NCBI GenBank assembly: GCA_947311435.1
Contig: CAMZKT010000075.1
Location: 1 to 64,000 of the forward strand
Source of the DNA: an uncultured Desulfocapsa sp.
GTDB lineage: Bacteria > Desulfobacterota > Desulfobulbia > Desulfobulbales > Desulfocapsaceae
DNA length: 64,000 nt
Reading direction: 5' to 3'
Shown: positions 1 to 64,000 of the stretch, piece after piece
Numbering within the stretch: position 1 is the first letter of the stretch
Layout: the number at the start of each line of letters is the position of its first letter
The notes under the pieces: model-generated
Database searches by the model: none
What the model was told of the DNA's origin: nothing
The model's input: only the letters and a program-made list of their open reading frames with translations
Program-made: the position numbers and the translations under genes

Positions 1-91
1 AGGTACGTTGAAATTAAACAAAAAATGTAGCAACGAAGCAGATGAAGAGTTTTTACGACGCCATCATTTGATAGTCCCTAAAACCAGAGAA

Positions 92-126
92 GCCCATTCT
101 CCCCGAGGGGAAGAATGGGCTTTTAA
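92..126. terminator. Intrinsic terminator hairpin
   Basis: The arms AGCCCATTCTCCCC and GGGGAAGAATGGGCT form a long GC-rich stem followed by TTTT on the plus strand. The polarity suits a plus-strand gene ending near the left edge. A frame open from base 1 stops at TAG 28-30 and could be the last codons of that gene, but it is too short to identify. The hairpin may also stop the minus-strand ferredoxin transcript, although no U-run follows it in that direction. Confidence 0.7.
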
Positions 127-146
127 TCAACTGAATTCTGCTTAAA

Positions 147-335
147 TCAGCTTTCAGTTACAGTGATAGCACCTTCGGGACAGACCTCAACACAGGTCTC
201 ACAGCCGATACACTCATCCATTTCAACAGGATCAGCTTTCCCATCAACCATCTCAAACACCTGCGCGGGACATGCACCTACACATTCTTCATCACCGCTA
301 CATTTATCTGTGTCTACAACAACTTCATAAGCCAT
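147..335 (-). CDS. 2[4Fe-4S] ferredoxin
   Basis: This 62-residue low-potential electron carrier has two cysteine clusters. The first is slightly irregular (C12, then CVGAC around residues 18-22) and the second is the classical CIGCETCVEVCP around residues 42-53. Such soluble bacterial ferredoxins shuttle electrons between oxidoreductases in the cytoplasm. The start is ATG at 335, behind a strong AGGAGG on the minus strand (about 345-350). It has its own promoter region and no operon partner in the window. It is a plausible but unproven electron donor or acceptor for the complex I-like system further right. The length is normal for the family. The specific partner cannot be read from sequence. 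Confidence 0.93.
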   Translation of the reverse strand: MAYEVVVDTDKCSGDEECVGACPAQVFEMVDGKADPVEMDECIGCETCVEVCPEGAITVTES

Positions 336-668
336 AATAACCTCCTAGATTAAAAAAAGTGAAAACAGATACAAAATGTATCCGCTTCAGTCTCCATAAG
401 CATTAATGCATTGTGGATGTACTGTTTTATGAGTACAGCAATTAATTCACCACCTGGCGTTTGTCAAGAATAAAGTCCCGGCCAACTCTGGGTTCAAAAC
501 AAACACCACCTCCATTCATGTTAAGGATAATCACTATAAACTGAAAAACCATTGACCGCTGAGACATTCGCTTTATAATGCTGCCTCTGGTGACTTAACC
601 TCTTAAACAATGAGACATTGTACCTCACTTCGAATGCCGCTATGAATCTATTCCAAGCAAGGTGCACT
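336..668. promoter_or_regulatory. Divergent intergenic region with candidate promoter and operator
   Basis: This 333-base gap lies between the ferredoxin (minus) and the small cysteine protein (plus). A perfect -35 hexamer TTGACA lies on the minus strand at 467-462, but no convincing -10 sits at 17 bases. An inverted repeat TGTACT-N8-AGTACA at 418-437 lies between this hexamer and the ferredoxin start and could bind a dimeric regulator. No small gene or RNA is recognisable in the rest. Confidence 0.35.
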
Positions 669-1052
669 ATGTCTAAACCAAAAAACCTCAACGGTGGACC
701 CAAAACCATGGCAAAAAAGAACAAAAACAACAATCTTGTGGCAGAAAAAAATGAAGAAGCCATGATAGAAGGAATCCTGGAAGGCAGTCCTGAAGGAATT
801 GGAGTTGTGATTGTCAGATTGGAATGTGGCTGTAAAAAAATGGCTGCTGTCGCAAAAGATGGCGAACCTGCATCAAAACTTATTATGTATCGTGATCAGG
901 CTGAAAGTATTTGTGACAAATGTAAAAAAGACAATGGAGACTTTATGCGTGTTACTGAAGCATTCATACACTGGAGCAAACCGGAGCCCAGTGATGCAGT
1001 CAAGGAGATAATCAATGCCAAAGTTCTGGGAAGTGCCCCTGTTGTAAACTGA
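669..1052 (+). CDS. Hypothetical Cys-motif protein, 127 aa
   Basis: I do not recognise this family. The protein has a lysine/asparagine-rich N-terminus and then a compact domain with CGC (around residues 70-72) and CDKC (around residues 98-101), which together could bind zinc or another metal. It has no signal peptide and no membrane segment, so it should be cytoplasmic. The ATG at 669 was chosen because AAGG lies about 8 bases upstream. ATG 708 is an alternative start, and a TTG at 618 would extend the protein. It stands alone, with a 330-base gap before it and a 228-base gap after it. It is probably a real gene, because the cysteine motifs sit in a well-formed alpha/beta-like sequence. Confidence 0.65.
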   Translation: MSKPKNLNGGPKTMAKKNKNNNLVAEKNEEAMIEGILEGSPEGIGVVIVRLECGCKKMAAVAKDGEPASKLIMYRDQAESICDKCKKDNGDFMRVTEAFIHWSKPEPSDAVKEIINAKVLGSAPVVN

Positions 1053-1162
1053 TACCGCTCTTTTTCCCTCTGACAGATACGTACCTCATTTGCTCCCCCT
1101 GATAAAAGGATCTTAATGGCAACAGTCGCCTCTTTCAGCCTACTTATAGACAATTTCGCAAC

Positions 1163-1191
1163 TTGCAATTATCAGTGCTAAAGGGTATGAT
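1163..1191 (+). promoter_or_regulatory. Candidate sigma-70 promoter of the coiled-coil/OmpA gene
   Basis: TTGCAA (1163-1168), a 17-base spacer and TATGAT (1186-1191) lie 90 bases before the start at 1281. The -10 is close to consensus and the -35 is moderate. Confidence 0.5.
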
Positions 1192-1280
1192 CTTAGAATT
1201 TTAGATTTTTCTCAAAGAGCAGACCGCATTCATTGTTTTGCACAACAAAATGAACCACCACCCAGCCGAGGAACAGTGTT

Positions 1281-4200
1281 ATGAGTAAAAAGTTTAACAT
1301 TATCTACAGTGGCATAATTGCTTTATTAGTTCTCTTTATGTTCTTATTGTTCTCCATGCAAAAGAGCGCTCAACTCAAAATTGATCTTCAAAATGCTCAT
1401 GAAACACTGGCAAAGAAAGATCAGATCCTGCAAAAAACTATCGCTTCAGCTCAAAGCGACAGAAACAAAACCAAGCTTATTCCAGAACTCACTACTAATA
1501 TTTCAGAACTTGAAAACGAAGTAAAAACATACAAAAAGCAACTGGAACAGCTTGAAACTGTGTACCAACAACAAAAAGACTCCAGCAATGAGAAAACTAT
1601 AGAGTTGAAGGCACTTCAGAGTGACATCAAGGCGCAACAAGAATCTCTTTCAGAGTCTAAACAGTCCAAGAAAAGTTCAGAAGAAAAAACAGGCGAACTC
1701 TCCGCCGGTCTTTCAGTATCAAAAGAATTGCTTGCCAAAAAAGAACTGCAGCTTAACAAGCTCACAACCACACTTGAGGAAAAATCTGCTGCTATTGCCG
1801 CTCTCAATAAGAAACTTGCATCGACCGAAAAATCTCTACACCTTTTAGAATCCGCAAAAGCGACAAACGAAATGAACCTCTCGCTGGTTCTTGACGAATT
1901 ACAGAACAAAAATGCCAAATTCCATTCTGACAAATCTGAGTTAGACCCTACGAACCTGGCGGCTCCCAGTGCAAACAACGAATTAAACCTCAATCTGATC
2001 CTTGACGAACTCATCCAGAGAACCAAACTTGCTAACGAGCTACAGGAACGAATTAAGTTACTTGAATCACAAACTTCCAAACCAGCTGCCGGTCACAAGA
2101 ATCAGCAGACCATTCAAAAAACCAAAAAGCTTTTTCAGGAAGCAAACAGCGACATCTCACTAAACCTTTCCCTGATTCTTGACGAATTACTCAGCAAAAC
2201 CCAACAGGCCGACGAATTACAGGCCAGGATCAAGAGTCTTTCTGGAAATATAGTGCAGGGAACAAACGCTGCGAACAATGCTGTCGTACCAGAAGTTCAG
2301 AGTCTCATGAAACAAATGGACCAAGACACACTCTCTCTTTCTCTGGTCGAACAGAAACTCCTGGAAGCAAACAGCAGGATTCAGAATCTTGAGATAGCTC
2401 AATCTTCTCTACAATCCAAAATAGAAGAACAAAGTACGCGTATCCTTGCTCTTCTTGATGAATTACAAACAAAAGAAAGTCTTCTTTTGGCTGCTCATGA
2501 AGAGCTGCAGCAACAGCACTTGAACAGTCAGACAATCGCTAGCGAACTGGAAAATCTCCGTTTAGAATCAACAGAGGACAAGCAAAAACTTGCTAAATTA
2601 CAGATGACTCTTGACAAGAAAATCAGAGCATTTGAAGAGCAAGTCAAAGCGTCTTCATCCGTTACAACGCCATTACATGAGAAAATTGCATCTCTTGAGG
2701 CCCAACTGAAGAAATTACGCCAAAACAACTCTCTTGTTTCCAGCAAAAAAGACACCCTTGCGCAAGAACTTGTTACTACCAAAACCTCCCTCAAAGAAGC
2801 TCTGGCGCAAGTGACACTGCTCAGCACAGAAGTTCAATCTGCCCAGACTGCACTTCAACAAGTGGAAAACACTCGACTTACACTCACTTCTGAAACAGAG
2901 GGAAAAGAACGTGCCCTTGAACAAGTTCAAACCGAATATGCTGCATTGTCCAACACCTATGCTGATCTTGAAAAAAAACTTGCAGAGCAATCTTCATTAC
3001 ATGCCGAAAAAACTGCTGCCCTTGAACAGCAATTAGTCGATGCTGTTAGCAGCGAAGAAAAACTCGCTGAGGAAAACAAAGCAATTCTTTCTCAAGTTGC
3101 AGACTTGCAAAACGCTAACAATTCACTCACAGAAGAGCTGACGCAAACCAAGATAGCCCTTCAGGAAAAACTCAGCCAACTTGCACAGTTAACAAACGAA
3201 AAAAATGCATTAGCCTTGCAGATAGAAGGATTCACTAAAGAGCAACAGCCAAAAGACAATTCCCTTGAAAACTTCCAGACACAGATAGCACTGCTCAGTA
3301 CTCAAGTCGAGGCTACCAGTGCAGAAAAAAAGCAGGAACAAGAAGCACGTCTTACTTTGGCTGCTGAGCTTGGAACCACCAAAGCTGCTCTTAAGCAAAC
3401 AGAAGAAAAATATTCTTCCCTTAGTGACCAGTTCACCAGGCTTAAAGCTCAAAGACAAGATGCAACAAGTCAAGAGAAAGAAGAAATCTCTTCACTACAG
3501 AATCTATTAAAACAGCAGACTTCATCAATCGAGGAACTGCAAAAGGAGTTCGACGTTAAGCTTCTTGAGACACAGACGTCACTCGACAAAGCCCTGGGGG
3601 AATCCACAGCTTTGAAAGCAGAAGTGGAAAAGCTTATTGCAACCGTCTCAGAAAAAGAAGAAACTATCCAAAATCTTACAAACACAATTTCAGAAACAAA
3701 CAGTGACGAAGCTCAAAAAAACACATTGCTGAATCAGGAAATGACTGAAGCCAAATCAGTTCACGACAAACAACTCATCGAATATGAAGCTCGACTGAAA
3801 GAACAGGAAAACTCCATCCTCGAGCTCACCACAAAGCTTGCGGACAGTGCGGAAAAATTAAGCCAGGCTCAAGCAGGTCTCGATCAAAGAACCGCACAAT
3901 TACAAGAAAAAGAAGCGGCCATTACACAAAAACAACAGGCTATCCTAAGGCTGACTGAAAAAGCAAATATTGCGGAAACGACCAGCAGTCAGAACACTGA
4001 AACACTTCGTACATTTGAAGAAGAAATCAAATCTCTCCAGCAAACTGTCACGGCCTTGACAGAAGAACGGGATCGGCTTCTTCTTGTAAACAGTGATACC
4101 GATGAAGATGGAATCAATGACGCCGATGACACCTGTCCCGGGACGCCAAAAGGTGCGACCGTCAATTCAAATGGTTGTGAAGAAGATACAGACAACGATG

Positions 4201-4688
4201 GTCTTGCTGATCGTCTTGACCTTTGCCCTGACACAATTCCTGGCTCCCAGATTGACAGTGTCGGCTGTAGTGCAGATCAAAAGACTGTTATTCTAAAAGG
4301 AATCACTTTCCAGTTTGGTACTGCTGATCTTACAGAAGATGCTCACTCAGTACTTGATGAAGCCGCAGTAATCCTTCAAGGCAATCCTGATATCTATATG
4401 GAAGTTGCGGGACATACCGACTCAAGCGGAGACAGCGGAAGGAACTTGATTTTGTCCACCAAACGCGCAGAGGCTGTTGTCTCGTACCTTGTCTCAGCAG
4501 GTGTCTCCATTGATCGCCTTCAGGCAAAAGGATATGGTTCGGAGCAGCCTATAGCCGAGAACACAACCAGAGAAGGACGGGCAAAAAACCGACGAGTTGA
4601 GTTAAAAAGAATTGAAAAGACCACACTCCAGGAAAATGTTGAACCACCTCAAGATACAGTAGAAAACCTTAACAAAACTGAGGAGTAA
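1281..4688 (+). CDS. Giant coiled-coil protein with TSP3-like and OmpA C-terminal domains
   Basis: This 1135-residue envelope protein has three parts. An uncleaved N-terminal membrane anchor spans residues 9-26. A very long Glu/Gln/Lys/Ser-rich coiled coil runs over about residues 27-930. The end carries two TSP3-like calcium-binding stretches (DTDEDGIND near residue 938 and DTDNDGLAD near 974) and an OmpA-like peptidoglycan-binding domain (from about 1007, with GHTDSSGD near 1043 and RVELKR at the end). The inferred role is to tether the inner membrane to peptidoglycan or the outer envelope across a large distance. Within the coil, a LxLxLxLDEL motif recurs near residues 198, 236, 294 and 388, which suggests internal duplication. 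The start ATG follows GAGGAA. The gene appears monocistronic, with a promoter at 1163 and a terminator at 4708. Confidence 0.9.
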   Translation: MSKKFNIIYSGIIALLVLFMFLLFSMQKSAQLKIDLQNAHETLAKKDQILQKTIASAQSDRNKTKLIPELTTNISELENEVKTYKKQLEQLETVYQQQKDSSNEKTIELKALQSDIKAQQESLSESKQSKKSSEEKTGELSAGLSVSKELLAKKELQLNKLTTTLEEKSAAIAALNKKLASTEKSLHLLESAKATNEMNLSLVLDELQNKNAKFHSDKSELDPTNLAAPSANNELNLNLILDELIQRTKLANELQERIKLLESQTSKPAAGHKNQQTIQKTKKLFQEANSDISLNLSLILDELLSKTQQADELQARIKSLSGNIVQGTNAANNAVVPEVQSLMKQMDQDTLSLSLVEQKLLEANSRIQNLEIAQSSLQSKIEEQSTRILALLDELQTKESLLLAAHEELQQQHLNSQTIASELENLRLESTEDKQKLAKLQMTLDKKIRAFEEQVKASSSVTTPLHEKIASLEAQLKKLRQNNSLVSSKKDTLAQELVTTKTSLKEALAQVTLLSTEVQSAQTALQQVENTRLTLTSETEGKERALEQVQTEYAALSNTYADLEKKLAEQSSLHAEKTAALEQQLVDAVSSEEKLAEENKAILSQVADLQNANNSLTEELTQTKIALQEKLSQLAQLTNEKNALALQIEGFTKEQQPKDNSLENFQTQIALLSTQVEATSAEKKQEQEARLTLAAELGTTKAALKQTEEKYSSLSDQFTRLKAQRQDATSQEKEEISSLQNLLKQQTSSIEELQKEFDVKLLETQTSLDKALGESTALKAEVEKLIATVSEKEETIQNLTNTISETNSDEAQKNTLLNQEMTEAKSVHDKQLIEYEARLKEQENSILELTTKLADSAEKLSQAQAGLDQRTAQLQEKEAAITQKQQAILRLTEKANIAETTSSQNTETLRTFEEEIKSLQQTVTALTEERDRLLLVNSDTDEDGINDADDTCPGTPKGATVNSNGCEEDTDNDGLADRLDLCPDTIPGSQIDSVGCSADQKTVILKGITFQFGTADLTEDAHSVLDEAAVILQGNPDIYMEVAGHTDSSGDSGRNLILSTKRAEAVVSYLVSAGVSIDRLQAKGYGSEQPIAENTTREGRAKNRRVELKRIEKTTLQENVEPPQDTVENLNKTEE

Positions 4689-4707
4689 ATATAAGGATTG
4701 CATATCC

Positions 4708-4750
4708 AAACAGCCTTCATTTGTACTAATACCGCAGATGAAGGCTGTTT
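4708..4750 (+). terminator. Terminator-like hairpin
   Basis: A perfect 13-bp stem, AAACAGCCTTCAT paired with ATGAAGGCTGTTT, has a 17-base loop and ends in TTT. It lies 20 bases after the stop of the coiled-coil/OmpA gene. The U-run is short. Confidence 0.6.
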
Positions 4751-4798
4751 GCCAAACGCCCACCATTAGAATCCTTCTGATCTGGAAAAATCATTATA

Positions 4799-4869
4799 TT
4801 GTATGTCACTGTCTGGATCTGCCTTATATATCTTCTTTTGGTATGCACCTCATGTATAGTGACATACAA
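4799..4869. promoter_or_regulatory. Perfect 12-bp inverted repeat upstream of the PEP-synthase-like gene
   Basis: TTGTATGTCACT at 4799-4810 is matched by its exact reverse complement AGTGACATACAA at 4858-4869, with 47 bases between. The pair sits 83 bases before the start at 4952. It could be two operator half-sites for a looping regulator or the stem of a leader RNA. The regulator is unknown. Confidence 0.45.
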
Positions 4870-4951
4870 ACGGACGAAAATTAACGAAGATAATTGCTAT
4901 TGAGTAGTTACATTGACTCTCCCCTCAACTTGACTTCCAAACTGCCATGCA

Positions 4952-7417
4952 ATGACAAACCTGTTTAAATACTGGACATATAGAGTCTTCGCTCCCGGTG
5001 CCATCTTGCAAAGTACCTATAAGGCATTCCAGGAACTCCTGGCATGCGACGGACGATGCCATGAATTGATGGCCGAATTGGAAGAGCTCTATTATCAAGG
5101 GAAAAAAGAAGATTTTTGTAAAATCTCTCGTATGTATGCTGCCCTTGCTGAAAATGTTAAGGGCATGGTGACAAGCCTTGACAGGATGTCTCCTGGCAGC
5201 TACGTAGACCTTCAAGCCTATTTCCGTAAATTTGATTTCTATTCTCGTTTCTTTCTGGCTCCTCCAACCCTTTCTTTTGGTAAGCCCTTTGTTCTGACCC
5301 TATCTGACCCTGCAATGACAACAGCTCTTGCAGGGTCTAAGACCACAACCCTAGTCAAACTTTCCCGGGAATTGAATCTCACCATTCCTGAAGGGTTTGT
5401 CATTACAACTAACTGCTTTTCCTATCTTCTTGAGTACAACAATCTTCGTCCTGTTATTAACGAATTACTCGCCTCAACCAATATTCAACAGCCAAATGAA
5501 CTCAACAGGATATCGACGAAACTAAGAAAAATCATCGAGAATTCGGACATTCCCCGGGATATTGAGATAGCTGTCCTAAAGGCAGGGGCCACCATCGCCA
5601 AAAGCTGCGCCCCCAATCAACTTTTTGCTATTCGTAGCAGTGCACTCAACGAAGATGAGCACTGTTCTTTCGCTGGTCAATATGACACTTTTTTAAACAT
5701 TTCTATACATGAGCTGATGAAACACTACCTGAAGGTAGTAAGCAGTAAATATAGCCCCGAAGCGCTTGCATACCGCATCAACTCAGGCCTGAGCGACGAA
5801 GAAACCCCAATGGCTGTCATGGTTGTAACCATGATCGATCCTATCGCCGCAGGTGTTATATACACAGCAGATCCTTCCGGCATAAGAGAAGACTCTCTAT
5901 TTATTCACGCCACTGGGGGACTTGGAGATGGTGTTGTCAGCGGAACGGTTAACCCCGATGTGTTTACAATTTCAAGAACCAATGTTGGCCAGAAGAATTG
6001 TCGGCCTTGCAAAGGTGATCTCCTTTCAAGATCACAACTCAATCTACTAAAGAGTACTGCACTAAAGATAGAATCACATTTCAATGAAGCTCAGGACATC
6101 GAATGGGCCATTGACCAAAAAGGCACACTGATATTTCTTCAGTGTAGAGCCTTACGAATATATAAGAAAAAAATATCCTCTGTAGGTGGCAATACCCACA
6201 ATCTTCCCCCTCCCCTTTTTACTGCAGGTGTTATGGCAGCGTCGGGCATCTGTTCCGGGAATGCCTGGTGCCCGGATGGTGAATCTTTTGAAACAATGAT
6301 TCCAAATGGCGCAATTCTCATAATAGACGAACCGCTACCAAGTTATGTGAAGATGCTGAGTCAGGTGAGCGGAGTCATTGCCAGAAGTGGCCACAGCAGC
6401 GGTCATTTTGCCACCGTTTGCCGAGAATTTGGGATCCCTCTTCTCTTAGGAGTCGGAGATTCCATCCAACTTATCGCTCATGGGCAGGCCATAACCCTGT
6501 CGGCAAATGACACTGCCGCATACTCTGGTATTGTGCCCAATATCCCCCAGAAGACACCTGGATATATATGCCACAACCACCTGCCATTTTACAAAAAATT
6601 ACGATCCATTCTGGACTTTGTTACTCCTTTGAAATTAGTGGATCCCAATTCACAGAATTTTTCTCCAGAATCCTGTAGATCTTTCCACGATATTATCCGA
6701 TTTTCTCATGAAAAAGCTGTCCAGGCAATGTTTTCAATTGGTGAGCGTTGTAGTGGTATAAAAGGCAAAAAAAAGAAACTACAAGATTCACTCCCCTTTG
6801 ATGTATACCTTGTTGATGTGGATGGAGGTCTAGAAAAGAGTTCCACAGACATTGACACTATCCCCGTAACGGCAATATGTTCAACACCTTTTTTAGCATT
6901 ATGGCGGGGTTTAAATCACCCGGATATAACCTGGGAAAATCACAACTACTACAACTGGAAAAACTATGATCAGCTCGCCATGAGTGATGCCTTTGTTTTT
7001 CAATCAAAATCAGAATCTGCCAGCTACGCAGTACTTGGTAAGCATTATTTAAATATGAATATCCGTTTTGGCTATCACTTTACCGTCCTCGATACCCTTT
7101 GCGAACCTCATTCGACCAGCACTAATTATTTAAATATGCGTTTTGCCGGTGGTGGTGGTGAGTATGCAGGACGTGAGTTACGACTCACCTACCTCACAAA
7201 AATTCTCACTCGCCTGAACTTTAAAGTCAGTTGTAAAGGTGACCTTCTCGATGCAAAAATCAGTGGGGGGCCGGCATCTGTTCTTGAAGGACGTATAGAA
7301 ACACTTGGAAAATTACTGGGGCTGAGCAAACAGATGGATATACGTCTTAAAAATGCTGAAATGGTGAATCAGTTTGTGGACTCCTTTTTCATCGAAAATA
7401 ATTCGTCAACGAGTTGA
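4952..7417 (+). CDS. PEP synthase-like phosphotransferase lacking the C-terminal barrel
   Basis: After about 120 residues of unrecognised helical sequence comes a PPDK/PEP-synthase N-terminal ATP-binding domain (about residues 125-400). It includes GSKTTTLVKLSRE and FAIRSSALNEDEHCSFAGQ. Next is a phosphohistidine swivel domain with the PEP-utiliser signature GHSSGHFATVCREFGIP near residues 478-494, where the second His is the expected phospho-acceptor. The last 280 residues do not look like the PEP-binding TIM barrel. A true PEP synthase needs that barrel, so the phosphoryl acceptor is probably something else. Residue spacing otherwise looks intact, so it may be an active dikinase-like enzyme. 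The next gene is a phosphatase and then an NtrC regulator, suggesting a signalling role. No strong Shine-Dalgarno precedes the ATG. Confidence 0.8.
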   Translation: MTNLFKYWTYRVFAPGAILQSTYKAFQELLACDGRCHELMAELEELYYQGKKEDFCKISRMYAALAENVKGMVTSLDRMSPGSYVDLQAYFRKFDFYSRFFLAPPTLSFGKPFVLTLSDPAMTTALAGSKTTTLVKLSRELNLTIPEGFVITTNCFSYLLEYNNLRPVINELLASTNIQQPNELNRISTKLRKIIENSDIPRDIEIAVLKAGATIAKSCAPNQLFAIRSSALNEDEHCSFAGQYDTFLNISIHELMKHYLKVVSSKYSPEALAYRINSGLSDEETPMAVMVVTMIDPIAAGVIYTADPSGIREDSLFIHATGGLGDGVVSGTVNPDVFTISRTNVGQKNCRPCKGDLLSRSQLNLLKSTALKIESHFNEAQDIEWAIDQKGTLIFLQCRALRIYKKKISSVGGNTHNLPPPLFTAGVMAASGICSGNAWCPDGESFETMIPNGAILIIDEPLPSYVKMLSQVSGVIARSGHSSGHFATVCREFGIPLLLGVGDSIQLIAHGQAITLSANDTAAYSGIVPNIPQKTPGYICHNHLPFYKKLRSILDFVTPLKLVDPNSQNFSPESCRSFHDIIRFSHEKAVQAMFSIGERCSGIKGKKKKLQDSLPFDVYLVDVDGGLEKSSTDIDTIPVTAICSTPFLALWRGLNHPDITWENHNYYNWKNYDQLAMSDAFVFQSKSESASYAVLGKHYLNMNIRFGYHFTVLDTLCEPHSTSTNYLNMRFAGGGGEYAGRELRLTYLTKILTRLNFKVSCKGDLLDAKISGGPASVLEGRIETLGKLLGLSKQMDIRLKNAEMVNQFVDSFFIENNSSTS

Positions 7418-7431
7418 TACAACTGAATAAC

Positions 7432-7470
7432 GTAACTGTGAGAGGAGACTGCTCCCCGTAAGCAGTTATC
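7432..7470. repeat. REP-like TAACT palindrome
   Basis: GTAACTG at 7433-7439 and CAGTTATC at 7463-7470 bound a short palindromic stretch. Read on the minus strand from 7470 it begins GATAACTGCTTACGGGGAGC, which resembles copies at 30258-30411, 37691-37716 and 51006-51075. Confidence 0.4.
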
Positions 7471-7499
7471 ATTTGATTTTATTTAACACCCAACACACT

Positions 7500-8480
7500 A
7501 TGTCTTATGAACTCACCTGGATCACGTCCCAGCTTGCAGTAGGCCATGCTCCCATGTCTTATGAGGAATTGGATTCTATAAAAGAACAGGGTATACGCAC
7601 CATTGTCAACCTCTGTGCAGAGTTCAGCGACCTTCATGAAATCGAAGAACAGGCAGGTTTTGAGGTCTACTACCTCCCCATACACGATGAATGCACACCT
7701 GAAATGGAGGATATGGAGAAAGCACTTCAATGGTTTGACGAAGCAATGTATCTCAACAAAAAGATATTGGTTCATTGCCGGCATGGAATTGGACGAACAG
7801 GTACTTTTGTTTCAGCCTATTTACTTCGTCGCGGCCTGGGACTGAAACTTGCCGAACGGACATTAAAACCAACACGAGCCACCCCCTCAAACTACAACCA
7901 GTGGAGATTATTAAAAAGATACTCAAAGCAACAAGGTAAATTGACACTTCGTGAGGCTTCAATCCATGATACCAACACCATTAATCTCAGCCCATTTTTT
8001 CGTGAATACGAGGCAATCACGAACGCTCATACAATCCATGAAAACGCAGGGTGTCCTGAATCTTTAGTTAATGGAAAATGTTGCCATGAATATTTTGAGT
8101 TGACCCTTGTAGAATCCGTTTACGTAAGCCACCATATGAACATCTTGCTCAGCAACAATAGACGTGAAGACTTAATCAGCAGTGCTGCTAATCGTTCTAA
8201 CCATCACGCCAAAAATCAGACTAATTTTGTTTGTCCACTTTTATGCGACAAGCACTGTCAAATCTTTTCCAAAAGACCAATTCACTGCCGAAGACTTACT
8301 AACGGCGTAAGAAAATCTTTTATCAATTCGACACTCGACAAACTCTCAAAAGATATCTTTTTCTCATTGACAAACTCCTTTCCTCCGGAGGATTCTTCCT
8401 ATTTTTCTATCCTTGACACCATCACCGGACGTTTTGTCCAGTACTATTTTCAATCCATGCTTCAGGTTTCTAACAAATAA
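7500..8480 (+). CDS. Dual-specificity/tyrosine phosphatase with Cys-rich C-terminal domain
   Basis: The 326-residue protein begins with a compact protein phosphatase domain. The P-loop HCRHGIGRTG lies around residues 91-100, with the nucleophile Cys near 92, and an upstream HDE acid loop near 61 supplies the likely general acid. The C-terminal 150 residues carry clustered cysteines (CPESLVNGKCC near 184-194 and CPLLCDKHC...HC near 246-264). These resemble YkgJ-type zinc or Fe-S chelating modules. Cytoplasmic; its substrate is unknown, and the phospho-His/phospho-protein chemistry of the preceding PEP-synthase-like enzyme is an obvious candidate partner. I chose ATG 7500 over TTG 7473, although neither has a good Shine-Dalgarno. 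Its stop codon abuts the ATG of the next gene, so the two are translationally linked. Confidence 0.85.
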   Translation: MSYELTWITSQLAVGHAPMSYEELDSIKEQGIRTIVNLCAEFSDLHEIEEQAGFEVYYLPIHDECTPEMEDMEKALQWFDEAMYLNKKILVHCRHGIGRTGTFVSAYLLRRGLGLKLAERTLKPTRATPSNYNQWRLLKRYSKQQGKLTLREASIHDTNTINLSPFFREYEAITNAHTIHENAGCPESLVNGKCCHEYFELTLVESVYVSHHMNILLSNNRREDLISSAANRSNHHAKNQTNFVCPLLCDKHCQIFSKRPIHCRRLTNGVRKSFINSTLDKLSKDIFFSLTNSFPPEDSSYFSILDTITGRFVQYYFQSMLQVSNK

Positions 8481-9902
8481 ATGATTAACAAAACCATCAG
8501 AAAAAACAGAAAGCTGCTGATTGTTGATGACGAACGGGATATACTTGTTCTTCTTAAAAAAGTACTCTCGAAAAAATGTGTCTGCAACGTTGCCATCACA
8601 GAATCAATAAAAGAGGCCCAAGAACTAATCAATACCTGGAAACCAGAGGTGGTACTTACCGATATCGTTCTCCCTGAGAGTGATGGACTACAACTTTTGG
8701 ACTATGTAACAAAAACAGATCCTACAATTTCTTGTATCGTAATGACTGGTTATGGAACTATTGAAATGGCTGTCAATGCACTCAAAATTGGAGCATATGA
8801 TTTTTTCGAGAAACCATTTGATAACGACAAAATAAGTAGAGTTGTAAAACGTGCGCTTGAACGAACAAGACTTTTAAGAGAAAACCATCACCTCCGACAA
8901 AAGATCCTAACTAACTGTAAGAAAACAACTTTTATCGGGGAGTCCCAAGCTCTCCAGCAGGCAATTGACCATCTTGTTCGTTTTGGCCAAAGTGATGCAA
9001 CTGTTCTTATTCGTGGACAATCAGGGACGGGAAAGGAAATCGCCGCCCAAACGATACATCTTGCCTCAAAGCGAGCAGACAGAAAAATGGTGACTGTTAA
9101 CTGCCCCGCACTCCCCGAACACATACTGGAAAGCGAACTATTTGGGTACTGTAAGGGTGCTTTTACCGGAGCAGACCTTGATAAGAACGGACTCTTTCTT
9201 GAAGCTGAAGGATCGACAATTCTCCTCGATGAAATTGGTGATATTCCCATTAGTCTACAAACAAAACTCCTAAGAGTATTACAAGAAAAGGAGATCCAAC
9301 CCCTGGGACAAACGAAAACATTGAAAATAGATGTCCGTGTTCTTGCCTCCACAAATCAAAATCTTGAAGAAAAAATTACGTGTGGTTCTTTTAGAGAAGA
9401 TTTATACTACCGACTTAACGTCATGAGCGTTGTTTTACCTTCTCTTTGCGAGATGAAGGAAGATATCCCTTTACTGGCCTACCATTTCCTAAAAAAATAC
9501 GAGGCCGAATATCAACGTAATAATATGTCGCTAAGCACAGAAACTATAAATTATCTGATAAATCGTCATTGGCCTGGGAATGTCAGAGAATTTCAGAACT
9601 GCCTTAACAGGGCGGTTCTATTAGCTCCCAATGACGTACTAACGCCAAAAAATTTCCTTGAAGACCCCACCCCTTACTCAACACACACACTTTCTACATA
9701 CAATTCTTCCTCCCTTCACAACCTTCCTTACAAGGACGCTAAACTCCAACTTTTGTCTGATTTCACTATTTCTTACTTAGGCACCCTCCTCCAAGAACAA
9801 AATGGTAATGTCTCCGCTGCAGCAAGAAAAAGTGGCATGGGGCGTCAGGCTTTCCAAAGGCTCATGAGAAAATATTATCTTCAATCCGAGTCATTCCGCT
9901 AA
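8481..9902 (+). CDS. Sigma-54-dependent response regulator, NtrC family
   Basis: Three domains are visible. A receiver domain (about 1-120) has the acidic pair VDDE and a phospho-acceptor Asp near residue 60 in LTDIVLPESDG. An AAA+ domain (about 140-375) has Walker A GQSGTGKE and the sigma-54-contacting GAFTGAD loop. A Fis-type helix-turn-helix follows at the C-terminus (NVSAAARKSGMGRQAFQRL). It should activate sigma-54 promoters when phosphorylated. The intact GAFTGA motif argues for true sigma-54 activation. A strong sigma-54 promoter candidate lies 234 bases downstream of its stop, at 10136-10151, so the next transcription unit is a likely target. The cognate kinase may be the PAS kinase at 10807. 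The ATG directly follows the phosphatase stop. Confidence 0.95.
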   Translation: MINKTIRKNRKLLIVDDERDILVLLKKVLSKKCVCNVAITESIKEAQELINTWKPEVVLTDIVLPESDGLQLLDYVTKTDPTISCIVMTGYGTIEMAVNALKIGAYDFFEKPFDNDKISRVVKRALERTRLLRENHHLRQKILTNCKKTTFIGESQALQQAIDHLVRFGQSDATVLIRGQSGTGKEIAAQTIHLASKRADRKMVTVNCPALPEHILESELFGYCKGAFTGADLDKNGLFLEAEGSTILLDEIGDIPISLQTKLLRVLQEKEIQPLGQTKTLKIDVRVLASTNQNLEEKITCGSFREDLYYRLNVMSVVLPSLCEMKEDIPLLAYHFLKKYEAEYQRNNMSLSTETINYLINRHWPGNVREFQNCLNRAVLLAPNDVLTPKNFLEDPTPYSTHTLSTYNSSSLHNLPYKDAKLQLLSDFTISYLGTLLQEQNGNVSAAARKSGMGRQAFQRLMRKYYLQSESFR

Positions 9903-9978
9903 AAATCCAGAAACACAGTATAGCTTATTTTATGCAATATTTCTTTCTTGTCAACAATACAGTCTCTCCGCGCCATAC

Positions 9979-10005
9979 TTGTTGCATGCATTCTTTTTGT
10001 TGCAC
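9979..10005 (+). promoter_or_regulatory. Candidate upstream activator sites (TTGTTGCA direct repeat)
   Basis: TTGTTGCA occurs at 9979-9986 and again at 9997-10004, 18 bases apart. The pair is about 130-155 bases upstream of the sigma-54 promoter at 10136, a usual distance for NtrC-type enhancer sites. The match is by position and repetition only. Confidence 0.35.
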
Positions 10006-10135
10006 ATCAGACTAGGATTCAATACCACACAGTGGTTATATAAAAATGCACTCCCTCCTTAGTCCTTAAACAGAATACCCCCAACCAGCTATTAATACAT
10101 GACATACCGACTAAAACAGACGAGAGCAGTCAATA

Positions 10136-10151
10136 TGGCACAGTTTATGCT
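10136..10151 (+). promoter_or_regulatory. Sigma-54 promoter candidate
   Basis: TGGCACAGTTTATGCT matches the consensus TGGCACG-N4-TTGCW at all but two positions, with the invariant GG and GC exactly 10 bases apart. It lies in the 416-base gap (9903-10318) between the NtrC-type activator and the small membrane protein gene. The remainder of that gap holds the TTGTTGCA repeat and nothing else recognisable. Confidence 0.7.
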
Positions 10152-10318
10152 AAGTATTTGCTGGTCACATTTCCTTTAAGTGACAATGCAAACATTTTCA
10201 CTTGAAAAGTTTGCTTATACGACGATTATGTATTGCTTCTTTCATCATCGTCCAAAAACTAGTGCATCATTTTTGCAGCACAGTATCTTGTGAGAATATT
10301 TGGCTGGAGCCATAAAAA

Positions 10319-10810
10319 ATGAGACGAAATGCTCTTTCCTTAATACTGCCATCTTTCACCTTTCTGACCGTGCTTGGCACGCTACTAGATCCTTCCCCAT
10401 CATGGGCTCTTCAGTCTCATGAAACTCCTGAAGGTTTATATGTGCATCAGATGGCTCATATTATTTTTATGGTATCCCTGGCATATCTCGCGTGGGGCAT
10501 CCATAGAATTGCCTTCAGCGGACGAGGCTGGAAACACCTCCAATTTTTCTGTTTTTTAATGTTTCTCTGGAACGGAATCGCTCTCATAGGACACAGCGTC
10601 TCAATCACCATTAACAAAAGCGATTTTTTCACTGAAAGCACTTATTGGTATACTGAACTATCCGGTCCCTTCACTCTATCAAAAGTCATATATTACATAG
10701 CAAAACTTGATCACATAGCTAGTGTTCCTGCCCTTTTATTTCTTTTTTTGGCATTGCGTTCTTTTTATATTTCTGCCTGTACAGAAAAACGACCGAGGGA
10801 GGATTCATGA
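10319..10810 (+). CDS. Small multi-pass membrane protein with conserved-looking histidines
   Basis: I do not recognise this 163-residue family. It has an N-terminal signal-like hydrophobic segment (residues about 6-30, ending in WALQS) followed by about four transmembrane helices. Histidines sit at or near helix ends: HQMAH near 44-48, GIH near 61, GHS near 91 and DHIA near 131. The helical-bundle topology with several His could bind heme or a metal, but no definite motif proves it. GGAG lies about 10 bases before the ATG. Its stop overlaps the start of the histidine kinase gene by ATGA, so the two are co-translated. The inferred role is a membrane partner or co-sensor of that kinase. Expression probably comes from the sigma-54 promoter at 10136. 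Confidence 0.8.
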   Translation: MRRNALSLILPSFTFLTVLGTLLDPSPSWALQSHETPEGLYVHQMAHIIFMVSLAYLAWGIHRIAFSGRGWKHLQFFCFLMFLWNGIALIGHSVSITINKSDFFTESTYWYTELSGPFTLSKVIYYIAKLDHIASVPALLFLFLALRSFYISACTEKRPREDS

Positions 10811-12372
10811 CAACCCTTTCTCTGTATCCGACCATCATTGCTGATGTCATTGGATCCTTCATCATTATTATATTGTCTTTCCTTTCTTTACGGTATGCCT
10901 TCCTTCTTACAAACCAGCATCCTGAAAACTTCATCTGGAATTTCCTCTATTATCTTTGTTTTGCCCTAGCCCTTTTTGCAATTTCCAGAGCAGTGGGGCA
11001 CATAGTCAAACAATTTCTTTTACTGACAAACAACAGAGCCACCTGGCAACTCCTCTCTCCATTTTCGGGCGGCTTTAACACTCTGATGATGATCTCTGTT
11101 TCCGCTGTTACTATTTATTATCGTAAGGGCGTTGAAGCATTCCGCCTGGTTGAAAGTAATGCTGAGAAACTCCGTATAGCCAATACGCAGCGAATCAATG
11201 CTGCCAATGAAATGATTCGCATGAACCTTCACCTTGAAGAAATAGTTAACGAACGTACAGCAGAGCTCTCTCAATCTGAAAAAAAATTCCGGCATTTTTT
11301 CGAAAACTCAAGAGATATGGTCTATTTCTGTGATAAAAACGGCTTCATTTCAGACATAAATAAAAGTGGTTTGCAGATGATGGGCTTCAAAAAACTCCCT
11401 AAATATAATCTCAATATTCATTCTTTCTTTAAAGAAGGAGAAACCCTTGAGGAGTACCTGCTTTCTCTTCACCATGTCGGGTTTGTAAGAGATTTCGAGA
11501 TAGAAATGAAACGACAGGACGGCACTATTTGCAATGTTCTTCTTACTGCCAATACCATTCTCAACAAGAGTGGGGAAATAACAGGATGTGAAGGAATTGC
11601 AAAGGACATGACCAAAATCAAAAGAATTACATCCACATTGGTCAGCCAGGAAAAGATGGCATCTATTGGCCAACTTGCCGCAGGAGTTGCCCATGAAATC
11701 AACACCCCACTGGGAATCATTCTGGGCTACAGTCAACTCATGCAGGACGATTTCCCTGCGGACAGTGAAGAAATGGAAAATCTAAAGGTCATAGAGAGGC
11801 AGACCAGAGCCTGTAGAAACATTGTTGCAGATTTATTGAAATTTTCCCGACAAACAGAAGGTATCAGAGAAGAACTGGACCTCAATGAAATTTTAACTGA
11901 AGTCCTGACAGTTACCGAACACACCCTTAATCTCGATTTCATCCAAATCGTCCAAAAACTCAACCACTCCTTACCTACTGTAGTATGCAACGCTGAAAAA
12001 ACTCGCCAGGTATTCTTCAATATCATTAACAACGCCCATCATGCTATGGAAAATGGAGGAGAATTAACAATCGTTACCAGGGTTGAAGAGCACACCAGAA
12101 TGGTTGTTGTTTCATTTCAGGATACAGGAAAAGGAATTCCTCAAAATATTCAGAAAAGAATTTTCGAACCATTTTTTACCACAAAGTCGGTTGGCAAAGG
12201 CACAGGACTTGGTCTGTCGGTGTCCTACGGCATCATGGAGGAATACGGAGGTTCCATTAGCGTTGAAAGTCCAGTGTGCAACAAAGATGAGAATTCAACA
12301 GTTCCTGGAACAGTTATCTGTCTTCGATTTCCAATGGTAAAAAAGAGTCGACCGCTGTTCACAATACCATAA
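10807..12372 (+). CDS. PAS-containing sensor histidine kinase
   Basis: The 521-residue kinase has about three N-terminal transmembrane helices (residues about 8-105) and a short linker coil. A PAS domain follows (about 160-275, FRHFFENSRDMVYFCDKNG). The HisKA domain has the phospho-acceptor His near 296 in VAHEINTPLG. The HATPase_c domain has an N box NIINNAHHAMENGG, a G1 box DTGKGIP and a G2 box GKGTGLGLSVSYG. All catalytic boxes are intact. It sits in the inner membrane and overlaps the preceding membrane protein gene by four bases, which suggests a joint sensing unit. Likely phosphorylation targets are the lone receiver protein at 12413 and/or the NtrC-type regulator at 8481. The signal is unknown. 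Confidence 0.94.
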   Translation: MTTLSLYPTIIADVIGSFIIIILSFLSLRYAFLLTNQHPENFIWNFLYYLCFALALFAISRAVGHIVKQFLLLTNNRATWQLLSPFSGGFNTLMMISVSAVTIYYRKGVEAFRLVESNAEKLRIANTQRINAANEMIRMNLHLEEIVNERTAELSQSEKKFRHFFENSRDMVYFCDKNGFISDINKSGLQMMGFKKLPKYNLNIHSFFKEGETLEEYLLSLHHVGFVRDFEIEMKRQDGTICNVLLTANTILNKSGEITGCEGIAKDMTKIKRITSTLVSQEKMASIGQLAAGVAHEINTPLGIILGYSQLMQDDFPADSEEMENLKVIERQTRACRNIVADLLKFSRQTEGIREELDLNEILTEVLTVTEHTLNLDFIQIVQKLNHSLPTVVCNAEKTRQVFFNIINNAHHAMENGGELTIVTRVEEHTRMVVVSFQDTGKGIPQNIQKRIFEPFFTTKSVGKGTGLGLSVSYGIMEEYGGSISVESPVCNKDENSTVPGTVICLRFPMVKKSRPLFTIP

Positions 12373-12412
12373 ACAATACGCTAACCATGATTAAACCTCA
12401 AAAGGAACCCAA

Positions 12413-12787
12413 ATGGCTAGAATCATAATCCTTGACGATGTAAAAGATGCCTGCATGCTTGTAGGAAAAATCCTGACGAAGCAAGGTCACGACACAACTG
12501 CATTCACTGATGAAGAAGACGTCGTTGATTTTGTCAAAGATAATCCTGTTGACCTGGCAATACTGGATATTAAACTCAAAAAAATGAGTGGAATAGAGGT
12601 ACTGGCTATTCTCAAGCAGATTCAACCGACGATCCAGGTCATCATGCTCACTGGCTACCCAAGTATTGAAACTGCACGGGACGCTTTGAGTAAAGGTGCA
12701 AGTGACTACTGTGTAAAACCCATTGACCGTGATGAACTTATTGAGAAAGTAAGTCAGGTATTAATCAAGGTAAAGAAGAATGAGTAA
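12413..12787 (+). CDS. Single-domain response regulator (receiver only)
   Basis: This 124-residue CheY-like receiver has no output domain. It shows LDDV near the N-terminus, a phospho-acceptor Asp near residue 52 in AILDIKLKKMSG, the switch Thr in MLTGYP and the Lys in CVKPID. AAGGAA precedes the ATG. It follows the PAS kinase by 40 bases and is probably its first phospho-acceptor, acting by protein-protein contact or as a phosphorelay intermediate or phosphate sink for the NtrC-type protein. The missing DNA-binding domain is the natural family form rather than a truncation. Confidence 0.93.
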   Translation: MARIIILDDVKDACMLVGKILTKQGHDTTAFTDEEDVVDFVKDNPVDLAILDIKLKKMSGIEVLAILKQIQPTIQVIMLTGYPSIETARDALSKGASDYCVKPIDRDELIEKVSQVLIKVKKNE

Positions 12788-13021
12788 TTTTAATACTACT
12801 TACATCCAACAAGGAACAGAAAACAGAAAAAATCATACTCACTCAAAGAATGCATATTTTATTCATTTTCTGAAGTTCAAGATTTAGATAAGAGGTTCAC
12901 AAACAAACATTGCTACTCATCAAGTACTGACAAGGAGGTGTCAAAAGAGCAGTCAAGCAGCGCATCGGCAGAATACGAAATTTCAAAACATACTATTTTT
13001 TACAAACACAGGGAGGAAATA

Positions 13022-14713
13022 ATGAAGAACTACTTATGGCCCTCAATGATTATCCAGTTGGCTATAATCATTTTTGGAATATCACCTGGCTTAGCCGAAG
13101 TGAACCTTTCAACAGCTGAATTGAAAGCAGGTGAAGTTATCACTTTTGAAGGCACCATTGCCCCTGGAGATGATCTCTATATTGCCGTAGCACAGCAAAA
13201 GATGTTTAGATCAACTGATTCCGATGGTAAATTTGAGAAAAAGAAACTACCAAAAAATGGCAAGAAATATGGATTTTCGCCAGATACAGCTATTCCACCT
13301 CTGTATTATTTGCTAACAACCAATAGAGAAGCATTCGGAAAAGATTCTGAAAAAAAATTTGGTGGCCCTTCCTTTATTTTCCAAAAAGGCCAGGGACTCT
13401 ATACCACAAGCATGTTCAAACTGAAAAAAAGTTTTGACGATGTCGGCCCGAAAGAAATGCTTGGTCCCATCAAAACAACTGAACAATGGAACATGCTCAA
13501 ATGGGGCAACGAAAACAAATACGGAATTAACACTGTTGTAAAGGAAGGCAACAAAAAGGGGAAAATCGTCATTTTTTCAAGAAGTGTTATCGGTGATGCC
13601 TCCAGTGGCAACTACTGGGACAAGGGTACAAGCATCAATCTCGACAAGAAAACCGGCAAGTACACAGCATCCTTTACGACATTTCGTCATACACCACCAG
13701 ACACGACGTTTGATGTTTATGTGAACGGCGCAAAGAGTTCATCATTTACTGTTGTAAAAAATGGTTTCTGGCTGGACAAAGGCTATCGCTACATGAATCC
13801 ACTATGGATCATCATAGGGGCGATTGCCGTGGGAACCTACTTCTCCATGATTGGTGCTGCTGGTGGTATGCTCATGGGAGCTTTTCAGGCACTTGTTGTT
13901 CAAACAGCAGGGCCAATCGGTATTAATGCTGCCAATGTTCTTCGGCCATCAAATATCGCCCTCACTCTCTTTTCACCACTTGGCTCGTTTTACCGCTTTG
14001 CAGTAGTTGAAAGACGAGTTGCCTGGCCGGTTGGCCTCTCCTTCGGTGCGGGTATCTTCATTGGCTCTGTCTGGCTTGGCGGGTACGTTACTCAGCATCT
14101 TTCCATGGTCGCTTATAAAGAATGGCTGGGGGTTCTTGTTGTCATCATGGGAATCAAAACCTTGATGGAAATGTCCCCATCGGCCATGAACAAGCGGAAA
14201 AATATTAAGGCCATGACTCAGAAATTTAATGCCGCAGTCAAGAAGGCCAAAGAAACCGGTGGTGCAGTAGAAATGGGTTCCATTGAACCAGTCAAAGCTG
14301 GTATATTTGACTATCGGTTTAAATTCTGGGGAGAAGAATTCAAAATCAATCCCCTTCTTTTTGCCTTTCTCGGCATAATCGTAGGTATTGCATCAAGAGC
14401 TTTTGGTATTGGCGGTGGATTCCTTCTGGTTCCTATGATGACAACCATTGCAGCACTGCCCATGTATGTCGCAGTACCTATTTCTTTAATCGGAACATGT
14501 TTTTCAAGTATCGGATCCTTTATAGGGTATGTAATAAATGGATATCTTCCTGACCTAATGCTGGCAATCGCCATTATTATTGGTGGTTTTGCCGGTGGTA
14601 TGCTTGGCAGCCGATTTCAAAAATTATTCAGTGAAAAGACGTTGAAAATTATTTTAGCCTGCACTCTCTTCTTTCTCTTTTTCCGCTTCCTGAAAATTGA
14701 GTACTGGATATAG
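13022..14713 (+). CDS. TauE/SafE family permease with large N-terminal extracytoplasmic domain
   Basis: This 563-residue inner-membrane protein starts with a signal peptide (MKNYLWPS... to about SPGLAE). A 230-residue extracytoplasmic domain, apparently beta-rich, follows. Then come about eight transmembrane helices of the TauE/SafE fold, with the two glycine-rich repeats GAAGGMLMGAF and GIGGGFLLVPMM. Family members export or import sulfonates, sulfite or other small sulfur anions. The large N-terminal domain is absent from typical TauE and may bind substrate or a partner. ATG 13022 is preceded by GGGAGG and begins the signal peptide; the in-frame GTG at 12938 would add 28 hydrophilic residues and is rejected. 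It lies between a two-component system and a PhsA/PsrA-like enzyme, which fits sulfur-anion transport, but the substrate is inferred. Confidence 0.88.
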   Translation: MKNYLWPSMIIQLAIIIFGISPGLAEVNLSTAELKAGEVITFEGTIAPGDDLYIAVAQQKMFRSTDSDGKFEKKKLPKNGKKYGFSPDTAIPPLYYLLTTNREAFGKDSEKKFGGPSFIFQKGQGLYTTSMFKLKKSFDDVGPKEMLGPIKTTEQWNMLKWGNENKYGINTVVKEGNKKGKIVIFSRSVIGDASSGNYWDKGTSINLDKKTGKYTASFTTFRHTPPDTTFDVYVNGAKSSSFTVVKNGFWLDKGYRYMNPLWIIIGAIAVGTYFSMIGAAGGMLMGAFQALVVQTAGPIGINAANVLRPSNIALTLFSPLGSFYRFAVVERRVAWPVGLSFGAGIFIGSVWLGGYVTQHLSMVAYKEWLGVLVVIMGIKTLMEMSPSAMNKRKNIKAMTQKFNAAVKKAKETGGAVEMGSIEPVKAGIFDYRFKFWGEEFKINPLLFAFLGIIVGIASRAFGIGGGFLLVPMMTTIAALPMYVAVPISLIGTCFSSIGSFIGYVINGYLPDLMLAIAIIIGGFAGGMLGSRFQKLFSEKTLKIILACTLFFLFFRFLKIEYWI

Positions 14714-14753
14714 CGAGGTAACCTGAAAACAAACTAAATCCTTGAACACTATT

Positions 14754-14783
14754 CCCGGCAAAATCAATAAGGATTTTGCCGGG
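14754..14783 (+). other. Intergenic stem-loop between the permease and its small partner
   Basis: CCCGGCAAAATC pairs perfectly with GATTTTGCCGGG around a six-base loop. No U-run follows, and the AGGAGA ribosome site of the next gene begins 6 bases later. It is more likely an mRNA-stabilising or attenuating hairpin than a full terminator. Confidence 0.55.
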
Positions 14784-14800
14784 GCTTCAGGAGAAAAAGA

Positions 14801-15412
14801 ATGGATGAACATATGGATACGCTATGGATTTTCATCATGTCCGTATCACAAAGGACAGGTGATTTGCTAACCCAGGTACTCTCACCATTGCATGTCTTTG
14901 GACCTGTTTTTGTACTGATCTTCCTTGCCGTTTGCAGCGTTATCATCACAAAAGTTCTTAACAGAATTATTATAACCAGGCGTTACATTGAACTGGAGAA
15001 AAATTTCAACCATTGGTTCATGATTCGACAAGAGGCCATGAAAGAGCCAGATTCAGTAAAAGCCAAACGACTTGCAAGGAACATCGATCAGGCCAAACTC
15101 AATCGCGCATACTACGACTATTTTTTGGAAGGCTTTTTATTAGGCCTCATACGAAATGTACTGCCGATCATGTTGATGGTTACTTATATCAACGAATATT
15201 ATCGTGCTGAAGAATTAAACCGTCTCTTTGGAAAAGCATGTATTTTTAGTTTTACGATCTCAGGCCAGTCGATTCCTGTTGGGGCTGTATTCTTTTATTT
15301 AAGCGCCCTCCTGTTCATCTACCTTGCCTGGTTTGTCTGTGGGCGGATTTTTATTCATAAAACCCGTAATGCGTCTGTAACCACACCAACCACATTGGTT
15401 GAAAACAGATAA
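14801..15412 (+). CDS. Small membrane protein, 203 aa, partner of the TauE-like permease
   Basis: I do not recognise this family. The protein has an N-terminal transmembrane helix (about residues 28-52), a cytoplasmic basic/acidic stretch (about 55-105), and two further helices (about 106-125 and 163-185). There are no cysteine or histidine clusters. AGGAGA precedes the ATG by 7 bases. The gene sits 87 bases after the TauE/SafE-like permease, with only a stem-loop between, so the two are probably co-transcribed. It may be an accessory subunit of that permease, but nothing in the sequence states a function. Confidence 0.75.
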   Translation: MDEHMDTLWIFIMSVSQRTGDLLTQVLSPLHVFGPVFVLIFLAVCSVIITKVLNRIIITRRYIELEKNFNHWFMIRQEAMKEPDSVKAKRLARNIDQAKLNRAYYDYFLEGFLLGLIRNVLPIMLMVTYINEYYRAEELNRLFGKACIFSFTISGQSIPVGAVFFYLSALLFIYLAWFVCGRIFIHKTRNASVTTPTTLVENR

Positions 15413-15431
15413 ACATGAAAAGTTGGTTGAA

Positions 15432-15482
15432 GTTGAGGAACGAAACCCAGCACCTTTTTCTTGCAGAGTTTCGTTCCCCAAC
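15432..15482 (+). terminator. Stem-loop after the small membrane protein gene
   Basis: GTTGAGGAACGAAAC (15432-15446) pairs with GTTTCGTTCCCCAAC (15468-15482) almost perfectly. No U-run follows, so termination is uncertain. It lies 19 bases after a stop codon. Confidence 0.45.
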
Positions 15483-15506
15483 TCCAACCCGCCACGAACA
15501 CAATTA

Positions 15507-15536
15507 AAAAGCTGACACTTCGCTGTTTCAGCTTTT
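15507..15536 (+). terminator. Terminator-like hairpin before the molybdoenzyme gene
   Basis: AAAAGCTGA (15507-15515) pairs with TCAGCTTTT (15528-15536). It has A-rich and U-rich flanks, the shape of a bidirectional intrinsic terminator. It would separate the signalling/permease operon from the molybdoenzyme unit. Confidence 0.55.
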
Positions 15537-15597
15537 AGGAAAAGATGAAAAACAAGTCATTAACCAGCTATACAACTCTATGGAAGGAGAACGAATC

Positions 15598-17697
15598 ATG
15601 AAAAATTCTGTGTACACCCTGTGTGGAATGTGTACAGTCCGATGCCCGATCCGTGTTGAATCCGACAACAACAGCATTACCTGGATCGAAGGGAACATGC
15701 ACCTCCTTAATGGTGCCTTGTGTGCAAGAGGTACCGCAGGTAGAGCTCTCATTAAAGACCAGCAAAGACCTCAACAGCCACTAATCCGTGAAGGTGAAAG
15801 AGGAGAAGGGAAATGGCGTACTGCCACCTGGGATGAAACTCTGGATTATGTCGGAAATAAGCTGAAAGAAATTCAAAAGAAATATGGCCGTGAGTCTGTG
15901 GTGGTGTCGTCAAGAGGAGGCCCTTGGCAAAATATGTATAAAACTTTCTGCCACGCGATAGGTTCACCAAATTATACCAACCATGATGACACATGTGGCA
16001 GGAACACTCACCACGCCAGTCTTTCAATCAATGGTGTCGGGAGAAAAGGTTTCCAGTATGATATTAAGAATTCAAAACATCTGGTACTCTTTGGTCGTAA
16101 TACTTTTGACGCTCTACGCATCCCGGAAAACCGTCAAATCCTGGACATGCTTGATAATGGTGGTCGAATGACCTATGTCGATGTCCGTCAAACAAAAACA
16201 AGCAACAAAGCGAGTCGATTTTTCCTCGTCAGGCCTGGAACTGACTATGCGCTTCTTCTGGGGATGCTGCACCAGATTATAAAAGATGGCGTGTATGATA
16301 ATGATTTTGTAGCAAAATGGGTAACAGGTTTCAGCGAATTGTGTGATTTTGTACAACAGTACACTCCTGCATGGGCAGCAAAAGAGTGTGGAGTTAAAGA
16401 AGAATCCATTAAAGAATTTATCCAAGAAATAAGCGAAGATCGCCCCAATGTCATTTTCCATCCCGGCTGGATGCTCTCACGCTATAGAGATTCATTTTAT
16501 GCAAGTCGTGCAATCCATATAATTAATGCTCTCATGGGTTCCATTGAGCAAAAAGGCGGGTTACTGATTCCTCGAGGCCCAGGAGACTGCGGGAAGAAAG
16601 GCCCACGATCACTTGATTGTCCCAAACCTGATATTGAACGTGCGGACGGTTGCGGAACAAGGCACAATCAGTACGACAAAGGTCCAGGCCTACAACACTT
16701 GACCCTTGAGGCGCTAAGAACAGGAAAACCATACCCTCTCAAAGCATGGATTGCCATGCGACATGATCTCTTCACATCCATGCCCGACCCGGAAAGACAA
16801 AAAGACTTACTCAAGCAATGTGAACTTCTGGTGTCCATAGATGTCCATTACAGCGAATTTGGCTGGTATTCCGACGTAATCCTTCCACATTCAACATTTC
16901 TGGAACGAGACAACCACATAGTTGTTCAAAAAGGACCTAAACCACGACTGGCCCGTCGTAAGAAGGTCATTGATCCTGTGTTTGACACAAAACCTGGCTG
17001 GGAAATTTTCAAAGAACTTGCAGAACGTCTTGGTGCGGGAGAGTACTTCCCCTACAATTCCATCGAAGATCTATGGAACTGGCAGCTTGAGCCAACAGGC
17101 TACACTGTAAACGATTTTGATAAAAAGGGTTTTATCTCCCTAACCGAGAATCCTATTCCGCCACAACCTGATAAGCTGGAAGGGAAGTTTAAAACACCCA
17201 CTGGAAAAATTGAGATAATCAGTAGTGTTCTGACAAAAGCCGGGCTGGAATCATTACAACCCTACGAGACACCGGATGCTCCACCAGAAGGAAAATTCCG
17301 CCTCGTTTTTGGTCGTTGCGCTGTACACACACACAGTCACACCCAGAACAACCCACTCCTCAACGACATGATGCCGTATAATTATGTCTCAATCAACACC
17401 ATTAAAGCTGACAGTATGGGAATTAAAGACGGAGACTGGGTAGATGTCACAGGAGACGACGGATATTCTGGGACACTTCCAGCTCACGTTACCGAGTATA
17501 TTCACCCCGAGGCTGTATTTATGATTCATGGATTTGGTCGGCAGGTACCAAAGCAGACACGAACGTATCAAAAAGGAGCAAGCGATCAGCGTCTTATGGC
17601 TGGTCTCCTTGATAAACGCGATGAGGCAGGCGGAGGACTCAACCTCTGTGAATCTTTTGTCTCTATCCGCCGTAGTGAAAATCCTCCTGAGCTATAA
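15598..17697 (+). CDS. PhsA/PsrA-like molybdopterin oxidoreductase, cytoplasmic form
   Basis: The 699-residue catalytic subunit belongs to the DMSO-reductase superfamily. An N-terminal [4Fe-4S] site is formed by C9, C12, C16 and C42. The Mo/W-bis-MGD domains follow, with the likely metal-ligand Cys near residue 133 in DDTCGRN. A C-terminal dinucleotide-binding domain has the thiosulfate/polysulfide-reductase-like THSHTQNNPLLN region and a final RTYQKGASDQR stretch. There is no Tat signal, since the cluster begins at residue 9, so it should act in the cytoplasm, unlike PhsA or PsrA. ATG 15598 has GGAG upstream; ATG 15580 would contain the ribosome site. The next gene is its four-cluster ferredoxin partner and then nuoA. 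Substrate could be a sulfur compound, formate or another; family similarity favours sulfur chemistry. Confidence 0.88.
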   Translation: MKNSVYTLCGMCTVRCPIRVESDNNSITWIEGNMHLLNGALCARGTAGRALIKDQQRPQQPLIREGERGEGKWRTATWDETLDYVGNKLKEIQKKYGRESVVVSSRGGPWQNMYKTFCHAIGSPNYTNHDDTCGRNTHHASLSINGVGRKGFQYDIKNSKHLVLFGRNTFDALRIPENRQILDMLDNGGRMTYVDVRQTKTSNKASRFFLVRPGTDYALLLGMLHQIIKDGVYDNDFVAKWVTGFSELCDFVQQYTPAWAAKECGVKEESIKEFIQEISEDRPNVIFHPGWMLSRYRDSFYASRAIHIINALMGSIEQKGGLLIPRGPGDCGKKGPRSLDCPKPDIERADGCGTRHNQYDKGPGLQHLTLEALRTGKPYPLKAWIAMRHDLFTSMPDPERQKDLLKQCELLVSIDVHYSEFGWYSDVILPHSTFLERDNHIVVQKGPKPRLARRKKVIDPVFDTKPGWEIFKELAERLGAGEYFPYNSIEDLWNWQLEPTGYTVNDFDKKGFISLTENPIPPQPDKLEGKFKTPTGKIEIISSVLTKAGLESLQPYETPDAPPEGKFRLVFGRCAVHTHSHTQNNPLLNDMMPYNYVSINTIKADSMGIKDGDWVDVTGDDGYSGTLPAHVTEYIHPEAVFMIHGFGRQVPKQTRTYQKGASDQRLMAGLLDKRDEAGGGLNLCESFVSIRRSENPPEL

Positions 17698-17882
17698 TTT
17701 ATGGTATTCACATGATTTCAGACAAAGGAATAGATACTTGAGAGGACACAACATGGATTCAGATGTTACATCCTCGTGCCTTTTCACTCTTACAAATATG
17801 TTATTGCGTACCACCAGGAACGAATGTGCGAATAGAGGGAGTTAGCCTAAAGTTCACAAAAAAACAATGGAGAATTGAAACC

Positions 17883-18389
17883 ATGAGTAAATATTATGTG
17901 ACACAACGTGTGGAACGGTGTATTGGCTGCCGGGCCTGCGAAGCACATTGTAAAGATAAAAATAATTCTGCCAGGGATGCCTATTACTGTAAAATAATGG
18001 AAGTCGGTCCAAGAATCAAACATGGTATGCCTGTTTCTGATTTTGTGTATATGTCCTGTTTCCATTGCGAAAATCCCTGGTGCGTCGAGGCCTGTCCCAC
18101 CGGAGCCATGCAGCGAAGAGATAAAGACGGGATTGTTTTTGTTGCTGAGAAGCTCTGCGTTGGCTGCAAAGCCTGTATGACCGCCTGCCCGTGGGGTGTG
18201 CCACAATGGGACAGCAGAACAGGCAAGGTTGGAAAATGTGATCTTTGTATGGACAGAATCGATCAGGGACTCAAACCAGCCTGTGTAACAAAATGTCTTT
18301 CAGGTTGTCTCGAATTCACAACACCGGACAAATCATCGGACGCAAAACGGCAGAAATTCGCAGACCAACTCCTGCAAAACAAATCATGA
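17883..18389 (+). CDS. Four-cluster ferredoxin subunit (PsrB/HycB type)
   Basis: This 168-residue electron-transfer subunit has four [4Fe-4S] motifs: CIGCRACEAHC (13-23), CFHCENPWCVEAC, CVGCKACMTAC, and CDLC with a later CVTKC. The layout is that of PhsB, PsrB, DmsB and HycB. It should take electrons from the adjacent molybdoenzyme. No NrfD/PsrC-type membrane anchor is encoded beside it. Instead its stop is 10 bases before nuoA, which makes the complex I-like machine the natural next electron carrier. The start is ATG 17883, with GGAG about 10 bases upstream. The 185 bases between the molybdoenzyme and this gene hold no recognisable gene and could contain a separate nuo promoter. Confidence 0.93.
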   Translation: MSKYYVTQRVERCIGCRACEAHCKDKNNSARDAYYCKIMEVGPRIKHGMPVSDFVYMSCFHCENPWCVEACPTGAMQRRDKDGIVFVAEKLCVGCKACMTACPWGVPQWDSRTGKVGKCDLCMDRIDQGLKPACVTKCLSGCLEFTTPDKSSDAKRQKFADQLLQNKS

Positions 18390-18399
18390 GGAAATGATC

Positions 18400-18774
18400 A
18401 TGCCCGGTTCCTATCTTCCTTCAGAATACCTGCCCATATTAATGTTACTGGTAACTGGTATTGCTTTTGGAGTGCTTGTTCTCTGGATTGGAAAACTCTT
18501 CAGAGTACAACGTCCATACTTTGAAAAACTAGTGGCCTACGAATCGGGCAACCCCCCCACGGAAGAACCACGCATGCGTTTTTCTGTGAAATTCTATACC
18601 ATTGCCATCCTGTTTATCGTTTTTGATGTGGAAGCGATTTTCCTTTATCCCTGGGCTCTTGTATTTAACAAACTGGGATTGTTCGCACTGCTGGAAATGT
18701 TCATCTTCATCATTTTATTACTTATTGGCTATGTTTATGCCTGGAAAAAAGGAAACCTGGAATGGGACAATTAA
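18400..18774 (+). CDS. nuoA: NADH-quinone oxidoreductase subunit A
   Basis: The 124-residue subunit has three transmembrane helices and the typical loop YESGNPP with [22 protein letters not shown]. The acidic residues of the NuoA quinone/E-channel region are present. It belongs to the membrane arm next to NuoH. The start is ATG 18400 because GAGG lies 8 bases upstream; ATG 18394 is too close to that site. It is the first of a tightly packed run of complex I genes and lies 10 bases after the four-cluster ferredoxin gene. Confidence 0.95.
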
Positions 18775-19283
18775 ACGAGAATGATCTGGTAAAAATTAAG
18801 GATGGGGTCAGTTTCATTCCCGGAGCAAGTGCCCTTGTAGGTCCTCTTAACAGAATAATAAACTGGGGCCGAGCTGGTTCAATATGGCCTGTGACTTTCG
18901 GACTTGCCTGCTGTGCCATTGAAATGATGGTTGCAGGGTCCTCAACCAATGACCTTGATCGCTTTGGAATTATATTTCGAGCCAGTCCACGTCAGGCAGA
19001 CTGCCTGATACTGGCCGGCACAATTACCAAAAAGATGGCCCCTGTTATACGACGCGTTTACGACCAAATGCCGGAACCTCGTTATGTCTTAGCCATGGGT
19101 TCGTGTGCATGCAGTGGTGGCCTATTTGACACATATGCCGTTGTACAGGGAGGAGACAATTTTCTTCCGGTGGATGTGTACATCCCCGGGTGCCCTCCAC
19201 GGCCTGAAGCACTCATCGAAGGACTAATCACACTTCAGAAAAAAATTAACCAGGAGCAGGGAAGATGGAGTCAACTGGTATAA
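18762..19283 (+). CDS. nuoB: NADH-quinone oxidoreductase subunit B
   Basis: The 173-residue subunit carries the terminal cluster N2, with ligands C50-C51 in ACCAIEMM, a Cys in GSCACSGG and one in PGCPPRP. N2 reduces quinone at the NuoB/NuoD interface, so this part of complex I is intact. It overlaps nuoA by 13 bases and nuoC by 19 bases, so translational coupling is likely. The length is usual for bacterial NuoB. Confidence 0.96.
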
Positions 19284-19828
19284 TCCCCAGACTGGAAGTC
19301 TCTTACCCGGATGACGTACTGCACAGTTATCAGTATTGTGGACAGGATGTTGTGTTAACCAGGAAGAAACATATCCTCGATATATGCTCGTTTATTCGAG
19401 ACCAATGTGCCATGAATCACCTCATGTTTCTCTGTGCTGTTGACAACTCCCGAAGGAAGGAAGCTATTGGTAAAAACGAGTACGAGCGTTTCGAAGTCGT
19501 TTACCAGTTTTACTCCATGACTACAAAACATTCTATCCGCATCAGAGCACAGGTTCCTGATGATGATTGCTCTATCGAATCAATAACTTCATTATGGCCA
19601 GGTGCCGACTGCCTTGAAAGGGAATGTTTTGACCTCATGGGGATTCACTTCTCTTCCCACCCCGACCTGCGACGCATTCTCATGCCTGAAGACTGGAAAG
19701 GGCACCCACTACGTAAAGAGTACCCGTTACGCGGCATTGGTGAATGGGCTGGTTACGAGACACTGAAAGAGAAAAGCTTGGAATTAAGAACATTTGACTA
19801 CCGTTCCAGTCAAAAAGGGAATGAATAA
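19265..19828 (+). CDS. nuoC: NADH-quinone oxidoreductase subunit C
   Basis: The 187-residue peripheral-arm subunit shows the 30-kDa subunit signature ([27 protein letters not shown], split here across about residues 118-144) and the downstream HPLRKEYPL. It binds NuoD and NuoB and holds no cofactor. The ATG follows GGGAAG. It is a separate gene and not fused to nuoD, as in most bacteria outside the enterics. Confidence 0.94.
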
Positions 19829-19829
19829 A

Positions 19830-21047
19830 ATGAGCAGAAAAATATCCTTCAATTGTCCTGTTCAAGCCGGTGATGAAGACCGTTACCGGATACAAATGGG
19901 ACCTCAACACCCCGCCACTCACGGGGTATTGCGAGTTGATCTTGACCTGGATGGGGAAATTATTCGAAAATGTAACCCACATGTCGGATATCTCCACAGA
20001 GGCTTTGAAAAACTTGCAGAGCACCGTACTTATGTCCAAAATCTCGTCCTCACAGACCGATTGGATTATATGGCCGCCATGGCCAATAATGTCGGTTATT
20101 GCGAAGCTGTCGAAAAACTGCTGGCCATTGAAGTACCTCAGCGTTCCAGATACCTCCGAACCATGGTTTGTGAAATGGCTAGACTTGCCAGCCATTTATT
20201 ATGGTTAGCCACTCACGCACTGGACATTGGAGCCATGACAGTTTTTCTTTATTGTTTCAGAGAGCGGGAAGAGCTGCTTGAAATCTTCGCAGAGCTTTGC
20301 GGATCCAGGTTGACCAATACGTACACTCGATTGGGTGGTGTACGTCAGGATGTCACCCACTCCATCATGATGAAACTGGAAAAATTTGTCGATTCCTTTC
20401 CTTCAAATCTTGAGGAATACGAAACCCTGATCGACACCAATCGCATCTGGTTAAAACGTACCATTGATGTCGGAACGGTCGGAGCTGACGAAGCTGTTGG
20501 CCTCTGTCTTACTGGCGCCAGCCTACGTGGTTCCGGAGTGGATTACGATATCCGAAAACATTTTCCTTATGCTGCTTATGATTTCATGGACTTTGAGGTT
20601 CCCCTTGGTGAGACCGGAGACACCTATGCCAGATATCGATGTCGCATAGAGGAAATGCTCCAATCCAATTCAATTCTTCGCCAATGTATAGAGCGTATGC
20701 CGCCAGGGCCAATTATTGGCGACGATGCTCCTGATCTCATCATGCCCAATAAACCTGGACGCAAAGTAGAAGTTGATGTCCCTGCGCAACAGAGTTTAAT
20801 CAAACTCGTCGAAGACCGGGAAACCTTCATGGAAGGTGATGTCTATGTCGCTACTGAAGTGCCAAAAGGAGAACTTGGTTTCTACTTTGTCAGCGACGGA
20901 AACGGCACCCCCTATCGGATGCATATTCGTTCTCCTTCTTTCCTTCATATCAGTGCACTCAAGACGATGGCAAAAGGAAGTATGCTTGCAGATTTGATTG
21001 CCATTATCGGTACTCTTGATGTCGTATTGGGAGAATGCGACAGATGA
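19830..21047 (+). CDS. nuoD: NADH-quinone oxidoreductase subunit D
   Basis: The 405-residue 49-kDa subunit carries the quinone-site motif GPQHPATHGVLR near residue 22 and the Tyr of LDYMAAM near 73. Both are expected for ubiquinone or menaquinone reduction. The hydrogenase-type Ni ligands are absent, so this is a complex I subunit and not a hydrogenase. The start ATG 19830 lies 9 bases behind GGGA and one base after the nuoC stop; ATG 19821 is too close to that site. It forms the quinone chamber with NuoB and NuoH. Confidence 0.95.
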   Translation: MSRKISFNCPVQAGDEDRYRIQMGPQHPATHGVLRVDLDLDGEIIRKCNPHVGYLHRGFEKLAEHRTYVQNLVLTDRLDYMAAMANNVGYCEAVEKLLAIEVPQRSRYLRTMVCEMARLASHLLWLATHALDIGAMTVFLYCFREREELLEIFAELCGSRLTNTYTRLGGVRQDVTHSIMMKLEKFVDSFPSNLEEYETLIDTNRIWLKRTIDVGTVGADEAVGLCLTGASLRGSGVDYDIRKHFPYAAYDFMDFEVPLGETGDTYARYRCRIEEMLQSNSILRQCIERMPPGPIIGDDAPDLIMPNKPGRKVEVDVPAQQSLIKLVEDRETFMEGDVYVATEVPKGELGFYFVSDGNGTPYRMHIRSPSFLHISALKTMAKGSMLADLIAIIGTLDVVLGECDR

Positions 21048-21069
21048 TCCTTATTTAACAGGTAACAGA

Positions 21070-22038
21070 ATGCAGATTCTCATACTATTAATTCAAATTG
21101 CTATTCTCGTGGCTGTGGTATTGCTGCATGTTGCATACGCCACGTATTTTGAGAGAAAGATCATTGGTCACATGCAGGTACGAATGGGACCTATGCTGGT
21201 GGGTTGGCATGGCCTTCTTCAACCCATTGCCGATGGAATAAAAAGTTTTTTTAAAGAAGACATTATTCCAGATCAGGCTGACAAGTCTCTTTTTCTGGCT
21301 GCACCCATCATTTGCCTTGCTGCGATGATGGTTTCACTGTCAGTTCTTCCCTTCGCCAAAGGATGGGCGTTGGCTGACATTAATGTTGGATTGCTTTTCA
21401 TTTTTGCCATGAGTTCACTTGCCAGTTACGGAATAATTCTTGCTGGCTGGGCATCCAACTCGAAATACACCCTGCTTGGGGGGATTCGTTCAATGGCACA
21501 GGTAATCAGCTATGAGATCGCAATCGGCCTGAGCCTGGTTGGGGTCATGATGTTATCCGGCACCCTGAACCTTAGTCAGATCGTAGAAGCCCAGGGAAAC
21601 TCGTTTTTCGGCATGTTTATTATCAGCCAGCCCGTTGCCTTCTTTGTCTTTTTCATCGCCATGCTGGCAGAGACCAACCGGGTTCCCTTTGACCTGCCTG
21701 AAGCGGAGACAGAACTTGTCTCGGGCTATATCACTGAATACAGCGGTATGCGCTACGCCATGTTTTTCATGGCTGAGTACATTGGAATGTTTGTCATGGC
21801 ATCCATTGGGGTTGTCTGTTTTCTTGGGGGATGGTACGGCCCATTCGCAGTACCGTTGTTCCCGCCAATCTGGTTCATCCTCAAAGTATATTTTATAATG
21901 TTTCTTTTTATCTGGATTAGAGCCACACTACCACGCTATCGCTACGACCAACTCATGGCCATTGGCTGGAAACTCCTGATCCCGCTCAGCCTTGGCAATA
22001 TTTTTATTACGGGTCTCGCCATGACTCTTGCCCAATAA
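21070..22038 (+). CDS. nuoH: NADH-quinone oxidoreductase subunit H
   Basis: The 322-residue membrane subunit has about eight helices. It carries the N-terminal FERKIIGHMQVRMGP loop, the SFFKEDIIP loop and the conserved AETNRVPFDLPEAE segment with its acidic quinone-channel residues. It links the quinone cavity to the proton-pumping arm. ATG 21070, behind AGG, begins the first helix; an upstream in-frame start at 20998 would overlap nuoD by 50 bases and is rejected. Confidence 0.95.
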   Translation: MQILILLIQIAILVAVVLLHVAYATYFERKIIGHMQVRMGPMLVGWHGLLQPIADGIKSFFKEDIIPDQADKSLFLAAPIICLAAMMVSLSVLPFAKGWALADINVGLLFIFAMSSLASYGIILAGWASNSKYTLLGGIRSMAQVISYEIAIGLSLVGVMMLSGTLNLSQIVEAQGNSFFGMFIISQPVAFFVFFIAMLAETNRVPFDLPEAETELVSGYITEYSGMRYAMFFMAEYIGMFVMASIGVVCFLGGWYGPFAVPLFPPIWFILKVYFIMFLFIWIRATLPRYRYDQLMAIGWKLLIPLSLGNIFITGLAMTLAQ

Positions 22039-22070
22039 GCACAGACAGTAACACATTCAGGATATAGAGT

Positions 22071-22754
22071 ATGAAAATACAATACAAGCCAAAAAGAGAC
22101 CTGCTGGAGACCATAATCCATTTGGAAATCCTTCAAGGCTTAGCCCTCACCTTGAAAAAGTTATTCTCCAAACCAATCACAAGGGAGTACCCCGGAGAAA
22201 TGCCTCCTGTGTATCCCGGTTTCCGTGGCCAGCACGCCCTGGTGCGCGATCCTGTCAGCGGCACATCCAAATGCATTGCCTGCCTGCGATGTTCCCAGGC
22301 CTGCCCCGCCCGTTGTATCAGAGTCAAATACCATATTGATGAAAGCAACGGTTCCAGAATAGTGGATAATTACGAGATAGAAGCCCTTCGCTGTGTGTAC
22401 TGTGGCTACTGTGTCGAAGTCTGTCCCGTTAACGCTGTAACCATGACGGATATATTTGAATACTCCTCAACGGATCGTCAATCGCTTCACTTTGACAAAG
22501 AGAGACTTTTGGAAAACTGGGATCATTTCACAAAAAGCGACAGCTACGAAAGACAAAGCTACGTAAATCCCCTCTGGCGCCCCCGAGGTTTCCCAAAATC
22601 CCGGCTCACTGCATCATCCAGAGAATCTGTCCCCAAAAACAGGAAAATTGAAAAACAATTTACAGGAACAAAGCTCGGCATCAAAAAGAATAATAAGGAG
22701 GCAGGTGGATACAACAATCTGTACCCGACTCATGGAGAAAAAAATGCTCATTAA
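22071..22754 (+). CDS. nuoI: NADH-quinone oxidoreductase subunit I
   Basis: The 227-residue subunit carries two [4Fe-4S] clusters (N6a/N6b): CIACLRCSQACPARC near residues 67-81 and CVYCGYCVEVCP near 108-119. It passes electrons into NuoB. The C-terminal 80 residues form an Arg/Lys/Asn-rich tail longer than in E. coli NuoI; this surface is where an alternative electron-input protein could dock. Its stop overlaps the nuoJ start by 11 bases. Confidence 0.94.
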   Translation: MKIQYKPKRDLLETIIHLEILQGLALTLKKLFSKPITREYPGEMPPVYPGFRGQHALVRDPVSGTSKCIACLRCSQACPARCIRVKYHIDESNGSRIVDNYEIEALRCVYCGYCVEVCPVNAVTMTDIFEYSSTDRQSLHFDKERLLENWDHFTKSDSYERQSYVNPLWRPRGFPKSRLTASSRESVPKNRKIEKQFTGTKLGIKKNNKEAGGYNNLYPTHGEKNAH

Positions 22755-23310
22755 AAGTATCTTCCTCTACTGTGCTCTAGTCATCATCACAACAGCCATC
22801 CTGACGGTGCGTTTTCGCAACCCTGTTCACAGTGTCCTTGCCGTGCTTGTACTTTTTTTTCATATGGCCGGACTGTACTTACTTTTAAACGCCGAATTTC
22901 TGGCTGCTGTCCAGGTTATCGTCTATGCCGGAGCGATACTCGTTCTCTATCTGTTCGTGGTGTTTCTTGTTAATGTCAAAAAGGAAATCAAAACAGATCG
23001 GTTCATTGCCAGTTACAAAATTGCAGCAATCTGCTCTTTCCTTGTTTTCGTGTTGCTCATTGCAGGCAGTCGCTCTTTTCTTATTGGTCCCTCTGGAAAA
23101 TGGACAATCGAAGCTGTCAATCGGATAACGCATACCAAAGCAATAGGGAGCGAAATCTTTAGCACCTACGTTCTGCCATTTGAAATAGTCGCCCTCATTC
23201 TTCTGGTGGCTGTTATAGGCGGTATCCTCTTGGCCAAACAGGATAAACAAGAAGATTTTTCCATCCATAAAAAACGCTTTCCTCAACTGAAGGAGGACAA
23301 CAGCGCATGA
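22744..23310 (+). CDS. nuoJ: NADH-quinone oxidoreductase subunit J
   Basis: The 188-residue membrane subunit has five predicted helices. It includes the TM3 segment [21 protein letters not shown], whose pi-bulge region is central to coupling. ATG 22744 is preceded by GGAG at 7 bases, inside the nuoI end. Its stop overlaps nuoK by ATGA. Confidence 0.93.
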
Positions 23311-23609
23311 TCCCCGTGAGTTGGTATTTATCGTTGAGCGGCATACTGTTCTGCATAGGATTGTATGGATTTTTAACCAGGCGAAATGTCATTGTCATGT
23401 TTCTTTGTATTGAACTTATGTTAAATGCCGCAAACCTGAACTTTGTTGCATTTAGCCATTACCTCTCTGATCTCCGCGGGCAGGTCCTCACATTTTTTAT
23501 CATTGCTGTCGCCGCAGCAGAGGCAGCCATAGGTCTTGGCATTGTAATGGCACTATATCGCAACAAACAGACTGTCTATTCAGACGAAATAAATGAATTA
23601 AAAGGATAG
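23307..23609 (+). CDS. nuoK: NADH-quinone oxidoreductase subunit K
   Basis: The 100-residue subunit has three helices with the two membrane glutamates expected for NuoK, in [14 protein letters not shown] and [11 protein letters not shown]. It relates to MrpC. GGAGG lies upstream of the ATG, and the start overlaps the nuoJ stop by four bases. Confidence 0.95.
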
Positions 23610-23617
23610 GGTAAACA

Positions 23618-25150
23618 ATGGATTTTCTACTATTTCGTGATGGCGGACCTCCAATTCTAAGCATGATTATGCTTCTCCCATTGATCGGTGCGTTCTGCTT
23701 GTTCTTCGTAAAAACGGAAGAGCATCAAAAATATTTAACATTGGGAGTCAGTATCCTCACTGCAGTGTGTTCCCTTCCTCTCTATTTCCTTTTTGACTCA
23801 AACACACATAAATACCAGTTTGCTGAGCATCATAGCTGGATTCCATCTCTTTCTGTTCACTACACCCTTGGAATAGATGGAATCAGCCTGCTGCTGGTAT
23901 TAATGACAACCTTCCTGATGCCCCTTTGCGTACTCTGCTCCTGGCGGTACATTACAAACAGAGTACGAACGTTTCTCTTCCTTCTACTCCTTATTGAGAC
24001 ATCCATGCTTGGAGTCTTTATGGCCCTGGATTTCATCTTTTTTTATATTGTATGGGAGGCGACCCTCATCCCCATGTTTCTTCTTATCGGTATATGGGGA
24101 GGTGACCGAAAAATCTATGCATCCATTAAATTTTTTCTCTACACTCTTGCCGGTTCGGTGCTCATGCTGGTGGCAATAATTGTCCTCTACTTTAATACAT
24201 CACCCCATACTTTCAGTATTCCGTTGTTAATGGGCCAGGCGTACTCGTTCTCATTTCAGCTCTGGGTATTTCTCGCGTTTTTCCTTGCATTTGCCATCAA
24301 GGTTCCCATGTTTCCATTCCACACATGGCTTCCGGCAGCCCATGTCCAGGCACCAACGGCAGGAAGCGTTATCCTTGCAAGCGTACTTCTTAAAATGGGT
24401 ACTTATGGGTTCTTGAGATTCTGTCTGCCCATCACTCCCGATGCCACTCTTGCTTTCACACCCTACATTCTGTGGTTATCCATTGCCGGTATCCTGTATG
24501 GCGGTTTAACCGCATTGGCACAAAACGATATGAAGAAACTCATTGCCTACTCAAGTGTCGGACACATGGGCTTTGTCACCCTTGGTATTTTTGTTCTCAA
24601 TCCAATGGGTATGGAAGGGGCAATATTGCAGATGATTAACCACGGCATTACCACCGGTGCCCTGTTTCTCTGTGTGGGAATGATTTACGAACGAACCCAC
24701 ACTCGTGAGCTTGCCCTAAACGCCGGAATAGGAAAGCATATGCCCGTATATGTTACTTTTCTGACATTTTTCTCACTCTCCTCACTAGCATTTCCCGGCA
24801 CAAACAGTTTTATCGGTGAATTTATGATTCTTGCCGGTGCTTTTACAGACACAAAGCTCATTGCTGCCTGTGCAATTCCGGGTGCCGTTTTAGCAGCAGC
24901 CTACATGTTACGCATGCTGCAAAAAGTAATTTGGGGAGGAACAGAGAACCCGGTGCACAATACTCTGTCAGACTTAAATGTACGAGAAATTATAACTTTG
25001 ACACCACTGTTATTTCTTGTTTTTTGGATTGGTTTTGGGCCACGCCCCTTTCTCAATATCATGCATGTTAGCGTAGCCCATCTTCTCGAACAGGTTTTGG
25101 GAACGCAGATGGGGACGTCTTCCCTGACAGCACATGTTTTACTGCCATAA
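23618..25150 (+). CDS. nuoM: NADH-quinone oxidoreductase subunit M
   Basis: The 510-residue antiporter-like subunit has 14 predicted helices. NuoM-specific features are HYTLGIDGISLLLVLMTTF, the TM5 glutamate in WEATLIPMFLL, and the TM7 lysine in AIKVPMFPFHTWLP, followed by HVQAPTAGSVILASVLLKMG. All key charged residues of a proton channel are present. AGGATAGGG precedes the ATG. It is the first of four antiporter-like subunits in this operon. Confidence 0.95.
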   Translation: MDFLLFRDGGPPILSMIMLLPLIGAFCLFFVKTEEHQKYLTLGVSILTAVCSLPLYFLFDSNTHKYQFAEHHSWIPSLSVHYTLGIDGISLLLVLMTTFLMPLCVLCSWRYITNRVRTFLFLLLLIETSMLGVFMALDFIFFYIVWEATLIPMFLLIGIWGGDRKIYASIKFFLYTLAGSVLMLVAIIVLYFNTSPHTFSIPLLMGQAYSFSFQLWVFLAFFLAFAIKVPMFPFHTWLPAAHVQAPTAGSVILASVLLKMGTYGFLRFCLPITPDATLAFTPYILWLSIAGILYGGLTALAQNDMKKLIAYSSVGHMGFVTLGIFVLNPMGMEGAILQMINHGITTGALFLCVGMIYERTHTRELALNAGIGKHMPVYVTFLTFFSLSSLAFPGTNSFIGEFMILAGAFTDTKLIAACAIPGAVLAAAYMLRMLQKVIWGGTENPVHNTLSDLNVREIITLTPLLFLVFWIGFGPRPFLNIMHVSVAHLLEQVLGTQMGTSSLTAHVLLP

Positions 25151-25192
25151 ACAAAGCACACATTTAAAGGTAACTATAAGGGACAAAACAAT

Positions 25193-26674
25193 ATGGAAGT
25201 CATTATCTCAAGCAAACCTTTGATTGCAATGTTGTTTGCATTAACAGGTGCAATTCTTGTAAGCCTGTCCGGCAAAAACCCGAATATTCGCGAAGCTTGG
25301 TCCGTGGCAGCTGCAAGCTGTATGTTTGGTATCATTGTTTCGATGGTTCCTGCCATACTCGACGGTAACATATTGAAATATCAGGTATTCGACATTCTCC
25401 CAGGATTATCACTCACTTTCAGAGCCGATGCCTTTTCAATGATATTTGCATTAATCGCTTCATTTCTATGGATTTTTGCTGCGTTTTATTCAATGGGATA
25501 CATGCGAAGCCTTGAAGAGCATGCCCAGACACGATTTAATGCCTGTTTTGCTCTATCTCTCTTTGGAGCAATGGGAGTTGCCTTCGCAGACAATCTCTTT
25601 ACCTTGTATCTTTTCTATGAAGTTGTCTCCATCTGTACATATCCCCTGGTCGCCCATCACCAGGATAAAGAAGGCTATTCCGGAGCCAGAAAATATATTG
25701 TATACCTCACAACAACTGCCAAAGGCCTATTGCTCCCGGCCATGATTCTTATCTATGTGCTGACCGGAAGTCTTGATTTTACAGATAATATTCACACAGG
25801 TATATTCCCTGCTGACGTGAACAGTTCACTGATAATCATCCTTTATATCTGCTGTCTGCTGGGGTTTGCCAAAAATGGGATAATGCCAGTACACAACTGG
25901 CTCCCCGGAGCCATGGTTGCTCCCACACCTGTCAGTGCTCTGCTTCACGCTGTTGCTGTTGTGAAAGTTGGTGTCTTCGCAACCACCCGTATCATGTTGT
26001 ACATCTTTGGCAGTGATATGATGAGTTCTCTTGGTCTTGGAACGGCAACTGCCTATTTCGTTTCATTTACCATTATTATGGCATCGGTTATTGCACTTAC
26101 CAAAGATAACCTCAAAGCAAGACTTGCCTATTCCACTGTCAGCCAGCTTTCTTATATTATCCTTGGTGTTGCAATGCTCACCCCAAGTGGAATGAGCGGA
26201 GGACTGATTCATATTGCCAATCATGCTTTCTCAAAAATCACTCTCTTTTTCTGTGCCGGTGCTATTTTTGTTGCCAGCGGCAAAAAGACGATTTCAGAGA
26301 TGTCCGGCCTTGGCCGAACCATGCCCTTCACCTTTGGGGCTTTTGGTATTGCTTCACTTTCCATGATCGGTGTCCCTCCAGTGGCTGGCTTTGTTACGAA
26401 GTGGAAGTTATTGGTTGGAGCAATGGAAATGGATGCTCATGCCATCGTTTTTCTCCTTGTTCTCCTTTCCAGCACACTGCTTAATGCAGCCTACTTTGCC
26501 CCTGTAACTTACCAGGCCTTTATGGGTAAACATCCCGGGAATGAACAGTTTGACGGAATTAAAGAAGCCCCATTATCCATGCTCATCCCTCTGTTAACTG
26601 CTGCTGTCTTTTCTGTAATTATTGGTATATGGCCTGATTTCATGATGAATTTCGTTAATCTGGTGACAAAATGA
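25193..26674 (+). CDS. MrpD-like antiporter subunit in the nuo operon
   Basis: The 493-residue, 14-helix protein belongs to the NuoL/M/N-MrpD superfamily. It is closer in appearance to MrpD-type monovalent cation/H+ antiporter subunits than to NuoL. It keeps the TM5 glutamate (LFYEVVSICTYPLV), the TM7 lysine (GFAKNGIMPVHNWLPGA) and the TM8 lysine (AVVKVGVF). It lacks the C-terminal lateral helix of NuoL. AAGGGA lies 9 bases before the ATG. It overlaps the next small gene by ATGA. It occupies the place where nuoL would be expected, so this complex may have gained an Mrp-type proton or sodium module. Confidence 0.88.
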   Translation: MEVIISSKPLIAMLFALTGAILVSLSGKNPNIREAWSVAAASCMFGIIVSMVPAILDGNILKYQVFDILPGLSLTFRADAFSMIFALIASFLWIFAAFYSMGYMRSLEEHAQTRFNACFALSLFGAMGVAFADNLFTLYLFYEVVSICTYPLVAHHQDKEGYSGARKYIVYLTTTAKGLLLPAMILIYVLTGSLDFTDNIHTGIFPADVNSSLIIILYICCLLGFAKNGIMPVHNWLPGAMVAPTPVSALLHAVAVVKVGVFATTRIMLYIFGSDMMSSLGLGTATAYFVSFTIIMASVIALTKDNLKARLAYSTVSQLSYIILGVAMLTPSGMSGGLIHIANHAFSKITLFFCAGAIFVASGKKTISEMSGLGRTMPFTFGAFGIASLSMIGVPPVAGFVTKWKLLVGAMEMDAHAIVFLLVLLSSTLLNAAYFAPVTYQAFMGKHPGNEQFDGIKEAPLSMLIPLLTAAVFSVIIGIWPDFMMNFVNLVTK

Positions 26675-26934
26675 TAGTACAATTCATTGATTTTTTTAGA
26701 AACCGTATGAAAATGACCATCCGGCTTTGTTACGGAGTTCTCCTTTTCTGGGTGATATTCGATATACTGCTTGGATTTGCCGGAGAAAAAGAACATGCTC
26801 ATACATGGGTTGAAGTGTATTTTCCTGGTTGGTGGGCGCTGTTTGGCTTTGTTTCATGTACCTTAATTATTTACATTTCCAAGTGGTTCGGCCATCTTGG
26901 TATCATGACTCGTGAGGACTATTATGATGAATGA
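26671..26934 (+). CDS. Small two-helix protein between two antiporter subunits
   Basis: The 87-residue protein has two transmembrane helices (about 17-35 and 53-70), a short acidic/His loop (EKEHAHTW) and an acidic C-terminus (REDYYDE). I do not recognise a named family. The start overlaps the stop of the upstream MrpD-like gene by ATGA, and its end overlaps the next antiporter gene, so it is made in step with both. The placement suggests a structural subunit that joins the two antiporter-like proteins to the rest of the membrane arm. Confidence 0.85.
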   Translation: MIVQFIDFFRNRMKMTIRLCYGVLLFWVIFDILLGFAGEKEHAHTWVEVYFPGWWALFGFVSCTLIIYISKWFGHLGIMTREDYYDE

Positions 26935-28711
26935 TTTCTGGATTCATCCTGCTGCTATACTCATCATTGGTGCTCTTTTCCTGCCATTACTCCGCCAGGC
27001 AGGGCCGGCAAGGAACATCTACATACTCCTTGTTCCACTATTTGCCTTTGTTAATGTTTTAGCTATGGACAGGGGTACGTTCGCTGTTTTCCATTTTCTT
27101 GACTGGTCTCTGACTTTTGGACGAGTTGATGGGTTGAGTCACGTCTTTGGCTTTATCATGACACTGATGTGTCTGATTGGGACAATCTATGGCATGAACA
27201 CCAAAGGGGTAAAGGAAATATTTGCTGCATGGCTCTATGTTGCCGGTTCACTGGGAGTTATTTACTGTGGTGACTATCTTGTCCTTTTCCTTTTTTGGGA
27301 ATTGATGGCCTTTTCATCGGTTTTCCTGGTCTGGTTTCGTGGCAGGAAACGTTCATTGGCCACAGGTTTCCGCTACCTTCTTGTACACACTTTCGGAGGG
27401 CTTGTGCTCCTCGCAGGAATCATGCTGCGCTATCAGGCCACAGGAGGAGATATCAGCTTTGGTCCCATTGGAGTTGACTCTCCCTCACTTTACACCTATC
27501 TCATTATGATTGGCTTCATACTGAATGCTGCAGTACCGCCTTTACACGCCTGGCTGCCCGATGCATATGGCGAAGCGACTGTCTCCGGTGCTGTTTTTAT
27601 GTGTGCATTCACTACAAAAACAGCAATATATGCACTAGCTCGAGGATTTGCAGGAATGGATGTCCTGATTCCGCTGGGGGTTATCATGGCTCTTTATGGA
27701 GTTGTTTATGCCGTTCTTGAAAATGATGCGCGCCGCCTCCTTGCATATCATATTATCAGCCAGGTTGGATACATGGTTGCAGGAGTTGGCATTGGGACAG
27801 AACTTGCCATTAACGGTGCCTGCGCCCATGCTTTCGCTCACATTCTCTACAAAGGCCTGCTATTTATGGGCTGTGGTTCTGTACTCTTTATGACTGGAAC
27901 AAGTAAATTCAGTGAGCTTGGTGGGCTCTACAAAAAGATGCCAGTTACTTTTGTTTTCACACTCATAGGAGGGCTTTCGATATCCGCATTTCCTTTGTTT
28001 TCCGGCTTTGTCAGTAAATCCATGATAATTGCTTCCGGCTTTGAAGACCATCTTTTATGGGCAGCTTTTTTACTCACTTTGGCATCCGCCGGGACTTTTC
28101 TGCATACAGGTCTTAAAGTACCTTATTTTATCTGGTTTGGTAAAAATAACTGCAGTGATAACACTTGGGAAAAAGCACAAGACCCCCCTCTGAATATGCA
28201 AATAGCCATGGCTATAGCCGCATTTTTCTGCATTTTTATCGGTTGCTACACCCCTTTTCTCTATAATCTGCTTCCCTATCCAGTTCATTACCATCCATAT
28301 ACTCTTTATCATATTTCAGAATCAATGCAGATACTGCTCTTTACGGCACTTGGCTTCTTTCTTTTCATCAAAAAGCTTGCTCCTGAACAGGTTATCAGTC
28401 TGGATCTTGACTGGTTTTATCGCAAGGCCAGTCAACAATTCATGTGGTTTGCAAAGAATCCAGTTCAAAAATTTGATAATGCCTGTAGTGAAGTATATCG
28501 GGTTGCAGGAATGATTCCTCTGATGACCAGCGCCAGATTCTGGTCCTGGTTTGACTGGCATGGTATTGATGGTGTGGTGGACGGCCTAGCAAGAACTATT
28601 GGCTTTTTCAGCCAAAAACTCCGATTACTGCAAAACGGTCAAGTATCACGCTATTTATCCTTTATGGCCTGCGGACTTTTGGTGGTTTTACTCTGGATGT
28701 ACACGAGGTAA
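26924..28711 (+). CDS. Second MrpD/NuoL-superfamily antiporter subunit, long form
   Basis: This 595-residue protein resembles long Na+/H+ antiporter subunit D-type proteins and takes the size class of NuoL. About 14 helices are followed by a C-terminal extension with an amphipathic stretch and a final helix (ending near residue 593), a possible stand-in for the NuoL lateral helix. It keeps the TM5 glutamate (LFLFWELMAFSS) and a TM8 lysine (CAFTTKTAIYAL). The usual TM7 lysine is replaced by Asn in GFILNAAVPPLHAWLP. That would alter or disable one proton path. The start is ATG 26924, with GAGG 7 bases upstream; GTG 26912 is the other option. Sequence around it is not degraded, so the substitution is probably tolerated and not decay. 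Confidence 0.86.
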   Translation: MMNDFWIHPAAILIIGALFLPLLRQAGPARNIYILLVPLFAFVNVLAMDRGTFAVFHFLDWSLTFGRVDGLSHVFGFIMTLMCLIGTIYGMNTKGVKEIFAAWLYVAGSLGVIYCGDYLVLFLFWELMAFSSVFLVWFRGRKRSLATGFRYLLVHTFGGLVLLAGIMLRYQATGGDISFGPIGVDSPSLYTYLIMIGFILNAAVPPLHAWLPDAYGEATVSGAVFMCAFTTKTAIYALARGFAGMDVLIPLGVIMALYGVVYAVLENDARRLLAYHIISQVGYMVAGVGIGTELAINGACAHAFAHILYKGLLFMGCGSVLFMTGTSKFSELGGLYKKMPVTFVFTLIGGLSISAFPLFSGFVSKSMIIASGFEDHLLWAAFLLTLASAGTFLHTGLKVPYFIWFGKNNCSDNTWEKAQDPPLNMQIAMAIAAFFCIFIGCYTPFLYNLLPYPVHYHPYTLYHISESMQILLFTALGFFLFIKKLAPEQVISLDLDWFYRKASQQFMWFAKNPVQKFDNACSEVYRVAGMIPLMTSARFWSWFDWHGIDGVVDGLARTIGFFSQKLRLLQNGQVSRYLSFMACGLLVVLLWMYTR

Positions 28712-28715
28712 TTTT

Positions 28716-30164
28716 ATGAATATTGAACTTTTACCAATGTTTCCACTCTCTTCATTCTTCTCTATGGGAGCGGAACTGGTACTCCTGACCTTGGCAATTC
28801 TGGTAATTATGCTTGATCTGTTTTACAGAAAAAAACATCTTCTTCCCTGGTTGGTAATTGCCGGAACCCTGTGTTCAATGCTTGTCCTGCTTAACACTTC
28901 GCACGCAACTGTATTTGATAAGATGTTTATTGTTGATGGATACAGTATTTTTTTTAAACTCACCTGCCTTGTTGGAGTTCTCTTTACCGTCCTTCTGTCA
29001 GAGTCATACCTTAAAGTCGAGCAATTGCATCAAGGGGAATACTATGCCCTTCTTCTTTTTTCATCCATTGGAATGATGTTGATGATATCGGGCGGTGATT
29101 TAATCATTATTTATCTGGGCCTTGAACTTATGGCTCTTAGTATTTATTGTCTGGTGGGTCTCCTCAAACATGATATCCGCTCCAATGAAGCTGCTCTTAA
29201 ATATTTCCTGACAGGTGCTTTTTCATCAGCAATCCTGCTTTATGGAATTTCGCTGCTTTACGGACTCACGGGAAGCACTGAGTTGTCCACCCTGGCTCAA
29301 AAAAGCCTTTCCCTCAACCTCATTAATAATATTTCTTTCCTGCTGGCAATTGGCATGGTAGTTTCTGCATTCTGCTTTAAAATTGCAGCAGTACCTTTCC
29401 ACATGTGGACACCTGATGTTTACGAAGGTGCACCTTCTTCCATCACTGCCTTTATGTCTGTTGCTCCAAAAGCCGCCGCTTTTGCCGTGCTTGGACGCGT
29501 TCTTTTAGTTGGTTTTGCTGATTTGCATGTTCATTGGGGTGACCTTCTTGCCTGTATCGCCGTCCTCACCATGGGTATAGGGAACATTGCTGCCATTGCC
29601 CAGAAAAACATCAAACGAATGCTTGCCTACTCATCCATTGCCCATGCCGGATACGCTCTGCTTGGTATTCTTACGGGAAATAGCGAAGGGCTTTCTGCCA
29701 GCATGAACTACCTGTTTATATACACTTTCATGAGTATGGGGGCATTTGCTGTTCTTATCTGGCTCTGTGACGATGATCGTCGGGGAGAACAATTGAATGA
29801 TTACCGGGGTCTGTCCAAAACCAATCCACTGATCGCAGTTTTTATGCTTGTTTTTCTTTTTTCACTTGCCGGACTTCCACCAACCGCTGGCTTTATAGCC
29901 AAGTTCTATCTCCTTTTTGCAGCTGTTCACTCCGGTTATATTCTTCCAGTTATTGCAGCCGTTGTTTTCAGTGTTGTCTCAGCTTACTATTACCTACGGG
30001 TTGTTCGTTACATGTTTTTTGAAGAACCTCAGAATGAGACAATTCTTCCCATGTCTGTCGGAATGACAACTGCCCTGACGCTGGCCATGATTGCTATGAT
30101 TACTTTGGCCATCTTTCCTTCTTTCATACTAAATTATGCCCAAAAAACAATTATCGGCGGCTAG
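28716..30164 (+). CDS. nuoN: NADH-quinone oxidoreductase subunit N
   Basis: The 482-residue antiporter-like subunit shows the NuoN features YLGLELMALSIYCLVG (TM5 glutamate), CFKIAAVPFHMWTPDVYEGAP (TM7 lysine) and KNIKRMLAYSSIAHAGYALLG. It closes the nuo operon. ATG 28716 has GAGG at 9 bases. Longer in-frame starts would reach over 100 bases into the preceding gene and are rejected. Confidence 0.95.
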   Translation: MNIELLPMFPLSSFFSMGAELVLLTLAILVIMLDLFYRKKHLLPWLVIAGTLCSMLVLLNTSHATVFDKMFIVDGYSIFFKLTCLVGVLFTVLLSESYLKVEQLHQGEYYALLLFSSIGMMLMISGGDLIIIYLGLELMALSIYCLVGLLKHDIRSNEAALKYFLTGAFSSAILLYGISLLYGLTGSTELSTLAQKSLSLNLINNISFLLAIGMVVSAFCFKIAAVPFHMWTPDVYEGAPSSITAFMSVAPKAAAFAVLGRVLLVGFADLHVHWGDLLACIAVLTMGIGNIAAIAQKNIKRMLAYSSIAHAGYALLGILTGNSEGLSASMNYLFIYTFMSMGAFAVLIWLCDDDRRGEQLNDYRGLSKTNPLIAVFMLVFLFSLAGLPPTAGFIAKFYLLFAAVHSGYILPVIAAVVFSVVSAYYYLRVVRYMFFEEPQNETILPMSVGMTTALTLAMIAMITLAIFPSFILNYAQKTIIGG

Positions 30165-30257
30165 CAACTATTCGCAATATATTAAGATAACAGCATAAAA
30201 ATAGGTGCCGGAGACAGAACACAGTACTCAGTCAAAGCGGAGTGTAATACAAAAAAG

Positions 30258-30367
30258 GTAACTATTCAGGAGCACCCCATCTCTGCACGGTCAAGCCTGA
30301 TTCACATAGGAGTTACTATAGTTCACAGGCTTGACTGCACAGATATGGGGCACTCCTGAGCAGTTAC
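30258..30367. repeat. Long imperfect palindrome (42-bp arms) after nuoN
   Basis: The arm at 30258-30299 and the reverse complement of 30326-30367 agree at 34 of 42 positions, around a 26-base loop. Both arms begin GTAACT and share TCAGGAG. It sits in the 262-base gap between the convergent nuoN and cobB genes. It could be a bidirectional transcription stop, or a small non-coding repeat element (REP or MITE-like), as the same core occurs elsewhere in the window. Confidence 0.75.
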
Positions 30368-30380
30368 AGTCTGTGGTTGT

Positions 30381-30411
30381 GCGTAATTCGGGCACCCACT
30401 TGAACAGTTAC
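30381..30411 (-). repeat. REP-like copy near the cobB end
   Basis: Read on the minus strand it starts GTAACTGTTCAAGTGGGTGC and ends GAATTACGC. The unit at 51006-51035 shares both the TAACT start and the CGAATTAC end, so these are two copies of one repeat. Confidence 0.5.
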
Positions 30412-30426
30412 TCTCGATTTATCACT

Positions 30427-31815
30427 TTATTGTATTGCACCCGTCGAGGCGAACTTCATCTTCCGGCAGCACTTTATAAACCCCGCCACCCATTCGGGAG
30501 AGCCCATGGCATGAACATGCGTATAAAGTGCTAAAACATTATTCATCGTCAGCCCTTCACGTCCCCTGGAAAACCCCACGCCTCGTTTCATCTTCAATAC
30601 CAGTTCCTCTGAGTTACCTGTCCACTCAAGAATGGTGGAATAACGAAATTCATGCCCTTTAATCTCCATTCCCTTTTCGTAAAATGGATTGTCTTTCTCT
30701 ACTTCAAATATCGAATACCCATGTGCCTGTGGTTTCGTAGACATACCGAAACGAATAGGGAAAACTCCAGCCAGAGGATAGACAACTCCATCAAGTTCTA
30801 CGGATTCGCCGAGGTAAATCAAGCCACCACATTCAGCATAAATTGGCAGTCCATTTTCCGCAGCTTTTTTGACTGAGTGACGAAAGGATGTATTGGCAGC
30901 AAGCTCTCTTGGGCTTGTTTCCGGAAACCCGCCACCAATATACAAGCCATCAAGTTCCGGGAGTTCTTCAGCCTCCATCGCGTCAATACCAATCAACTCT
31001 GCTCCGGCATTTTCCAGTGCCTCAAGATTATCGGAATAATAAAACTGAAAAGCTGCATCCATAAACACTCCGACACGAAGATTTTTTTTACTTTTTTCAG
31101 CCTGTCTTAACAGAGTATTTTTTTTAAGAACGATTGGAGCCATAATGTCCTGAATCCTTTCAAGGTCAAGATGTTCTGTTGCTGTTTCCACAAGCAGTTG
31201 CATGGCCTCCTCACTCCCTTCGTATTCCTGGATGGGAGTGACACCCAGATGACGCATGGGGAAAATATCCCGTTTCATCCGTGGTAGCGCACCAAGAACA
31301 GGAAGGCCTGTATATTTTTCAACGGCCTGGGTGACAAGTGCTTGATGCCGTTTCGTTCCTATCTGGTTCAAGACAACTCCACGAATATCTATTCGTTCAT
31401 CAAGTTTCATGCAACCAAGAACCATGGCGGCTACAGTTCTGGTGGTTTTTGTACAATTCACCACCAAGAGAACCGGAAGTTTCAGAGTAAGGGACAACTC
31501 TGCCGTTGAATAGCCACCTTCCACATTCACTCCGTCATATAAACCACGATTGCCTTCAAGAACGACAAGATCGGCACCTTCTGCATGGGAAAGAAAGGAA
31601 GCCTGCATACTCTCAGTACTCATTAAAAAAGGATCGAGATTATAACAATTACGCCCCGCAGCAAGTTTCATCCAACCGGCGTCAATATAATCAGGTCCCT
31701 TTTTAAATGGAACCACACTCTTCCCCTGACGAACCAGAGCAGCTGTCAAGCCCACAGCAACAACGCTCTTCCCGGAGCCTCCGGAAAGACCCGCCACAAT
31801 TATTCCCTTTGTCAT
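30427..31815 (-). CDS. cobB: Cobyrinate a,c-diamide synthase (CobB/CbiA family)
   Basis: The 462-residue enzyme amidates the a and c side chains of cobyrinic acid (or its hydrogenobyrinic form) with glutamine and ATP. The N-terminal dethiobiotin-synthetase-like domain has Walker A GLSGGSGKSV and KKGPDYID. The C-terminal class I glutaminase domain has the nucleophile Cys in YAECGGLIYLGE near residue 335. AAAGGG precedes the ATG closely. It lies downstream of the DUF374 gene in the same direction, apart from the main cobalamin cluster at 37725-41380. Confidence 0.93.
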   Translation of the reverse strand: MTKGIIVAGLSGGSGKSVVAVGLTAALVRQGKSVVPFKKGPDYIDAGWMKLAAGRNCYNLDPFLMSTESMQASFLSHAEGADLVVLEGNRGLYDGVNVEGGYSTAELSLTLKLPVLLVVNCTKTTRTVAAMVLGCMKLDERIDIRGVVLNQIGTKRHQALVTQAVEKYTGLPVLGALPRMKRDIFPMRHLGVTPIQEYEGSEEAMQLLVETATEHLDLERIQDIMAPIVLKKNTLLRQAEKSKKNLRVGVFMDAAFQFYYSDNLEALENAGAELIGIDAMEAEELPELDGLYIGGGFPETSPRELAANTSFRHSVKKAAENGLPIYAECGGLIYLGESVELDGVVYPLAGVFPIRFGMSTKPQAHGYSIFEVEKDNPFYEKGMEIKGHEFRYSTILEWTGNSEELVLKMKRGVGFSRGREGLTMNNVLALYTHVHAMGSPEWVAGFIKCCRKMKFASTGAIQ

Positions 31816-31858
31816 ATTCCCTTTCTTCGTTTAATTATTCCTGTAAACATCACCATTC

Positions 31859-31886
31859 GGTCAGTACGCCAGAAGGCGTACTGAAC
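31859..31886 (-). other. Stem-loop between the acyltransferase and cobB genes
   Basis: TCAGTACGCC pairs perfectly with GGCGTACTGA around an AGAA tetraloop in the 84-base gap before cobB. No U-run follows on the minus strand, so it may stabilise or partly stop the message. Confidence 0.5.
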
Positions 31887-31899
31887 CAAAGTGTATACA

Positions 31900-32571
31900 T
31901 CAATGTTCTTTCTTACTATATAGCCCCCAGGATTGAGTATAGAGCTCGTTTAAGCGATCTTCCAACAGCAGCCTATATTCCTCTATTTCTTCTGATTTAA
32001 TTTTAGATGGAACATCGAATGCTTCACCATAAAAAAAATCAATCCGGGAAAAAGGAAATGGCAATACAGTGCCATCCCAGGAAGCAAAACGCTTATAGCG
32101 GCTGCACGACCAGAGCATGGGAAGAACCGCAGCCGAAGTATGCGATGCAATGACAATTGACCCTGCCTGGGCCACACGCGCCGGGCCCTGAGAGCCATCG
32201 GCCACCAATGCAGCATTTCGCCCCTGCCTCACATGAGCTATCAAAGCTTTCATTGCCCGCATCCCGCCCCTGTTGCGAGATCCACGGACAGAGGCAAACC
32301 CAATTTTCTGTACGATTCTATTAACATACTCACCATCTCTACTGGTGCTGACCATGGCCACTCCACTCTCTTTACGCATATAATAGAGGACATATATAAT
32401 CGCATAATGCCAAGTACTGCCAACAATTGGCACGCCACGCTCCACCAGAGAATCCCGATGCTTACGACCATGAACTCTGACACGGCAGGTGAAAAACAGT
32501 ATCCTTGCCAAACAGACAAACATCGTTGGAATAATATACAATGATACTCTGTACAGGAAACCTTCCTTCAC
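31900..32571 (-). CDS. DUF374/lysophospholipid acyltransferase family protein
   Basis: The 223-residue protein has one N-terminal membrane segment (about 8-25) and the DUF374 hallmarks STWHYAIIY near residues 51-59, [10 protein letters not shown], and [15 protein letters not shown]. The family resembles the PlsC acyltransferases that add acyl chains to lipid or lipid A-type acceptors, but its exact substrate is unproven. The GTG start overlaps the uvrB stop (GTGA), so translation is coupled. The gene commonly appears close to envelope-lipid genes; here its neighbours are uvrB and cobB. Confidence 0.88.
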
Positions 32572-34589
32572 CCTATTTCTATCTCCAGTTTTCTCAGTGC
32601 TTTAATTCTATCTCGCAGAGCTGCTGCTTCTTCAAATGCAAGCTCCCGGGAGGCACTTTGCATTTCCTTTTCCAGTTTCTTAATTTCTCTCTCAAGCTCT
32701 GCCATACTGTAATACACAGGAAGTTCTTCCGCAGCCGCCAGCAGACCGTTTTGCTGTTCATCTGCCGACCCATATCCACTGGCCCTGAGGTGTTTCTGTA
32801 TGGTATCTTTTATAGATGATCGAATAGTCTGCGGGACAATCCCATGCTCCTCATTGTATGCTTTCTGTATTGCACGACGTCGTTCTGTCTCATCAATGGT
32901 TCGCTGCATGGAGCCGGTTCTTTCATCGGCATAGAGAATGACAAGCCCATCCGCATTTCTGGCGGCACGGCCACAGGTTTGAATAAGAGAACGCTCCGAA
33001 CGGAGAAATCCTTCCTTATCGGCATCGAGAATAGCAACTAAAGAAACTTCCGGGATATCCAATCCTTCCCTTAAAAGGTTTATTCCCACCAGGACATTAT
33101 AGTCACCTTTTCGCAAGTCTCGTATCAACTCTACCCGCTCAAGGGTTTTTATATCAGAATGAAGATAGCGAACCTGCACCCCCAGTTTTTCATAATAATC
33201 CGTGAGATCTTCAGCCATGCGTTTTGTCAGAGTGGTGATCAGAACAGCCTCGTTTTTTTCCGTACGCATCCTCACCTCCTCCAGGAGATCATCCACCTGA
33301 TTTGTTGCTGGCCGTACCTCAATTTTTGGATCAAGAAGCCCGGTGGGTCTGATAATTTGGTCAACCAGACGACCATCGGCTTCTTCAATCTCAAAAGCTC
33401 CTGGAGTTGCAGAAACATATACAATCTGATTGATTCGTTCCTGAAATTCCTCAAACCGTAACGGCCGGTTGTCCAGTGCGGAAGGCAAACGAAACCCATA
33501 GTGCACCAAGGTTTTCTTTCGAGATCTGTCACCATTATACATGCCATTCAGCTGAGGGACTCCGATATGAGATTCATCGATGATAAGAAGGTAATCCTTT
33601 TCAAAATAATCCAGCAGATTTGGTGGCGCAACTCCAGGTTCTTTTCCAGTGAGGTGCCTTGAATAATTTTCAATCCCGTTGCAATACCCAAGTTCCTGCA
33701 TCATTTCCAGATCAAACATGGTTTTCTGTTCGAGCCGTTGCAGCTCCACTAGCCTGTTTTCTTTATGGAAATAATCAAGACGATCCTTAAGTTCTATCTT
33801 AATACTTTCAATAGCTGTTTGTAGCCTTTCTTTGGATGTAACAAAGTGACTTCCAGGAAAAACGATATATTCCTCCAAGTTTTCAAGAACAACACCACGA
33901 AGAGGGTCAATAATTGTAATAGACTCAACGGTATCGCCAAAGAATTCCAGACGAACGGCTCGTTCTTCTTCATGCACCGGAAAGATATCAATCACATCCC
34001 CACGAACCCTGAAAGTGCCACGATGAAAAGAAACATCGTTTCGTTCATACAACATGAATACCAATCGCCTTTGTACCTGTTCCGGTGCGAACTCTTCATC
34101 TCTTCTCAGAAAAAGGTGCATATTTTTATATTCTTCCGGAGAGCCCAACCCGTAGATGCAGGACACTGAAGCCACGATTATCACATCCCGCCTGGTCAGC
34201 AGTGAGCGAGTGGCGGAATGACGCATTTTATCAATGGCATCATTTATAGCGGAATCTTTTTCTATGTAGGTATCAGAAGATGGAATATATGCTTCAGGCT
34301 GATAATAGTCATAATAGGATACAAAGTATTCCACACCATTATGGGGAAAGAGTTCTTTGAATTCTGAAAATAACTGTGCAGCAAGGGTTTTATTTGGTGC
34401 AATTATAAGAGTAGGACGTTGAACCCGTTGGATAACAGAGGCCATGGTAAAGGTTTTCCCGGAGCCGGTAACTCCCAGCAACACCTGACTTCTGGCACCG
34501 GATTCAATGCTGCGGGCAAGGCTGTCAATGGCGGCCGGCTGGTCTCCCGAAGGCGAAAAAGGAGCAATAAGTTCAAAGGGCTTTTCCAT
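32568..34589 (-). CDS. uvrB: Excinuclease ABC subunit B
   Basis: The 673-residue DNA damage-recognition helicase has Walker A GVTGSGKT at 39-46 and the DNA-inserting beta-hairpin [21 protein letters not shown] around residues 92-112. Helicase motifs ATPG and GRAARN are present. A C-terminal UVR domain that binds UvrC ends in the [22 protein letters not shown] region. The length and domain order are standard. The start is ATG 34589, with GAAGAGA just upstream. Confidence 0.97.
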
Positions 34590-34646
34590 GTCTCTTCACT
34601 TACTCTATTTCAGAAAATCTGGCAAACAGAGACACTGACAAAAACT

Positions 34647-34675
34647 TTGACATTCAATCAGGTCTCCGATATGAT
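34647..34675 (+). promoter_or_regulatory. Near-consensus sigma-70 promoter
   Basis: TTGACA, a 17-base spacer and TATGAT lie 62 bases before the NarL-type regulator start at 34737. The -35 is perfect. Confidence 0.75.
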
Positions 34676-34736
34676 CTACACATAGGTTGTAATATTAGTC
34701 TGTTAGGAACATCCACAAAAAAACACGAGAGAAGTA

Positions 34737-35375
34737 ATGGAAAAGATATCGATCGTTGTAGTTGATGACCACCCTGTTATCCGTCATGGAGTTACTTCTG
34801 TCATAAAAAAACAGGCTGACATGCACATGGTCGGCGAGTCTGATGCTGCAGCTACGGCTCTACCGTTAATCAAAAAAACAGATCCCGATGTGGTTATCCT
34901 TGATGTCACCATGGCCGGGATCAGTGGAATCGATCTTATCCCATACATCAAATCCCTGTCCGAAAACACTCGCATCATAATTTACTCCATGCACCAGAGC
35001 CCCGATGTCATCTACAGATCGTTAAAAGCTGGAGCCAAAGCGTATGTGTTAAAAGCCGATGAGATCCGCGATCTTCTGGAGGCCATTCGTACCGTGATGC
35101 AGGGGCAAATGTTTCTCAGCAGATCACTTCCGCAAGACATGGAAGAACAACTCTTGCGTGGCGAAGCTAAAAAAGGCCCCCTTTCAAACCTCACAGCACG
35201 GGAATATGAAATCGCCAACCTGCTGAGTCAGGGGATGCCCCCTGATGAAATTGGAGAAACACTTTTCATCAGTCCCAAAACCGTTCGTGTACATCGAACG
35301 AACATTATGCATAAACTGAACTGTGACCGGTCACATGAGTTGTTGCTTCTTTTGCGTGATTACTTCCCCCGATAA
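34737..35375 (+). CDS. NarL/LuxR-family response regulator
   Basis: The 212-residue regulator has a receiver domain (DDHPVIRHG, phospho-acceptor Asp near 58 in VVILDVTMAGISG, Lys in AYVLKADE). A C-terminal LuxR helix-turn-helix follows (LTAREYEIANLLSQGMPPDEI and SPKTVRVHRTNIMHKL, kept as two blocks). It should bind DNA when phosphorylated. GAGAAG precedes the ATG, and a strong promoter lies just upstream. No kinase gene is adjacent, so its partner is encoded elsewhere. The convergent hisHF gene ends 25 bases downstream. Confidence 0.94.
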   Translation: MEKISIVVVDDHPVIRHGVTSVIKKQADMHMVGESDAAATALPLIKKTDPDVVILDVTMAGISGIDLIPYIKSLSENTRIIIYSMHQSPDVIYRSLKAGAKAYVLKADEIRDLLEAIRTVMQGQMFLSRSLPQDMEEQLLRGEAKKGPLSNLTAREYEIANLLSQGMPPDEIGETLFISPKTVRVHRTNIMHKLNCDRSHELLLLLRDYFPR

Positions 35376-35400
35376 ATAGCTCACGAATGTCTCGTCAACA

Positions 35401-36996
35401 CTATTTTCGTATTTCTATCCCGTTTTCCTCCATGGCTTCCTTCACTGCCCTGATGGGCACTTCCCGGCGATGAAAAATTCCGGCAGCGAGGGCCGCCTCC
35501 GCATCAGTTTCCCTGAAAACATCGACAAAATGCGTGGTTGATCCAGCACCGGACGAGGCAATAACGGGTATACTCACTGCATTTTTTACATGATTAACAA
35601 GCTCAAAATCAAACCCACTGCTGGTTCCATCCTTATCGATACAATTCAACAGTATTTCCCCTGCGCCCAGAGCTTCACAGCTCGAAGCAAGCTGCACGGC
35701 ATCAAGGTCACGCCCTTCCCTTCCCCCCCTGACGGTACACTGATACCAGCAATATTCCTCACCACCAGGGCCCGGAAAAACTGTTTTAATAGTATTGTGT
35801 TCTGTGTCTTCAGGACTCTTCACATACACACGTCTTGGATCAACGGAAATAACCACGGCCTGTGCCCCGTAAACATTTGAAATCTGCTCAATGGAGCTTT
35901 TCCCGGTTTTCCGTCCTGTTTTCAGGTATTCTTCTGCCGCATAACACGCATCGGATCCAATGGAAATCTTGTCTGCTCCGGACCTGAAATACTCTGCGGC
36001 CACATCAAGAGAGGTGTATTCTTTTCCATTACTATCTGTAAATTCCCGAATTCCTCCCCCTATGGTCAGGGGAACAAACACATTTTCGGACGTTTTTCGT
36101 AAAACTTCGAGCATAGGTTGATCTTCCATTGGAAAATCCCTGAACCCAGTAATATTAAGGAAGGTTATTTCATCGGCACCTTCCTCGTAATACCTCCTGG
36201 CAAGCTCCACAGGCTTGCCAAGATTTCTCACCTCGCCATTATCACGAACATCATACTGATCCCCTTTGGTCACAACCAGGTCGCCAGTATCATTACTGCG
36301 TACATCAAGACAGGCTATGACACGTTTGGCCACCTTTGTCTCCCGAAAACCCCGGGACACCGTGTCCGTAGAGATCGTCAGGGAATTGCCTTTAGATTTT
36401 AGATAATTTCCCAAAAGGGTCAAACCGGCCTCGCCGCTTTTCTCTGGATGAAACTGGAATGCAGTCACATTTCCCCTCTGCACGCCACTCACAAATTCTT
36501 CACCATAATTGGTACTGCTCAACAACCAGTCCTGGTCTTCCAGGGAAAGTGTCGCCCTGTAGGAATGAACAAAATAATATTTTTCACCATTATACTTTGA
36601 AAACAATGCGGATTGCTTACGCAGATTCAAACCATTCCAACCGATTTGAGGTACCGAAAGCGTGGGATCAGAAAAACGTTTCACCTGTCCCTTTAAAATC
36701 CCCAGCCCGGCGACACCAGGAGATTCTTCACTGCCCTCAAACAAAGCCTGCAAGGCAACACAAATACCAAGCACGGGTTTATCGGATTGAATACGTTCAA
36801 TTAAGGGTTCGATGAACCCGTCACGCTGTAAACGCTCCATGACGGAACCATAACTCCCGACACCGGGGAAAACCAAACACTCGGCACGGAGTACGTCTTC
36901 TGGGGAAGTCACATCATGAACGGTAAAACCAAGTTTTCCAATAGCATTCCTGACGCTTCGAACATTGCCGGCGCCATAATCAAGTAATGTGATCAT
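35401..36996 (-). CDS. hisHF: Bifunctional imidazole glycerol phosphate synthase, HisH-HisF fusion
   Basis: The 531-residue enzyme carries both subunits in one chain. Residues about 1-205 are the HisH class I glutaminase, with nucleophile Cys in GICVALQALF and His/Glu in FQFHPEKSG. Residues about 220-531 are the HisF cyclase barrel (KRVIACLDVRSND at its start, then IPVIASSGAG). The HisF half has insertions (GDQYDVRDNGEVRNLGKP, YCWYQCTVRGGRE) characteristic of fungal and plant HIS7 rather than ordinary bacterial HisF. It makes IGP and AICAR from PRFAR with ammonia from glutamine in histidine synthesis. No other his genes are adjacent. It follows fmdE by 28 bases on the minus strand. Confidence 0.95.
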   Translation of the reverse strand: MITLLDYGAGNVRSVRNAIGKLGFTVHDVTSPEDVLRAECLVFPGVGSYGSVMERLQRDGFIEPLIERIQSDKPVLGICVALQALFEGSEESPGVAGLGILKGQVKRFSDPTLSVPQIGWNGLNLRKQSALFSKYNGEKYYFVHSYRATLSLEDQDWLLSSTNYGEEFVSGVQRGNVTAFQFHPEKSGEAGLTLLGNYLKSKGNSLTISTDTVSRGFRETKVAKRVIACLDVRSNDTGDLVVTKGDQYDVRDNGEVRNLGKPVELARRYYEEGADEITFLNITGFRDFPMEDQPMLEVLRKTSENVFVPLTIGGGIREFTDSNGKEYTSLDVAAEYFRSGADKISIGSDACYAAEEYLKTGRKTGKSSIEQISNVYGAQAVVISVDPRRVYVKSPEDTEHNTIKTVFPGPGGEEYCWYQCTVRGGREGRDLDAVQLASSCEALGAGEILLNCIDKDGTSSGFDFELVNHVKNAVSIPVIASSGAGSTTHFVDVFRETDAEAALAAGIFHRREVPIRAVKEAMEENGIEIRK

Positions 36997-37024
36997 AAGT
37001 ATTTATATAAAAGGTATTTGTTGA

Positions 37025-37612
37025 TTAGTGCAGTGGCTGATAATACTTCCCATTGGCACAGCCTCGGCAAAGCCTTTGGCCATCTTTCACGACATCACGA
37101 CAATCCTGAACCCAATCGCCACAGGATTCACACTGCACTCTTTTTATTGGTCTTCCCGGCATGTCTTCTTTGGGGATAACGACCTTTACTTCTTCAAGGG
37201 TGAACAATTCCTCCTGCGGCATGATTTTATATGCCGCAAGTTGACGTGGATATTTTCCTTCAATTTCCGGGCAATATTTTTTTGAAAGTTCACGGGACTC
37301 TTCCCTGGCAACAATGCGTACAGCCTTCCCGCTTTCCAAATTAACAAAAGTTGCCGCCATAACGCCATAATCTATCCAGCGCATGGAGCGTTTTCCAAGG
37401 CTGCACCCGGTCACCGACTGAATAGCATCCGTTGCACAACGGTCAATTTCAACCAGAACATACAGCTTTTTTCTGTCAAGACCTCTCGGATCCTGAATGC
37501 CGATTGCTTCAAGACCAATCATGGATAAGCGAACACCAATAACCTGTCCGGCACGAATATGTCCATGTACCCTGGTTGAACGTTCCAACAATTCATCGAA
37601 TGATTCCATCAT
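37025..37612 (-). CDS. FmdE-family protein with C-terminal zinc ribbon
   Basis: The 195-residue protein has an FmdE domain (about 1-140, with HGHIRAGQVIGVR and the Cys pair in DRCATDAIQSVTGCSLGKRS). A short C-terminal zinc-finger follows (CESCGDWVQDC...CRGCANGK). FmdE was named from formylmethanofuran dehydrogenase, but in bacteria it occurs without the other subunits, often beside molybdopterin or cobalamin genes, and its role is unsettled. It lies between cobO and hisHF, 112 bases after cobO. GGAG stands 5 bases before the ATG pair at 37612/37609. Confidence 0.88.
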   Translation of the reverse strand: MMESFDELLERSTRVHGHIRAGQVIGVRLSMIGLEAIGIQDPRGLDRKKLYVLVEIDRCATDAIQSVTGCSLGKRSMRWIDYGVMAATFVNLESGKAVRIVAREESRELSKKYCPEIEGKYPRQLAAYKIMPQEELFTLEEVKVVIPKEDMPGRPIKRVQCESCGDWVQDCRDVVKDGQRLCRGCANGKYYQPLH

Positions 37613-37690
37613 ATTCTCCGGATAGTAAAAAGAAATCTCCCGGCAATCCGAAAGATACTGGTGGTGCAGTTCGGTGGTTTTGTTAACTTT

Positions 37691-37716
37691 GCAGTCCCAC
37701 CTGAATAATTACGCAG
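37691..37716 (-). repeat. REP-like copy in the fmdE-cobO gap
   Basis: Read on the minus strand it gives GTAATTATTCAGGTGGGACT, which matches the GTAACTATTCAGG core of the palindrome at 30258. Confidence 0.4.
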
Positions 37717-37724
37717 GATCAACA

Positions 37725-38267
37725 CTAAAACTCGAAACCTTTTTGAGCCTTGACTCCTGATTTAAATGGATGTTTCACTTCAACCATCTCGGTTACAAGA
37801 TCAGCGAGTGCTATTAATTCATCAGACGCATAACGTCCTGTAACCACAATATGCTGTTCCTTTGGCCTGGCAGCAAAAACTGATAAAAGTTCCGCTTCGT
37901 CAAGTATCTTATAGTGTGGAAGATATGTCAGTTCATCAAGAATGACTAAAGAATAATTGTCTTCCCTGATTATCTTTTTTGCAAATTCCCAAGCCTCAAG
38001 AGCGACCTCTTTGTCACGCTCCAAGTCATCGGAATTCCAGGTAAAGCCACGCCCCATAACATGAAAGTCAAGGAGTGGTGAAAACACTTTGGCAGACTCC
38101 AGTTCTCCATATTTCCAACTTCCCTTAATAAACTGAATAATACAGACTTTTTGTCCATGACCAAGTGCCCTGAATGCCAGGCCCAGGGAACCTGTGGTTT
38201 TCCCTTTTCCATTACCTGTAAAAACAGCCAGCAGCCCCTTAGTCTTTTGCAGCTTGTCGTGTCCCAT
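37725..38267 (-). CDS. cobO: Cob(I)alamin adenosyltransferase, BtuR/CobO type
   Basis: The 180-residue enzyme transfers the adenosyl group of ATP to reduced corrinoid. It carries the P-loop FTGNGKGKTTGSLG near residues 16-29, IQFIKGSW and the VILDELTYLPHYK segment. ATG 38267 has AGGAG 7 bases upstream, so the longer frame to 38336 is rejected. It overlaps cobM by 29 bases and ends the cobalamin operon cbiD-cbiET-cobM-cobO. Confidence 0.94.
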   Translation of the reverse strand: MGHDKLQKTKGLLAVFTGNGKGKTTGSLGLAFRALGHGQKVCIIQFIKGSWKYGELESAKVFSPLLDFHVMGRGFTWNSDDLERDKEVALEAWEFAKKIIREDNYSLVILDELTYLPHYKILDEAELLSVFAARPKEQHIVVTGRYASDELIALADLVTEMVEVKHPFKSGVKAQKGFEF

Positions 38268-39027
38268 GACTGAAACTCCTGTCATACAATTTTGATACGG
38301 CCCGAAGTTCCGTACCTGCAAAAACTTTTCCGACACAAATGAGTGCAGTTTTTTGTATCCCTGCCTTCTTCACCTTTGAAACAATGGTATCGAGAGTAGC
38401 TACAAGGGTTTTTTCATCCTCCCACGTTGCCTTTTCGACCACTGCAACAGGGGTGTCTTTTGAATACCCCCCTTTTTGCAGTTCTGCAACCACAGTGTCT
38501 ATCATGGATACAGAGAGAAAGATTAACATGGTTGTCTGATGACTGGCAAGTAAGTGGAGTTTTTCAAGTGGTGGAACAGGAGTACGTCCCTCCTGGCGGG
38601 TAATTATCACAGTTTGCGCAATTTCCGGAAGGGTAAGCTCTGCATTCAGTGCTGCTGCAGCGCCAAACGCAGAACTGACCCCAGGAACGACATGATAGGG
38701 AATTCCCAAAGTGTCAAGTGCCTGCATCTGTTCCTTTATTGCTCCAAAAATAGAAGGATCGCCGGTGTGCAAGCGAACCACCTTTTTCCCGCTTTTCCAG
38801 GCAGTGGACAAAACATCCACAATTTCATCGAGATTCATCCCCTGAGAGTCATGGATTTCAGCCCTGCACCCTTCAAGAATATTTCTGTTCACAAGACTCC
38901 CTGCAAAGACAATGCACTCCGCTTCGTCGAGTAATCGTCTGCCTTTGACCGTAATAAGCTCAACATCGCCGGGACCTGCACCAACTATTGAGATCGCTTC
39001 TGTATTTTTCCGTTTTTCACTGCACAT
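38239..39027 (-). CDS. cobM: Precorrin-4/cobalt-precorrin-4 C11-methyltransferase
   Basis: The 262-residue SAM-dependent tetrapyrrole methylase is of the CobM/CbiF type. It shows IVGAGPGDVELITVKG near the N-terminus, RLHTGDPSIFGAIKEQ and VVPGVSSAFGAAAAL. It methylates C11 of the corrin ring precursor. ATG 39027 follows AGGAG at 7 bases; the upstream ATG 39060 would overlap cbiET. With cbiD in the same operon, the anaerobic (early cobalt) route is the likelier context. Confidence 0.92.
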   Translation of the reverse strand: MCSEKRKNTEAISIVGAGPGDVELITVKGRRLLDEAECIVFAGSLVNRNILEGCRAEIHDSQGMNLDEIVDVLSTAWKSGKKVVRLHTGDPSIFGAIKEQMQALDTLGIPYHVVPGVSSAFGAAAALNAELTLPEIAQTVIITRQEGRTPVPPLEKLHLLASHQTTMLIFLSVSMIDTVVAELQKGGYSKDTPVAVVEKATWEDEKTLVATLDTIVSKVKKAGIQKTALICVGKVFAGTELRAVSKLYDRSFSHGTRQAAKD

Positions 39028-39050
39028 TACCGAGCTCCTGTCAGTTCTCT

Positions 39051-40283
39051 TTATCTGCATCCAACGATAATCCTGATGACATTAAACTTTTGCTTCTTCC
39101 CTTCAGGGTAGCTATATCTCTTAACCGCAATCTCACTGATTGTAACATCAAATCCCATTTTCCATAAAATATCTGGAGCTATTTGAGCCGTCTTTTCAAT
39201 TACAGCATTCGCAACAATTATGCCATTAGGCAAGAGCCGGTTGGCGCAATATGTTAGGATCTCAGGAAGGTTCCCACCACTCCCCCCAACGAATATCCTG
39301 TCTGGCCGTGGGAGTTGCACCAGAGCGTCTGGTGCCTCACCTCGAATCAACTTCAAATTCCAGGCAGAATATTGAATGCGATTCTCCTCAATATTCTGCC
39401 ACTGTTCAACTTCCTTTTCTATGGCAAAAACATGACAATCGGGAAACAAGCGTGCAGCTTCCAAACCAATCGCCCCTGAGCCTGCTCCAATGTCCCAGAG
39501 AACACCGTTCCCCAGGAGACGTAAGGAATGAATCGCCGCGGAACGTACCTCATTCTTGGTAAGAAGTCCCCTGCTATGACAAATCTCTGACTCAGTAAGC
39601 CCAAAAACGGGATAGTGCTGCTGGTGTTTCTGCCGCTTTCGATTGAAAAGAATCATCACATTGGGCTCAACAAACGTCTGCTCTGCTATTTCAAGGAGAC
39701 TTCCAGTAACCAGTCTTTCTGATTGAAAGCCCAGGTGCTCGGCAACAGACACTTCAATGGAAGACAGTGAACGAACACCGCACTCGCGAATAAGCACCCT
39801 TGCTATGCTGTTCGGACTGTTTACAGGATCGGTAAAAACAAAGGTTTTTCCATGACGTAGAAGCCTGGTGGCAAGGTTCTCATCACTGCGTCCGTGGAGA
39901 CTGACAAAGACAGCATCATCCCAGGGAATATTGAATCTTGCAAAGGCTAGCTGCATCGAGGAAAGAGCAGGATGAACCCGCATCTCCTGCCGGGGAAAAT
40001 CCTGCCGAAGCCTACGCCCTATTCCATAAAATAACGGATCTCCCGATGCAATAACAGTAACATCCCCACTTTTAAGATAATCCCTTATGGCGTCAATACA
40101 TTCACCAAGAGGGGTAACAGGTACCAAGGGAGGAGCTTGGACAATACGAAGTTTTTTCAACTCTTGGTACAAACGTTTGGAAGCCACCACGGCGACGGAC
40201 TTGTCCAAAGCCCTGTGAAGCACCGAGTTGTCTTCCAACAAAGGATCAAAGCCAATAACGTGCAATATTGAACCGGTGCTCAT
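39051..40283 (-). CDS. cbiET: Precorrin-6Y C5,15-methyltransferase (decarboxylating), CbiE-CbiT fusion
   Basis: The 410-residue protein joins two methyltransferases. The N-terminal CbiE tetrapyrrole methylase (about 1-200) has VIASGDPLFYGIG. The C-terminal CbiT class I Rossmann methyltransferase (about 220-410) has LWDIGAGSGAIGLEAA and FVGGSGGNLPEIL. The fused form equals CobL. It performs methylations at C5 and C15 and decarboxylation of the ring side chain. Its start overlaps the cbiD stop by ATGA. Confidence 0.94.
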   Translation of the reverse strand: MSTGSILHVIGFDPLLEDNSVLHRALDKSVAVVASKRLYQELKKLRIVQAPPLVPVTPLGECIDAIRDYLKSGDVTVIASGDPLFYGIGRRLRQDFPRQEMRVHPALSSMQLAFARFNIPWDDAVFVSLHGRSDENLATRLLRHGKTFVFTDPVNSPNSIARVLIRECGVRSLSSIEVSVAEHLGFQSERLVTGSLLEIAEQTFVEPNVMILFNRKRQKHQQHYPVFGLTESEICHSRGLLTKNEVRSAAIHSLRLLGNGVLWDIGAGSGAIGLEAARLFPDCHVFAIEKEVEQWQNIEENRIQYSAWNLKLIRGEAPDALVQLPRPDRIFVGGSGGNLPEILTYCANRLLPNGIIVANAVIEKTAQIAPDILWKMGFDVTISEIAVKRYSYPEGKKQKFNVIRIIVGCR

Positions 40284-41380
40284 ATATCATCACCTGTCTT
40301 AAAAACAATGTTTCTCCTGGCATCGACGAGATAAACGACAACCGTAAGACCTGATACTTTCTCAGCATACTCCCGGGCAGCACCGCAAACTTTTTTCACA
40401 ACACGCTCTTCTCCGCACTCCAGCAAACGCTCATATATCTCCCTGGCAGTGTTTGATCCCTCAAGGGATTGCAGCAGTTCATCGTCACAGTGAAGCTTTT
40501 TGAGAAATTTAAGGGCATCCGGAATCTCCAGTGCCCCGTTTCTCACATGCGTTTGCGGGATTTCCATTCCACACTTCATAATTTTAGCCCACATCGCCGA
40601 AAGATGAATTTTGCAAAATTTATGTCGTGCAGCCTCAACAAGTGAAAAGTGGAGATAATCACCCATCATAACCTGAGCCTCTTCGGGAAGCCTGAGGTAT
40701 TCCTGCGCTGCTCTTTCTGATGTCCTCCCTGTTGCAAGAATGACCTCACTGAGCCCTGCTGCTTTTGCAACATCCATGGAAGTAGAGATTGTTTTCGTCC
40801 AGGCACTTGCAGAAACAGGCCGTACAATCCCCGTGGTACCCAGTACCGACAGACCACCAAGAATTCCCAGCCTGCGATTCAGAGTTTTTTCTGCAAGTAC
40901 CTCTCCCTCTGGAATTGAAATAGTTATTTCAAGTTGACAATGGAAATCGACACCGCTTTCCTGAACAGCTTCAGCAACCGCTGCATAAATCATTTTTCTT
41001 GGAACAGGATTGATTGCGGGTTCTCCCACGGGAACAGCGAGGCCCCTTTTTGTAACAATTCCTACGCCTTTCCCTCCAAAAATAATAATGTTCTCTTTTT
41101 CAAACTTTTCTCCCCTTCCAGAACAAACCGTGGCCTCAATAAGGGCACCATTCGTCACATCGGGATCATCGCCAGCATCTTTAACAACAGATGCCTTGGC
41201 AATACGCCCTGAGGAGTCAATTACTTTCTGAAATACCAACAGAAAACTCACCCGGGAACCATCGGGAAATGGAATCTCAACACTTTTCTGCCCATGACCT
41301 GTGAGAAGCAATGCCGTCGCTGCCTTAGCAGCCGCCGCCGCACAGGCACCAGTGGTATATCCAGATCGTAGTTTTTTCAT
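40280..41380 (-). CDS. cbiD: Cobalt-precorrin-5B C1-methyltransferase
   Basis: The 366-residue protein has the CbiD N-terminal signature SGYTTGACAAAAAKAA, GDDPDVTNGALIEA, GKGVGIVTKRGLAVPVGEPAINPVPR and ILGGLSVLGTTGIVRPVS (given as separate blocks). CbiD is specific to the anaerobic cobalamin pathway, so this gene marks that route. It is the first gene of the minus-strand cobalamin operon, but no cobalamin riboswitch is recognisable in the leader. Confidence 0.94.
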   Translation of the reverse strand: MKKLRSGYTTGACAAAAAKAATALLLTGHGQKSVEIPFPDGSRVSFLLVFQKVIDSSGRIAKASVVKDAGDDPDVTNGALIEATVCSGRGEKFEKENIIIFGGKGVGIVTKRGLAVPVGEPAINPVPRKMIYAAVAEAVQESGVDFHCQLEITISIPEGEVLAEKTLNRRLGILGGLSVLGTTGIVRPVSASAWTKTISTSMDVAKAAGLSEVILATGRTSERAAQEYLRLPEEAQVMMGDYLHFSLVEAARHKFCKIHLSAMWAKIMKCGMEIPQTHVRNGALEIPDALKFLKKLHCDDELLQSLEGSNTAREIYERLLECGEERVVKKVCGAAREYAEKVSGLTVVVYLVDARRNIVFKTGDDI

Positions 41381-41705
41381 GAGAAACCAAAAAGGCCATC
41401 CTGAATAACAGAATAGCCCTTAAAACAGAAAACCTGATGACTAGGTTTAGTATGCGTTTTCTGATAAATGAAGATTATTTACGATGCCATTAAACAAAAA
41501 ATCCCGTGCCTTTTAAGGACGGGATTTTTCGAACCATACATCTCCGTTGTGCAAGCACAATAATAGATACATGCTCATCAGTATACCAATTCTAATCCCC
41601 TAACTATTAAAACTATACTACGCCCGGTAAACAGAACCACCCCAAATGACAGGAGGGAGGAAGGAGACATCTATCAATCTAACAATAGTCTTCCGACTAA
41701 TCGAC
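41381..41705. other. Intergenic region between HU and cbiD
   Basis: This 325-base gap holds the hairpin terminator at 41496-41529 and the leader of the cobalamin operon (41381-41495). I see no B12 box, small gene or RNA in it. Promoter elements for cbiD are not obvious. Confidence 0.4.
41496..41529. terminator. Bidirectional intrinsic terminator after the HU gene
   Basis: AAAAATCCCGT pairs with ACGGGATTTTT around a 12-base loop, giving U-runs on both strands. It lies about 175 bases beyond the HU gene stop on the minus strand and before cbiD. Confidence 0.75.
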
Positions 41706-41978
41706 TTAATTGATCGCTTCAGAAAGTTTAGAGCCAGCTTTGAATTTAGCTACATTCTTCGCTGGGATATCGATGGATTTCCCGGTCTGAGGATTTCGCC
41801 CCTTGCGGGCTTCACGCCTGGTAACCGAAAACGTACCAAACCCTACCAGTGTAACTTTGTCGCCATTCTTCAAAGTTACAGCAATGGCTGCAAGTGTGCT
41901 GTTTAATGCCTTCTCTGCAGCGGCTTTGGAAATATCAGCGGCATCTGCAATATTTTCTACTAATTCCTTCTTGTTCAT
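41706..41978 (-). CDS. HU family DNA-binding protein
   Basis: The 90-residue nucleoid protein has the full HU/IHF fold. The beta-arm signature GFGTFSVTRREARKGRNPQTG lies around residues 46-66 and IPAKNVAKFKAGSKL follows it. It bends and compacts DNA as a dimer. GGGAGGG lies just before the ATG. It is a single gene with a terminator downstream. Confidence 0.96.
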   Translation of the reverse strand: MNKKELVENIADAADISKAAAEKALNSTLAAIAVTLKNGDKVTLVGFGTFSVTRREARKGRNPQTGKSIDIPAKNVAKFKAGSKLSEAIN

Positions 41979-42318
41979 GAATCCCTCCCGAAAACTTCAT
42001 TTCTAATTAGACAAGGGGAAAAACTAATCATTGCCTCCCTGCCCTCTCCTTTATACTTTACATTTCTTTAATAAAAGGCTGGTTGATTGTCAAAAGAAAA
42101 AAAATCCCAACCGTTTTATTTCAATAGGCATTTTTGAATATCCCCCTTCGTTCCCGGAGTTTAAGCAAACGGATAAGATCCCTAAAAAAATAACAAATAT
42201 GACAATACATAGATTCTCTCACCCCATGGGAGAGATTTTAGGATGACTGATGAAGGGATGAACAAGATTGTGTCAGAAAACACGTTCTTGCAAGCAACCA
42301 CAATCAATCATTCTTCCT
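41979..42318. promoter_or_regulatory. Intergenic region upstream of HU with a -35 candidate
   Basis: This 340-base gap lies between larE and HU, both on the minus strand. A perfect TTGACA occurs on the minus strand at 42093-42088, with only a weak TAAAGA at 17 bases, so it is a possible HU promoter. A mismatched stem-loop at 42213-42239 is followed by TTTT on the plus strand. No gene is seen. Confidence 0.35.
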
Positions 42319-43083
42319 TCAGACCCGCAAGGACAAGTCGATAAGCACACGTACAAAACCCAGCCCTCTAAAATAATCTCTTATTTCAGTACGTAAATGC
42401 GGATCGAATACGCGATCGAAATCCCGTTGACAAAACTCCAGGACGACATCTTTTCCAATGGGTCTCACTCTGCATCCAGAAAATTCACGATCCAGTAAAA
42501 AGTACTCACCTTTTTCAATTATCGTTAAAGAACTCTTATCTATTAATGTTCCCTCAGGAAGACGAGTGGCGAGACAGGAATTGGAAGACTTAGCGTAGTT
42601 ACTTAAACGAAAGTCTTTGGCAAGAGCCCTGATTTCTTTTTTGTGCAATCCGGCATTAAGCAACGGAGTCTGTATGGAAAATTCATGAATCGCCCTGAAA
42701 CCCGGTCGATGGCTCCCGAGATCATCAACATTACTTCCATCCAGCAAAACGGTACAATCAAACGCTCCAAGTTCGTTCAAAAAAGTCTCATACATTCTCT
42801 TTTTGCAAAAATAGCAGCGACCGGGATCGTTCACTACAAACTCTGGCCAGGAAAACGGCGACAGAATAATTTTCAAAATCCGTCGGCTGTCGATTTCCAG
42901 CTCACTGAGCATTGCAGCAGCCTCCTTGTCCTCCTGGCTGGAAACAAGACCAGACACTCCACGGAGCACATAGACGTTCTCCCTGCCCAATGCCTCACAG
43001 GCTGCGAATAGCAAGAGCGTTGAATCCACCCCTCCGGAAAATGCTACAGCAACAGAAGAAAACTTCCTCAGCGATTTCAACAA
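42319..43083 (-). CDS. larE: LarE-like ATP-dependent sacrificial sulfur transferase
   Basis: The 254-residue PP-loop ATPase has SGGVDSTLL near residues 16-24, RCYFCKKRMYE, and the catalytic-type Cys in SSNSCLATRLPEG. LarE proteins donate their own cysteine sulfur to build the nickel-pincer cofactor; other members serve different sulfur transfers. No larB or larC is nearby. The start is unclear: TTG 43083 is given here. Homologues usually have about 26 residues before SGG, which would point to CTG 43110, and the preceding KYQLLLKSL codons look homologous too. The frame runs directly on from the DUF39 gene across a single TGA at 43116-43114. Confidence 0.88.
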   Translation of the reverse strand: MLKSLRKFSSVAVAFSGGVDSTLLLFAACEALGRENVYVLRGVSGLVSSQEDKEAAAMLSELEIDSRRILKIILSPFSWPEFVVNDPGRCYFCKKRMYETFLNELGAFDCTVLLDGSNVDDLGSHRPGFRAIHEFSIQTPLLNAGLHKKEIRALAKDFRLSNYAKSSNSCLATRLPEGTLIDKSSLTIIEKGEYFLLDREFSGCRVRPIGKDVVLEFCQRDFDRVFDPHLRTEIRDYFRGLGFVRVLIDLSLRV

Positions 43084-43113
43084 AAGCTGATATTTGCTTG
43101 TTCTTTTCAGCGC

Positions 43114-44298
43114 TCAACTCTTGAGAACATCGGCATCGGGAAGAAGCTCGGCCGGTTTATTCAGTAAAAATTTACCATCTTTCATCCAGGTCTTAAGGGT
43201 TTCTGCTATTTCTCTGGCCATTGGCAGGCTGGACAATGGGGCTGTAGGAACACTCTTCCCATTGACGACAATGGATCCTGATTTAAGTTCCGCATAGCTT
43301 ACCTCGCCATAGGTCTTGTTGATTCCATTGGAGTAATCATAGCCGTAATCAACAACCTGAGTATAAAGGTCATCGTCGGATACGCCAGTATAAGCAGCCA
43401 TCTCAGCATTCAGAACAGGAATTGGAATCCCCAGGCCAACAGCCATTGTGTTGCCGTATCCCAAGATAGAAATCCCCCGTATAAAGCGGGAAGACATTTG
43501 TTTCATATCTCCCTGAACCATTATCGTTCCGGCTGGTCTTACTGGTGTTCCATTCTCATGCCTTGGTGCATGAGGATTGTGCTGGGTGCCCTGTGATGTC
43601 ACATAGCCCACTCCACCCCCAAGAAAAATTCTGGTTCCCATACCGATGGTCTTATAATGAGGGTCGTTCAACAAGGGGCTTAAACTCCCGGCACTACAAT
43701 AATTCGCATTTTTACAGTTTGGTTTTAAGGTACCCATGTACGTATACACCGTCTTATCGGTTAGATTTACGGCACAGTTATAATTCTGATACCCATTCCT
43801 GGGATTACAGAGCAAAGCGTCGGGAAGCTCTTCCAGGGTAAATTCCTTTCGCATCTTTCGTCCAAGATAGCAATCCGTTCCATAAGCTTTAGCCTCCAGG
43901 AATACTTTTTTCCCAGCCAGCAGATCCTCAATCACATGCCCACCGCCATATCGAAACTCTCCGGGGTACAGTTTATTCAAAGGATCGTCCTCCGCTGGTT
44001 CCGTGGCACCAATATAACAATCAACAGCAGCCAGTCCTGCATAAGCAGAAACTTTATTAATCCACACCCTGGAAGCCTTAATCGTGGGTGTCGTCTGTCC
44101 AAAATTCAAGAATGCGCCGGAGGAACACATGGGAGAAAAAGTGCCTGTGGTAACTACATCCACTTCTCTTGCAGCACCTTCCGCCCCCTTTGCCTGTACA
44201 ATTTCGATCATCTCTTCAGCAGTGACAATAACAGCTTCACCGGCTTTGATACGTGCATTTATTTCCTCATAGGTCTTTTGTACTGGTTTGTCGCTCAT
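43114..44298 (-). CDS. DUF39 homocysteine biosynthesis protein
   Basis: The 394-residue protein has the DUF39/COG1900 features: TTGTFSPMCSSGAFLNFG near residue 50, YGTDCYLGRKMRKEFTL, GGGVGYVTSQGTQHNP, and VDYGYDYSNG. Family members turn aspartate semialdehyde and sulfide equivalents into homocysteine in methanogens and many Desulfobacterota. A dedicated ferredoxin partner is often separate; none is fused here. The start is ATG 44298, with AGAGAG at 9 bases; a GTG two codons upstream is too close. The downstream larE frame follows directly after its TGA stop, which suggests a shared sulfur-transfer role. Confidence 0.92.
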   Translation of the reverse strand: MSDKPVQKTYEEINARIKAGEAVIVTAEEMIEIVQAKGAEGAAREVDVVTTGTFSPMCSSGAFLNFGQTTPTIKASRVWINKVSAYAGLAAVDCYIGATEPAEDDPLNKLYPGEFRYGGGHVIEDLLAGKKVFLEAKAYGTDCYLGRKMRKEFTLEELPDALLCNPRNGYQNYNCAVNLTDKTVYTYMGTLKPNCKNANYCSAGSLSPLLNDPHYKTIGMGTRIFLGGGVGYVTSQGTQHNPHAPRHENGTPVRPAGTIMVQGDMKQMSSRFIRGISILGYGNTMAVGLGIPIPVLNAEMAAYTGVSDDDLYTQVVDYGYDYSNGINKTYGEVSYAELKSGSIVVNGKSVPTAPLSSLPMAREIAETLKTWMKDGKFLLNKPAELLPDADVLKS

Positions 44299-44365
44299 GC
44301 TCACAGCTCTCTTTTTTTTAATAGTTCCGACATCTTCATAGAAAAACGGTTAAAAATTACGAATA

Positions 44366-44384
44366 AACAGGAAATGTACCTGTT
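44366..44384. promoter_or_regulatory. Palindrome in the divergent DUF39/pheA promoter region
   Basis: AACAGG-N7-CCTGTT at 44366-44384 lies between the two divergent genes, 33 bases from the pheA -35 element. It could be an operator. The regulator is unknown. Confidence 0.4.
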
Positions 44385-44416
44385 CGGCAATGCTTATTCC
44401 AGTTCTTTTTTACAAC

Positions 44417-44445
44417 TTGACTTACTTTTTTCTTTGCCCTACATT
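44417..44445 (+). promoter_or_regulatory. Candidate sigma-70 promoter of pheA
   Basis: TTGACT, a 17-base spacer and TACATT lie 64 bases upstream of the pheA start at 44509. Confidence 0.55.
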
Positions 44446-44508
44446 CCGCAGTCACATATTCTACTAATGCAAAGCAACCTTCTTTTTTTACGACATAAAG
44501 GATTAGCA

Positions 44509-45597
44509 ATGGCAAAAGATCTGACTCCTGTCCGGGATGAAATTGACAAAATTGACAATACCATCCTCAATCTTCTAAAAGAACGACTCTCTCTCGCAAA
44601 ACAAATCGGCGAACTAAAAAATGATGGTAACCGTGCGAAATGGGACCCCCGACGTGAAAGGGAAATTTACGAACGCCTGAAAAAACTGAACAACGGTGAA
44701 TTCCCCAAAGATGCCCTTCATTCCATTTTCCATGAAATCATAACAACATGCCGGCTTTCTCAGCAAAAGATTGCCGTTTCTTACCTAGGGCCTGAAGCCA
44801 CATTCACTCACCTTGCTGGAGTCAAATATTTTGGTCATTCAGCAGCTTACAGCTCCATGGAATCCATCGCCGATGTGTTCTCTGAAGTTGAAAAAGGACG
44901 CACCCAGTACGGCATAGTACCCGTCGAAAACTCAATCGAAGGGGCTGTTTTTTCAACGCTTGACTCCTTTATGAAATTCAGAACCAAGATTTGCGGTGAA
45001 GTACGCATGGAAATCACCCACAATCTTGTCTGTAAATCGGGAAACATAGCTGATATTCAAACAGTGGCCTCACACACTCAACCACTGGCTCAGTGCAGGG
45101 AATGGCTTCGCAAGCACCTCCCATCCTGCCCGACCCTTCCTGTGTTCTCCACCGGTGCCGCTGCACAGATGGCTGCCAACAACCCGAATATCGGAGCCAT
45201 AGCTTCCTCTCTTGCGATAAAGACCTATGACTTACAAGTGGTGGTAAAAGGTATCGAAGACTATCGCGGGAACACCACACGTTTCCTGGTTATTGGCAAA
45301 GAATCACCAAGCCCAAGCGGAAGTGACAGGACTTCTCTCCTGCTGGGAATTAAAGAACGTCCGGGCGCATTAAATGAGATCCTAAGTGTAATTGCCAGGG
45401 CAGGAATCAACCTCGCGAAAATTGAATCAAGGCCGATTAAGGGAAAACAGTGGAAATATTTATTTTTCCTTGATCTCATGGGACACATAGAAGAACCACA
45501 CATTAAAGATTGCTGTACAACCTTAGGCGTACTTTGCTCTTATTTTGAATGGCTTGGCTCTTACCCTGTTGCCGACGAATCATCCTCCGATGCGTGA
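44509..45597 (+). CDS. pheA: Chorismate mutase/prephenate dehydratase (P-protein)
   Basis: The 362-residue bifunctional enzyme of phenylalanine synthesis has three parts. The AroQ chorismate mutase domain (about 1-90) has VRDEIDKIDNTILNLLKERL and AKWDPRREREI. The prephenate dehydratase domain (about 92-270) has VSYLGPEATFTH, GIVPVENSIEG and KGIEDYRGNTTRFLVIG. A C-terminal ACT domain follows (about 280-358, with GALNEILSV and KIESRPIKGKQW), the usual feedback site for phenylalanine. AAAGGA precedes ATG 44509. The frame is open far upstream (to 43936), but that part lies antisense to the DUF39 gene and is not coding. It converges on moaA with an 18-base overlap. Confidence 0.96.
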   Translation: MAKDLTPVRDEIDKIDNTILNLLKERLSLAKQIGELKNDGNRAKWDPRREREIYERLKKLNNGEFPKDALHSIFHEIITTCRLSQQKIAVSYLGPEATFTHLAGVKYFGHSAAYSSMESIADVFSEVEKGRTQYGIVPVENSIEGAVFSTLDSFMKFRTKICGEVRMEITHNLVCKSGNIADIQTVASHTQPLAQCREWLRKHLPSCPTLPVFSTGAAAQMAANNPNIGAIASSLAIKTYDLQVVVKGIEDYRGNTTRFLVIGKESPSPSGSDRTSLLLGIKERPGALNEILSVIARAGINLAKIESRPIKGKQWKYLFFLDLMGHIEEPHIKDCCTTLGVLCSYFEWLGSYPVADESSSDA

Positions 45598-46611
45598 CAT
45601 CTGCCCAGAGCAATTCGTCTGAGCTTCAGTCAACGTATGCCCTTTGGGCTTATCAAGTATTGTTTGCCTGATAAGCCCTCTGATCTCATCATTTGTCGCT
45701 CCTCCACGGAGCATTTCCTTCAAGTTAACCTCGTTATCATGAAGCAAACATGCCCGAAGCCTCCCGGCAGAAGTCAACCGCAAACGATTGCAAGTCTCAC
45801 AAAAATGGTGGCTGATTGGACTGATAAATCCTATTGTACCCTGCAAACCATCATTTGAAACCAAAGAGTACACCCTCGCCGGTCCATCCATTCTCTGCCC
45901 TGGTAAAGCTTCCAATGTCCCTACGCTTTCCACTATTTTTTGAAGTTCTGAGGAGGTGATATAGGTAGTCGTCTTCCATGTTGAATCAGCACCAACCGGC
46001 ATAAACTCAATAAACCGAACCTGGTAAGGACTTTCCAATGCCAGTCGTGCAAAATCCACAAACTCATCATCATTCACTCCCTTCATTGCCACCACGTTCA
46101 GTTTCACATCAAAGCCTAATTCGCGGGCCGTTTCAATTCCCCTCCACACCTGAGCGTAAAGATCGGCTCCAGTTATTTCCTGGAACCGTTCGGGACGCAT
46201 GGTGTCGAGCGAAATATTGAGTTTACGAATCCCCGCAGCATACAAGCCTTCCGCCTTTTCGTGAAGCAACACACCATTCGTAGTCAACCGAATTTCATCA
46301 AGCCCATCGATTCTGGATAGAGAGGCAATAAACCCCATCACCCCTTTGCGTACCAAAGGTTCTCCACCAGTAAGACGAATCTTATTCATCCCCATCTCAA
46401 CAACCAACCCGATGATACGCAGTAATTCTTCGTAACTGAGCAATTCTCTTTGTTCGAGCATTTTCAAGCCACCACTCTGACCGGCGGGCATACAATACAC
46501 ACAGCGCAGATTACATCGATCGGTGAGAGAGAGACGAAGATAGGAGATCGTCCGTGCGAACGAATCTACTAACGAATCGGTTTTACTACTCTTTTCATGT
46601 TTTTCGTTCAT
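45580..46611 (-). CDS. moaA: GTP 3',8-cyclase
   Basis: The 343-residue radical SAM enzyme starts molybdopterin synthesis by rearranging GTP. The first cluster is at C33, C37 and C40 (CNLRCVYC). The second cluster has CETCN...C near residues 264-281. RLTGGEPLVRKG and LTTNGVLL are also present. The C-terminus lacks the usual GG tail at the very end, finishing SRIGG, which does fit a terminal Gly-Gly. ATG 46611 is preferred to TTG 46635, although neither has a clear ribosome site. It supports the molybdoenzyme at 15598. Confidence 0.95.
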   Translation of the reverse strand: MNEKHEKSSKTDSLVDSFARTISYLRLSLTDRCNLRCVYCMPAGQSGGLKMLEQRELLSYEELLRIIGLVVEMGMNKIRLTGGEPLVRKGVMGFIASLSRIDGLDEIRLTTNGVLLHEKAEGLYAAGIRKLNISLDTMRPERFQEITGADLYAQVWRGIETARELGFDVKLNVVAMKGVNDDEFVDFARLALESPYQVRFIEFMPVGADSTWKTTTYITSSELQKIVESVGTLEALPGQRMDGPARVYSLVSNDGLQGTIGFISPISHHFCETCNRLRLTSAGRLRACLLHDNEVNLKEMLRGGATNDEIRGLIRQTILDKPKGHTLTEAQTNCSGQMSRIGG

Positions 46612-46650
46612 AGTGTGATAATAGTCATTCTTCAAGGGTACCCTGCATCA

Positions 46651-46679
46651 TTGACTTTGCTGACAAGGACTAATATATT
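46651..46679 (+). promoter_or_regulatory. Candidate sigma-70 promoter of tsaD
   Basis: TTGACT, a 17-base spacer and TATATT lie 90 bases before the tsaD start, in the divergent moaA/tsaD gap. Confidence 0.6.
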
Positions 46680-46768
46680 GGCATCCTCTTACCCTGAATA
46701 TTGCTTTTCCGCCAGCAGTTATTTCTACTACCGGCACGGACAGCACAATAACAAACAGGTTAAAGCTG

Positions 46769-47770
46769 ATGCTTACACTAGGAATTGAAAGTTCCTGCGA
46801 CGATACTGCCGCTGCGGTATTACTGGATACGAGCACCATTCTTTCTTCAGTACTCACCAGCCAGGACAAAATACACACCCGCTTTGGTGGTGTGGTTCCA
46901 GAACTTGCATCGCGCTGTCACCTTGAGTCTATTGTCCCTGTTGTCAACGAAGCTTTGGTACGTGCTAATGTCACCTTGAGGGACATTGATCTGATATCCG
47001 TAACGCAGGGCCCTGGGCTTATCGGGTCACTCCTGGTTGGCTTTTCCTATGCCAAGGCACTCTCCTTTGTCAGCAATATCCCCTATGTTGGGGTGGATCA
47101 CATGGCAGGCCACATCCTCTCCGTTTTTCTTGAAGAAGACAAACCGGATTTCCCTTTTATTGCTCTTGTGGTTTCCGGTGGCACGAGCTCAATTTACCGG
47201 GCGGATAGTTTTACCCAGTTCACCCTCCTTGGCAGAACACGAGACGATGCTGCAGGGGAGGCATTCGACAAAGTCGCGAAACTCCTTGGCTTTTCCTATC
47301 CTGGCGGCCCTGCCATTTCCGGTGAAGCACAACAAGGGAACGCCAAAGCCATTAAATTTCCCCGTTCATGGCTGGAAGTGGATTCACTCGATTTCAGTTT
47401 TTCTGGCCTTAAAACATCAGTACTCAATCATTGCAATCGTGAAAAACAGAAAAACATTCCTCTTTGCATAGCGGACATCTGTGCCTCTTTTCAAGAAGCA
47501 GCCGTTGAAGTTCTCGTTGAAAAAACGCTTCTTGCAGCTTCACAACAAAGTGTTAACCGTGTAGTCTTAGGAGGTGGCGTTTCAGCGAACCCTCGTCTGA
47601 GAGAACTGATGAAAGACCGTTGTAAGGAAGAGCGGAGAGAACTCTTTGTTCCACGACCGGCATACTGTACCGACAACGGAGCGATGATCGCCATTGCAGG
47701 TGTTCATTCTCATCGTGAAAACTCCGATTGTACCTATAACCTGGACGTTTACACTCGCTCCACCTTATAA
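46769..47770 (+). CDS. tsaD: tRNA N6-adenosine threonylcarbamoyltransferase
   Basis: The 333-residue ASKHA-fold enzyme transfers the threonylcarbamoyl group to A37 of ANN-decoding tRNAs. It shows GIESSCDDTAAAV at the N-terminus, VTQGPGLIGSLLVG, the metal-binding histidines in DHMAGHILSVF near residues 111-115, SGGTSSIY and VLGGGVSANPRLRE. Length and motifs are standard. It leads a plus-strand run with the two DUF2062 genes and rsmA. Confidence 0.96.
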   Translation: MLTLGIESSCDDTAAAVLLDTSTILSSVLTSQDKIHTRFGGVVPELASRCHLESIVPVVNEALVRANVTLRDIDLISVTQGPGLIGSLLVGFSYAKALSFVSNIPYVGVDHMAGHILSVFLEEDKPDFPFIALVVSGGTSSIYRADSFTQFTLLGRTRDDAAGEAFDKVAKLLGFSYPGGPAISGEAQQGNAKAIKFPRSWLEVDSLDFSFSGLKTSVLNHCNREKQKNIPLCIADICASFQEAAVEVLVEKTLLAASQQSVNRVVLGGGVSANPRLRELMKDRCKEERRELFVPRPAYCTDNGAMIAIAGVHSHRENSDCTYNLDVYTRSTL

Positions 47771-47777
47771 TTATGCC

Positions 47778-48293
47778 ATGAACCCGAAACGAACAGTCAA
47801 ATACTTTTGTATTAAATTTACCCGACTTCAAGGGAATCCACATTCTCTTGCCATTGGCACAGCCATAGGCACCTTTTTAGGTATTGTCCCCATTACTCCT
47901 TTTCATACCATTGCCGTAATAGCCGCAACATTTGTGACCCGAACCTCCACAATCGCAGGCTACCTCGCGACTCTGCTCACCTGCAACCCACTCACTTATA
48001 TCCCGCAATATTATTTATCCATTGTTATAGGTAACATCCTTACTCCCTACAATTTCACATGGGAAAAAATGCAGGAGGTTCTGGATCTTTTATTTGCCAA
48101 ACCAAGTTTCAAGGAATCTGTACAGGCCCTTAGTGGAATAGGTTCTGAAGCTGTTATTGTATTACTCGTTGGTGGGGCAGCTCTGGCATTTCCATTTACC
48201 ATTGCCAGTTATTTTTTGTCGCTGCGATTGTTCATCAGAATAAAACGGAAAAGAAGAGAAAAACATATTTTAGCACCGGGAAAGGTACTGTAA
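47778..48293 (+). CDS. DUF2062 membrane protein (first of a tandem pair)
   Basis: The 171-residue protein has three or four transmembrane helices and the DUF2062 core GNPHSLAIGTAIGTFLGIVP, TPFHTIAV, and TCNPLTYIPQYYLSIVIGN. The function of the family is unknown; it is common beside tsaD and rsmA in Desulfobacterota-type genomes as judged from memory. The C-terminus is strongly basic (RIKRKRREKH) and cytoplasmic. ATG 47778 lies 8 bases after the tsaD stop. The next gene is a close paralogue. Confidence 0.88.
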   Translation: MNPKRTVKYFCIKFTRLQGNPHSLAIGTAIGTFLGIVPITPFHTIAVIAATFVTRTSTIAGYLATLLTCNPLTYIPQYYLSIVIGNILTPYNFTWEKMQEVLDLLFAKPSFKESVQALSGIGSEAVIVLLVGGAALAFPFTIASYFLSLRLFIRIKRKRREKHILAPGKVL

Positions 48294-48364
48294 GAACCTT
48301 CCCTCTCGAGTAGGTACATGGAACGACTATTGCCCCAGATACTGCATGGCACACGGCAGACAGA

Positions 48365-48886
48365 ATGAAATTTACACGGATTAGACAATATTACTATCTC
48401 AAATTTTTGAGGATTAAAGGCGACCCGAGAGATATTGCCTGGGGAGCCTGTATTGGCGCAATCATAGGTACCATGCCGGTCATGCCGTTTCACACTGTTG
48501 GTATCATTACAGTCTGTTTCCTGACAAGGACGTCAGCAATGGCCGGCCTTTTTGCAAGTCTTGTTATCAGTAACCCTTTTACTTATATTCCCATCTACTA
48601 TGCCAGCATGGTCATTGGTAACTGCATTACCCCTTACGAGGTAAACTGGACTCAAATTCATAATATCCTGAATATAATCGTCTCAGGAAATGGATTCAAA
48701 GAGACTGTCCATTTACTCTTTAATCAGGGCGCCGAGTTAATTATCGTAATGCTCAGCGGTGGCTTGATTCTCGCCATCCCCACTGCTATCGTTTGGTATG
48801 TTTTCACCCTGCGACTTTTTCTTAAAATTCGTGAAAAACGAAGACAAAAACATATCCTTCGCGAACAGAAGAAAAAGCTTAACTAA
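48365..48886 (+). CDS. DUF2062 membrane protein (second of a tandem pair)
   Basis: The 173-residue paralogue of the preceding gene shows the same order: GDPRDIAWGACIGAIIGTMP, MPFHTVGII, SNPFTYIPIYYASMVIGN, and a basic tail RIRE-like KIREKRRQKHIL. The pair shares helix positions and the KHIL ending, so it arose by duplication, though the sequences have drifted well apart. Seventy-one bases separate them. Function unknown. No clear ribosome site precedes ATG 48365. Confidence 0.87.
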   Translation: MKFTRIRQYYYLKFLRIKGDPRDIAWGACIGAIIGTMPVMPFHTVGIITVCFLTRTSAMAGLFASLVISNPFTYIPIYYASMVIGNCITPYEVNWTQIHNILNIIVSGNGFKETVHLLFNQGAELIIVMLSGGLILAIPTAIVWYVFTLRLFLKIREKRRQKHILREQKKKLN

Positions 48887-48927
48887 TTTCATCTACGCTG
48901 ATTTCAATTACAAAAGGACAACAATGT

Positions 48928-49824
48928 ATGACCCGTTACGGTAACACCAGAAAATCCCTGCATGAAGAGAACCTCGCCCCCAAAAAACAACTTGGCCAGA
49001 ATTTTCTGATTCACAAGGCAACAGCGGCTGCTGTTGCAGACTGTGGAAAGATACAGCCCGACGACATAATCGTAGAAGTAGGGGTCGGTCTTGGGGCACT
49101 CACCCAGCCCATTGCAGAGAAAGCAGCACATGTTTATGGCTTGGAAGTGGACAGCGGCATAGTTCGATTTCATGAAAAAAAGAATGATCTGCCCCCGAAT
49201 GTCACACTCCTGCATCAGGATATATTAAAGGCTGATTTTGATGAGCTGTATCGACTTAGCAAGGGGCCTTTGAAAATCATGGCAAACCTCCCCTACTCCA
49301 TCTCCAACCCCTTTTTGTTTAAACTGATAGAACACCAGGAAAAAGTTTCCTGGGCCACCGTCATGCTGCAAAAGGAAGTTGCAGATCGCCTGACAGCCGC
49401 TCCCTCAACAAAACAATATGGAATCCCCACGGTTCTCTTAAAAGGCTGTGCCACGGTTGAATCCTTGCTCATACTGCATCCGGCCGAATTCCACCCTCGC
49501 CCCAAGATTGATTCTGTGGTAGTTCGTATTGTGTTTTCTGATCCTGAGAAAATTGCAGGAAGAGCTTACGACAGAGCCCTTTTTCAGAAAATAGTGCGCG
49601 CCGCATTCAGTCAACGCCGAAAGACACTTTTGAATACTCTTACTTCAGGAGGTTTTTTCAGAAACCTGAGTGGGGACGACAAAAAACATTCAAAACACCT
49701 TACTGAAGAGGCCATTATCGAAGCTGGAATTTTACCTGGCACACGAGCGGAAGTTCTCGATCTCCAGGATTTCATTACTCTCAGCCTCTCCTTTTCCCGA
49801 AAGCTTTCACAAAATCCGTCGTAG
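48928..49824 (+). CDS. rsmA: 16S rRNA dimethyladenosine transferase
   Basis: The 298-residue SAM-dependent enzyme dimethylates A1518 and A1519 of 16S rRNA. It shows KKQLGQNFLIHKATAAAVAD, the SAM motif EVGVGLGALTQPI, the catalytic NLPYSISNPFLF and the C-terminal FSQRRKTLLNTL. AAGGAC lies 9 bases before the ATG. The length is standard. Confidence 0.96.
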   Translation: MTRYGNTRKSLHEENLAPKKQLGQNFLIHKATAAAVADCGKIQPDDIIVEVGVGLGALTQPIAEKAAHVYGLEVDSGIVRFHEKKNDLPPNVTLLHQDILKADFDELYRLSKGPLKIMANLPYSISNPFLFKLIEHQEKVSWATVMLQKEVADRLTAAPSTKQYGIPTVLLKGCATVESLLILHPAEFHPRPKIDSVVVRIVFSDPEKIAGRAYDRALFQKIVRAAFSQRRKTLLNTLTSGGFFRNLSGDDKKHSKHLTEEAIIEAGILPGTRAEVLDLQDFITLSLSFSRKLSQNPS

Positions 49825-49835
49825 AGAATCAAACC

Positions 49836-50999
49836 ATGCAAAACTTCGTATTTCACAATCCATGTAAAATTCTCTTTGGGAAGAACACGGTTCCGGCCAT
49901 TGGAACAGAGACACTCCTTCTCGGCAAAAGAGTCCTGCTAGTTTATGGCTCAGGATCCATAAAAAAAAACACTATTTACGAGCAGGTCATGCAGTCGCTT
50001 CTCGCCGCAGGAGCGATAATTACCGAACACGATGGCGTCCAGTCCAATCCAATTCTTTCCCATGTGCATAAAGGAATAGTGCTTGCGCGAACAAACCGCT
50101 GTGACGTTGTCTGCGCCGTTGGAGGCGGTTCTGTAATCGATGAAGCAAAAGCTATTTGCGCAGGAACAGTGGTTCAACATGATGTGTGGAAGTTTTTTAC
50201 CGGCAAAAAGAGTATAAAAAATCCTTTGCCACTCACCACAGTGCTTACCCTTGCAGCATCCGGCTCAGAAATGAATTCCGGCATGGTCATCACAAACGAT
50301 TCAACAGCACAAAAGTTTGGGTTTGCCAATAAACACCTCTATCCGAAAACATCCATTCTTGATCCCACCTGCACCTTTTCTGTCCCTCAAAACCACACTG
50401 CCTACGGTGCGATTGATGCTGTTTCTCACGTGCTTGAATGTTATTTTACCACCACAGATCCCCATACCCCTGTGCAGGACAGGCTGATGGAAGGCCTTGT
50501 GATCAACGCCATGGAAAGCTGTAATAGGGTATTGGAAAAAACAAACGACTACCATGCACGGGCAGACCTTATGTGGACTGCAAGCCTCGCCTTGAACGGC
50601 TTGACAAGTTCGGGGCTGGGAAAACTTGGTTTCCCCATGCATATGATAGAACATAGCCTCTCGGCCTTATATAATGTTCCACATGGGGCAGGCCTTTCTG
50701 CAATAATCCCGGGATGGATGCGATACAATATGAACAAACAGCCCCATCGATTCGCCCAATTCGCAGAACGTGTTTTTGACAAACGGACAGGGACCCTTGA
50801 AGAAAGAGCGACCCAGGGAGTAAGCTCACTCACTGACTGGTTTTCTAAAATTCAATCCCCGATAAGCATTACAGCACTGAATATCCCCCATACAGCAATA
50901 CCAGAGCTTGCTGAAAATGCGACTGCACTTGCCAAAATCTGGAGAATGCGAGATTATTCTGTGGAAAAGATAGTAGAAATACTGCATGCCTGTTTATAG
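49836..50999 (+). CDS. Iron-containing alcohol dehydrogenase (YqhD/butanol dehydrogenase type)
   Basis: The 387-residue group III dehydrogenase reduces aldehydes with NAD(P)H. The N-terminus FVFHNPCKILFGKNT is typical of YqhD/BdhA proteins. The nucleotide-binding loop is AVGGGSVIDEAKAI near residues 91-104. Metal ligands are seen in GAIDAVSHVLE and HMIEHSLSALYNVPHGAGLS. The substrate range cannot be read from sequence. The gene is 11 bases after rsmA and probably co-transcribed. Confidence 0.93.
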   Translation: MQNFVFHNPCKILFGKNTVPAIGTETLLLGKRVLLVYGSGSIKKNTIYEQVMQSLLAAGAIITEHDGVQSNPILSHVHKGIVLARTNRCDVVCAVGGGSVIDEAKAICAGTVVQHDVWKFFTGKKSIKNPLPLTTVLTLAASGSEMNSGMVITNDSTAQKFGFANKHLYPKTSILDPTCTFSVPQNHTAYGAIDAVSHVLECYFTTTDPHTPVQDRLMEGLVINAMESCNRVLEKTNDYHARADLMWTASLALNGLTSSGLGKLGFPMHMIEHSLSALYNVPHGAGLSAIIPGWMRYNMNKQPHRFAQFAERVFDKRTGTLEERATQGVSSLTDWFSKIQSPISITALNIPHTAIPELAENATALAKIWRMRDYSVEKIVEILHACL

Positions 51000-51005
51000 A
51001 TAAAA

Positions 51006-51075
51006 GATAACTACTCACGGGAGTACGCGAATTACTTTCACAAACCACCGATTTTGTAACTGCTTACAGAGTGCC
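51006..51075 (+). repeat. REP-like pair upstream of the small Cys protein
   Basis: GATAACTACTCACGGGAGTA begins at 51006 and GTAACTGCTTACAGAGTGCC at 51056. Both match the repeat core at 30258-30411 and 7432-7470. The pair fills most of the 141-base gap after the alcohol dehydrogenase gene. Confidence 0.5.
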
Positions 51076-51140
51076 GCAGTTTTTCGCAGGCAGGTTGGCG
51101 CAGCGTATATGTCAGACGTAAGCTATCCAGGAGAAACACA

Positions 51141-51413
51141 ATGATCAAAAAATATGACTACCAGGAGGGCTATTGCAAAAAACTTGGCCATTTCCTAACT
51201 TTTGCCTACTGCCGACACGCACAGCACAATCTCCCCTGTGACAAAGTATTAGATTGCTGGTTCCAATGTTTTCCTGTTGAGAAATTCATCACAGAAAATT
51301 ATTCAAGCGATGAGCAAAAGAGAATCTTTGCTCCACCCAAAGCAAAGGTCTTGAGCTTAACGGAAATATTGGAACAGGCACAACAACGAATCAGAGAAAA
51401 CAAAAATAAATAG
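51141..51413 (+). CDS. Small Cys-rich hypothetical protein, 90 aa
   Basis: I do not recognise this family. Five cysteines lie within residues 12-43 (C12, C24, C33, C39, C43), mixed with His and aromatic residues (YCRHAQHNLPC). This suggests a metal or Fe-S site or a disulfide-type fold. The second half is an amphipathic helix. There is no signal peptide. AGGAG lies 8 bases before the ATG, so translation is well supported. The repeat pair just upstream separates it from the dehydrogenase gene. Confidence 0.78.
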   Translation: MIKKYDYQEGYCKKLGHFLTFAYCRHAQHNLPCDKVLDCWFQCFPVEKFITENYSSDEQKRIFAPPKAKVLSLTEILEQAQQRIRENKNK

Positions 51414-51419
51414 TGGGGC

Positions 51420-51806
51420 TCACCTCTTTCTGATATCCAGTAATACCCGATCGTTCAACGTTATATACACAATATCACCACTTCTTCTGTCAACCTGGCA
51501 TGTTCCAGCATACCTGATTTTACGGCCATTTGAATTTTTAATGAAAATTGACTGTGGTTTGCTCCAGTAATAATAGAAAAATTCATCATCCCAAAGCCGT
51601 TTCCTGCAATTAGAAACTTTGACAACTCCCGGTGGCCTCTGTGATTTATATTTGTCTTTGCACTTTTCTGCTGCGGACGCCCAGGAAATCGTATCTGTTT
51701 CCAGCACATGCACGGCTGGCTCCCTGAGAAAGACAAAAGCCAAGACAACAAGCAGTAACAGCACAATTCCAGCAATGGTCGACCCAGTATGGGTATTTTT
51801 TTTAAT
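51420..51806 (-). CDS. Membrane-anchored hypothetical protein with probable AUU start, 128 aa
   Basis: The protein has an N-terminal transmembrane helix (GIVLLLLVVLAFVFL around residues 14-28) and a 95-residue exposed domain with two or three cysteines. I do not recognise the family. The best start is ATT at 51806-51804, which has a strong AGGAGG 6 bases upstream and gives a natural basic N-terminus (KKNTHTGS) before the helix. No ATG, GTG or TTG lies between that ribosome site and the helix; the next candidate is GTG 51764, inside the hydrophobic segment, without a good ribosome site. The left inverted repeat of the RAYT element lies 73 bases upstream, so the insertion may have changed its promoter. 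Confidence 0.7.
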   Translation of the reverse strand: MKKNTHTGSTIAGIVLLLLVVLAFVFLREPAVHVLETDTISWASAAEKCKDKYKSQRPPGVVKVSNCRKRLWDDEFFYYYWSKPQSIFIKNSNGRKIRYAGTCQVDRRSGDIVYITLNDRVLLDIRKR

Positions 51807-51878
51807 CTTTCTCCTCCTTTTTACCGTTACACATCTAATCAGTTTCTGTTTTGATAGGTTGGGAGAGAGTGGGAGAGA

Positions 51879-51904
51879 GGGACGTTCATGATTTCATGCT
51901 TTTC
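51879..51904. repeat. Left 26-bp inverted repeat of the RAYT element
   Basis: This sequence is the exact reverse complement of 52940-52965. Its core CATGATTTCATG is itself a small palindrome. It overlaps the last codons and stop of the transposase gene. Such flanking palindromes are typical REP elements mobilised by RAYT proteins. Confidence 0.85.
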
Positions 51905-52910
51905 CGAGGATATTCAAAGAATAATCATGCTCTTGAGCTATTCGCTCGCCCCTTTGCACCGCCCGGCTGACTGCCGGTTGCCCGAAACCCAGCCTGGCTG
52001 CTACAGAAGTGGCGCTGTAACCTAATTCTCGTACAGCCCAATAGCATAAAAGACTGCGGGCCTGTACCCGTAAAGGCTGCTTGCCGGCAGCCATAATCTC
52101 TTGTGTCTCCAGTTCGAATATCTGGGAAACCAATTGCAAAACCTCATCAAATCCAATTCCGGCCACACGGTATTGATCTTTCCGGTCCAAGGCCTCCTGT
52201 GCCCTTTTGAGAACAGTATCAACAAAATCACTGTCCCCCAAGATACGTTCATCACTTTGTTGCCTGCCCCCTGACTTGCGCATGGCTAAAAGCTTTGTCC
52301 AGCCTCCGACGCTTCTTATCAAACCACCGCCTATCAATTCATCTTTTTTTCCTTGCAAGATGCCCTCCTCAACAAATACTGCATATTTTTTTCTGGCTGA
52401 GGATACACGCTTGCCAAAATGATGCAAAATAAATTCTGTATCCTGCCAATCATCTTCTGCACCCCCCATAAGTCTGCTATGCCCACAGTAACGGTACTTG
52501 TTTAGCTTTTCAAAATTTGGAACCAGCCCGGCGCGAAGTGGGTTGAGGTGAATGTATCGTACCAGTTCCAACAGATAGGGTTCCTCCTGGCAAAGAATGG
52601 ACTTATAGCGATTCTGAAACAGATGGCCGTGACGACGGTAACGACGATTAAAGGAAATGGCATGCCCCGTTAACAACCGACGCATCACAATGGAAATCGG
52701 TACATGTCCGGTTTTGAGCAATAAATGGAAGTGATTAGGAATTAATGCCCAGGCGTAACAATGTGTTGAGGTTTGAACCAGAATATTTCCCAACCGCTCA
52801 ACAAAGTTGTCACGGTCTCTATTATCTCGGAAAATCCTTTTGCGCTCAATGCCTCGGCAAATAATGTGGTGCAGGGCACCAGGTACATCTACTCGTGATT
52901 TTCTTGGCAT
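51894..52910 (-). mobile_element. RAYT (REP-associated tyrosine transposase)
   Basis: The 338-residue Y1-type HUH enzyme nicks single-stranded DNA at REP hairpins. The HUH-type motif is HFH (H60 and H62, in NHFHLLLK) and the likely catalytic Tyr is Y119 in RYIHLNP. The C-terminal half (about 170-338) is longer than in E. coli RAYT and contains a DnaA-like helix-turn-helix (ATSVAARLGFGQPAVSRAVQ), probably for DNA recognition. All catalytic residues are present and the frame is unbroken, so it may be active. The start is ATG 52910; an upstream GTG 52916 is also possible. A perfect 26-bp inverted repeat brackets the gene. Confidence 0.92.
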
Positions 52911-53211
52911 AATCACTCATACCATACCACCAATAAAAAGAAAAGCATGAAATCATGAACGTCCCCCCCCTGTTCAATTTCTTGATATGAGGAGGCCGAG
53001 GGATAATCTTTGGCAAAGGCTTTCGCCCCCAGGAATTCCCTGCGGCAAACCTTTGCGCTCGTTTTACCTGTATGGCAAGAATACCTGTTTCGCCATACAG
53101 GACAAAATTTCCCTTTTTTATTCCACCACCCCCGGATATGATATGAACAGATTGCAAAAGTAACTGCCACCCGCATAAATACATTTTCATAATAAAGGCT
53201 ATTTACCACAC
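52911..53211. other. Intergenic region right of the RAYT gene
   Basis: This 301-base gap holds the right inverted repeat (52940-52965) and a separate hairpin at 53067-53101, where CCTGTATGGC pairs with GCCATACAGG across 15 bases. I see no gene in it. A weak AAAGG lies about 15 bases before the thioredoxin-fold gene. Confidence 0.5.
52940..52965. repeat. Right 26-bp inverted repeat of the RAYT element
   Basis: This sequence is the perfect inverted partner of 51879-51904. It is followed by a C-run. With the left copy it defines an element of about 1087 bases (51879-52965). Confidence 0.85.
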
Positions 53212-53700
53212 ATGGAAACTCCCACCCAGCGAATGCTTAAAATTGGAAGAACAAGCATCGGCCTGATTGGTCTTGATATTGCTTTAAATAGGGCACTTGC
53301 CCAAAACATTCCAGTTGAGGACATATCCGAACATCTGTACCAGGAAATCCGTGACAAAAACTATATTCCACCGGGGATGACAGACAAATACAAAACGGCA
53401 CTTGAACGGGAATACAGAATACTCCTTGGCTTGGAAATTGAGGAAAACAAGGATTTAACTATTCGTATTTTTGGTACAGGATGTATCACCTGTAATGGTC
53501 TGCGAGATGCTGTTATTGATGCCATGATGAAGATGGGCATTGCCGCCGACATCGACATGGTTCACGAGCCGGATGAAATTGGCCGGTATGGCATCACGAC
53601 AACACCTGCACTGATGATTAACGGTGAAATAAAGTCAGCTGGGATCCACCCCACACCATTCCAACTCGAAGAATGGTTTCGTGAGGCCGTGGATAACTGA
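53212..53700 (+). CDS. Thioredoxin-fold protein with N-terminal extension
   Basis: The 162-residue protein has an 80-residue helical N-terminal part and a C-terminal thioredoxin-like domain (about 82-160). The domain has the redox motif CITC near residues 90-94 and the cis-proline loop TTTPALMIN. The C-terminal part resembles the small glutaredoxin-like MTH895/redox-active disulfide proteins. It is cytoplasmic, with no signal. The inferred role is thiol-disulfide exchange with an unknown partner. It lies two bases before the Dus gene, so the two are probably co-transcribed. Confidence 0.85.
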   Translation: METPTQRMLKIGRTSIGLIGLDIALNRALAQNIPVEDISEHLYQEIRDKNYIPPGMTDKYKTALEREYRILLGLEIEENKDLTIRIFGTGCITCNGLRDAVIDAMMKMGIAADIDMVHEPDEIGRYGITTTPALMINGEIKSAGIHPTPFQLEEWFREAVDN

Positions 53701-53701
53701 C

Positions 53702-54649
53702 ATGACCAGGCAGCAAACTCAACTTATCCTTGCACCTATCCGCGGAATTACCGATTGCCATTTTCGTACCCTCTTCCAAAAGCATTTCCCCGGATTCGAT
53801 TCGGCCATCGCTCCCTTTATTACCCCTCAACGGTATTCCTCATATAAGCCGAAACAACTCAAGGATCTCTTGCCCGATGTCAATCAAAATCTCCCCATCA
53901 TCCCCCAACTTCTCAACACCGATACGGAGGATTTTCTTTTTCTGGCTCATCGTCTTGCAGAACTGGGCTATAAAGAAATAAACTGGAACCTTGGCTGCCC
54001 AGCTCCCATGGTAACACATAAACATCGGGGTTCCGGCTTGCTCCCCTTCCCAGAGAAGATCCTGGATTTTCTTGACCAGGTGCTCCCCACACTCCCCGTC
54101 AAGCTTTCCATCAAAACACGACTGGGCTATGCAAACAAACAGGAATTGCTCAGGCTCCTCCCCCGCCTTGACGACTACCCCATAACTGAAATCATAATCC
54201 ATGGCCGGCTAGGCAAACAGCTTTACAGAGGAAATTCAGACCCAAGGGCTTTTGCCCGATGTCTCGAACAGAGCAGACATAGCATCGTGTACAATGGCGA
54301 CATTAATTCTGTGGAAAAACTGCTCAATTTGCAGGAACAATTCCCGCAACTGGAAAAATGGATGATAGGGAGAGCTGCTCTTGCAAATCCATTTCTTGTC
54401 GGAGACATTAAAGGCTTACCCGACAACAGCAGATCTGAACGGATTCAATGCTTCCACTATGAATTATTTCACTGCTATAAGGAATTGTTGTCCGGTCCCT
54501 CACACCTCCTGGGGCGCATGAAACAACTCTGGCTGTACCTCAGCTTTTCCTTTCCACCCCAGGCCAAAAGCTGGAAAAAAATAAAAAAGTGTAACACGGA
54601 AACACATTATTGGACGACTGTTGATGATCTGTTCAAAAAAAATCACTGA
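53702..54649 (+). CDS. tRNA-dihydrouridine synthase
   Basis: The 315-residue FMN enzyme reduces uridine to dihydrouridine in tRNA D-loops. It shows LAPIRGITDCHFR at the N-terminus, the catalytic-Cys segment NWNLGCPAPMVTHKHRGSG near residues 90-108, SIKTRLGY, IIHGR and a C-terminal GRAALANPFLV. It looks closest to the DusC-type subgroup, but the subgroup was not tested. ATG 53702 begins just after the thioredoxin-fold stop. Confidence 0.93.
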   Translation: MTRQQTQLILAPIRGITDCHFRTLFQKHFPGFDSAIAPFITPQRYSSYKPKQLKDLLPDVNQNLPIIPQLLNTDTEDFLFLAHRLAELGYKEINWNLGCPAPMVTHKHRGSGLLPFPEKILDFLDQVLPTLPVKLSIKTRLGYANKQELLRLLPRLDDYPITEIIIHGRLGKQLYRGNSDPRAFARCLEQSRHSIVYNGDINSVEKLLNLQEQFPQLEKWMIGRAALANPFLVGDIKGLPDNSRSERIQCFHYELFHCYKELLSGPSHLLGRMKQLWLYLSFSFPPQAKSWKKIKKCNTETHYWTTVDDLFKKNH

Positions 54650-54859
54650 GCAGCACCAACTCGTTCTTTCATAGCGGTATCAATGGACTGCAAATCAGTT
54701 GTCCCGATTCACGATAACAGCTTGACAGTACGCCTGGCCGACATTACCGTGAGATATGTCAGGTAACATGTATAGACAAAAGGGGTCTGTGAGTTTAAAG
54801 GGAGTTGTTCCCTGCATGCTTACACCGCCCAATCCATTCTGTTTTTTCCGGAGGAAAAG
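54650..54859 (+). promoter_or_regulatory. sodN upstream region with inverted repeat
   Basis: A perfect -35 TTGACA at 54722-54727 is followed by an inverted repeat GACAT-N11-ATGTC at 54740-54760, within CCTG...CAGG flanks (54733-54763). The -10 is weak. The repeat could be an operator for a metal-responsive regulator, which is not identifiable from sequence. Confidence 0.35.
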
Positions 54860-55360
54860 ATGATTTACAATCTCATACAAGCTTTAGACAGGAAGTTCGG
54901 GTTTGACGTAGCAAAGGCTCACTGCGATGTCCCTTGTGGTGTTTACGATCCGATTATTGCACAGATCAATGCCTTGTCAGTGGTAAGAATGATGGACTTG
55001 ATGGCAGCGCAGAGTGATGCCAGCGAGAAAAATGACATCGCTTTCCACAACACTGTCACACGTTGCATTGCCGTCAAAGAAGAACATGCAGAACGTGCAA
55101 AACATGAGATCCGAGTAATCTTTGGAGATTACATAAAGGACAATCACATCGAAGATCATCCCGAATTGCCCACTCTCTGCCATAAAATATTGCAGATTGG
55201 TTCCAAATGCCGGCAGACTGCCGACCGCGAAGCAGGTCTCGCATTTGTTGAGGCCATCAATCAGTTCTCTGAAATTTTCTGGAAAACAAAGGGTATCGCA
55301 ACAAAAAGAGTTACCGCCCCCTATGCGCCCGCATTGGAAATGGTCTACCCCGACTTATAA
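54860..55360 (+). CDS. sodN: Nickel superoxide dismutase
   Basis: The 166-residue precursor has a 20-residue leader, followed by the Ni-hook HCDVPCGVYD starting at H21. After cleavage H21 becomes the N-terminus and, with C22 and C26, binds nickel. It disproportionates superoxide. The four-helix remainder (IDEN... to LEMVYPDL) follows the family length. GGAGG lies 7 bases before the ATG. The leader is longer than in Streptomyces NiSOD. sodX, the leader-removing protease, starts right after its stop, which strongly supports the call. Confidence 0.97.
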   Translation: MIYNLIQALDRKFGFDVAKAHCDVPCGVYDPIIAQINALSVVRMMDLMAAQSDASEKNDIAFHNTVTRCIAVKEEHAERAKHEIRVIFGDYIKDNHIEDHPELPTLCHKILQIGSKCRQTADREAGLAFVEAINQFSEIFWKTKGIATKRVTAPYAPALEMVYPDL

Positions 55361-55672
55361 GTGTTTACATTCATCAAGGTGACGGGCAACAGTCTGTCAC
55401 CGGAATACCAGGCGGGAGATTATGTGCTGATAAGCACTATTCCCGCCTTTTTTAATCCCCTCCGGAAAGGCGACACCGTTGTTTTTCTCCATCCACAACA
55501 TGGAACCTTAATCAAAAAGGTGGACAGAGCCTCCTCGCAGGAAGACACCATCCGCGTGATCGGCACTCACCCCTCAAGCATAGACAGCCGCCATTTTGGG
55601 GATATATCAACGAGCATGCTTATCGGAAAAGTTATCTGGCACATACCAAACAGGCGCAAAAAACAAAGATAA
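55361..55672 (+). CDS. sodX: Nickel-type superoxide dismutase maturation protease
   Basis: The 103-residue S26-family peptidase has the nucleophile Ser11 in GNSLSPEYQAGD and the base Lys near 52-53 in GTLIKKVDR. It removes the NiSOD leader before H21. It has no membrane anchor, so it acts in the cytoplasm, as expected for an enzyme processing a cytoplasmic precursor. The GTG start directly abuts the sodN TAA. The convergent cytochrome gene ends 12 bases downstream, without an obvious terminator. Confidence 0.93.
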   Translation: MFTFIKVTGNSLSPEYQAGDYVLISTIPAFFNPLRKGDTVVFLHPQHGTLIKKVDRASSQEDTIRVIGTHPSSIDSRHFGDISTSMLIGKVIWHIPNRRKKQR

Positions 55673-55683
55673 GCCCTCCGCCA

Positions 55684-58600
55684 TTACCGTCGCAAAGAAA
55701 TCCTGACGATTTCACTATTCCCCTTGCGGATGGAAGCACAAAGCAGACTTTTCCCGTCCCTGCTCCACCGGGGATATGTTTCAGCCCCTCTGGTTGTGGT
55801 TTGCTCCACGCTGTCACTGCCGACATCATACAACCAGATAGTGGCATCGCCTTTTTTATCCCAGGCCCAGAAGACAATCTTTTTGCCATCAGCAGAAAAA
55901 AGCGGGCCACGATCACCCAATGTCTGGTTCCGAGAAAGAACTCTGCTGTTTTCGGCAACTGCCCTGCCATCCTTGAGGGTCAAATCTGATACCAATGCAG
56001 CGTAGGTAACTCGATCCTGGCCAGAGCTGTCACTGATAATCTCTGCCGTGTATGTTATTTTTTTTCCGTCCGGACTCCACCCGTTCATCTGTACTGATTC
56101 CGGGCCGTCCCAGATATGAATAGTTGGTTTTTCATATCCATTTTCAAAGGTCATAAAATCTTCGGTGGTAAGGCCATACTCCCCACCTGCGGCGACTTTA
56201 AAGGCCAAAACCCTACCATCCGGGCTCCACAATGGATTCGTCTCCATCCGTTTATCCCTGGTCAACTGAATCTTTTTCCCGCTGTCTGCCTTTACCAGCC
56301 AGACATCCCAGTTCCCTGCTTCTTCAGAGGCATAGGCGATGCTATTCCCATCCGGGTGAAAGCTCGGTCGATCGAGAGGTCTGTTGCTACTGACGAGGAT
56401 CTTCCTGCTTTTATCCTTCAAGCCAAGTATTTCGATCTTATACCGATGCTCAACGGGGCTGAACGACCAGAAAACAATATGCTGTCCATCCGGGCTCCAT
56501 TGTGGCCAGGCGGCCGTGGCATCCCCAGTGCTGAGTTGCTCTTTATTACTGCCATCGCTGTTCATCAGCCAGATCTGGTCTGTTCCGGTACGATTGGAAA
56601 CAAAAACAATCCGTTGGTTGTCCGGGCTCCAGCGAGCATCCAAATCTCTGGATGGTGAATGTGTTAACGGCTGAATAAAATCCGGCAGCTCGCGCTCAAT
56701 GTCCCTGGGCACGATAATCTCTGAAAGACTTTTTACTCCGGGGATAGAAGGATATTCAACCCGGTGACACCGATAGCAGGTTTTATTCTTTCCCAGGGGA
56801 ACAAGAAATCTCGTGGGAAGAGTGAGCCTTTTGGGAAATGTGAAGTGCAGTCCTGGAATATCAAGCCCATACCGACTTTTATGGATAATTCCCTGCCAGT
56901 CAACTTCATATTTTTTCCCATCCGGGCCGCCCATCCCTCTACCAAACAGGGTATGGAGCTTTTCGCTGTTGTTTTCCAGAACTGATCCCTGGCTTTCAAC
57001 CACTGGAACTGTACGAATGGGTTCGGAATCTCCATCGAGAATACCAAAACGGGCCGCGAAACCGTCAAGGGATGTCGACTTTTTCACTCCAGTGGAAAGA
57101 TCCTGCTCCACTTCTTTGTATACCGTAGCAACCGGAGTCACATTTGCATCACGCCCCTCAACAAAATCCTGATCTTCCACGATTGTGCGATAGGCTTTGT
57201 TCAGTGTCATGGCACGTTTGCGGGAAGGACTGAGCAGAACGGAAATGTCATCGTGCAGTGCATCCAACATTGCATACCTGATACTTCCATCGGAGTTGAA
57301 AAACCTCTCAATCACCTCTTTGTTGTTCCGAAATTCATTTCCGGAATTGTTGTACATAAGATAGTAGGTATATTCGTAGTAAACGCCAGCATTCCGTACT
57401 TTTACTTTAGGCTCATTCAAACCGGAAATACCTTTCTGACTCCAGTGGAACCAGCCATTACGGTACTCGGTGCTGTCCAGCTTTCGAGGGAAAGCGTAAA
57501 CAGTGTCGGTTGTGACGCCGGTACCGCCATGACACCCTATACAGAAGGCCGTTTCCTCAAAACTCTGTGGTCTCAGCTCGCCTTCCCGGTCTTCAATAAA
57601 TCCCTGGAGAATCCAGCCCCGATCATTATTGACCCCCTGTTCCGGATTTCCGATTAACTGTCGGGTACGATCTGGAAAGTCGTTCCTTTCTTTTATCTCG
57701 TTAACTCCTGCAGCTTCCAGGAACCCATAATCTTTCCAGTTCCGCTTCTTCATATACCGCAATTCTTTCATTCGGGAGGAAAGAACTGTCTCATTGTTCT
57801 CGTTAAAATCAACATAGCGGACAGAATGAAGAAACTCTGTTCCTTCAGGAAAGAGTCCTGCAGCAAGATGAATTTTCCCATTCTCCAGTGCTTTTCCGGC
57901 CTGCCCCACATACGCCATATTTTTCCCTTTAACCGGGTCCCAGGAAAAAGCCACCTGCCCGGCCATATCCAGTTCACCGTTGCGGTTCAGATCCACACCA
58001 AATTCTTTTTCATTTACAGGGTCAATAGCAATGTTCTGCCGTTTGATGAGAGCCTCGACAATGGCCAGGTTTATCTGATAAATGTTCAGGTCAAATATAC
58101 CCTCTGCGGTGGTCTGAAAAACCTTCGGCAACCGGATGAGCACATCATTGGTGGAGCCGTTGGTGGGCCAGAATGTTCCTGGAAAGTTATAATACGCAAA
58201 TGCCCGCCAACCAGAATAGATGCCATCCGGATCACGATCAAAGCCCATGTCATCGAAATTGAAATAACAGTCAGGAAGATACCCGTCCCAACTCCCATTA
58301 TCGTTATAATCCCATTCGTTCGGGATAGTAGCCAGTTTTTTCCTGAGGATTATCTCACCCCGCTCATCGATATAATTACTGCTCTTTATGTAGTGGTCCA
58401 TTTCCAGATCAGCAATATCCCTGATTCTTTCGCTTCGGTCTTCAAACAGATTTTTCCATGGATTTTCCAATGCCGGTTCCGGAAAAGAATAGTTGAGCTG
58501 TAAATCGTGATCATTCACATGATTCGGCTCAACGGAACGGGTGTGACACACGTAACATGGATTAAAAACCCTGCCTGCTACCACCTTGTCCTGTGTTTTC

Positions 58601-58752
58601 GTATAACACTGGGAAGGGATATATGCCGTTTCGTTATTCACGGTGACTGTTTTCAGATTCACTGCCTGTTTCTTATTATCCGGTTCGCCATACACCTGCG
58701 AGACAGAAAACAGACAGGAAGTGATTATCAGTAAGGATATTTTCTTTTTCAT
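55684..58752 (-). CDS. Triheme cytochrome c with TolB-like beta-propeller
   Basis: The 1022-residue exported protein has a signal sequence (MKKKISLLIITSC..., possibly with a lipobox ending at C13). Three c-type heme motifs follow: CYVCH at 66-70, CIGCH near 402-407 and CYRCH near 658-662. A C-terminal six-bladed TolB/PD40-type propeller (about 700-1022) repeats WSPDG-like motifs (WSPDNQRIVF, WSPDGQHIVF, WSPDGRVLAF, WSRDGKSLLC). Hemes and propeller point to periplasmic or outer-membrane electron transfer or surface binding; no catalytic function is known. ATG 58752 has GGAG 7 bases upstream. The PhoX-like gene lies upstream on the same strand, with a terminator between, so linkage is possible but weak. 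The size is unusual for a cytochrome. Confidence 0.85.
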   Translation of the reverse strand: MKKKISLLIITSCLFSVSQVYGEPDNKKQAVNLKTVTVNNETAYIPSQCYTKTQDKVVAGRVFNPCYVCHTRSVEPNHVNDHDLQLNYSFPEPALENPWKNLFEDRSERIRDIADLEMDHYIKSSNYIDERGEIILRKKLATIPNEWDYNDNGSWDGYLPDCYFNFDDMGFDRDPDGIYSGWRAFAYYNFPGTFWPTNGSTNDVLIRLPKVFQTTAEGIFDLNIYQINLAIVEALIKRQNIAIDPVNEKEFGVDLNRNGELDMAGQVAFSWDPVKGKNMAYVGQAGKALENGKIHLAAGLFPEGTEFLHSVRYVDFNENNETVLSSRMKELRYMKKRNWKDYGFLEAAGVNEIKERNDFPDRTRQLIGNPEQGVNNDRGWILQGFIEDREGELRPQSFEETAFCIGCHGGTGVTTDTVYAFPRKLDSTEYRNGWFHWSQKGISGLNEPKVKVRNAGVYYEYTYYLMYNNSGNEFRNNKEVIERFFNSDGSIRYAMLDALHDDISVLLSPSRKRAMTLNKAYRTIVEDQDFVEGRDANVTPVATVYKEVEQDLSTGVKKSTSLDGFAARFGILDGDSEPIRTVPVVESQGSVLENNSEKLHTLFGRGMGGPDGKKYEVDWQGIIHKSRYGLDIPGLHFTFPKRLTLPTRFLVPLGKNKTCYRCHRVEYPSIPGVKSLSEIIVPRDIERELPDFIQPLTHSPSRDLDARWSPDNQRIVFVSNRTGTDQIWLMNSDGSNKEQLSTGDATAAWPQWSPDGQHIVFWSFSPVEHRYKIEILGLKDKSRKILVSSNRPLDRPSFHPDGNSIAYASEEAGNWDVWLVKADSGKKIQLTRDKRMETNPLWSPDGRVLAFKVAAGGEYGLTTEDFMTFENGYEKPTIHIWDGPESVQMNGWSPDGKKITYTAEIISDSSGQDRVTYAALVSDLTLKDGRAVAENSRVLSRNQTLGDRGPLFSADGKKIVFWAWDKKGDATIWLYDVGSDSVEQTTTRGAETYPRWSRDGKSLLCASIRKGNSEIVRISLRR

Positions 58753-58784
58753 CTCAGGCCTCCGGGCCAATGGGAATCACATAT

Positions 58785-58831
58785 ACAGGATTTGGAAAAA
58801 AAGGATGTGATGCCGCAGAGCTGCGGCATCA
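58785..58831 (-). terminator. Strong intrinsic terminator after the PhoX-like gene
   Basis: On the minus strand TGATGCCGCAG and CTGCGGCATCA form a perfect 11-bp stem around a 2-base turn, followed by CATCC and a run of eight Ts. It lies 21 bases after the phoX-like stop and upstream of the cytochrome gene. Confidence 0.85.
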
Positions 58832-58851
58832 CGGTCAGGCAGGTATGCTTA

Positions 58852-60651
58852 TTAGTCCATGGCAGGCATTGGCCCGACATATCCGGTATACGCTCTTGCA
58901 GCGGCAGAATCACTAAGTTTATCCTCATCGGACTCACCGTATGGATGCTGAACAACGCTCATCAAGTAGGCGAACCCATTAATATTAGGATAGAAGTAGG
59001 GCGAGGTGGTTTCAGAACCGTAGGGTGTGGTTTGAATTCTGGTAAGTTTAGCATTTGTCAGGTTATAGGCCCAAATGGCATCGTTCTGATGCCCGGAACC
59101 GGTGTCCTCTCCAATAATTAAGGTGTGACGACCAGGCATATAAGTGACGTTATCAGGATTAGCTATTCCATTAATATCACAGCTATTATTCGCATAATCG
59201 CTATCTTTTGGATACTTGGTCATGATACCTGAAACCATACCAATCATATTAGTGGCAACATAGTCACTGCCGATGGAAGAGTTAGGACGAATGTCCAAAG
59301 CATAAACAGTGCCACATTTATTTTTTGGTAGACGGATATGATTAGCACCACCTTTGTCGTACTTTCCTCCATCCAACATCCCCTTGGCAACCTGGCTCAT
59401 CCCCACGTACAGTCTCTTACTGTCGGCATCATAGGTGATCCCTTCTTCCTTACGAAACTCCGTGGTTGCCCCCTTGATGGCAGCATATCTTCTGGTCTCC
59501 AGGCGAGAAGCAAGGGTATCCATGCCCTGTTTCACCTGTAGACATTCGTTACCAAAGGTTGTGTTGACAGAACTAAAACCGTCATCACAGCTACCATCTT
59601 CTTTTGGCTCTGCCGTTACGAAAAGAACTGAAAATTGAATCCCGTCTTCTACAGCTTTTTGAATGGTATCATCATCGGCATGCCCGAGGCTTACCCAGTC
59701 AAGATTTGCATATCCACCGTTAATTGAATGCACCTGATTCCATTTAGCGGCGTAAAGAGTACCGCTGGAAAGAGTTTCCGGCTGATCGGCCACAAACATA
59801 AAAAATCCGACATTGGTGCCGTCATCGGAAATGTATGTAGTTTTTCTGTCGGGCATAACATAGGCTAGTTCAACAGCTACCCGTCCCATGGAAAAATGTT
59901 TTTGAGGTATAGCTTTACCGTCATCTGTAATGGTTATTTCGACTGGATAGCCATAGCGATACGATTTAAAAGCCTTACGAAAGTCATCTACACTGGTGTT
60001 TTTGTCGTAGGGGTTGAGACCAAAGTAACGAACCATAGGTTTATCGTAATCTTCGATATCATCCATGGATTTTGCCTCTTCAGTGGCACGGGCATTGTTT
60101 GGATACTCTTCACTTCCAAGGTGACTGTTCCATGGAGTAACGCTACCGGCACAGGGAACCCAAAGTCCACCATACTCGGAGAAGTCTATACTTTTAGTAC
60201 TTACCGCACTCAACTTACCCGTTGTTTTGTCCTGTTTCAATTCACTGAGGTACATGGCGGCGGGACGTGTTTCAAAATGAGACACCATGTATAACTTATC
60301 TCCCTTGGGAATGAGAGAACTAAAATCATTGTCCACGGAAATATGCTCGGAACCATCTTTATTAAGAACCGGCTTGCCTGACTGGTCCAATACAAGGCCA
60401 AAAACACCATCTCCGACTTTATCACCACTTCGCATAATCGTGTTGTACCCAATTGGATAGGTTTTACCATCAACAGTAATTTCTTCACTGGCGACAATTT
60501 TCCTTTTGTCCTCATCAGTTACGGGAACTGCGACTTCCTTGAATACTGGAACGACAGAAGCTTCGGCTTTTTTGTCGCCAGCTTCCGCCTGCCCTGCAAC
60601 CATACCAACTGCCAACAGGCAAAACAGCGAACGGCTTAATACCTTTTTCAT
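58852..60651 (-). CDS. PhoX-family (DUF839) phosphatase-like protein
   Basis: The 599-residue exported protein has a Sec signal peptide ending AEA near residue 24 and the PhoX/DUF839 landmark VPCAGSVTPWNSHLGSEEYP near residues 160-180. Acidic metal-site segments (GDKLYMVSHFETRP, MPGRHTLIIGEDTGSGHQND) follow. PhoX enzymes are Ca/Fe phosphomonoesterases that help scavenge phosphate. Most bacterial PhoX use the Tat route, but no twin-arginine motif is present here. Residues for the full metal cluster were not checked against a structure. AAGGAG precedes the ATG. A strong terminator follows. Confidence 0.85.
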   Translation of the reverse strand: MKKVLSRSLFCLLAVGMVAGQAEAGDKKAEASVVPVFKEVAVPVTDEDKRKIVASEEITVDGKTYPIGYNTIMRSGDKVGDGVFGLVLDQSGKPVLNKDGSEHISVDNDFSSLIPKGDKLYMVSHFETRPAAMYLSELKQDKTTGKLSAVSTKSIDFSEYGGLWVPCAGSVTPWNSHLGSEEYPNNARATEEAKSMDDIEDYDKPMVRYFGLNPYDKNTSVDDFRKAFKSYRYGYPVEITITDDGKAIPQKHFSMGRVAVELAYVMPDRKTTYISDDGTNVGFFMFVADQPETLSSGTLYAAKWNQVHSINGGYANLDWVSLGHADDDTIQKAVEDGIQFSVLFVTAEPKEDGSCDDGFSSVNTTFGNECLQVKQGMDTLASRLETRRYAAIKGATTEFRKEEGITYDADSKRLYVGMSQVAKGMLDGGKYDKGGANHIRLPKNKCGTVYALDIRPNSSIGSDYVATNMIGMVSGIMTKYPKDSDYANNSCDINGIANPDNVTYMPGRHTLIIGEDTGSGHQNDAIWAYNLTNAKLTRIQTTPYGSETTSPYFYPNINGFAYLMSVVQHPYGESDEDKLSDSAAARAYTGYVGPMPAMD

Positions 60652-61002
60652 TTCAATTCTCCTTTTCTCTTATGTTTTGGTTCGTTACGCGTCTGACAAA
60701 CACATTTGCGACACATTACTTAACCTTTGTTCAAATTTGGTTAGGAGATGATTTGGAAATGATTAATTGCATACAAGTCATAACTCAATACAGCGGCATA
60801 ACACTTTACTATTCCAATTCTTACCTGAACCGAATAATAACAGTTTATTTTCTCAATCCTGCACCTCAGAAAATGAAAAAAAATCGTTCTTTGTGCTGAT
60901 GTGTCATGTATTATTCGTTCAGATGACCTATTCACCTTACAAGTGAATATAGGTTGTAACCAATGAAGAATTTTTAAAATTTTACATCATGGAGAAAAGA
61001 AA
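60652..61002. promoter_or_regulatory. Divergent region between the PhoX-like and cytochrome b561 genes
   Basis: This 351-base gap has an 11-base-period direct repeat, AACACAT at 60699 and GACACAT at 60710 (ATGTGTY-N4-ATGTGTY on the minus strand). It is near the phoX-like start and could be a regulator site, though it is not a convincing Pho box. Near the other gene, ATTCAC-N7-GTGAAT at 60930-60948, extended by CCT/AGG flanks, forms a good palindrome. No small gene is recognised. Confidence 0.4.
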
Positions 61003-61647
61003 ATGACTGAAGAAAAACAATATATCAGGGTGTGGGATCTGTTTGTTCGTGCATCCCACTGGTCTTTTGTTCTGTTGATTCTGATCGCATTTCTTACAGG
61101 AGATGCCCATAATTCCATCCACTTTATCTGTGGCTATACAATACTTGGAATTGTGACCTTACGTGTTATCTGGGGATTTATCGGTGGACAGTATGCACGT
61201 TTTGAAAATTTCATTTATTCGCCAGCCAAGGCAGCTGAGTACGTGAAAGGAATAATCCAGGGAAGCCCGAAACATTATGTCGGGCATAATCCGGCAGCGG
61301 GCTGGATGGTAGTGTTTTTATTAATGACAATGATACTTGTAGCAGCAACTGGACATTTAGCGCGAACATCCTCCCAGGGAAACCAGAATGCAGTTTTCTT
61401 CGCCATTGTCACAAGTGCCCATGCAGACGATGATGAAAACGAAGACGACGAGTATTACGATGAACACGATATAAAAGAATCGGAAGCAGGAGGGTTGTGG
61501 GGGGATATTCATGAAGGGGCAACATCTTTTCTCTTGTTTCTTCTCGTTTTTCATGTGGCGGGTGCACTGGCTTCAAGCAAACTCCACAATGAAAACCTTG
61601 TGCTGTCCATGATCACCGGAAACAAAAAGAAGAGAAGAAGCCAATAA
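61003..61647 (+). CDS. Cytochrome b561-family membrane protein
   Basis: The 214-residue, four-helix diheme-type cytochrome b has the N-terminal WDLFVRASHWSF motif, membrane histidines in HFICGYTILG and GHLAR, and FHVAGALASS near the end. Family members pass electrons across the membrane between quinone and a periplasmic partner such as a c-type cytochrome. A long acidic loop (HADDDENEDDEYYDEHD, about residues 143-160) lies before the last helix, with metal-like Asp/Glu/His content. GGAG precedes the ATG. The divergent neighbour is the PhoX-like gene, and no c-type cytochrome is beside it in the same operon. Confidence 0.92.
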   Translation: MTEEKQYIRVWDLFVRASHWSFVLLILIAFLTGDAHNSIHFICGYTILGIVTLRVIWGFIGGQYARFENFIYSPAKAAEYVKGIIQGSPKHYVGHNPAAGWMVVFLLMTMILVAATGHLARTSSQGNQNAVFFAIVTSAHADDDENEDDEYYDEHDIKESEAGGLWGDIHEGATSFLLFLLVFHVAGALASSKLHNENLVLSMITGNKKKRRSQ

Positions 61648-61749
61648 TATAAAGTACGTTGCTATACAGTATAATTTCTTTTCTGAAGTGCAGGATTCAT
61701 GTGGTAAGCAGTCCGTACGCAGCAGCTACAAAAACAGCATGGTATAAAT

Positions 61750-63150
61750 ATGTTTGGTAAAAAAAATACACCCTCGGAAAGTATTTTGATTCTCGGGCTG
61801 GGAGGAATTGGACTCTATCTGGCCAAACGTCTGGTTCACGAAGGCTACGCCGTGACGATCATCGAAGCGGAGAGTCAACTGATTAATAGAGCAGATGAAA
61901 AGCTTGACGCACGACTTATCACCGGTTCTGCCATGTCCATACGGTGCTGGGAAGAAGCGGGTGCAAGAGACATGGACTTCATGATAGCTGTCACTGATAA
62001 TGATGCTGTGAACATGCTTTCTGCCCTTATAGCCAACAGCTTCGGAATTAAACAAAAAATCGCCAGGGTACGTTCACTTGAATATGGCCATAAAGATTCT
62101 CTTTTACAGACTGACGACCTTAAGATAGACCTCTTTATCCATCCAGAAGAGTTGGCAGCCCAGGAAATTGTTCGTCTTATCAAACGCACTTCTGGAGATG
62201 AAATTATCGATATTGCCCTTGGGAAAATGCAGGCAATGGCCGTAAAAATTGATGACGATTCCCGACTTGCACATAAAACACTCATTGAAATTGCCAGAGA
62301 ATATAGCGACATTTCCTTTCGAGTCGTTGCCATAGCAAGGGGGATTAGCACCATTATCCCCACCGGAAAGACCGAGATTCTCCCCCATGATCAGATAATG
62401 ATTATGGCGGGCACAGAAGAATTACCGAAGCTAATGACGCTTACAGGGATGAAAAAACAGCGTCGTCTACGAGTAATGATTGTAGGCGGTGGTCTGGTGG
62501 GAAGTCGCATCGCCGAGTTGCTGGGAAAAACAGTGCGGGTCAAGCTGCTTGAAAAGGATGCCAAAAGAGCAACAGAGTTATCATCCATGCTGCCGGACAC
62601 CGAAGTGCTTCTTGGCGATGGTTCAGACAAAGAGGTTCTAAGCGCAGCGGGCCTTTCCGATACAGACACATTTATTTCAGCAACGGGTGAAAACGAAACA
62701 AATATCATGACCTGTATGCTAGTCAAACACATTGTCGGAACAGAGGGGGAAACTCAGCACAAAACAAAGACCATTTCTCTTGTTAACAAAGAAGAATATG
62801 TGGTTCTTGCATCGACCAGCGGCTCAGATATTGCGATCAACAAGAAGATTCTTGCCGGCAATGAGATTTTCACCTTTATCCGCAAAAGCGAAATGCTATC
62901 GGTTTCCAACATGCATGGTTTCAATGCCGAAGTAGTAGACCTGATAGCGTCCCCAAACTCCTTGATTACCAAAAAACCCCTTGCAAAACTTGACCGTGAG
63001 CTGGCTGAACACATCATTGTCGGTTCGGTTTTTCGAGATGGAAAGTGGGAAACCGCCGTGGGAGAAACTCAGGTCAATGCCGGAGACCGGGCCATAGTAA
63101 TTTGTGATTCTCCGTATCTCAAAGAAGTGCGAGAACTGTTTCTGGCCTGA
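61750..63150 (+). CDS. trkA: Trk potassium uptake regulatory subunit TrkA
   Basis: The 466-residue protein is a duplicated RCK protein. Two NAD-binding Rossmann halves, GLGGIGLYLAKRL near residue 15-27 and VGGGLVGSRIAELLG near 240, each are followed by a TrkA-C domain. It gates the TrkH channel with nucleotide ligands at the inner face. Both glycine motifs are intact. It converges on trkH, which is unusual since the genes are often side by side in one direction. Confidence 0.94.
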   Translation: MFGKKNTPSESILILGLGGIGLYLAKRLVHEGYAVTIIEAESQLINRADEKLDARLITGSAMSIRCWEEAGARDMDFMIAVTDNDAVNMLSALIANSFGIKQKIARVRSLEYGHKDSLLQTDDLKIDLFIHPEELAAQEIVRLIKRTSGDEIIDIALGKMQAMAVKIDDDSRLAHKTLIEIAREYSDISFRVVAIARGISTIIPTGKTEILPHDQIMIMAGTEELPKLMTLTGMKKQRRLRVMIVGGGLVGSRIAELLGKTVRVKLLEKDAKRATELSSMLPDTEVLLGDGSDKEVLSAAGLSDTDTFISATGENETNIMTCMLVKHIVGTEGETQHKTKTISLVNKEEYVVLASTSGSDIAINKKILAGNEIFTFIRKSEMLSVSNMHGFNAEVVDLIASPNSLITKKPLAKLDRELAEHIIVGSVFRDGKWETAVGETQVNAGDRAIVICDSPYLKEVRELFLA

Positions 63151-63214
63151 TTCACATGCCAAGCAACGTGACCGCAGAAAGCGGAGGTGTCCTGTTAAAG
63201 AAGTTACGGCCTGA

Positions 63215-64000
63215 TCATCTTTTCCAAAACATTGGGGAAAACACCACCAAGGCCGAAAACATTTCCAGTCGTCCCACAAGCATGTTCCAGGAAAGAAACC
63301 ATTTTCCGGCCACTGATATGAAGGCGAAGCTGTGCGTGGGGCCCACATCGCCAAAGCCGGGGCCTATATTCATCAATGCCGCAATAACGGAACTCATGGC
63401 TGATGAATAGTCCATATTGTCAGTGAGTGTCATAACGAAGCCGCCCACCAGTACCATGAAAATATTAATGATAAAATAGCAAAGTGCCAAGCTTATAATA
63501 TCATCATCAATGGTGCGTCCGTTGAGCCTCAAGGAAACAACAGCCATGGGCTGGAAGAAAATTTTTCGTACCGAGGAATACATATATTTACAGATAATGG
63601 CATAATGAACAATTTTTATTCCAGAGGCCGTAGAGCCGGCACATGCACCGACAAAACAGGTCAGATACAACAACATCTGGGCAGAATGTGGCCAGAGCTC
63701 ATAGTCGGCGGTTCCAAATCCTGTGGTTGTAAGGATAGATATAACCTGAAATGTTCCATACCTGAGGGCATCAACGATGCTTGCATAAGTCCCCTTTGTC
63801 CATAAAATAAGTGTGATGGCTCCACAGAAAAACAGCAGAAAACCAACATACCATCTGATTTCCGTATTTACTCGCAAAGCGTTAAAATCTCCCTTCAACA
63901 CCTGATACAGCAAAACGAAACTTACTCCCCCCAAAAACATAAACACAGTAATGACCCAATCGAAATAGGCACTGTCGTAAGCACCGATACTGGCATTCTT
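63215..64000 (-). CDS. trkH: Trk potassium transporter membrane subunit TrkH, C-terminal part
   Basis: The visible 261 codons form the C-terminal half of the potassium channel subunit and continue past the right edge. They include the selectivity-filter-like STTTGFGTADYELWP and NIGPGFGDVGPT repeats, with glycine-rich GACAGSTASGIKI between. The last residues are SPMFWKR. The frame is open to base 64000 without a start; a GTG at 63946 is internal. It should form a complex with TrkA encoded next to it. Confidence 0.93.
   Translation of the reverse strand, partial: KNASIGAYDSAYFDWVITVFMFLGGVSFVLLYQVLKGDFNALRVNTEIRWYVGFLLFFCGAITLILWTKGTYASIVDALRYGTFQVISILTTTGFGTADYELWPHSAQMLLYLTCFVGACAGSTASGIKIVHYAIICKYMYSSVRKIFFQPMAVVSLRLNGRTIDDDIISLALCYFIINIFMVLVGGFVMTLTDNMDYSSAMSSVIAALMNIGPGFGDVGPTHSFAFISVAGKWFLSWNMLVGRLEMFSALVVFSPMFWKR

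Follow-up and report, generated by a model that had tools for sequence, protein, structure and literature searches.

In the swivelling-domain family of phosphotransferases, conserved residues of the ATP-grasp and swivel domains predict the ATP-dependent phosphorylation of a histidine on the swivel. Two described systems, rifampin phosphotransferase (RPH; PMC4844700) and HpeHI (PMC12167813), combine an ATP-grasp domain with a histidine swivel and phosphorylate small molecules. VadK (Rv1127c) of Mycobacterium tuberculosis is derived from PPDK, autophosphorylates on its swivel histidine and regulates metabolism (PMC13400623). Thus, a truncated PPDK relative can be a regulator, as VadK is, and other relatives can be small-molecule kinases, as RPH and HpeHI are.

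A PEP-synthase-like gene is also part of the Desulfovibrio 'nitrate cluster' (DVU0251-DVU0245 / Dde_0597-0605) of Korte et al. 2014 (PMC4001038). According to the passages of that paper covered here, D. vulgaris with insertions in DVU0246 (PEP-synthase-like), DVU0247 (receiver), DVU0250 or DVU0251 (TauE) grows equally with and without 100 mM nitrate, and a mutant of DVU0245, which encodes a DSP-type phosphatase (DSP), is still inhibited. The DSP mutant of D. alaskensis G20, unlike that of D. vulgaris, is mildly nitrate-resistant (+2.08). A 'leaky thiosulfate transporter' is the hypothesis put forward there, and for the DVU0246-type enzyme the same passages give annotated domains and no mechanism. 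A full-text literature search returned no description of the enzyme family beyond the gene list of this paper.

Here, a relative of this enzyme is described from an uncultured Desulfocapsa sp., in a window of 64,000 nucleotides (the whole stretch of DNA that was analysed). All features discussed below lie on its forward (+) strand. Its family is equated with DVU0246 by domain content, gene order and the gene types named in the passages of PMC4001038.

An intact catalytic half and an undescribed C-terminal domain

The gene at 4952-7417 encodes a PEP-synthase-like enzyme of 821 residues, whose architecture was read from Pfam matches, AlphaFold models and residue alignments. A helical N-terminal domain (about residues 1-105) is followed by an ATP-grasp domain (126-406; PPDK_N, E 1.8e-69), a phosphohistidine swivel (450-518; PEP-utilizers mobile domain, E 2.2e-12), on which H485 is the catalytic histidine, and a C-terminal domain (about 530-815). 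In 46 homologues, K130, R228, E384, Q397, R399 and H485 of the ATP-grasp and swivel domains are invariant, and the catalytic residues line up with the ATP-grasp and swivel histidine of RPH and PEP synthase. The first-pass annotation had recognized ATP-binding and phosphohistidine domains in this protein, and both the Pfam matches and the invariant residues bear it out. From these residues, we infer that H485 is phosphorylated from ATP.

The top NCBIfam models for the enzyme are PEP synthases (TIGR01418 / PRK06464), which match through the ATP-grasp and swivel domains only and remain below their cut-offs (232 bits against 739.75, and 239 against 598). The RPH model, NF041857, also falls short (177.6 bits against 999). 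A separate, canonical PEP synthase is encoded in the same genome, on contig C1. The enzyme family is present in several copies in many genomes, and its C-terminal domain was matched in 160 of the 193 genomes sampled from the class to which the window belongs. In the phylum of the acidobacterial match L041, relatives are sparse (6 of 99 genomes).

The C-terminal domain has about 290 residues (6539-7405). No Pfam family matches it in the window protein at E<=0.5, and in 104 relatives there are only scattered weak matches of one member each. Searches of PDB sequences with the domain, singly and as a profile, gave no match. When it was compared with a PEP-barrel profile by hhalign, the probability was 0.1%, against 98.6% for the barrel of the genome's own PEP synthase, which served as a control. 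AlphaFold models of the full enzyme (pLDDT 85.4, pTM 0.83) and of the domain alone (pLDDT 87.1, pTM 0.76) both give it an alpha+beta fold of helices with antiparallel strands and no (beta/alpha)8 barrel. In a Foldseek search of the PDB, the full model finds PEP synthase, RPH and PPDK, while the domain finds nothing at E<=1e-3, its best E value being 0.08 or worse. Repeated weak matches to arginine kinase (probability 0.41-0.85 over 73-91 columns, E 0.19-0.36) were discounted. The first-pass annotation had held that the PEP barrel is missing and that the last 280 residues are unlike it, and had proposed a profile search of this region and a structural comparison with rifampicin phosphotransferase. 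Its description stands: no Pfam family, PDB sequence or barrel profile matches the region, the likeness to RPH belongs to the full model and stops short of the C-terminal domain, and a disguised PEP barrel is rejected on the profile comparison with its working control, the predicted fold and Foldseek.

Eleven residues of the domain (F570, D580, R583, H586, E587, G653, H709, G733, G734, R744 and D796) are invariant in the 104 sequences, a set that reaches down to 24% identity with the window domain. With such an invariant set, the domain is no decayed leftover. Its invariant Asp, Arg, His and Glu residues look like an active site.

A co-inherited phosphatase and a larger gene module

The enzyme gene is followed by that of a DSP-type phosphatase with a four-cysteine tail (7500-8480), assigned by Pfam and orthologue alignment. 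Its reading frame opens at TTG 7473 and the orthologues align from ATG 7500, which is the likelier start and would give a protein of 326 residues. The Pfam match is to DSPc/PTP-SAK (PF00782 / PTP-SAK; 55.3 bits against a gathering cut-off of 33.5), and the active site, HCRHGIGRT, is an intact HCx5R motif, with D72 as the general acid. Counting from TTG 7473, H101, C102, R108 and D72 are conserved in 68 orthologues, and the tail cysteines C204, C254, C262 and C272 in at least 90% of them. Motif, general-acid Asp and score together point to a dual-specificity phosphatase, as the first-pass annotation had supposed while missing the conserved tail. The tail is similar to CxxCxxCC/YkgJ, and single-gene YkgJ proteins adjoin the cluster in some relatives.

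The association of the two genes was examined in a tree of 139 enzymes, with neighbouring DSP genes counted by a six-frame profile search. The window protein falls in a clade of 93 members (support 0.845), in which 80 members have the DSP immediately downstream and one has it fused, giving 81 of the 89 with enough flanking sequence; eight members with room have no adjacent DSP. For the 46 enzymes outside the clade, a DSP was found downstream in none and upstream once. In a set of 56 relatives, 24 of 34 DSP matches come right after the enzyme in the same orientation, and in 23 of the 24 the gap is between -2 and 114 bp. The fusion, seen in one genome only, is a single uninterrupted frame of 1259 residues (locus L198, 9513-13292). 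Judged from these comparisons, the pairing is far beyond chance, is kept across many genera and families and is ancestral in the 93-member clade.

The third gene encodes an NtrC-type sigma-54 activator (8481-9902) with REC, AAA+ and Fis-type HTH domains by Pfam and a GAFTGA motif read in the translation. As noted in the first pass, it abuts the phosphatase: the DSP stop codon TAA (8478-8480) is followed directly by its ATG (8481). Of the 93 clade members, 53 have an NtrC-type gene no more than 9 kb from the enzyme, and Desulfovibrionaceae loci often carry a stand-alone receiver in its place. Thus, of the neighbours whose co-occurrence with the enzyme the first pass had wished to see surveyed, the phosphatase is conserved with it and the regulator is variable, not a fixed member of the set. 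The idea of the sigma-54 activator as a member of a circuit with the enzyme is not supported as it was put, given these counts and a histidine kinase in the same cluster. NtrC as a direct phosphoacceptor of the enzyme is likewise unsupported, because the phosphatase is constant from locus to locus and NtrC is not.

The gene unit is also larger than the adjoining enzyme, phosphatase and regulator genes of the earlier description. Downstream of the regulator are genes for a 163-residue protein with no Pfam match, hydrophobic by eye and conserved immediately before the kinase (10319-10810); a histidine kinase with PAS, HisKA and HATPase domains (10807-12372); a stand-alone receiver domain (12413-12787); a TauE/SafE-family anion transporter, assigned by family match, with an N-terminal extension of about 250 residues (12938-14713); a 203-residue membrane-type protein conserved beside the transporter (14801-15412); a PhsA-like molybdopterin oxidoreductase, whose best NCBIfam model is thiosulfate reductase PhsA at 507 bits, below the cut-off of 694 (15580-17697); and a 4Fe-4S electron-transfer subunit of PhsB/DmsB type (17763-18389), the true start of which is probably downstream of 17763. 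The best orthologues of the cluster are syntenic throughout. Genes for TauE, histidine kinase and receiver recur round the enzyme, including many outgroup enzymes without a DSP, and the receivers that recur beside it include ones without an output domain. In some relatives, a PTS Enzyme-I-like gene and a ThiL-like kinase gene are immediately upstream of the enzyme.

A sigma-54 (-24/-12)-like site, TGGCACAGTTTATGCT (10136-10151), is upstream of the operon that starts with the 163-residue protein and the kinase, and has equivalents in seven orthologous loci. Sites of the form TGGCAC-N5-[A/G]TGC[A/T] precede this operon in 8 of 28 orthologous loci, against 0.06 expected. Across the whole window, the 31 occurrences of the pattern do not exceed the 38.7 expected by chance, and the significance is limited to the orthologue comparison of this one intergenic region. 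Scans of sigma-70 promoters and terminators stayed at chance level. A predicted sigma-54 promoter is thereby placed in a cluster that an NtrC-type activator may regulate. It is probably the promoter from which, in the window lineage, the NtrC-type protein switches on the operon of kinase, transporter and oxidoreductase.

Loci of Desulfovibrionaceae and related bacteria, such as L185, L192, L193, L232 and L239, have PtxB, kinase, receiver and enzyme genes; a DSP gene follows in most of them, and some also have TauE. In loci such as L185 and L193, gene types and order are as in DVU0251-0245. If the transcription order in D. vulgaris is that of L185, an insertion in DVU0246 can be polar only on the DSP, and loss of the DSP gives no resistance in the results reported for that species. 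On this condition about transcription order, nitrate sensitivity appears to depend on the enzyme itself. A PtxB profile search within 9 kb of the window enzyme gave no match.

A proposed phosphate switch and competing readings

We consider the chances about even that the enzyme is a swivel-histidine phosphotransferase opposed by the DSP, the pair controlling the entry of an anion beside a two-component system. The ATP-grasp domain would bind and cleave ATP and, as the invariant catalytic residues suggest, the phosphate would be parked on H485. From there, it may pass not to pyruvate but to an acceptor that the new C-terminal domain holds. The DSP with its Cys4 tail would remove the same phosphate or dephosphorylate the product, as co-inheritance and the one fusion suggest. 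The pair would govern how anions enter the cell by way of the TauE/SafE-type transporter nearby, either directly or through its expression; the link of this enzyme gene type to the transporter is genetic and comes from Desulfovibrio, in the covered passages of PMC4001038. The anion is probably a sulfur oxyanion such as thiosulfate, which the PhsA-like oxidoreductase would reduce. Since the enzyme is inherited with a phosphatase across sulfate-reducing bacteria, and has two-component regulators and, in most cases, an anion transporter near it, a role in an anion-sensing switch is likelier than one in sugar synthesis. The first-pass suggestion of phosphoryl signalling in place of gluconeogenesis therefore survives in part: the lack of a barrel, the separate PEP synthase, the co-inheritance, the fusion and the published genetic link (as far as the passages covered go) favour it, and the role given to NtrC does not. 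Two outcomes that would have spoken against it, a PEP-barrel fold of the C-terminal region and a gene set not conserved together, were both looked for, and neither refuted it.

As to the acceptor, a protein, and hence signalling, has roughly an even chance, and a small molecule, and hence metabolism, a clearly smaller one. In the latter case, the enzyme would be a dikinase like RPH or HpeHI, with a metabolite bound by the C-terminal domain, a DSP that hydrolyses the product or handles a by-product, and regulators that control expression only. Such a role, which we regard as a tentative possibility, would suit the active-site-like residues of the C-terminal domain, the oxidoreductase gene in the cluster, the PTS Enzyme-I-like and ThiL-like genes upstream in some relatives, and the small-molecule substrates of RPH (PMC4844700) and HpeHI (PMC12167813), which share the ATP-grasp and histidine swivel. 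However, loss of the enzyme or of the stand-alone receiver in D. vulgaris has the phenotype of transporter loss, as far as the covered part of that work goes, which is not easily understood if the enzyme acts at a later step of metabolism; and output-less receivers recur beside the enzyme. It is rather unlikely, in turn, that the enzyme is a protein kinase derived from PEP synthase and instructed by a receiver, with a membrane transport protein or a partner protein as its substrate, the new acceptor domain as its means of transfer and the Cys4-tail DSP as its eraser.

PPDK is regulated by PDRP-type proteins, and its regulatory threonine is two residues before the catalytic histidine. By analogy, the DSP could act on the enzyme itself, removing a regulatory phosphate, so that the pair would be a phosphotransferase switched on and off. 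Direct adjacency and the one fusion fit this idea, which is nonetheless improbable: the position of the threonine holds Ala in 39 of the 46 sequences and, in the window enzyme, Ser, and no PDRP-like kinase was found among the neighbours examined. The threonine before the swivel histidine was accordingly rejected as a DSP substrate, its position being Ala in most of the 46 sequences.

It is less probable still that enzyme and DSP are mere neighbours serving separate processes. The eight clade members with room and no adjacent DSP, and the outgroup with none downstream, fit this view. Yet conservation across genera and families, the fusion and the clade specificity speak against it, as do the nitrate phenotypes common to cluster genes in Desulfovibrio in the covered passages of PMC4001038. 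Finally, a true PEP synthase for gluconeogenesis, with a barrel diverged beyond recognition, is hardly credible, since the PEP synthase models that lead the NCBIfam list do so through the ATP-grasp and swivel at 232-239 bits against cut-offs of 598-740, no barrel is seen by profile, predicted fold or Foldseek, many genomes hold multiple copies, and this genome encodes its canonical PEP synthase separately.

Points that count against the anion-entry switch itself are those eight clade members, the DSP phenotype reported for D. alaskensis in the part of the paper covered, and the window cluster without a PtxB-type gene. In addition, the Desulfovibrio phenotypes belong to homologues recognised by domain content, gene order and named gene types, and the leaky transporter is a hypothesis of that paper.

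Relation to described systems

We place the family in the swivelling-domain phosphotransferase superfamily; its acceptor domain is new, and its phosphatase is dedicated to it. It is a large family, and its C-terminal domain has no Pfam entry and no solved relative that we found. Coupled as it is to a phosphatase, to two-component proteins and to an anion transporter, the family suggests how the nitrate resistance published for Desulfovibrio, as yet unexplained and of interest for souring control, could come about. If the switch is real, a metabolic dikinase has been turned into a writer-eraser phosphate system, a theme for which VadK is a recent example. The less likely protein-kinase reading, if true, would add, beside two-component systems and Ser/Thr kinases, a further bacterial way to write regulatory phosphate, present in several copies in many sulfate-reducing bacteria.

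Like PpsA and PPDK, the window enzyme has the ATP-grasp and swivel in the same order and all tested catalytic residues. Unlike them, it lacks the PEP/pyruvate barrel, has an extra N-terminal helical domain and scores below every family cut-off. With RPH and HpeHI, it shares an ATP-grasp and histidine swivel joined to a non-PEP acceptor domain. In RPH, however, the order is ATP, acceptor and histidine domain, the last being C-terminal, whereas here the histidine domain is central (450-518); HpeHI is made of two subunits; and, in contrast to both, the window C-terminal domain matches no solved fold by Foldseek. VadK is likewise of PPDK type with a conserved swivel histidine. It is, however, a truncated PPDK of about 50 kDa, whereas the window enzyme has a large conserved domain in place of the barrel and is adjoined by phosphatase and two-component genes. 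As far as the covered passages of PMC4001038 describe it, the nitrate cluster contains a PtxB-type phosphonate-binding protein gene that the window cluster lacks. In common with it, the window cluster has TauE, a histidine kinase, a receiver, a PEP-synthase-like protein and a DSP, to which it adds an NtrC-type activator and a PhsA-like oxidoreductase.

Genes upstream of the enzyme

In the window, the gene directly upstream of the PEP-synthase-like enzyme (1281-4688) encodes a 1135-residue coiled-coil protein with thrombospondin-type repeats and an OmpA domain at its end, and this synteny is kept in two loci of relatives, L043 and L044. Elsewhere in the window, the start of an ORF at 51894-52916 appears, by eye, similar to REP-associated (Y1) transposases.

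In one enzyme subgroup, genes for a PTS Enzyme-I-like protein and a ThiL-like kinase are found directly upstream. The family search naming them covered L114 (5100-6893 and 6815-7891) and L120 (5791-8597); the L120 Enzyme-I-like protein matches TIGR01417 (542 bits) and the kinase TIGR01379. L115, L119 and L131 resemble these loci in gene order.

Paralogues of the enzyme

At L149 (5650-17351), three enzyme paralogues plus receiver and kinase genes adjoin a TauE transporter, which is followed by an Alph_Pro_TM protein. L148 and L082 likewise combine three paralogues, receiver and kinase genes and the transporter. Paralogues of 1040-1140 residues (L188:2355-5729; L070:10071-13505; L069:10494-13613) have an extra C-terminal extension, weakly similar to lectin-like domains (LamG/3-keto-disaccharide hydrolase).

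Oxidoreductase exchange

In the related clusters L051 (6815-9664) and L053 (2783-5632), a 949-residue molybdopterin oxidoreductase takes the place of the PhsA-like protein, the L053 copy having a nitrate-reductase-delta-like domain at its N-terminus.
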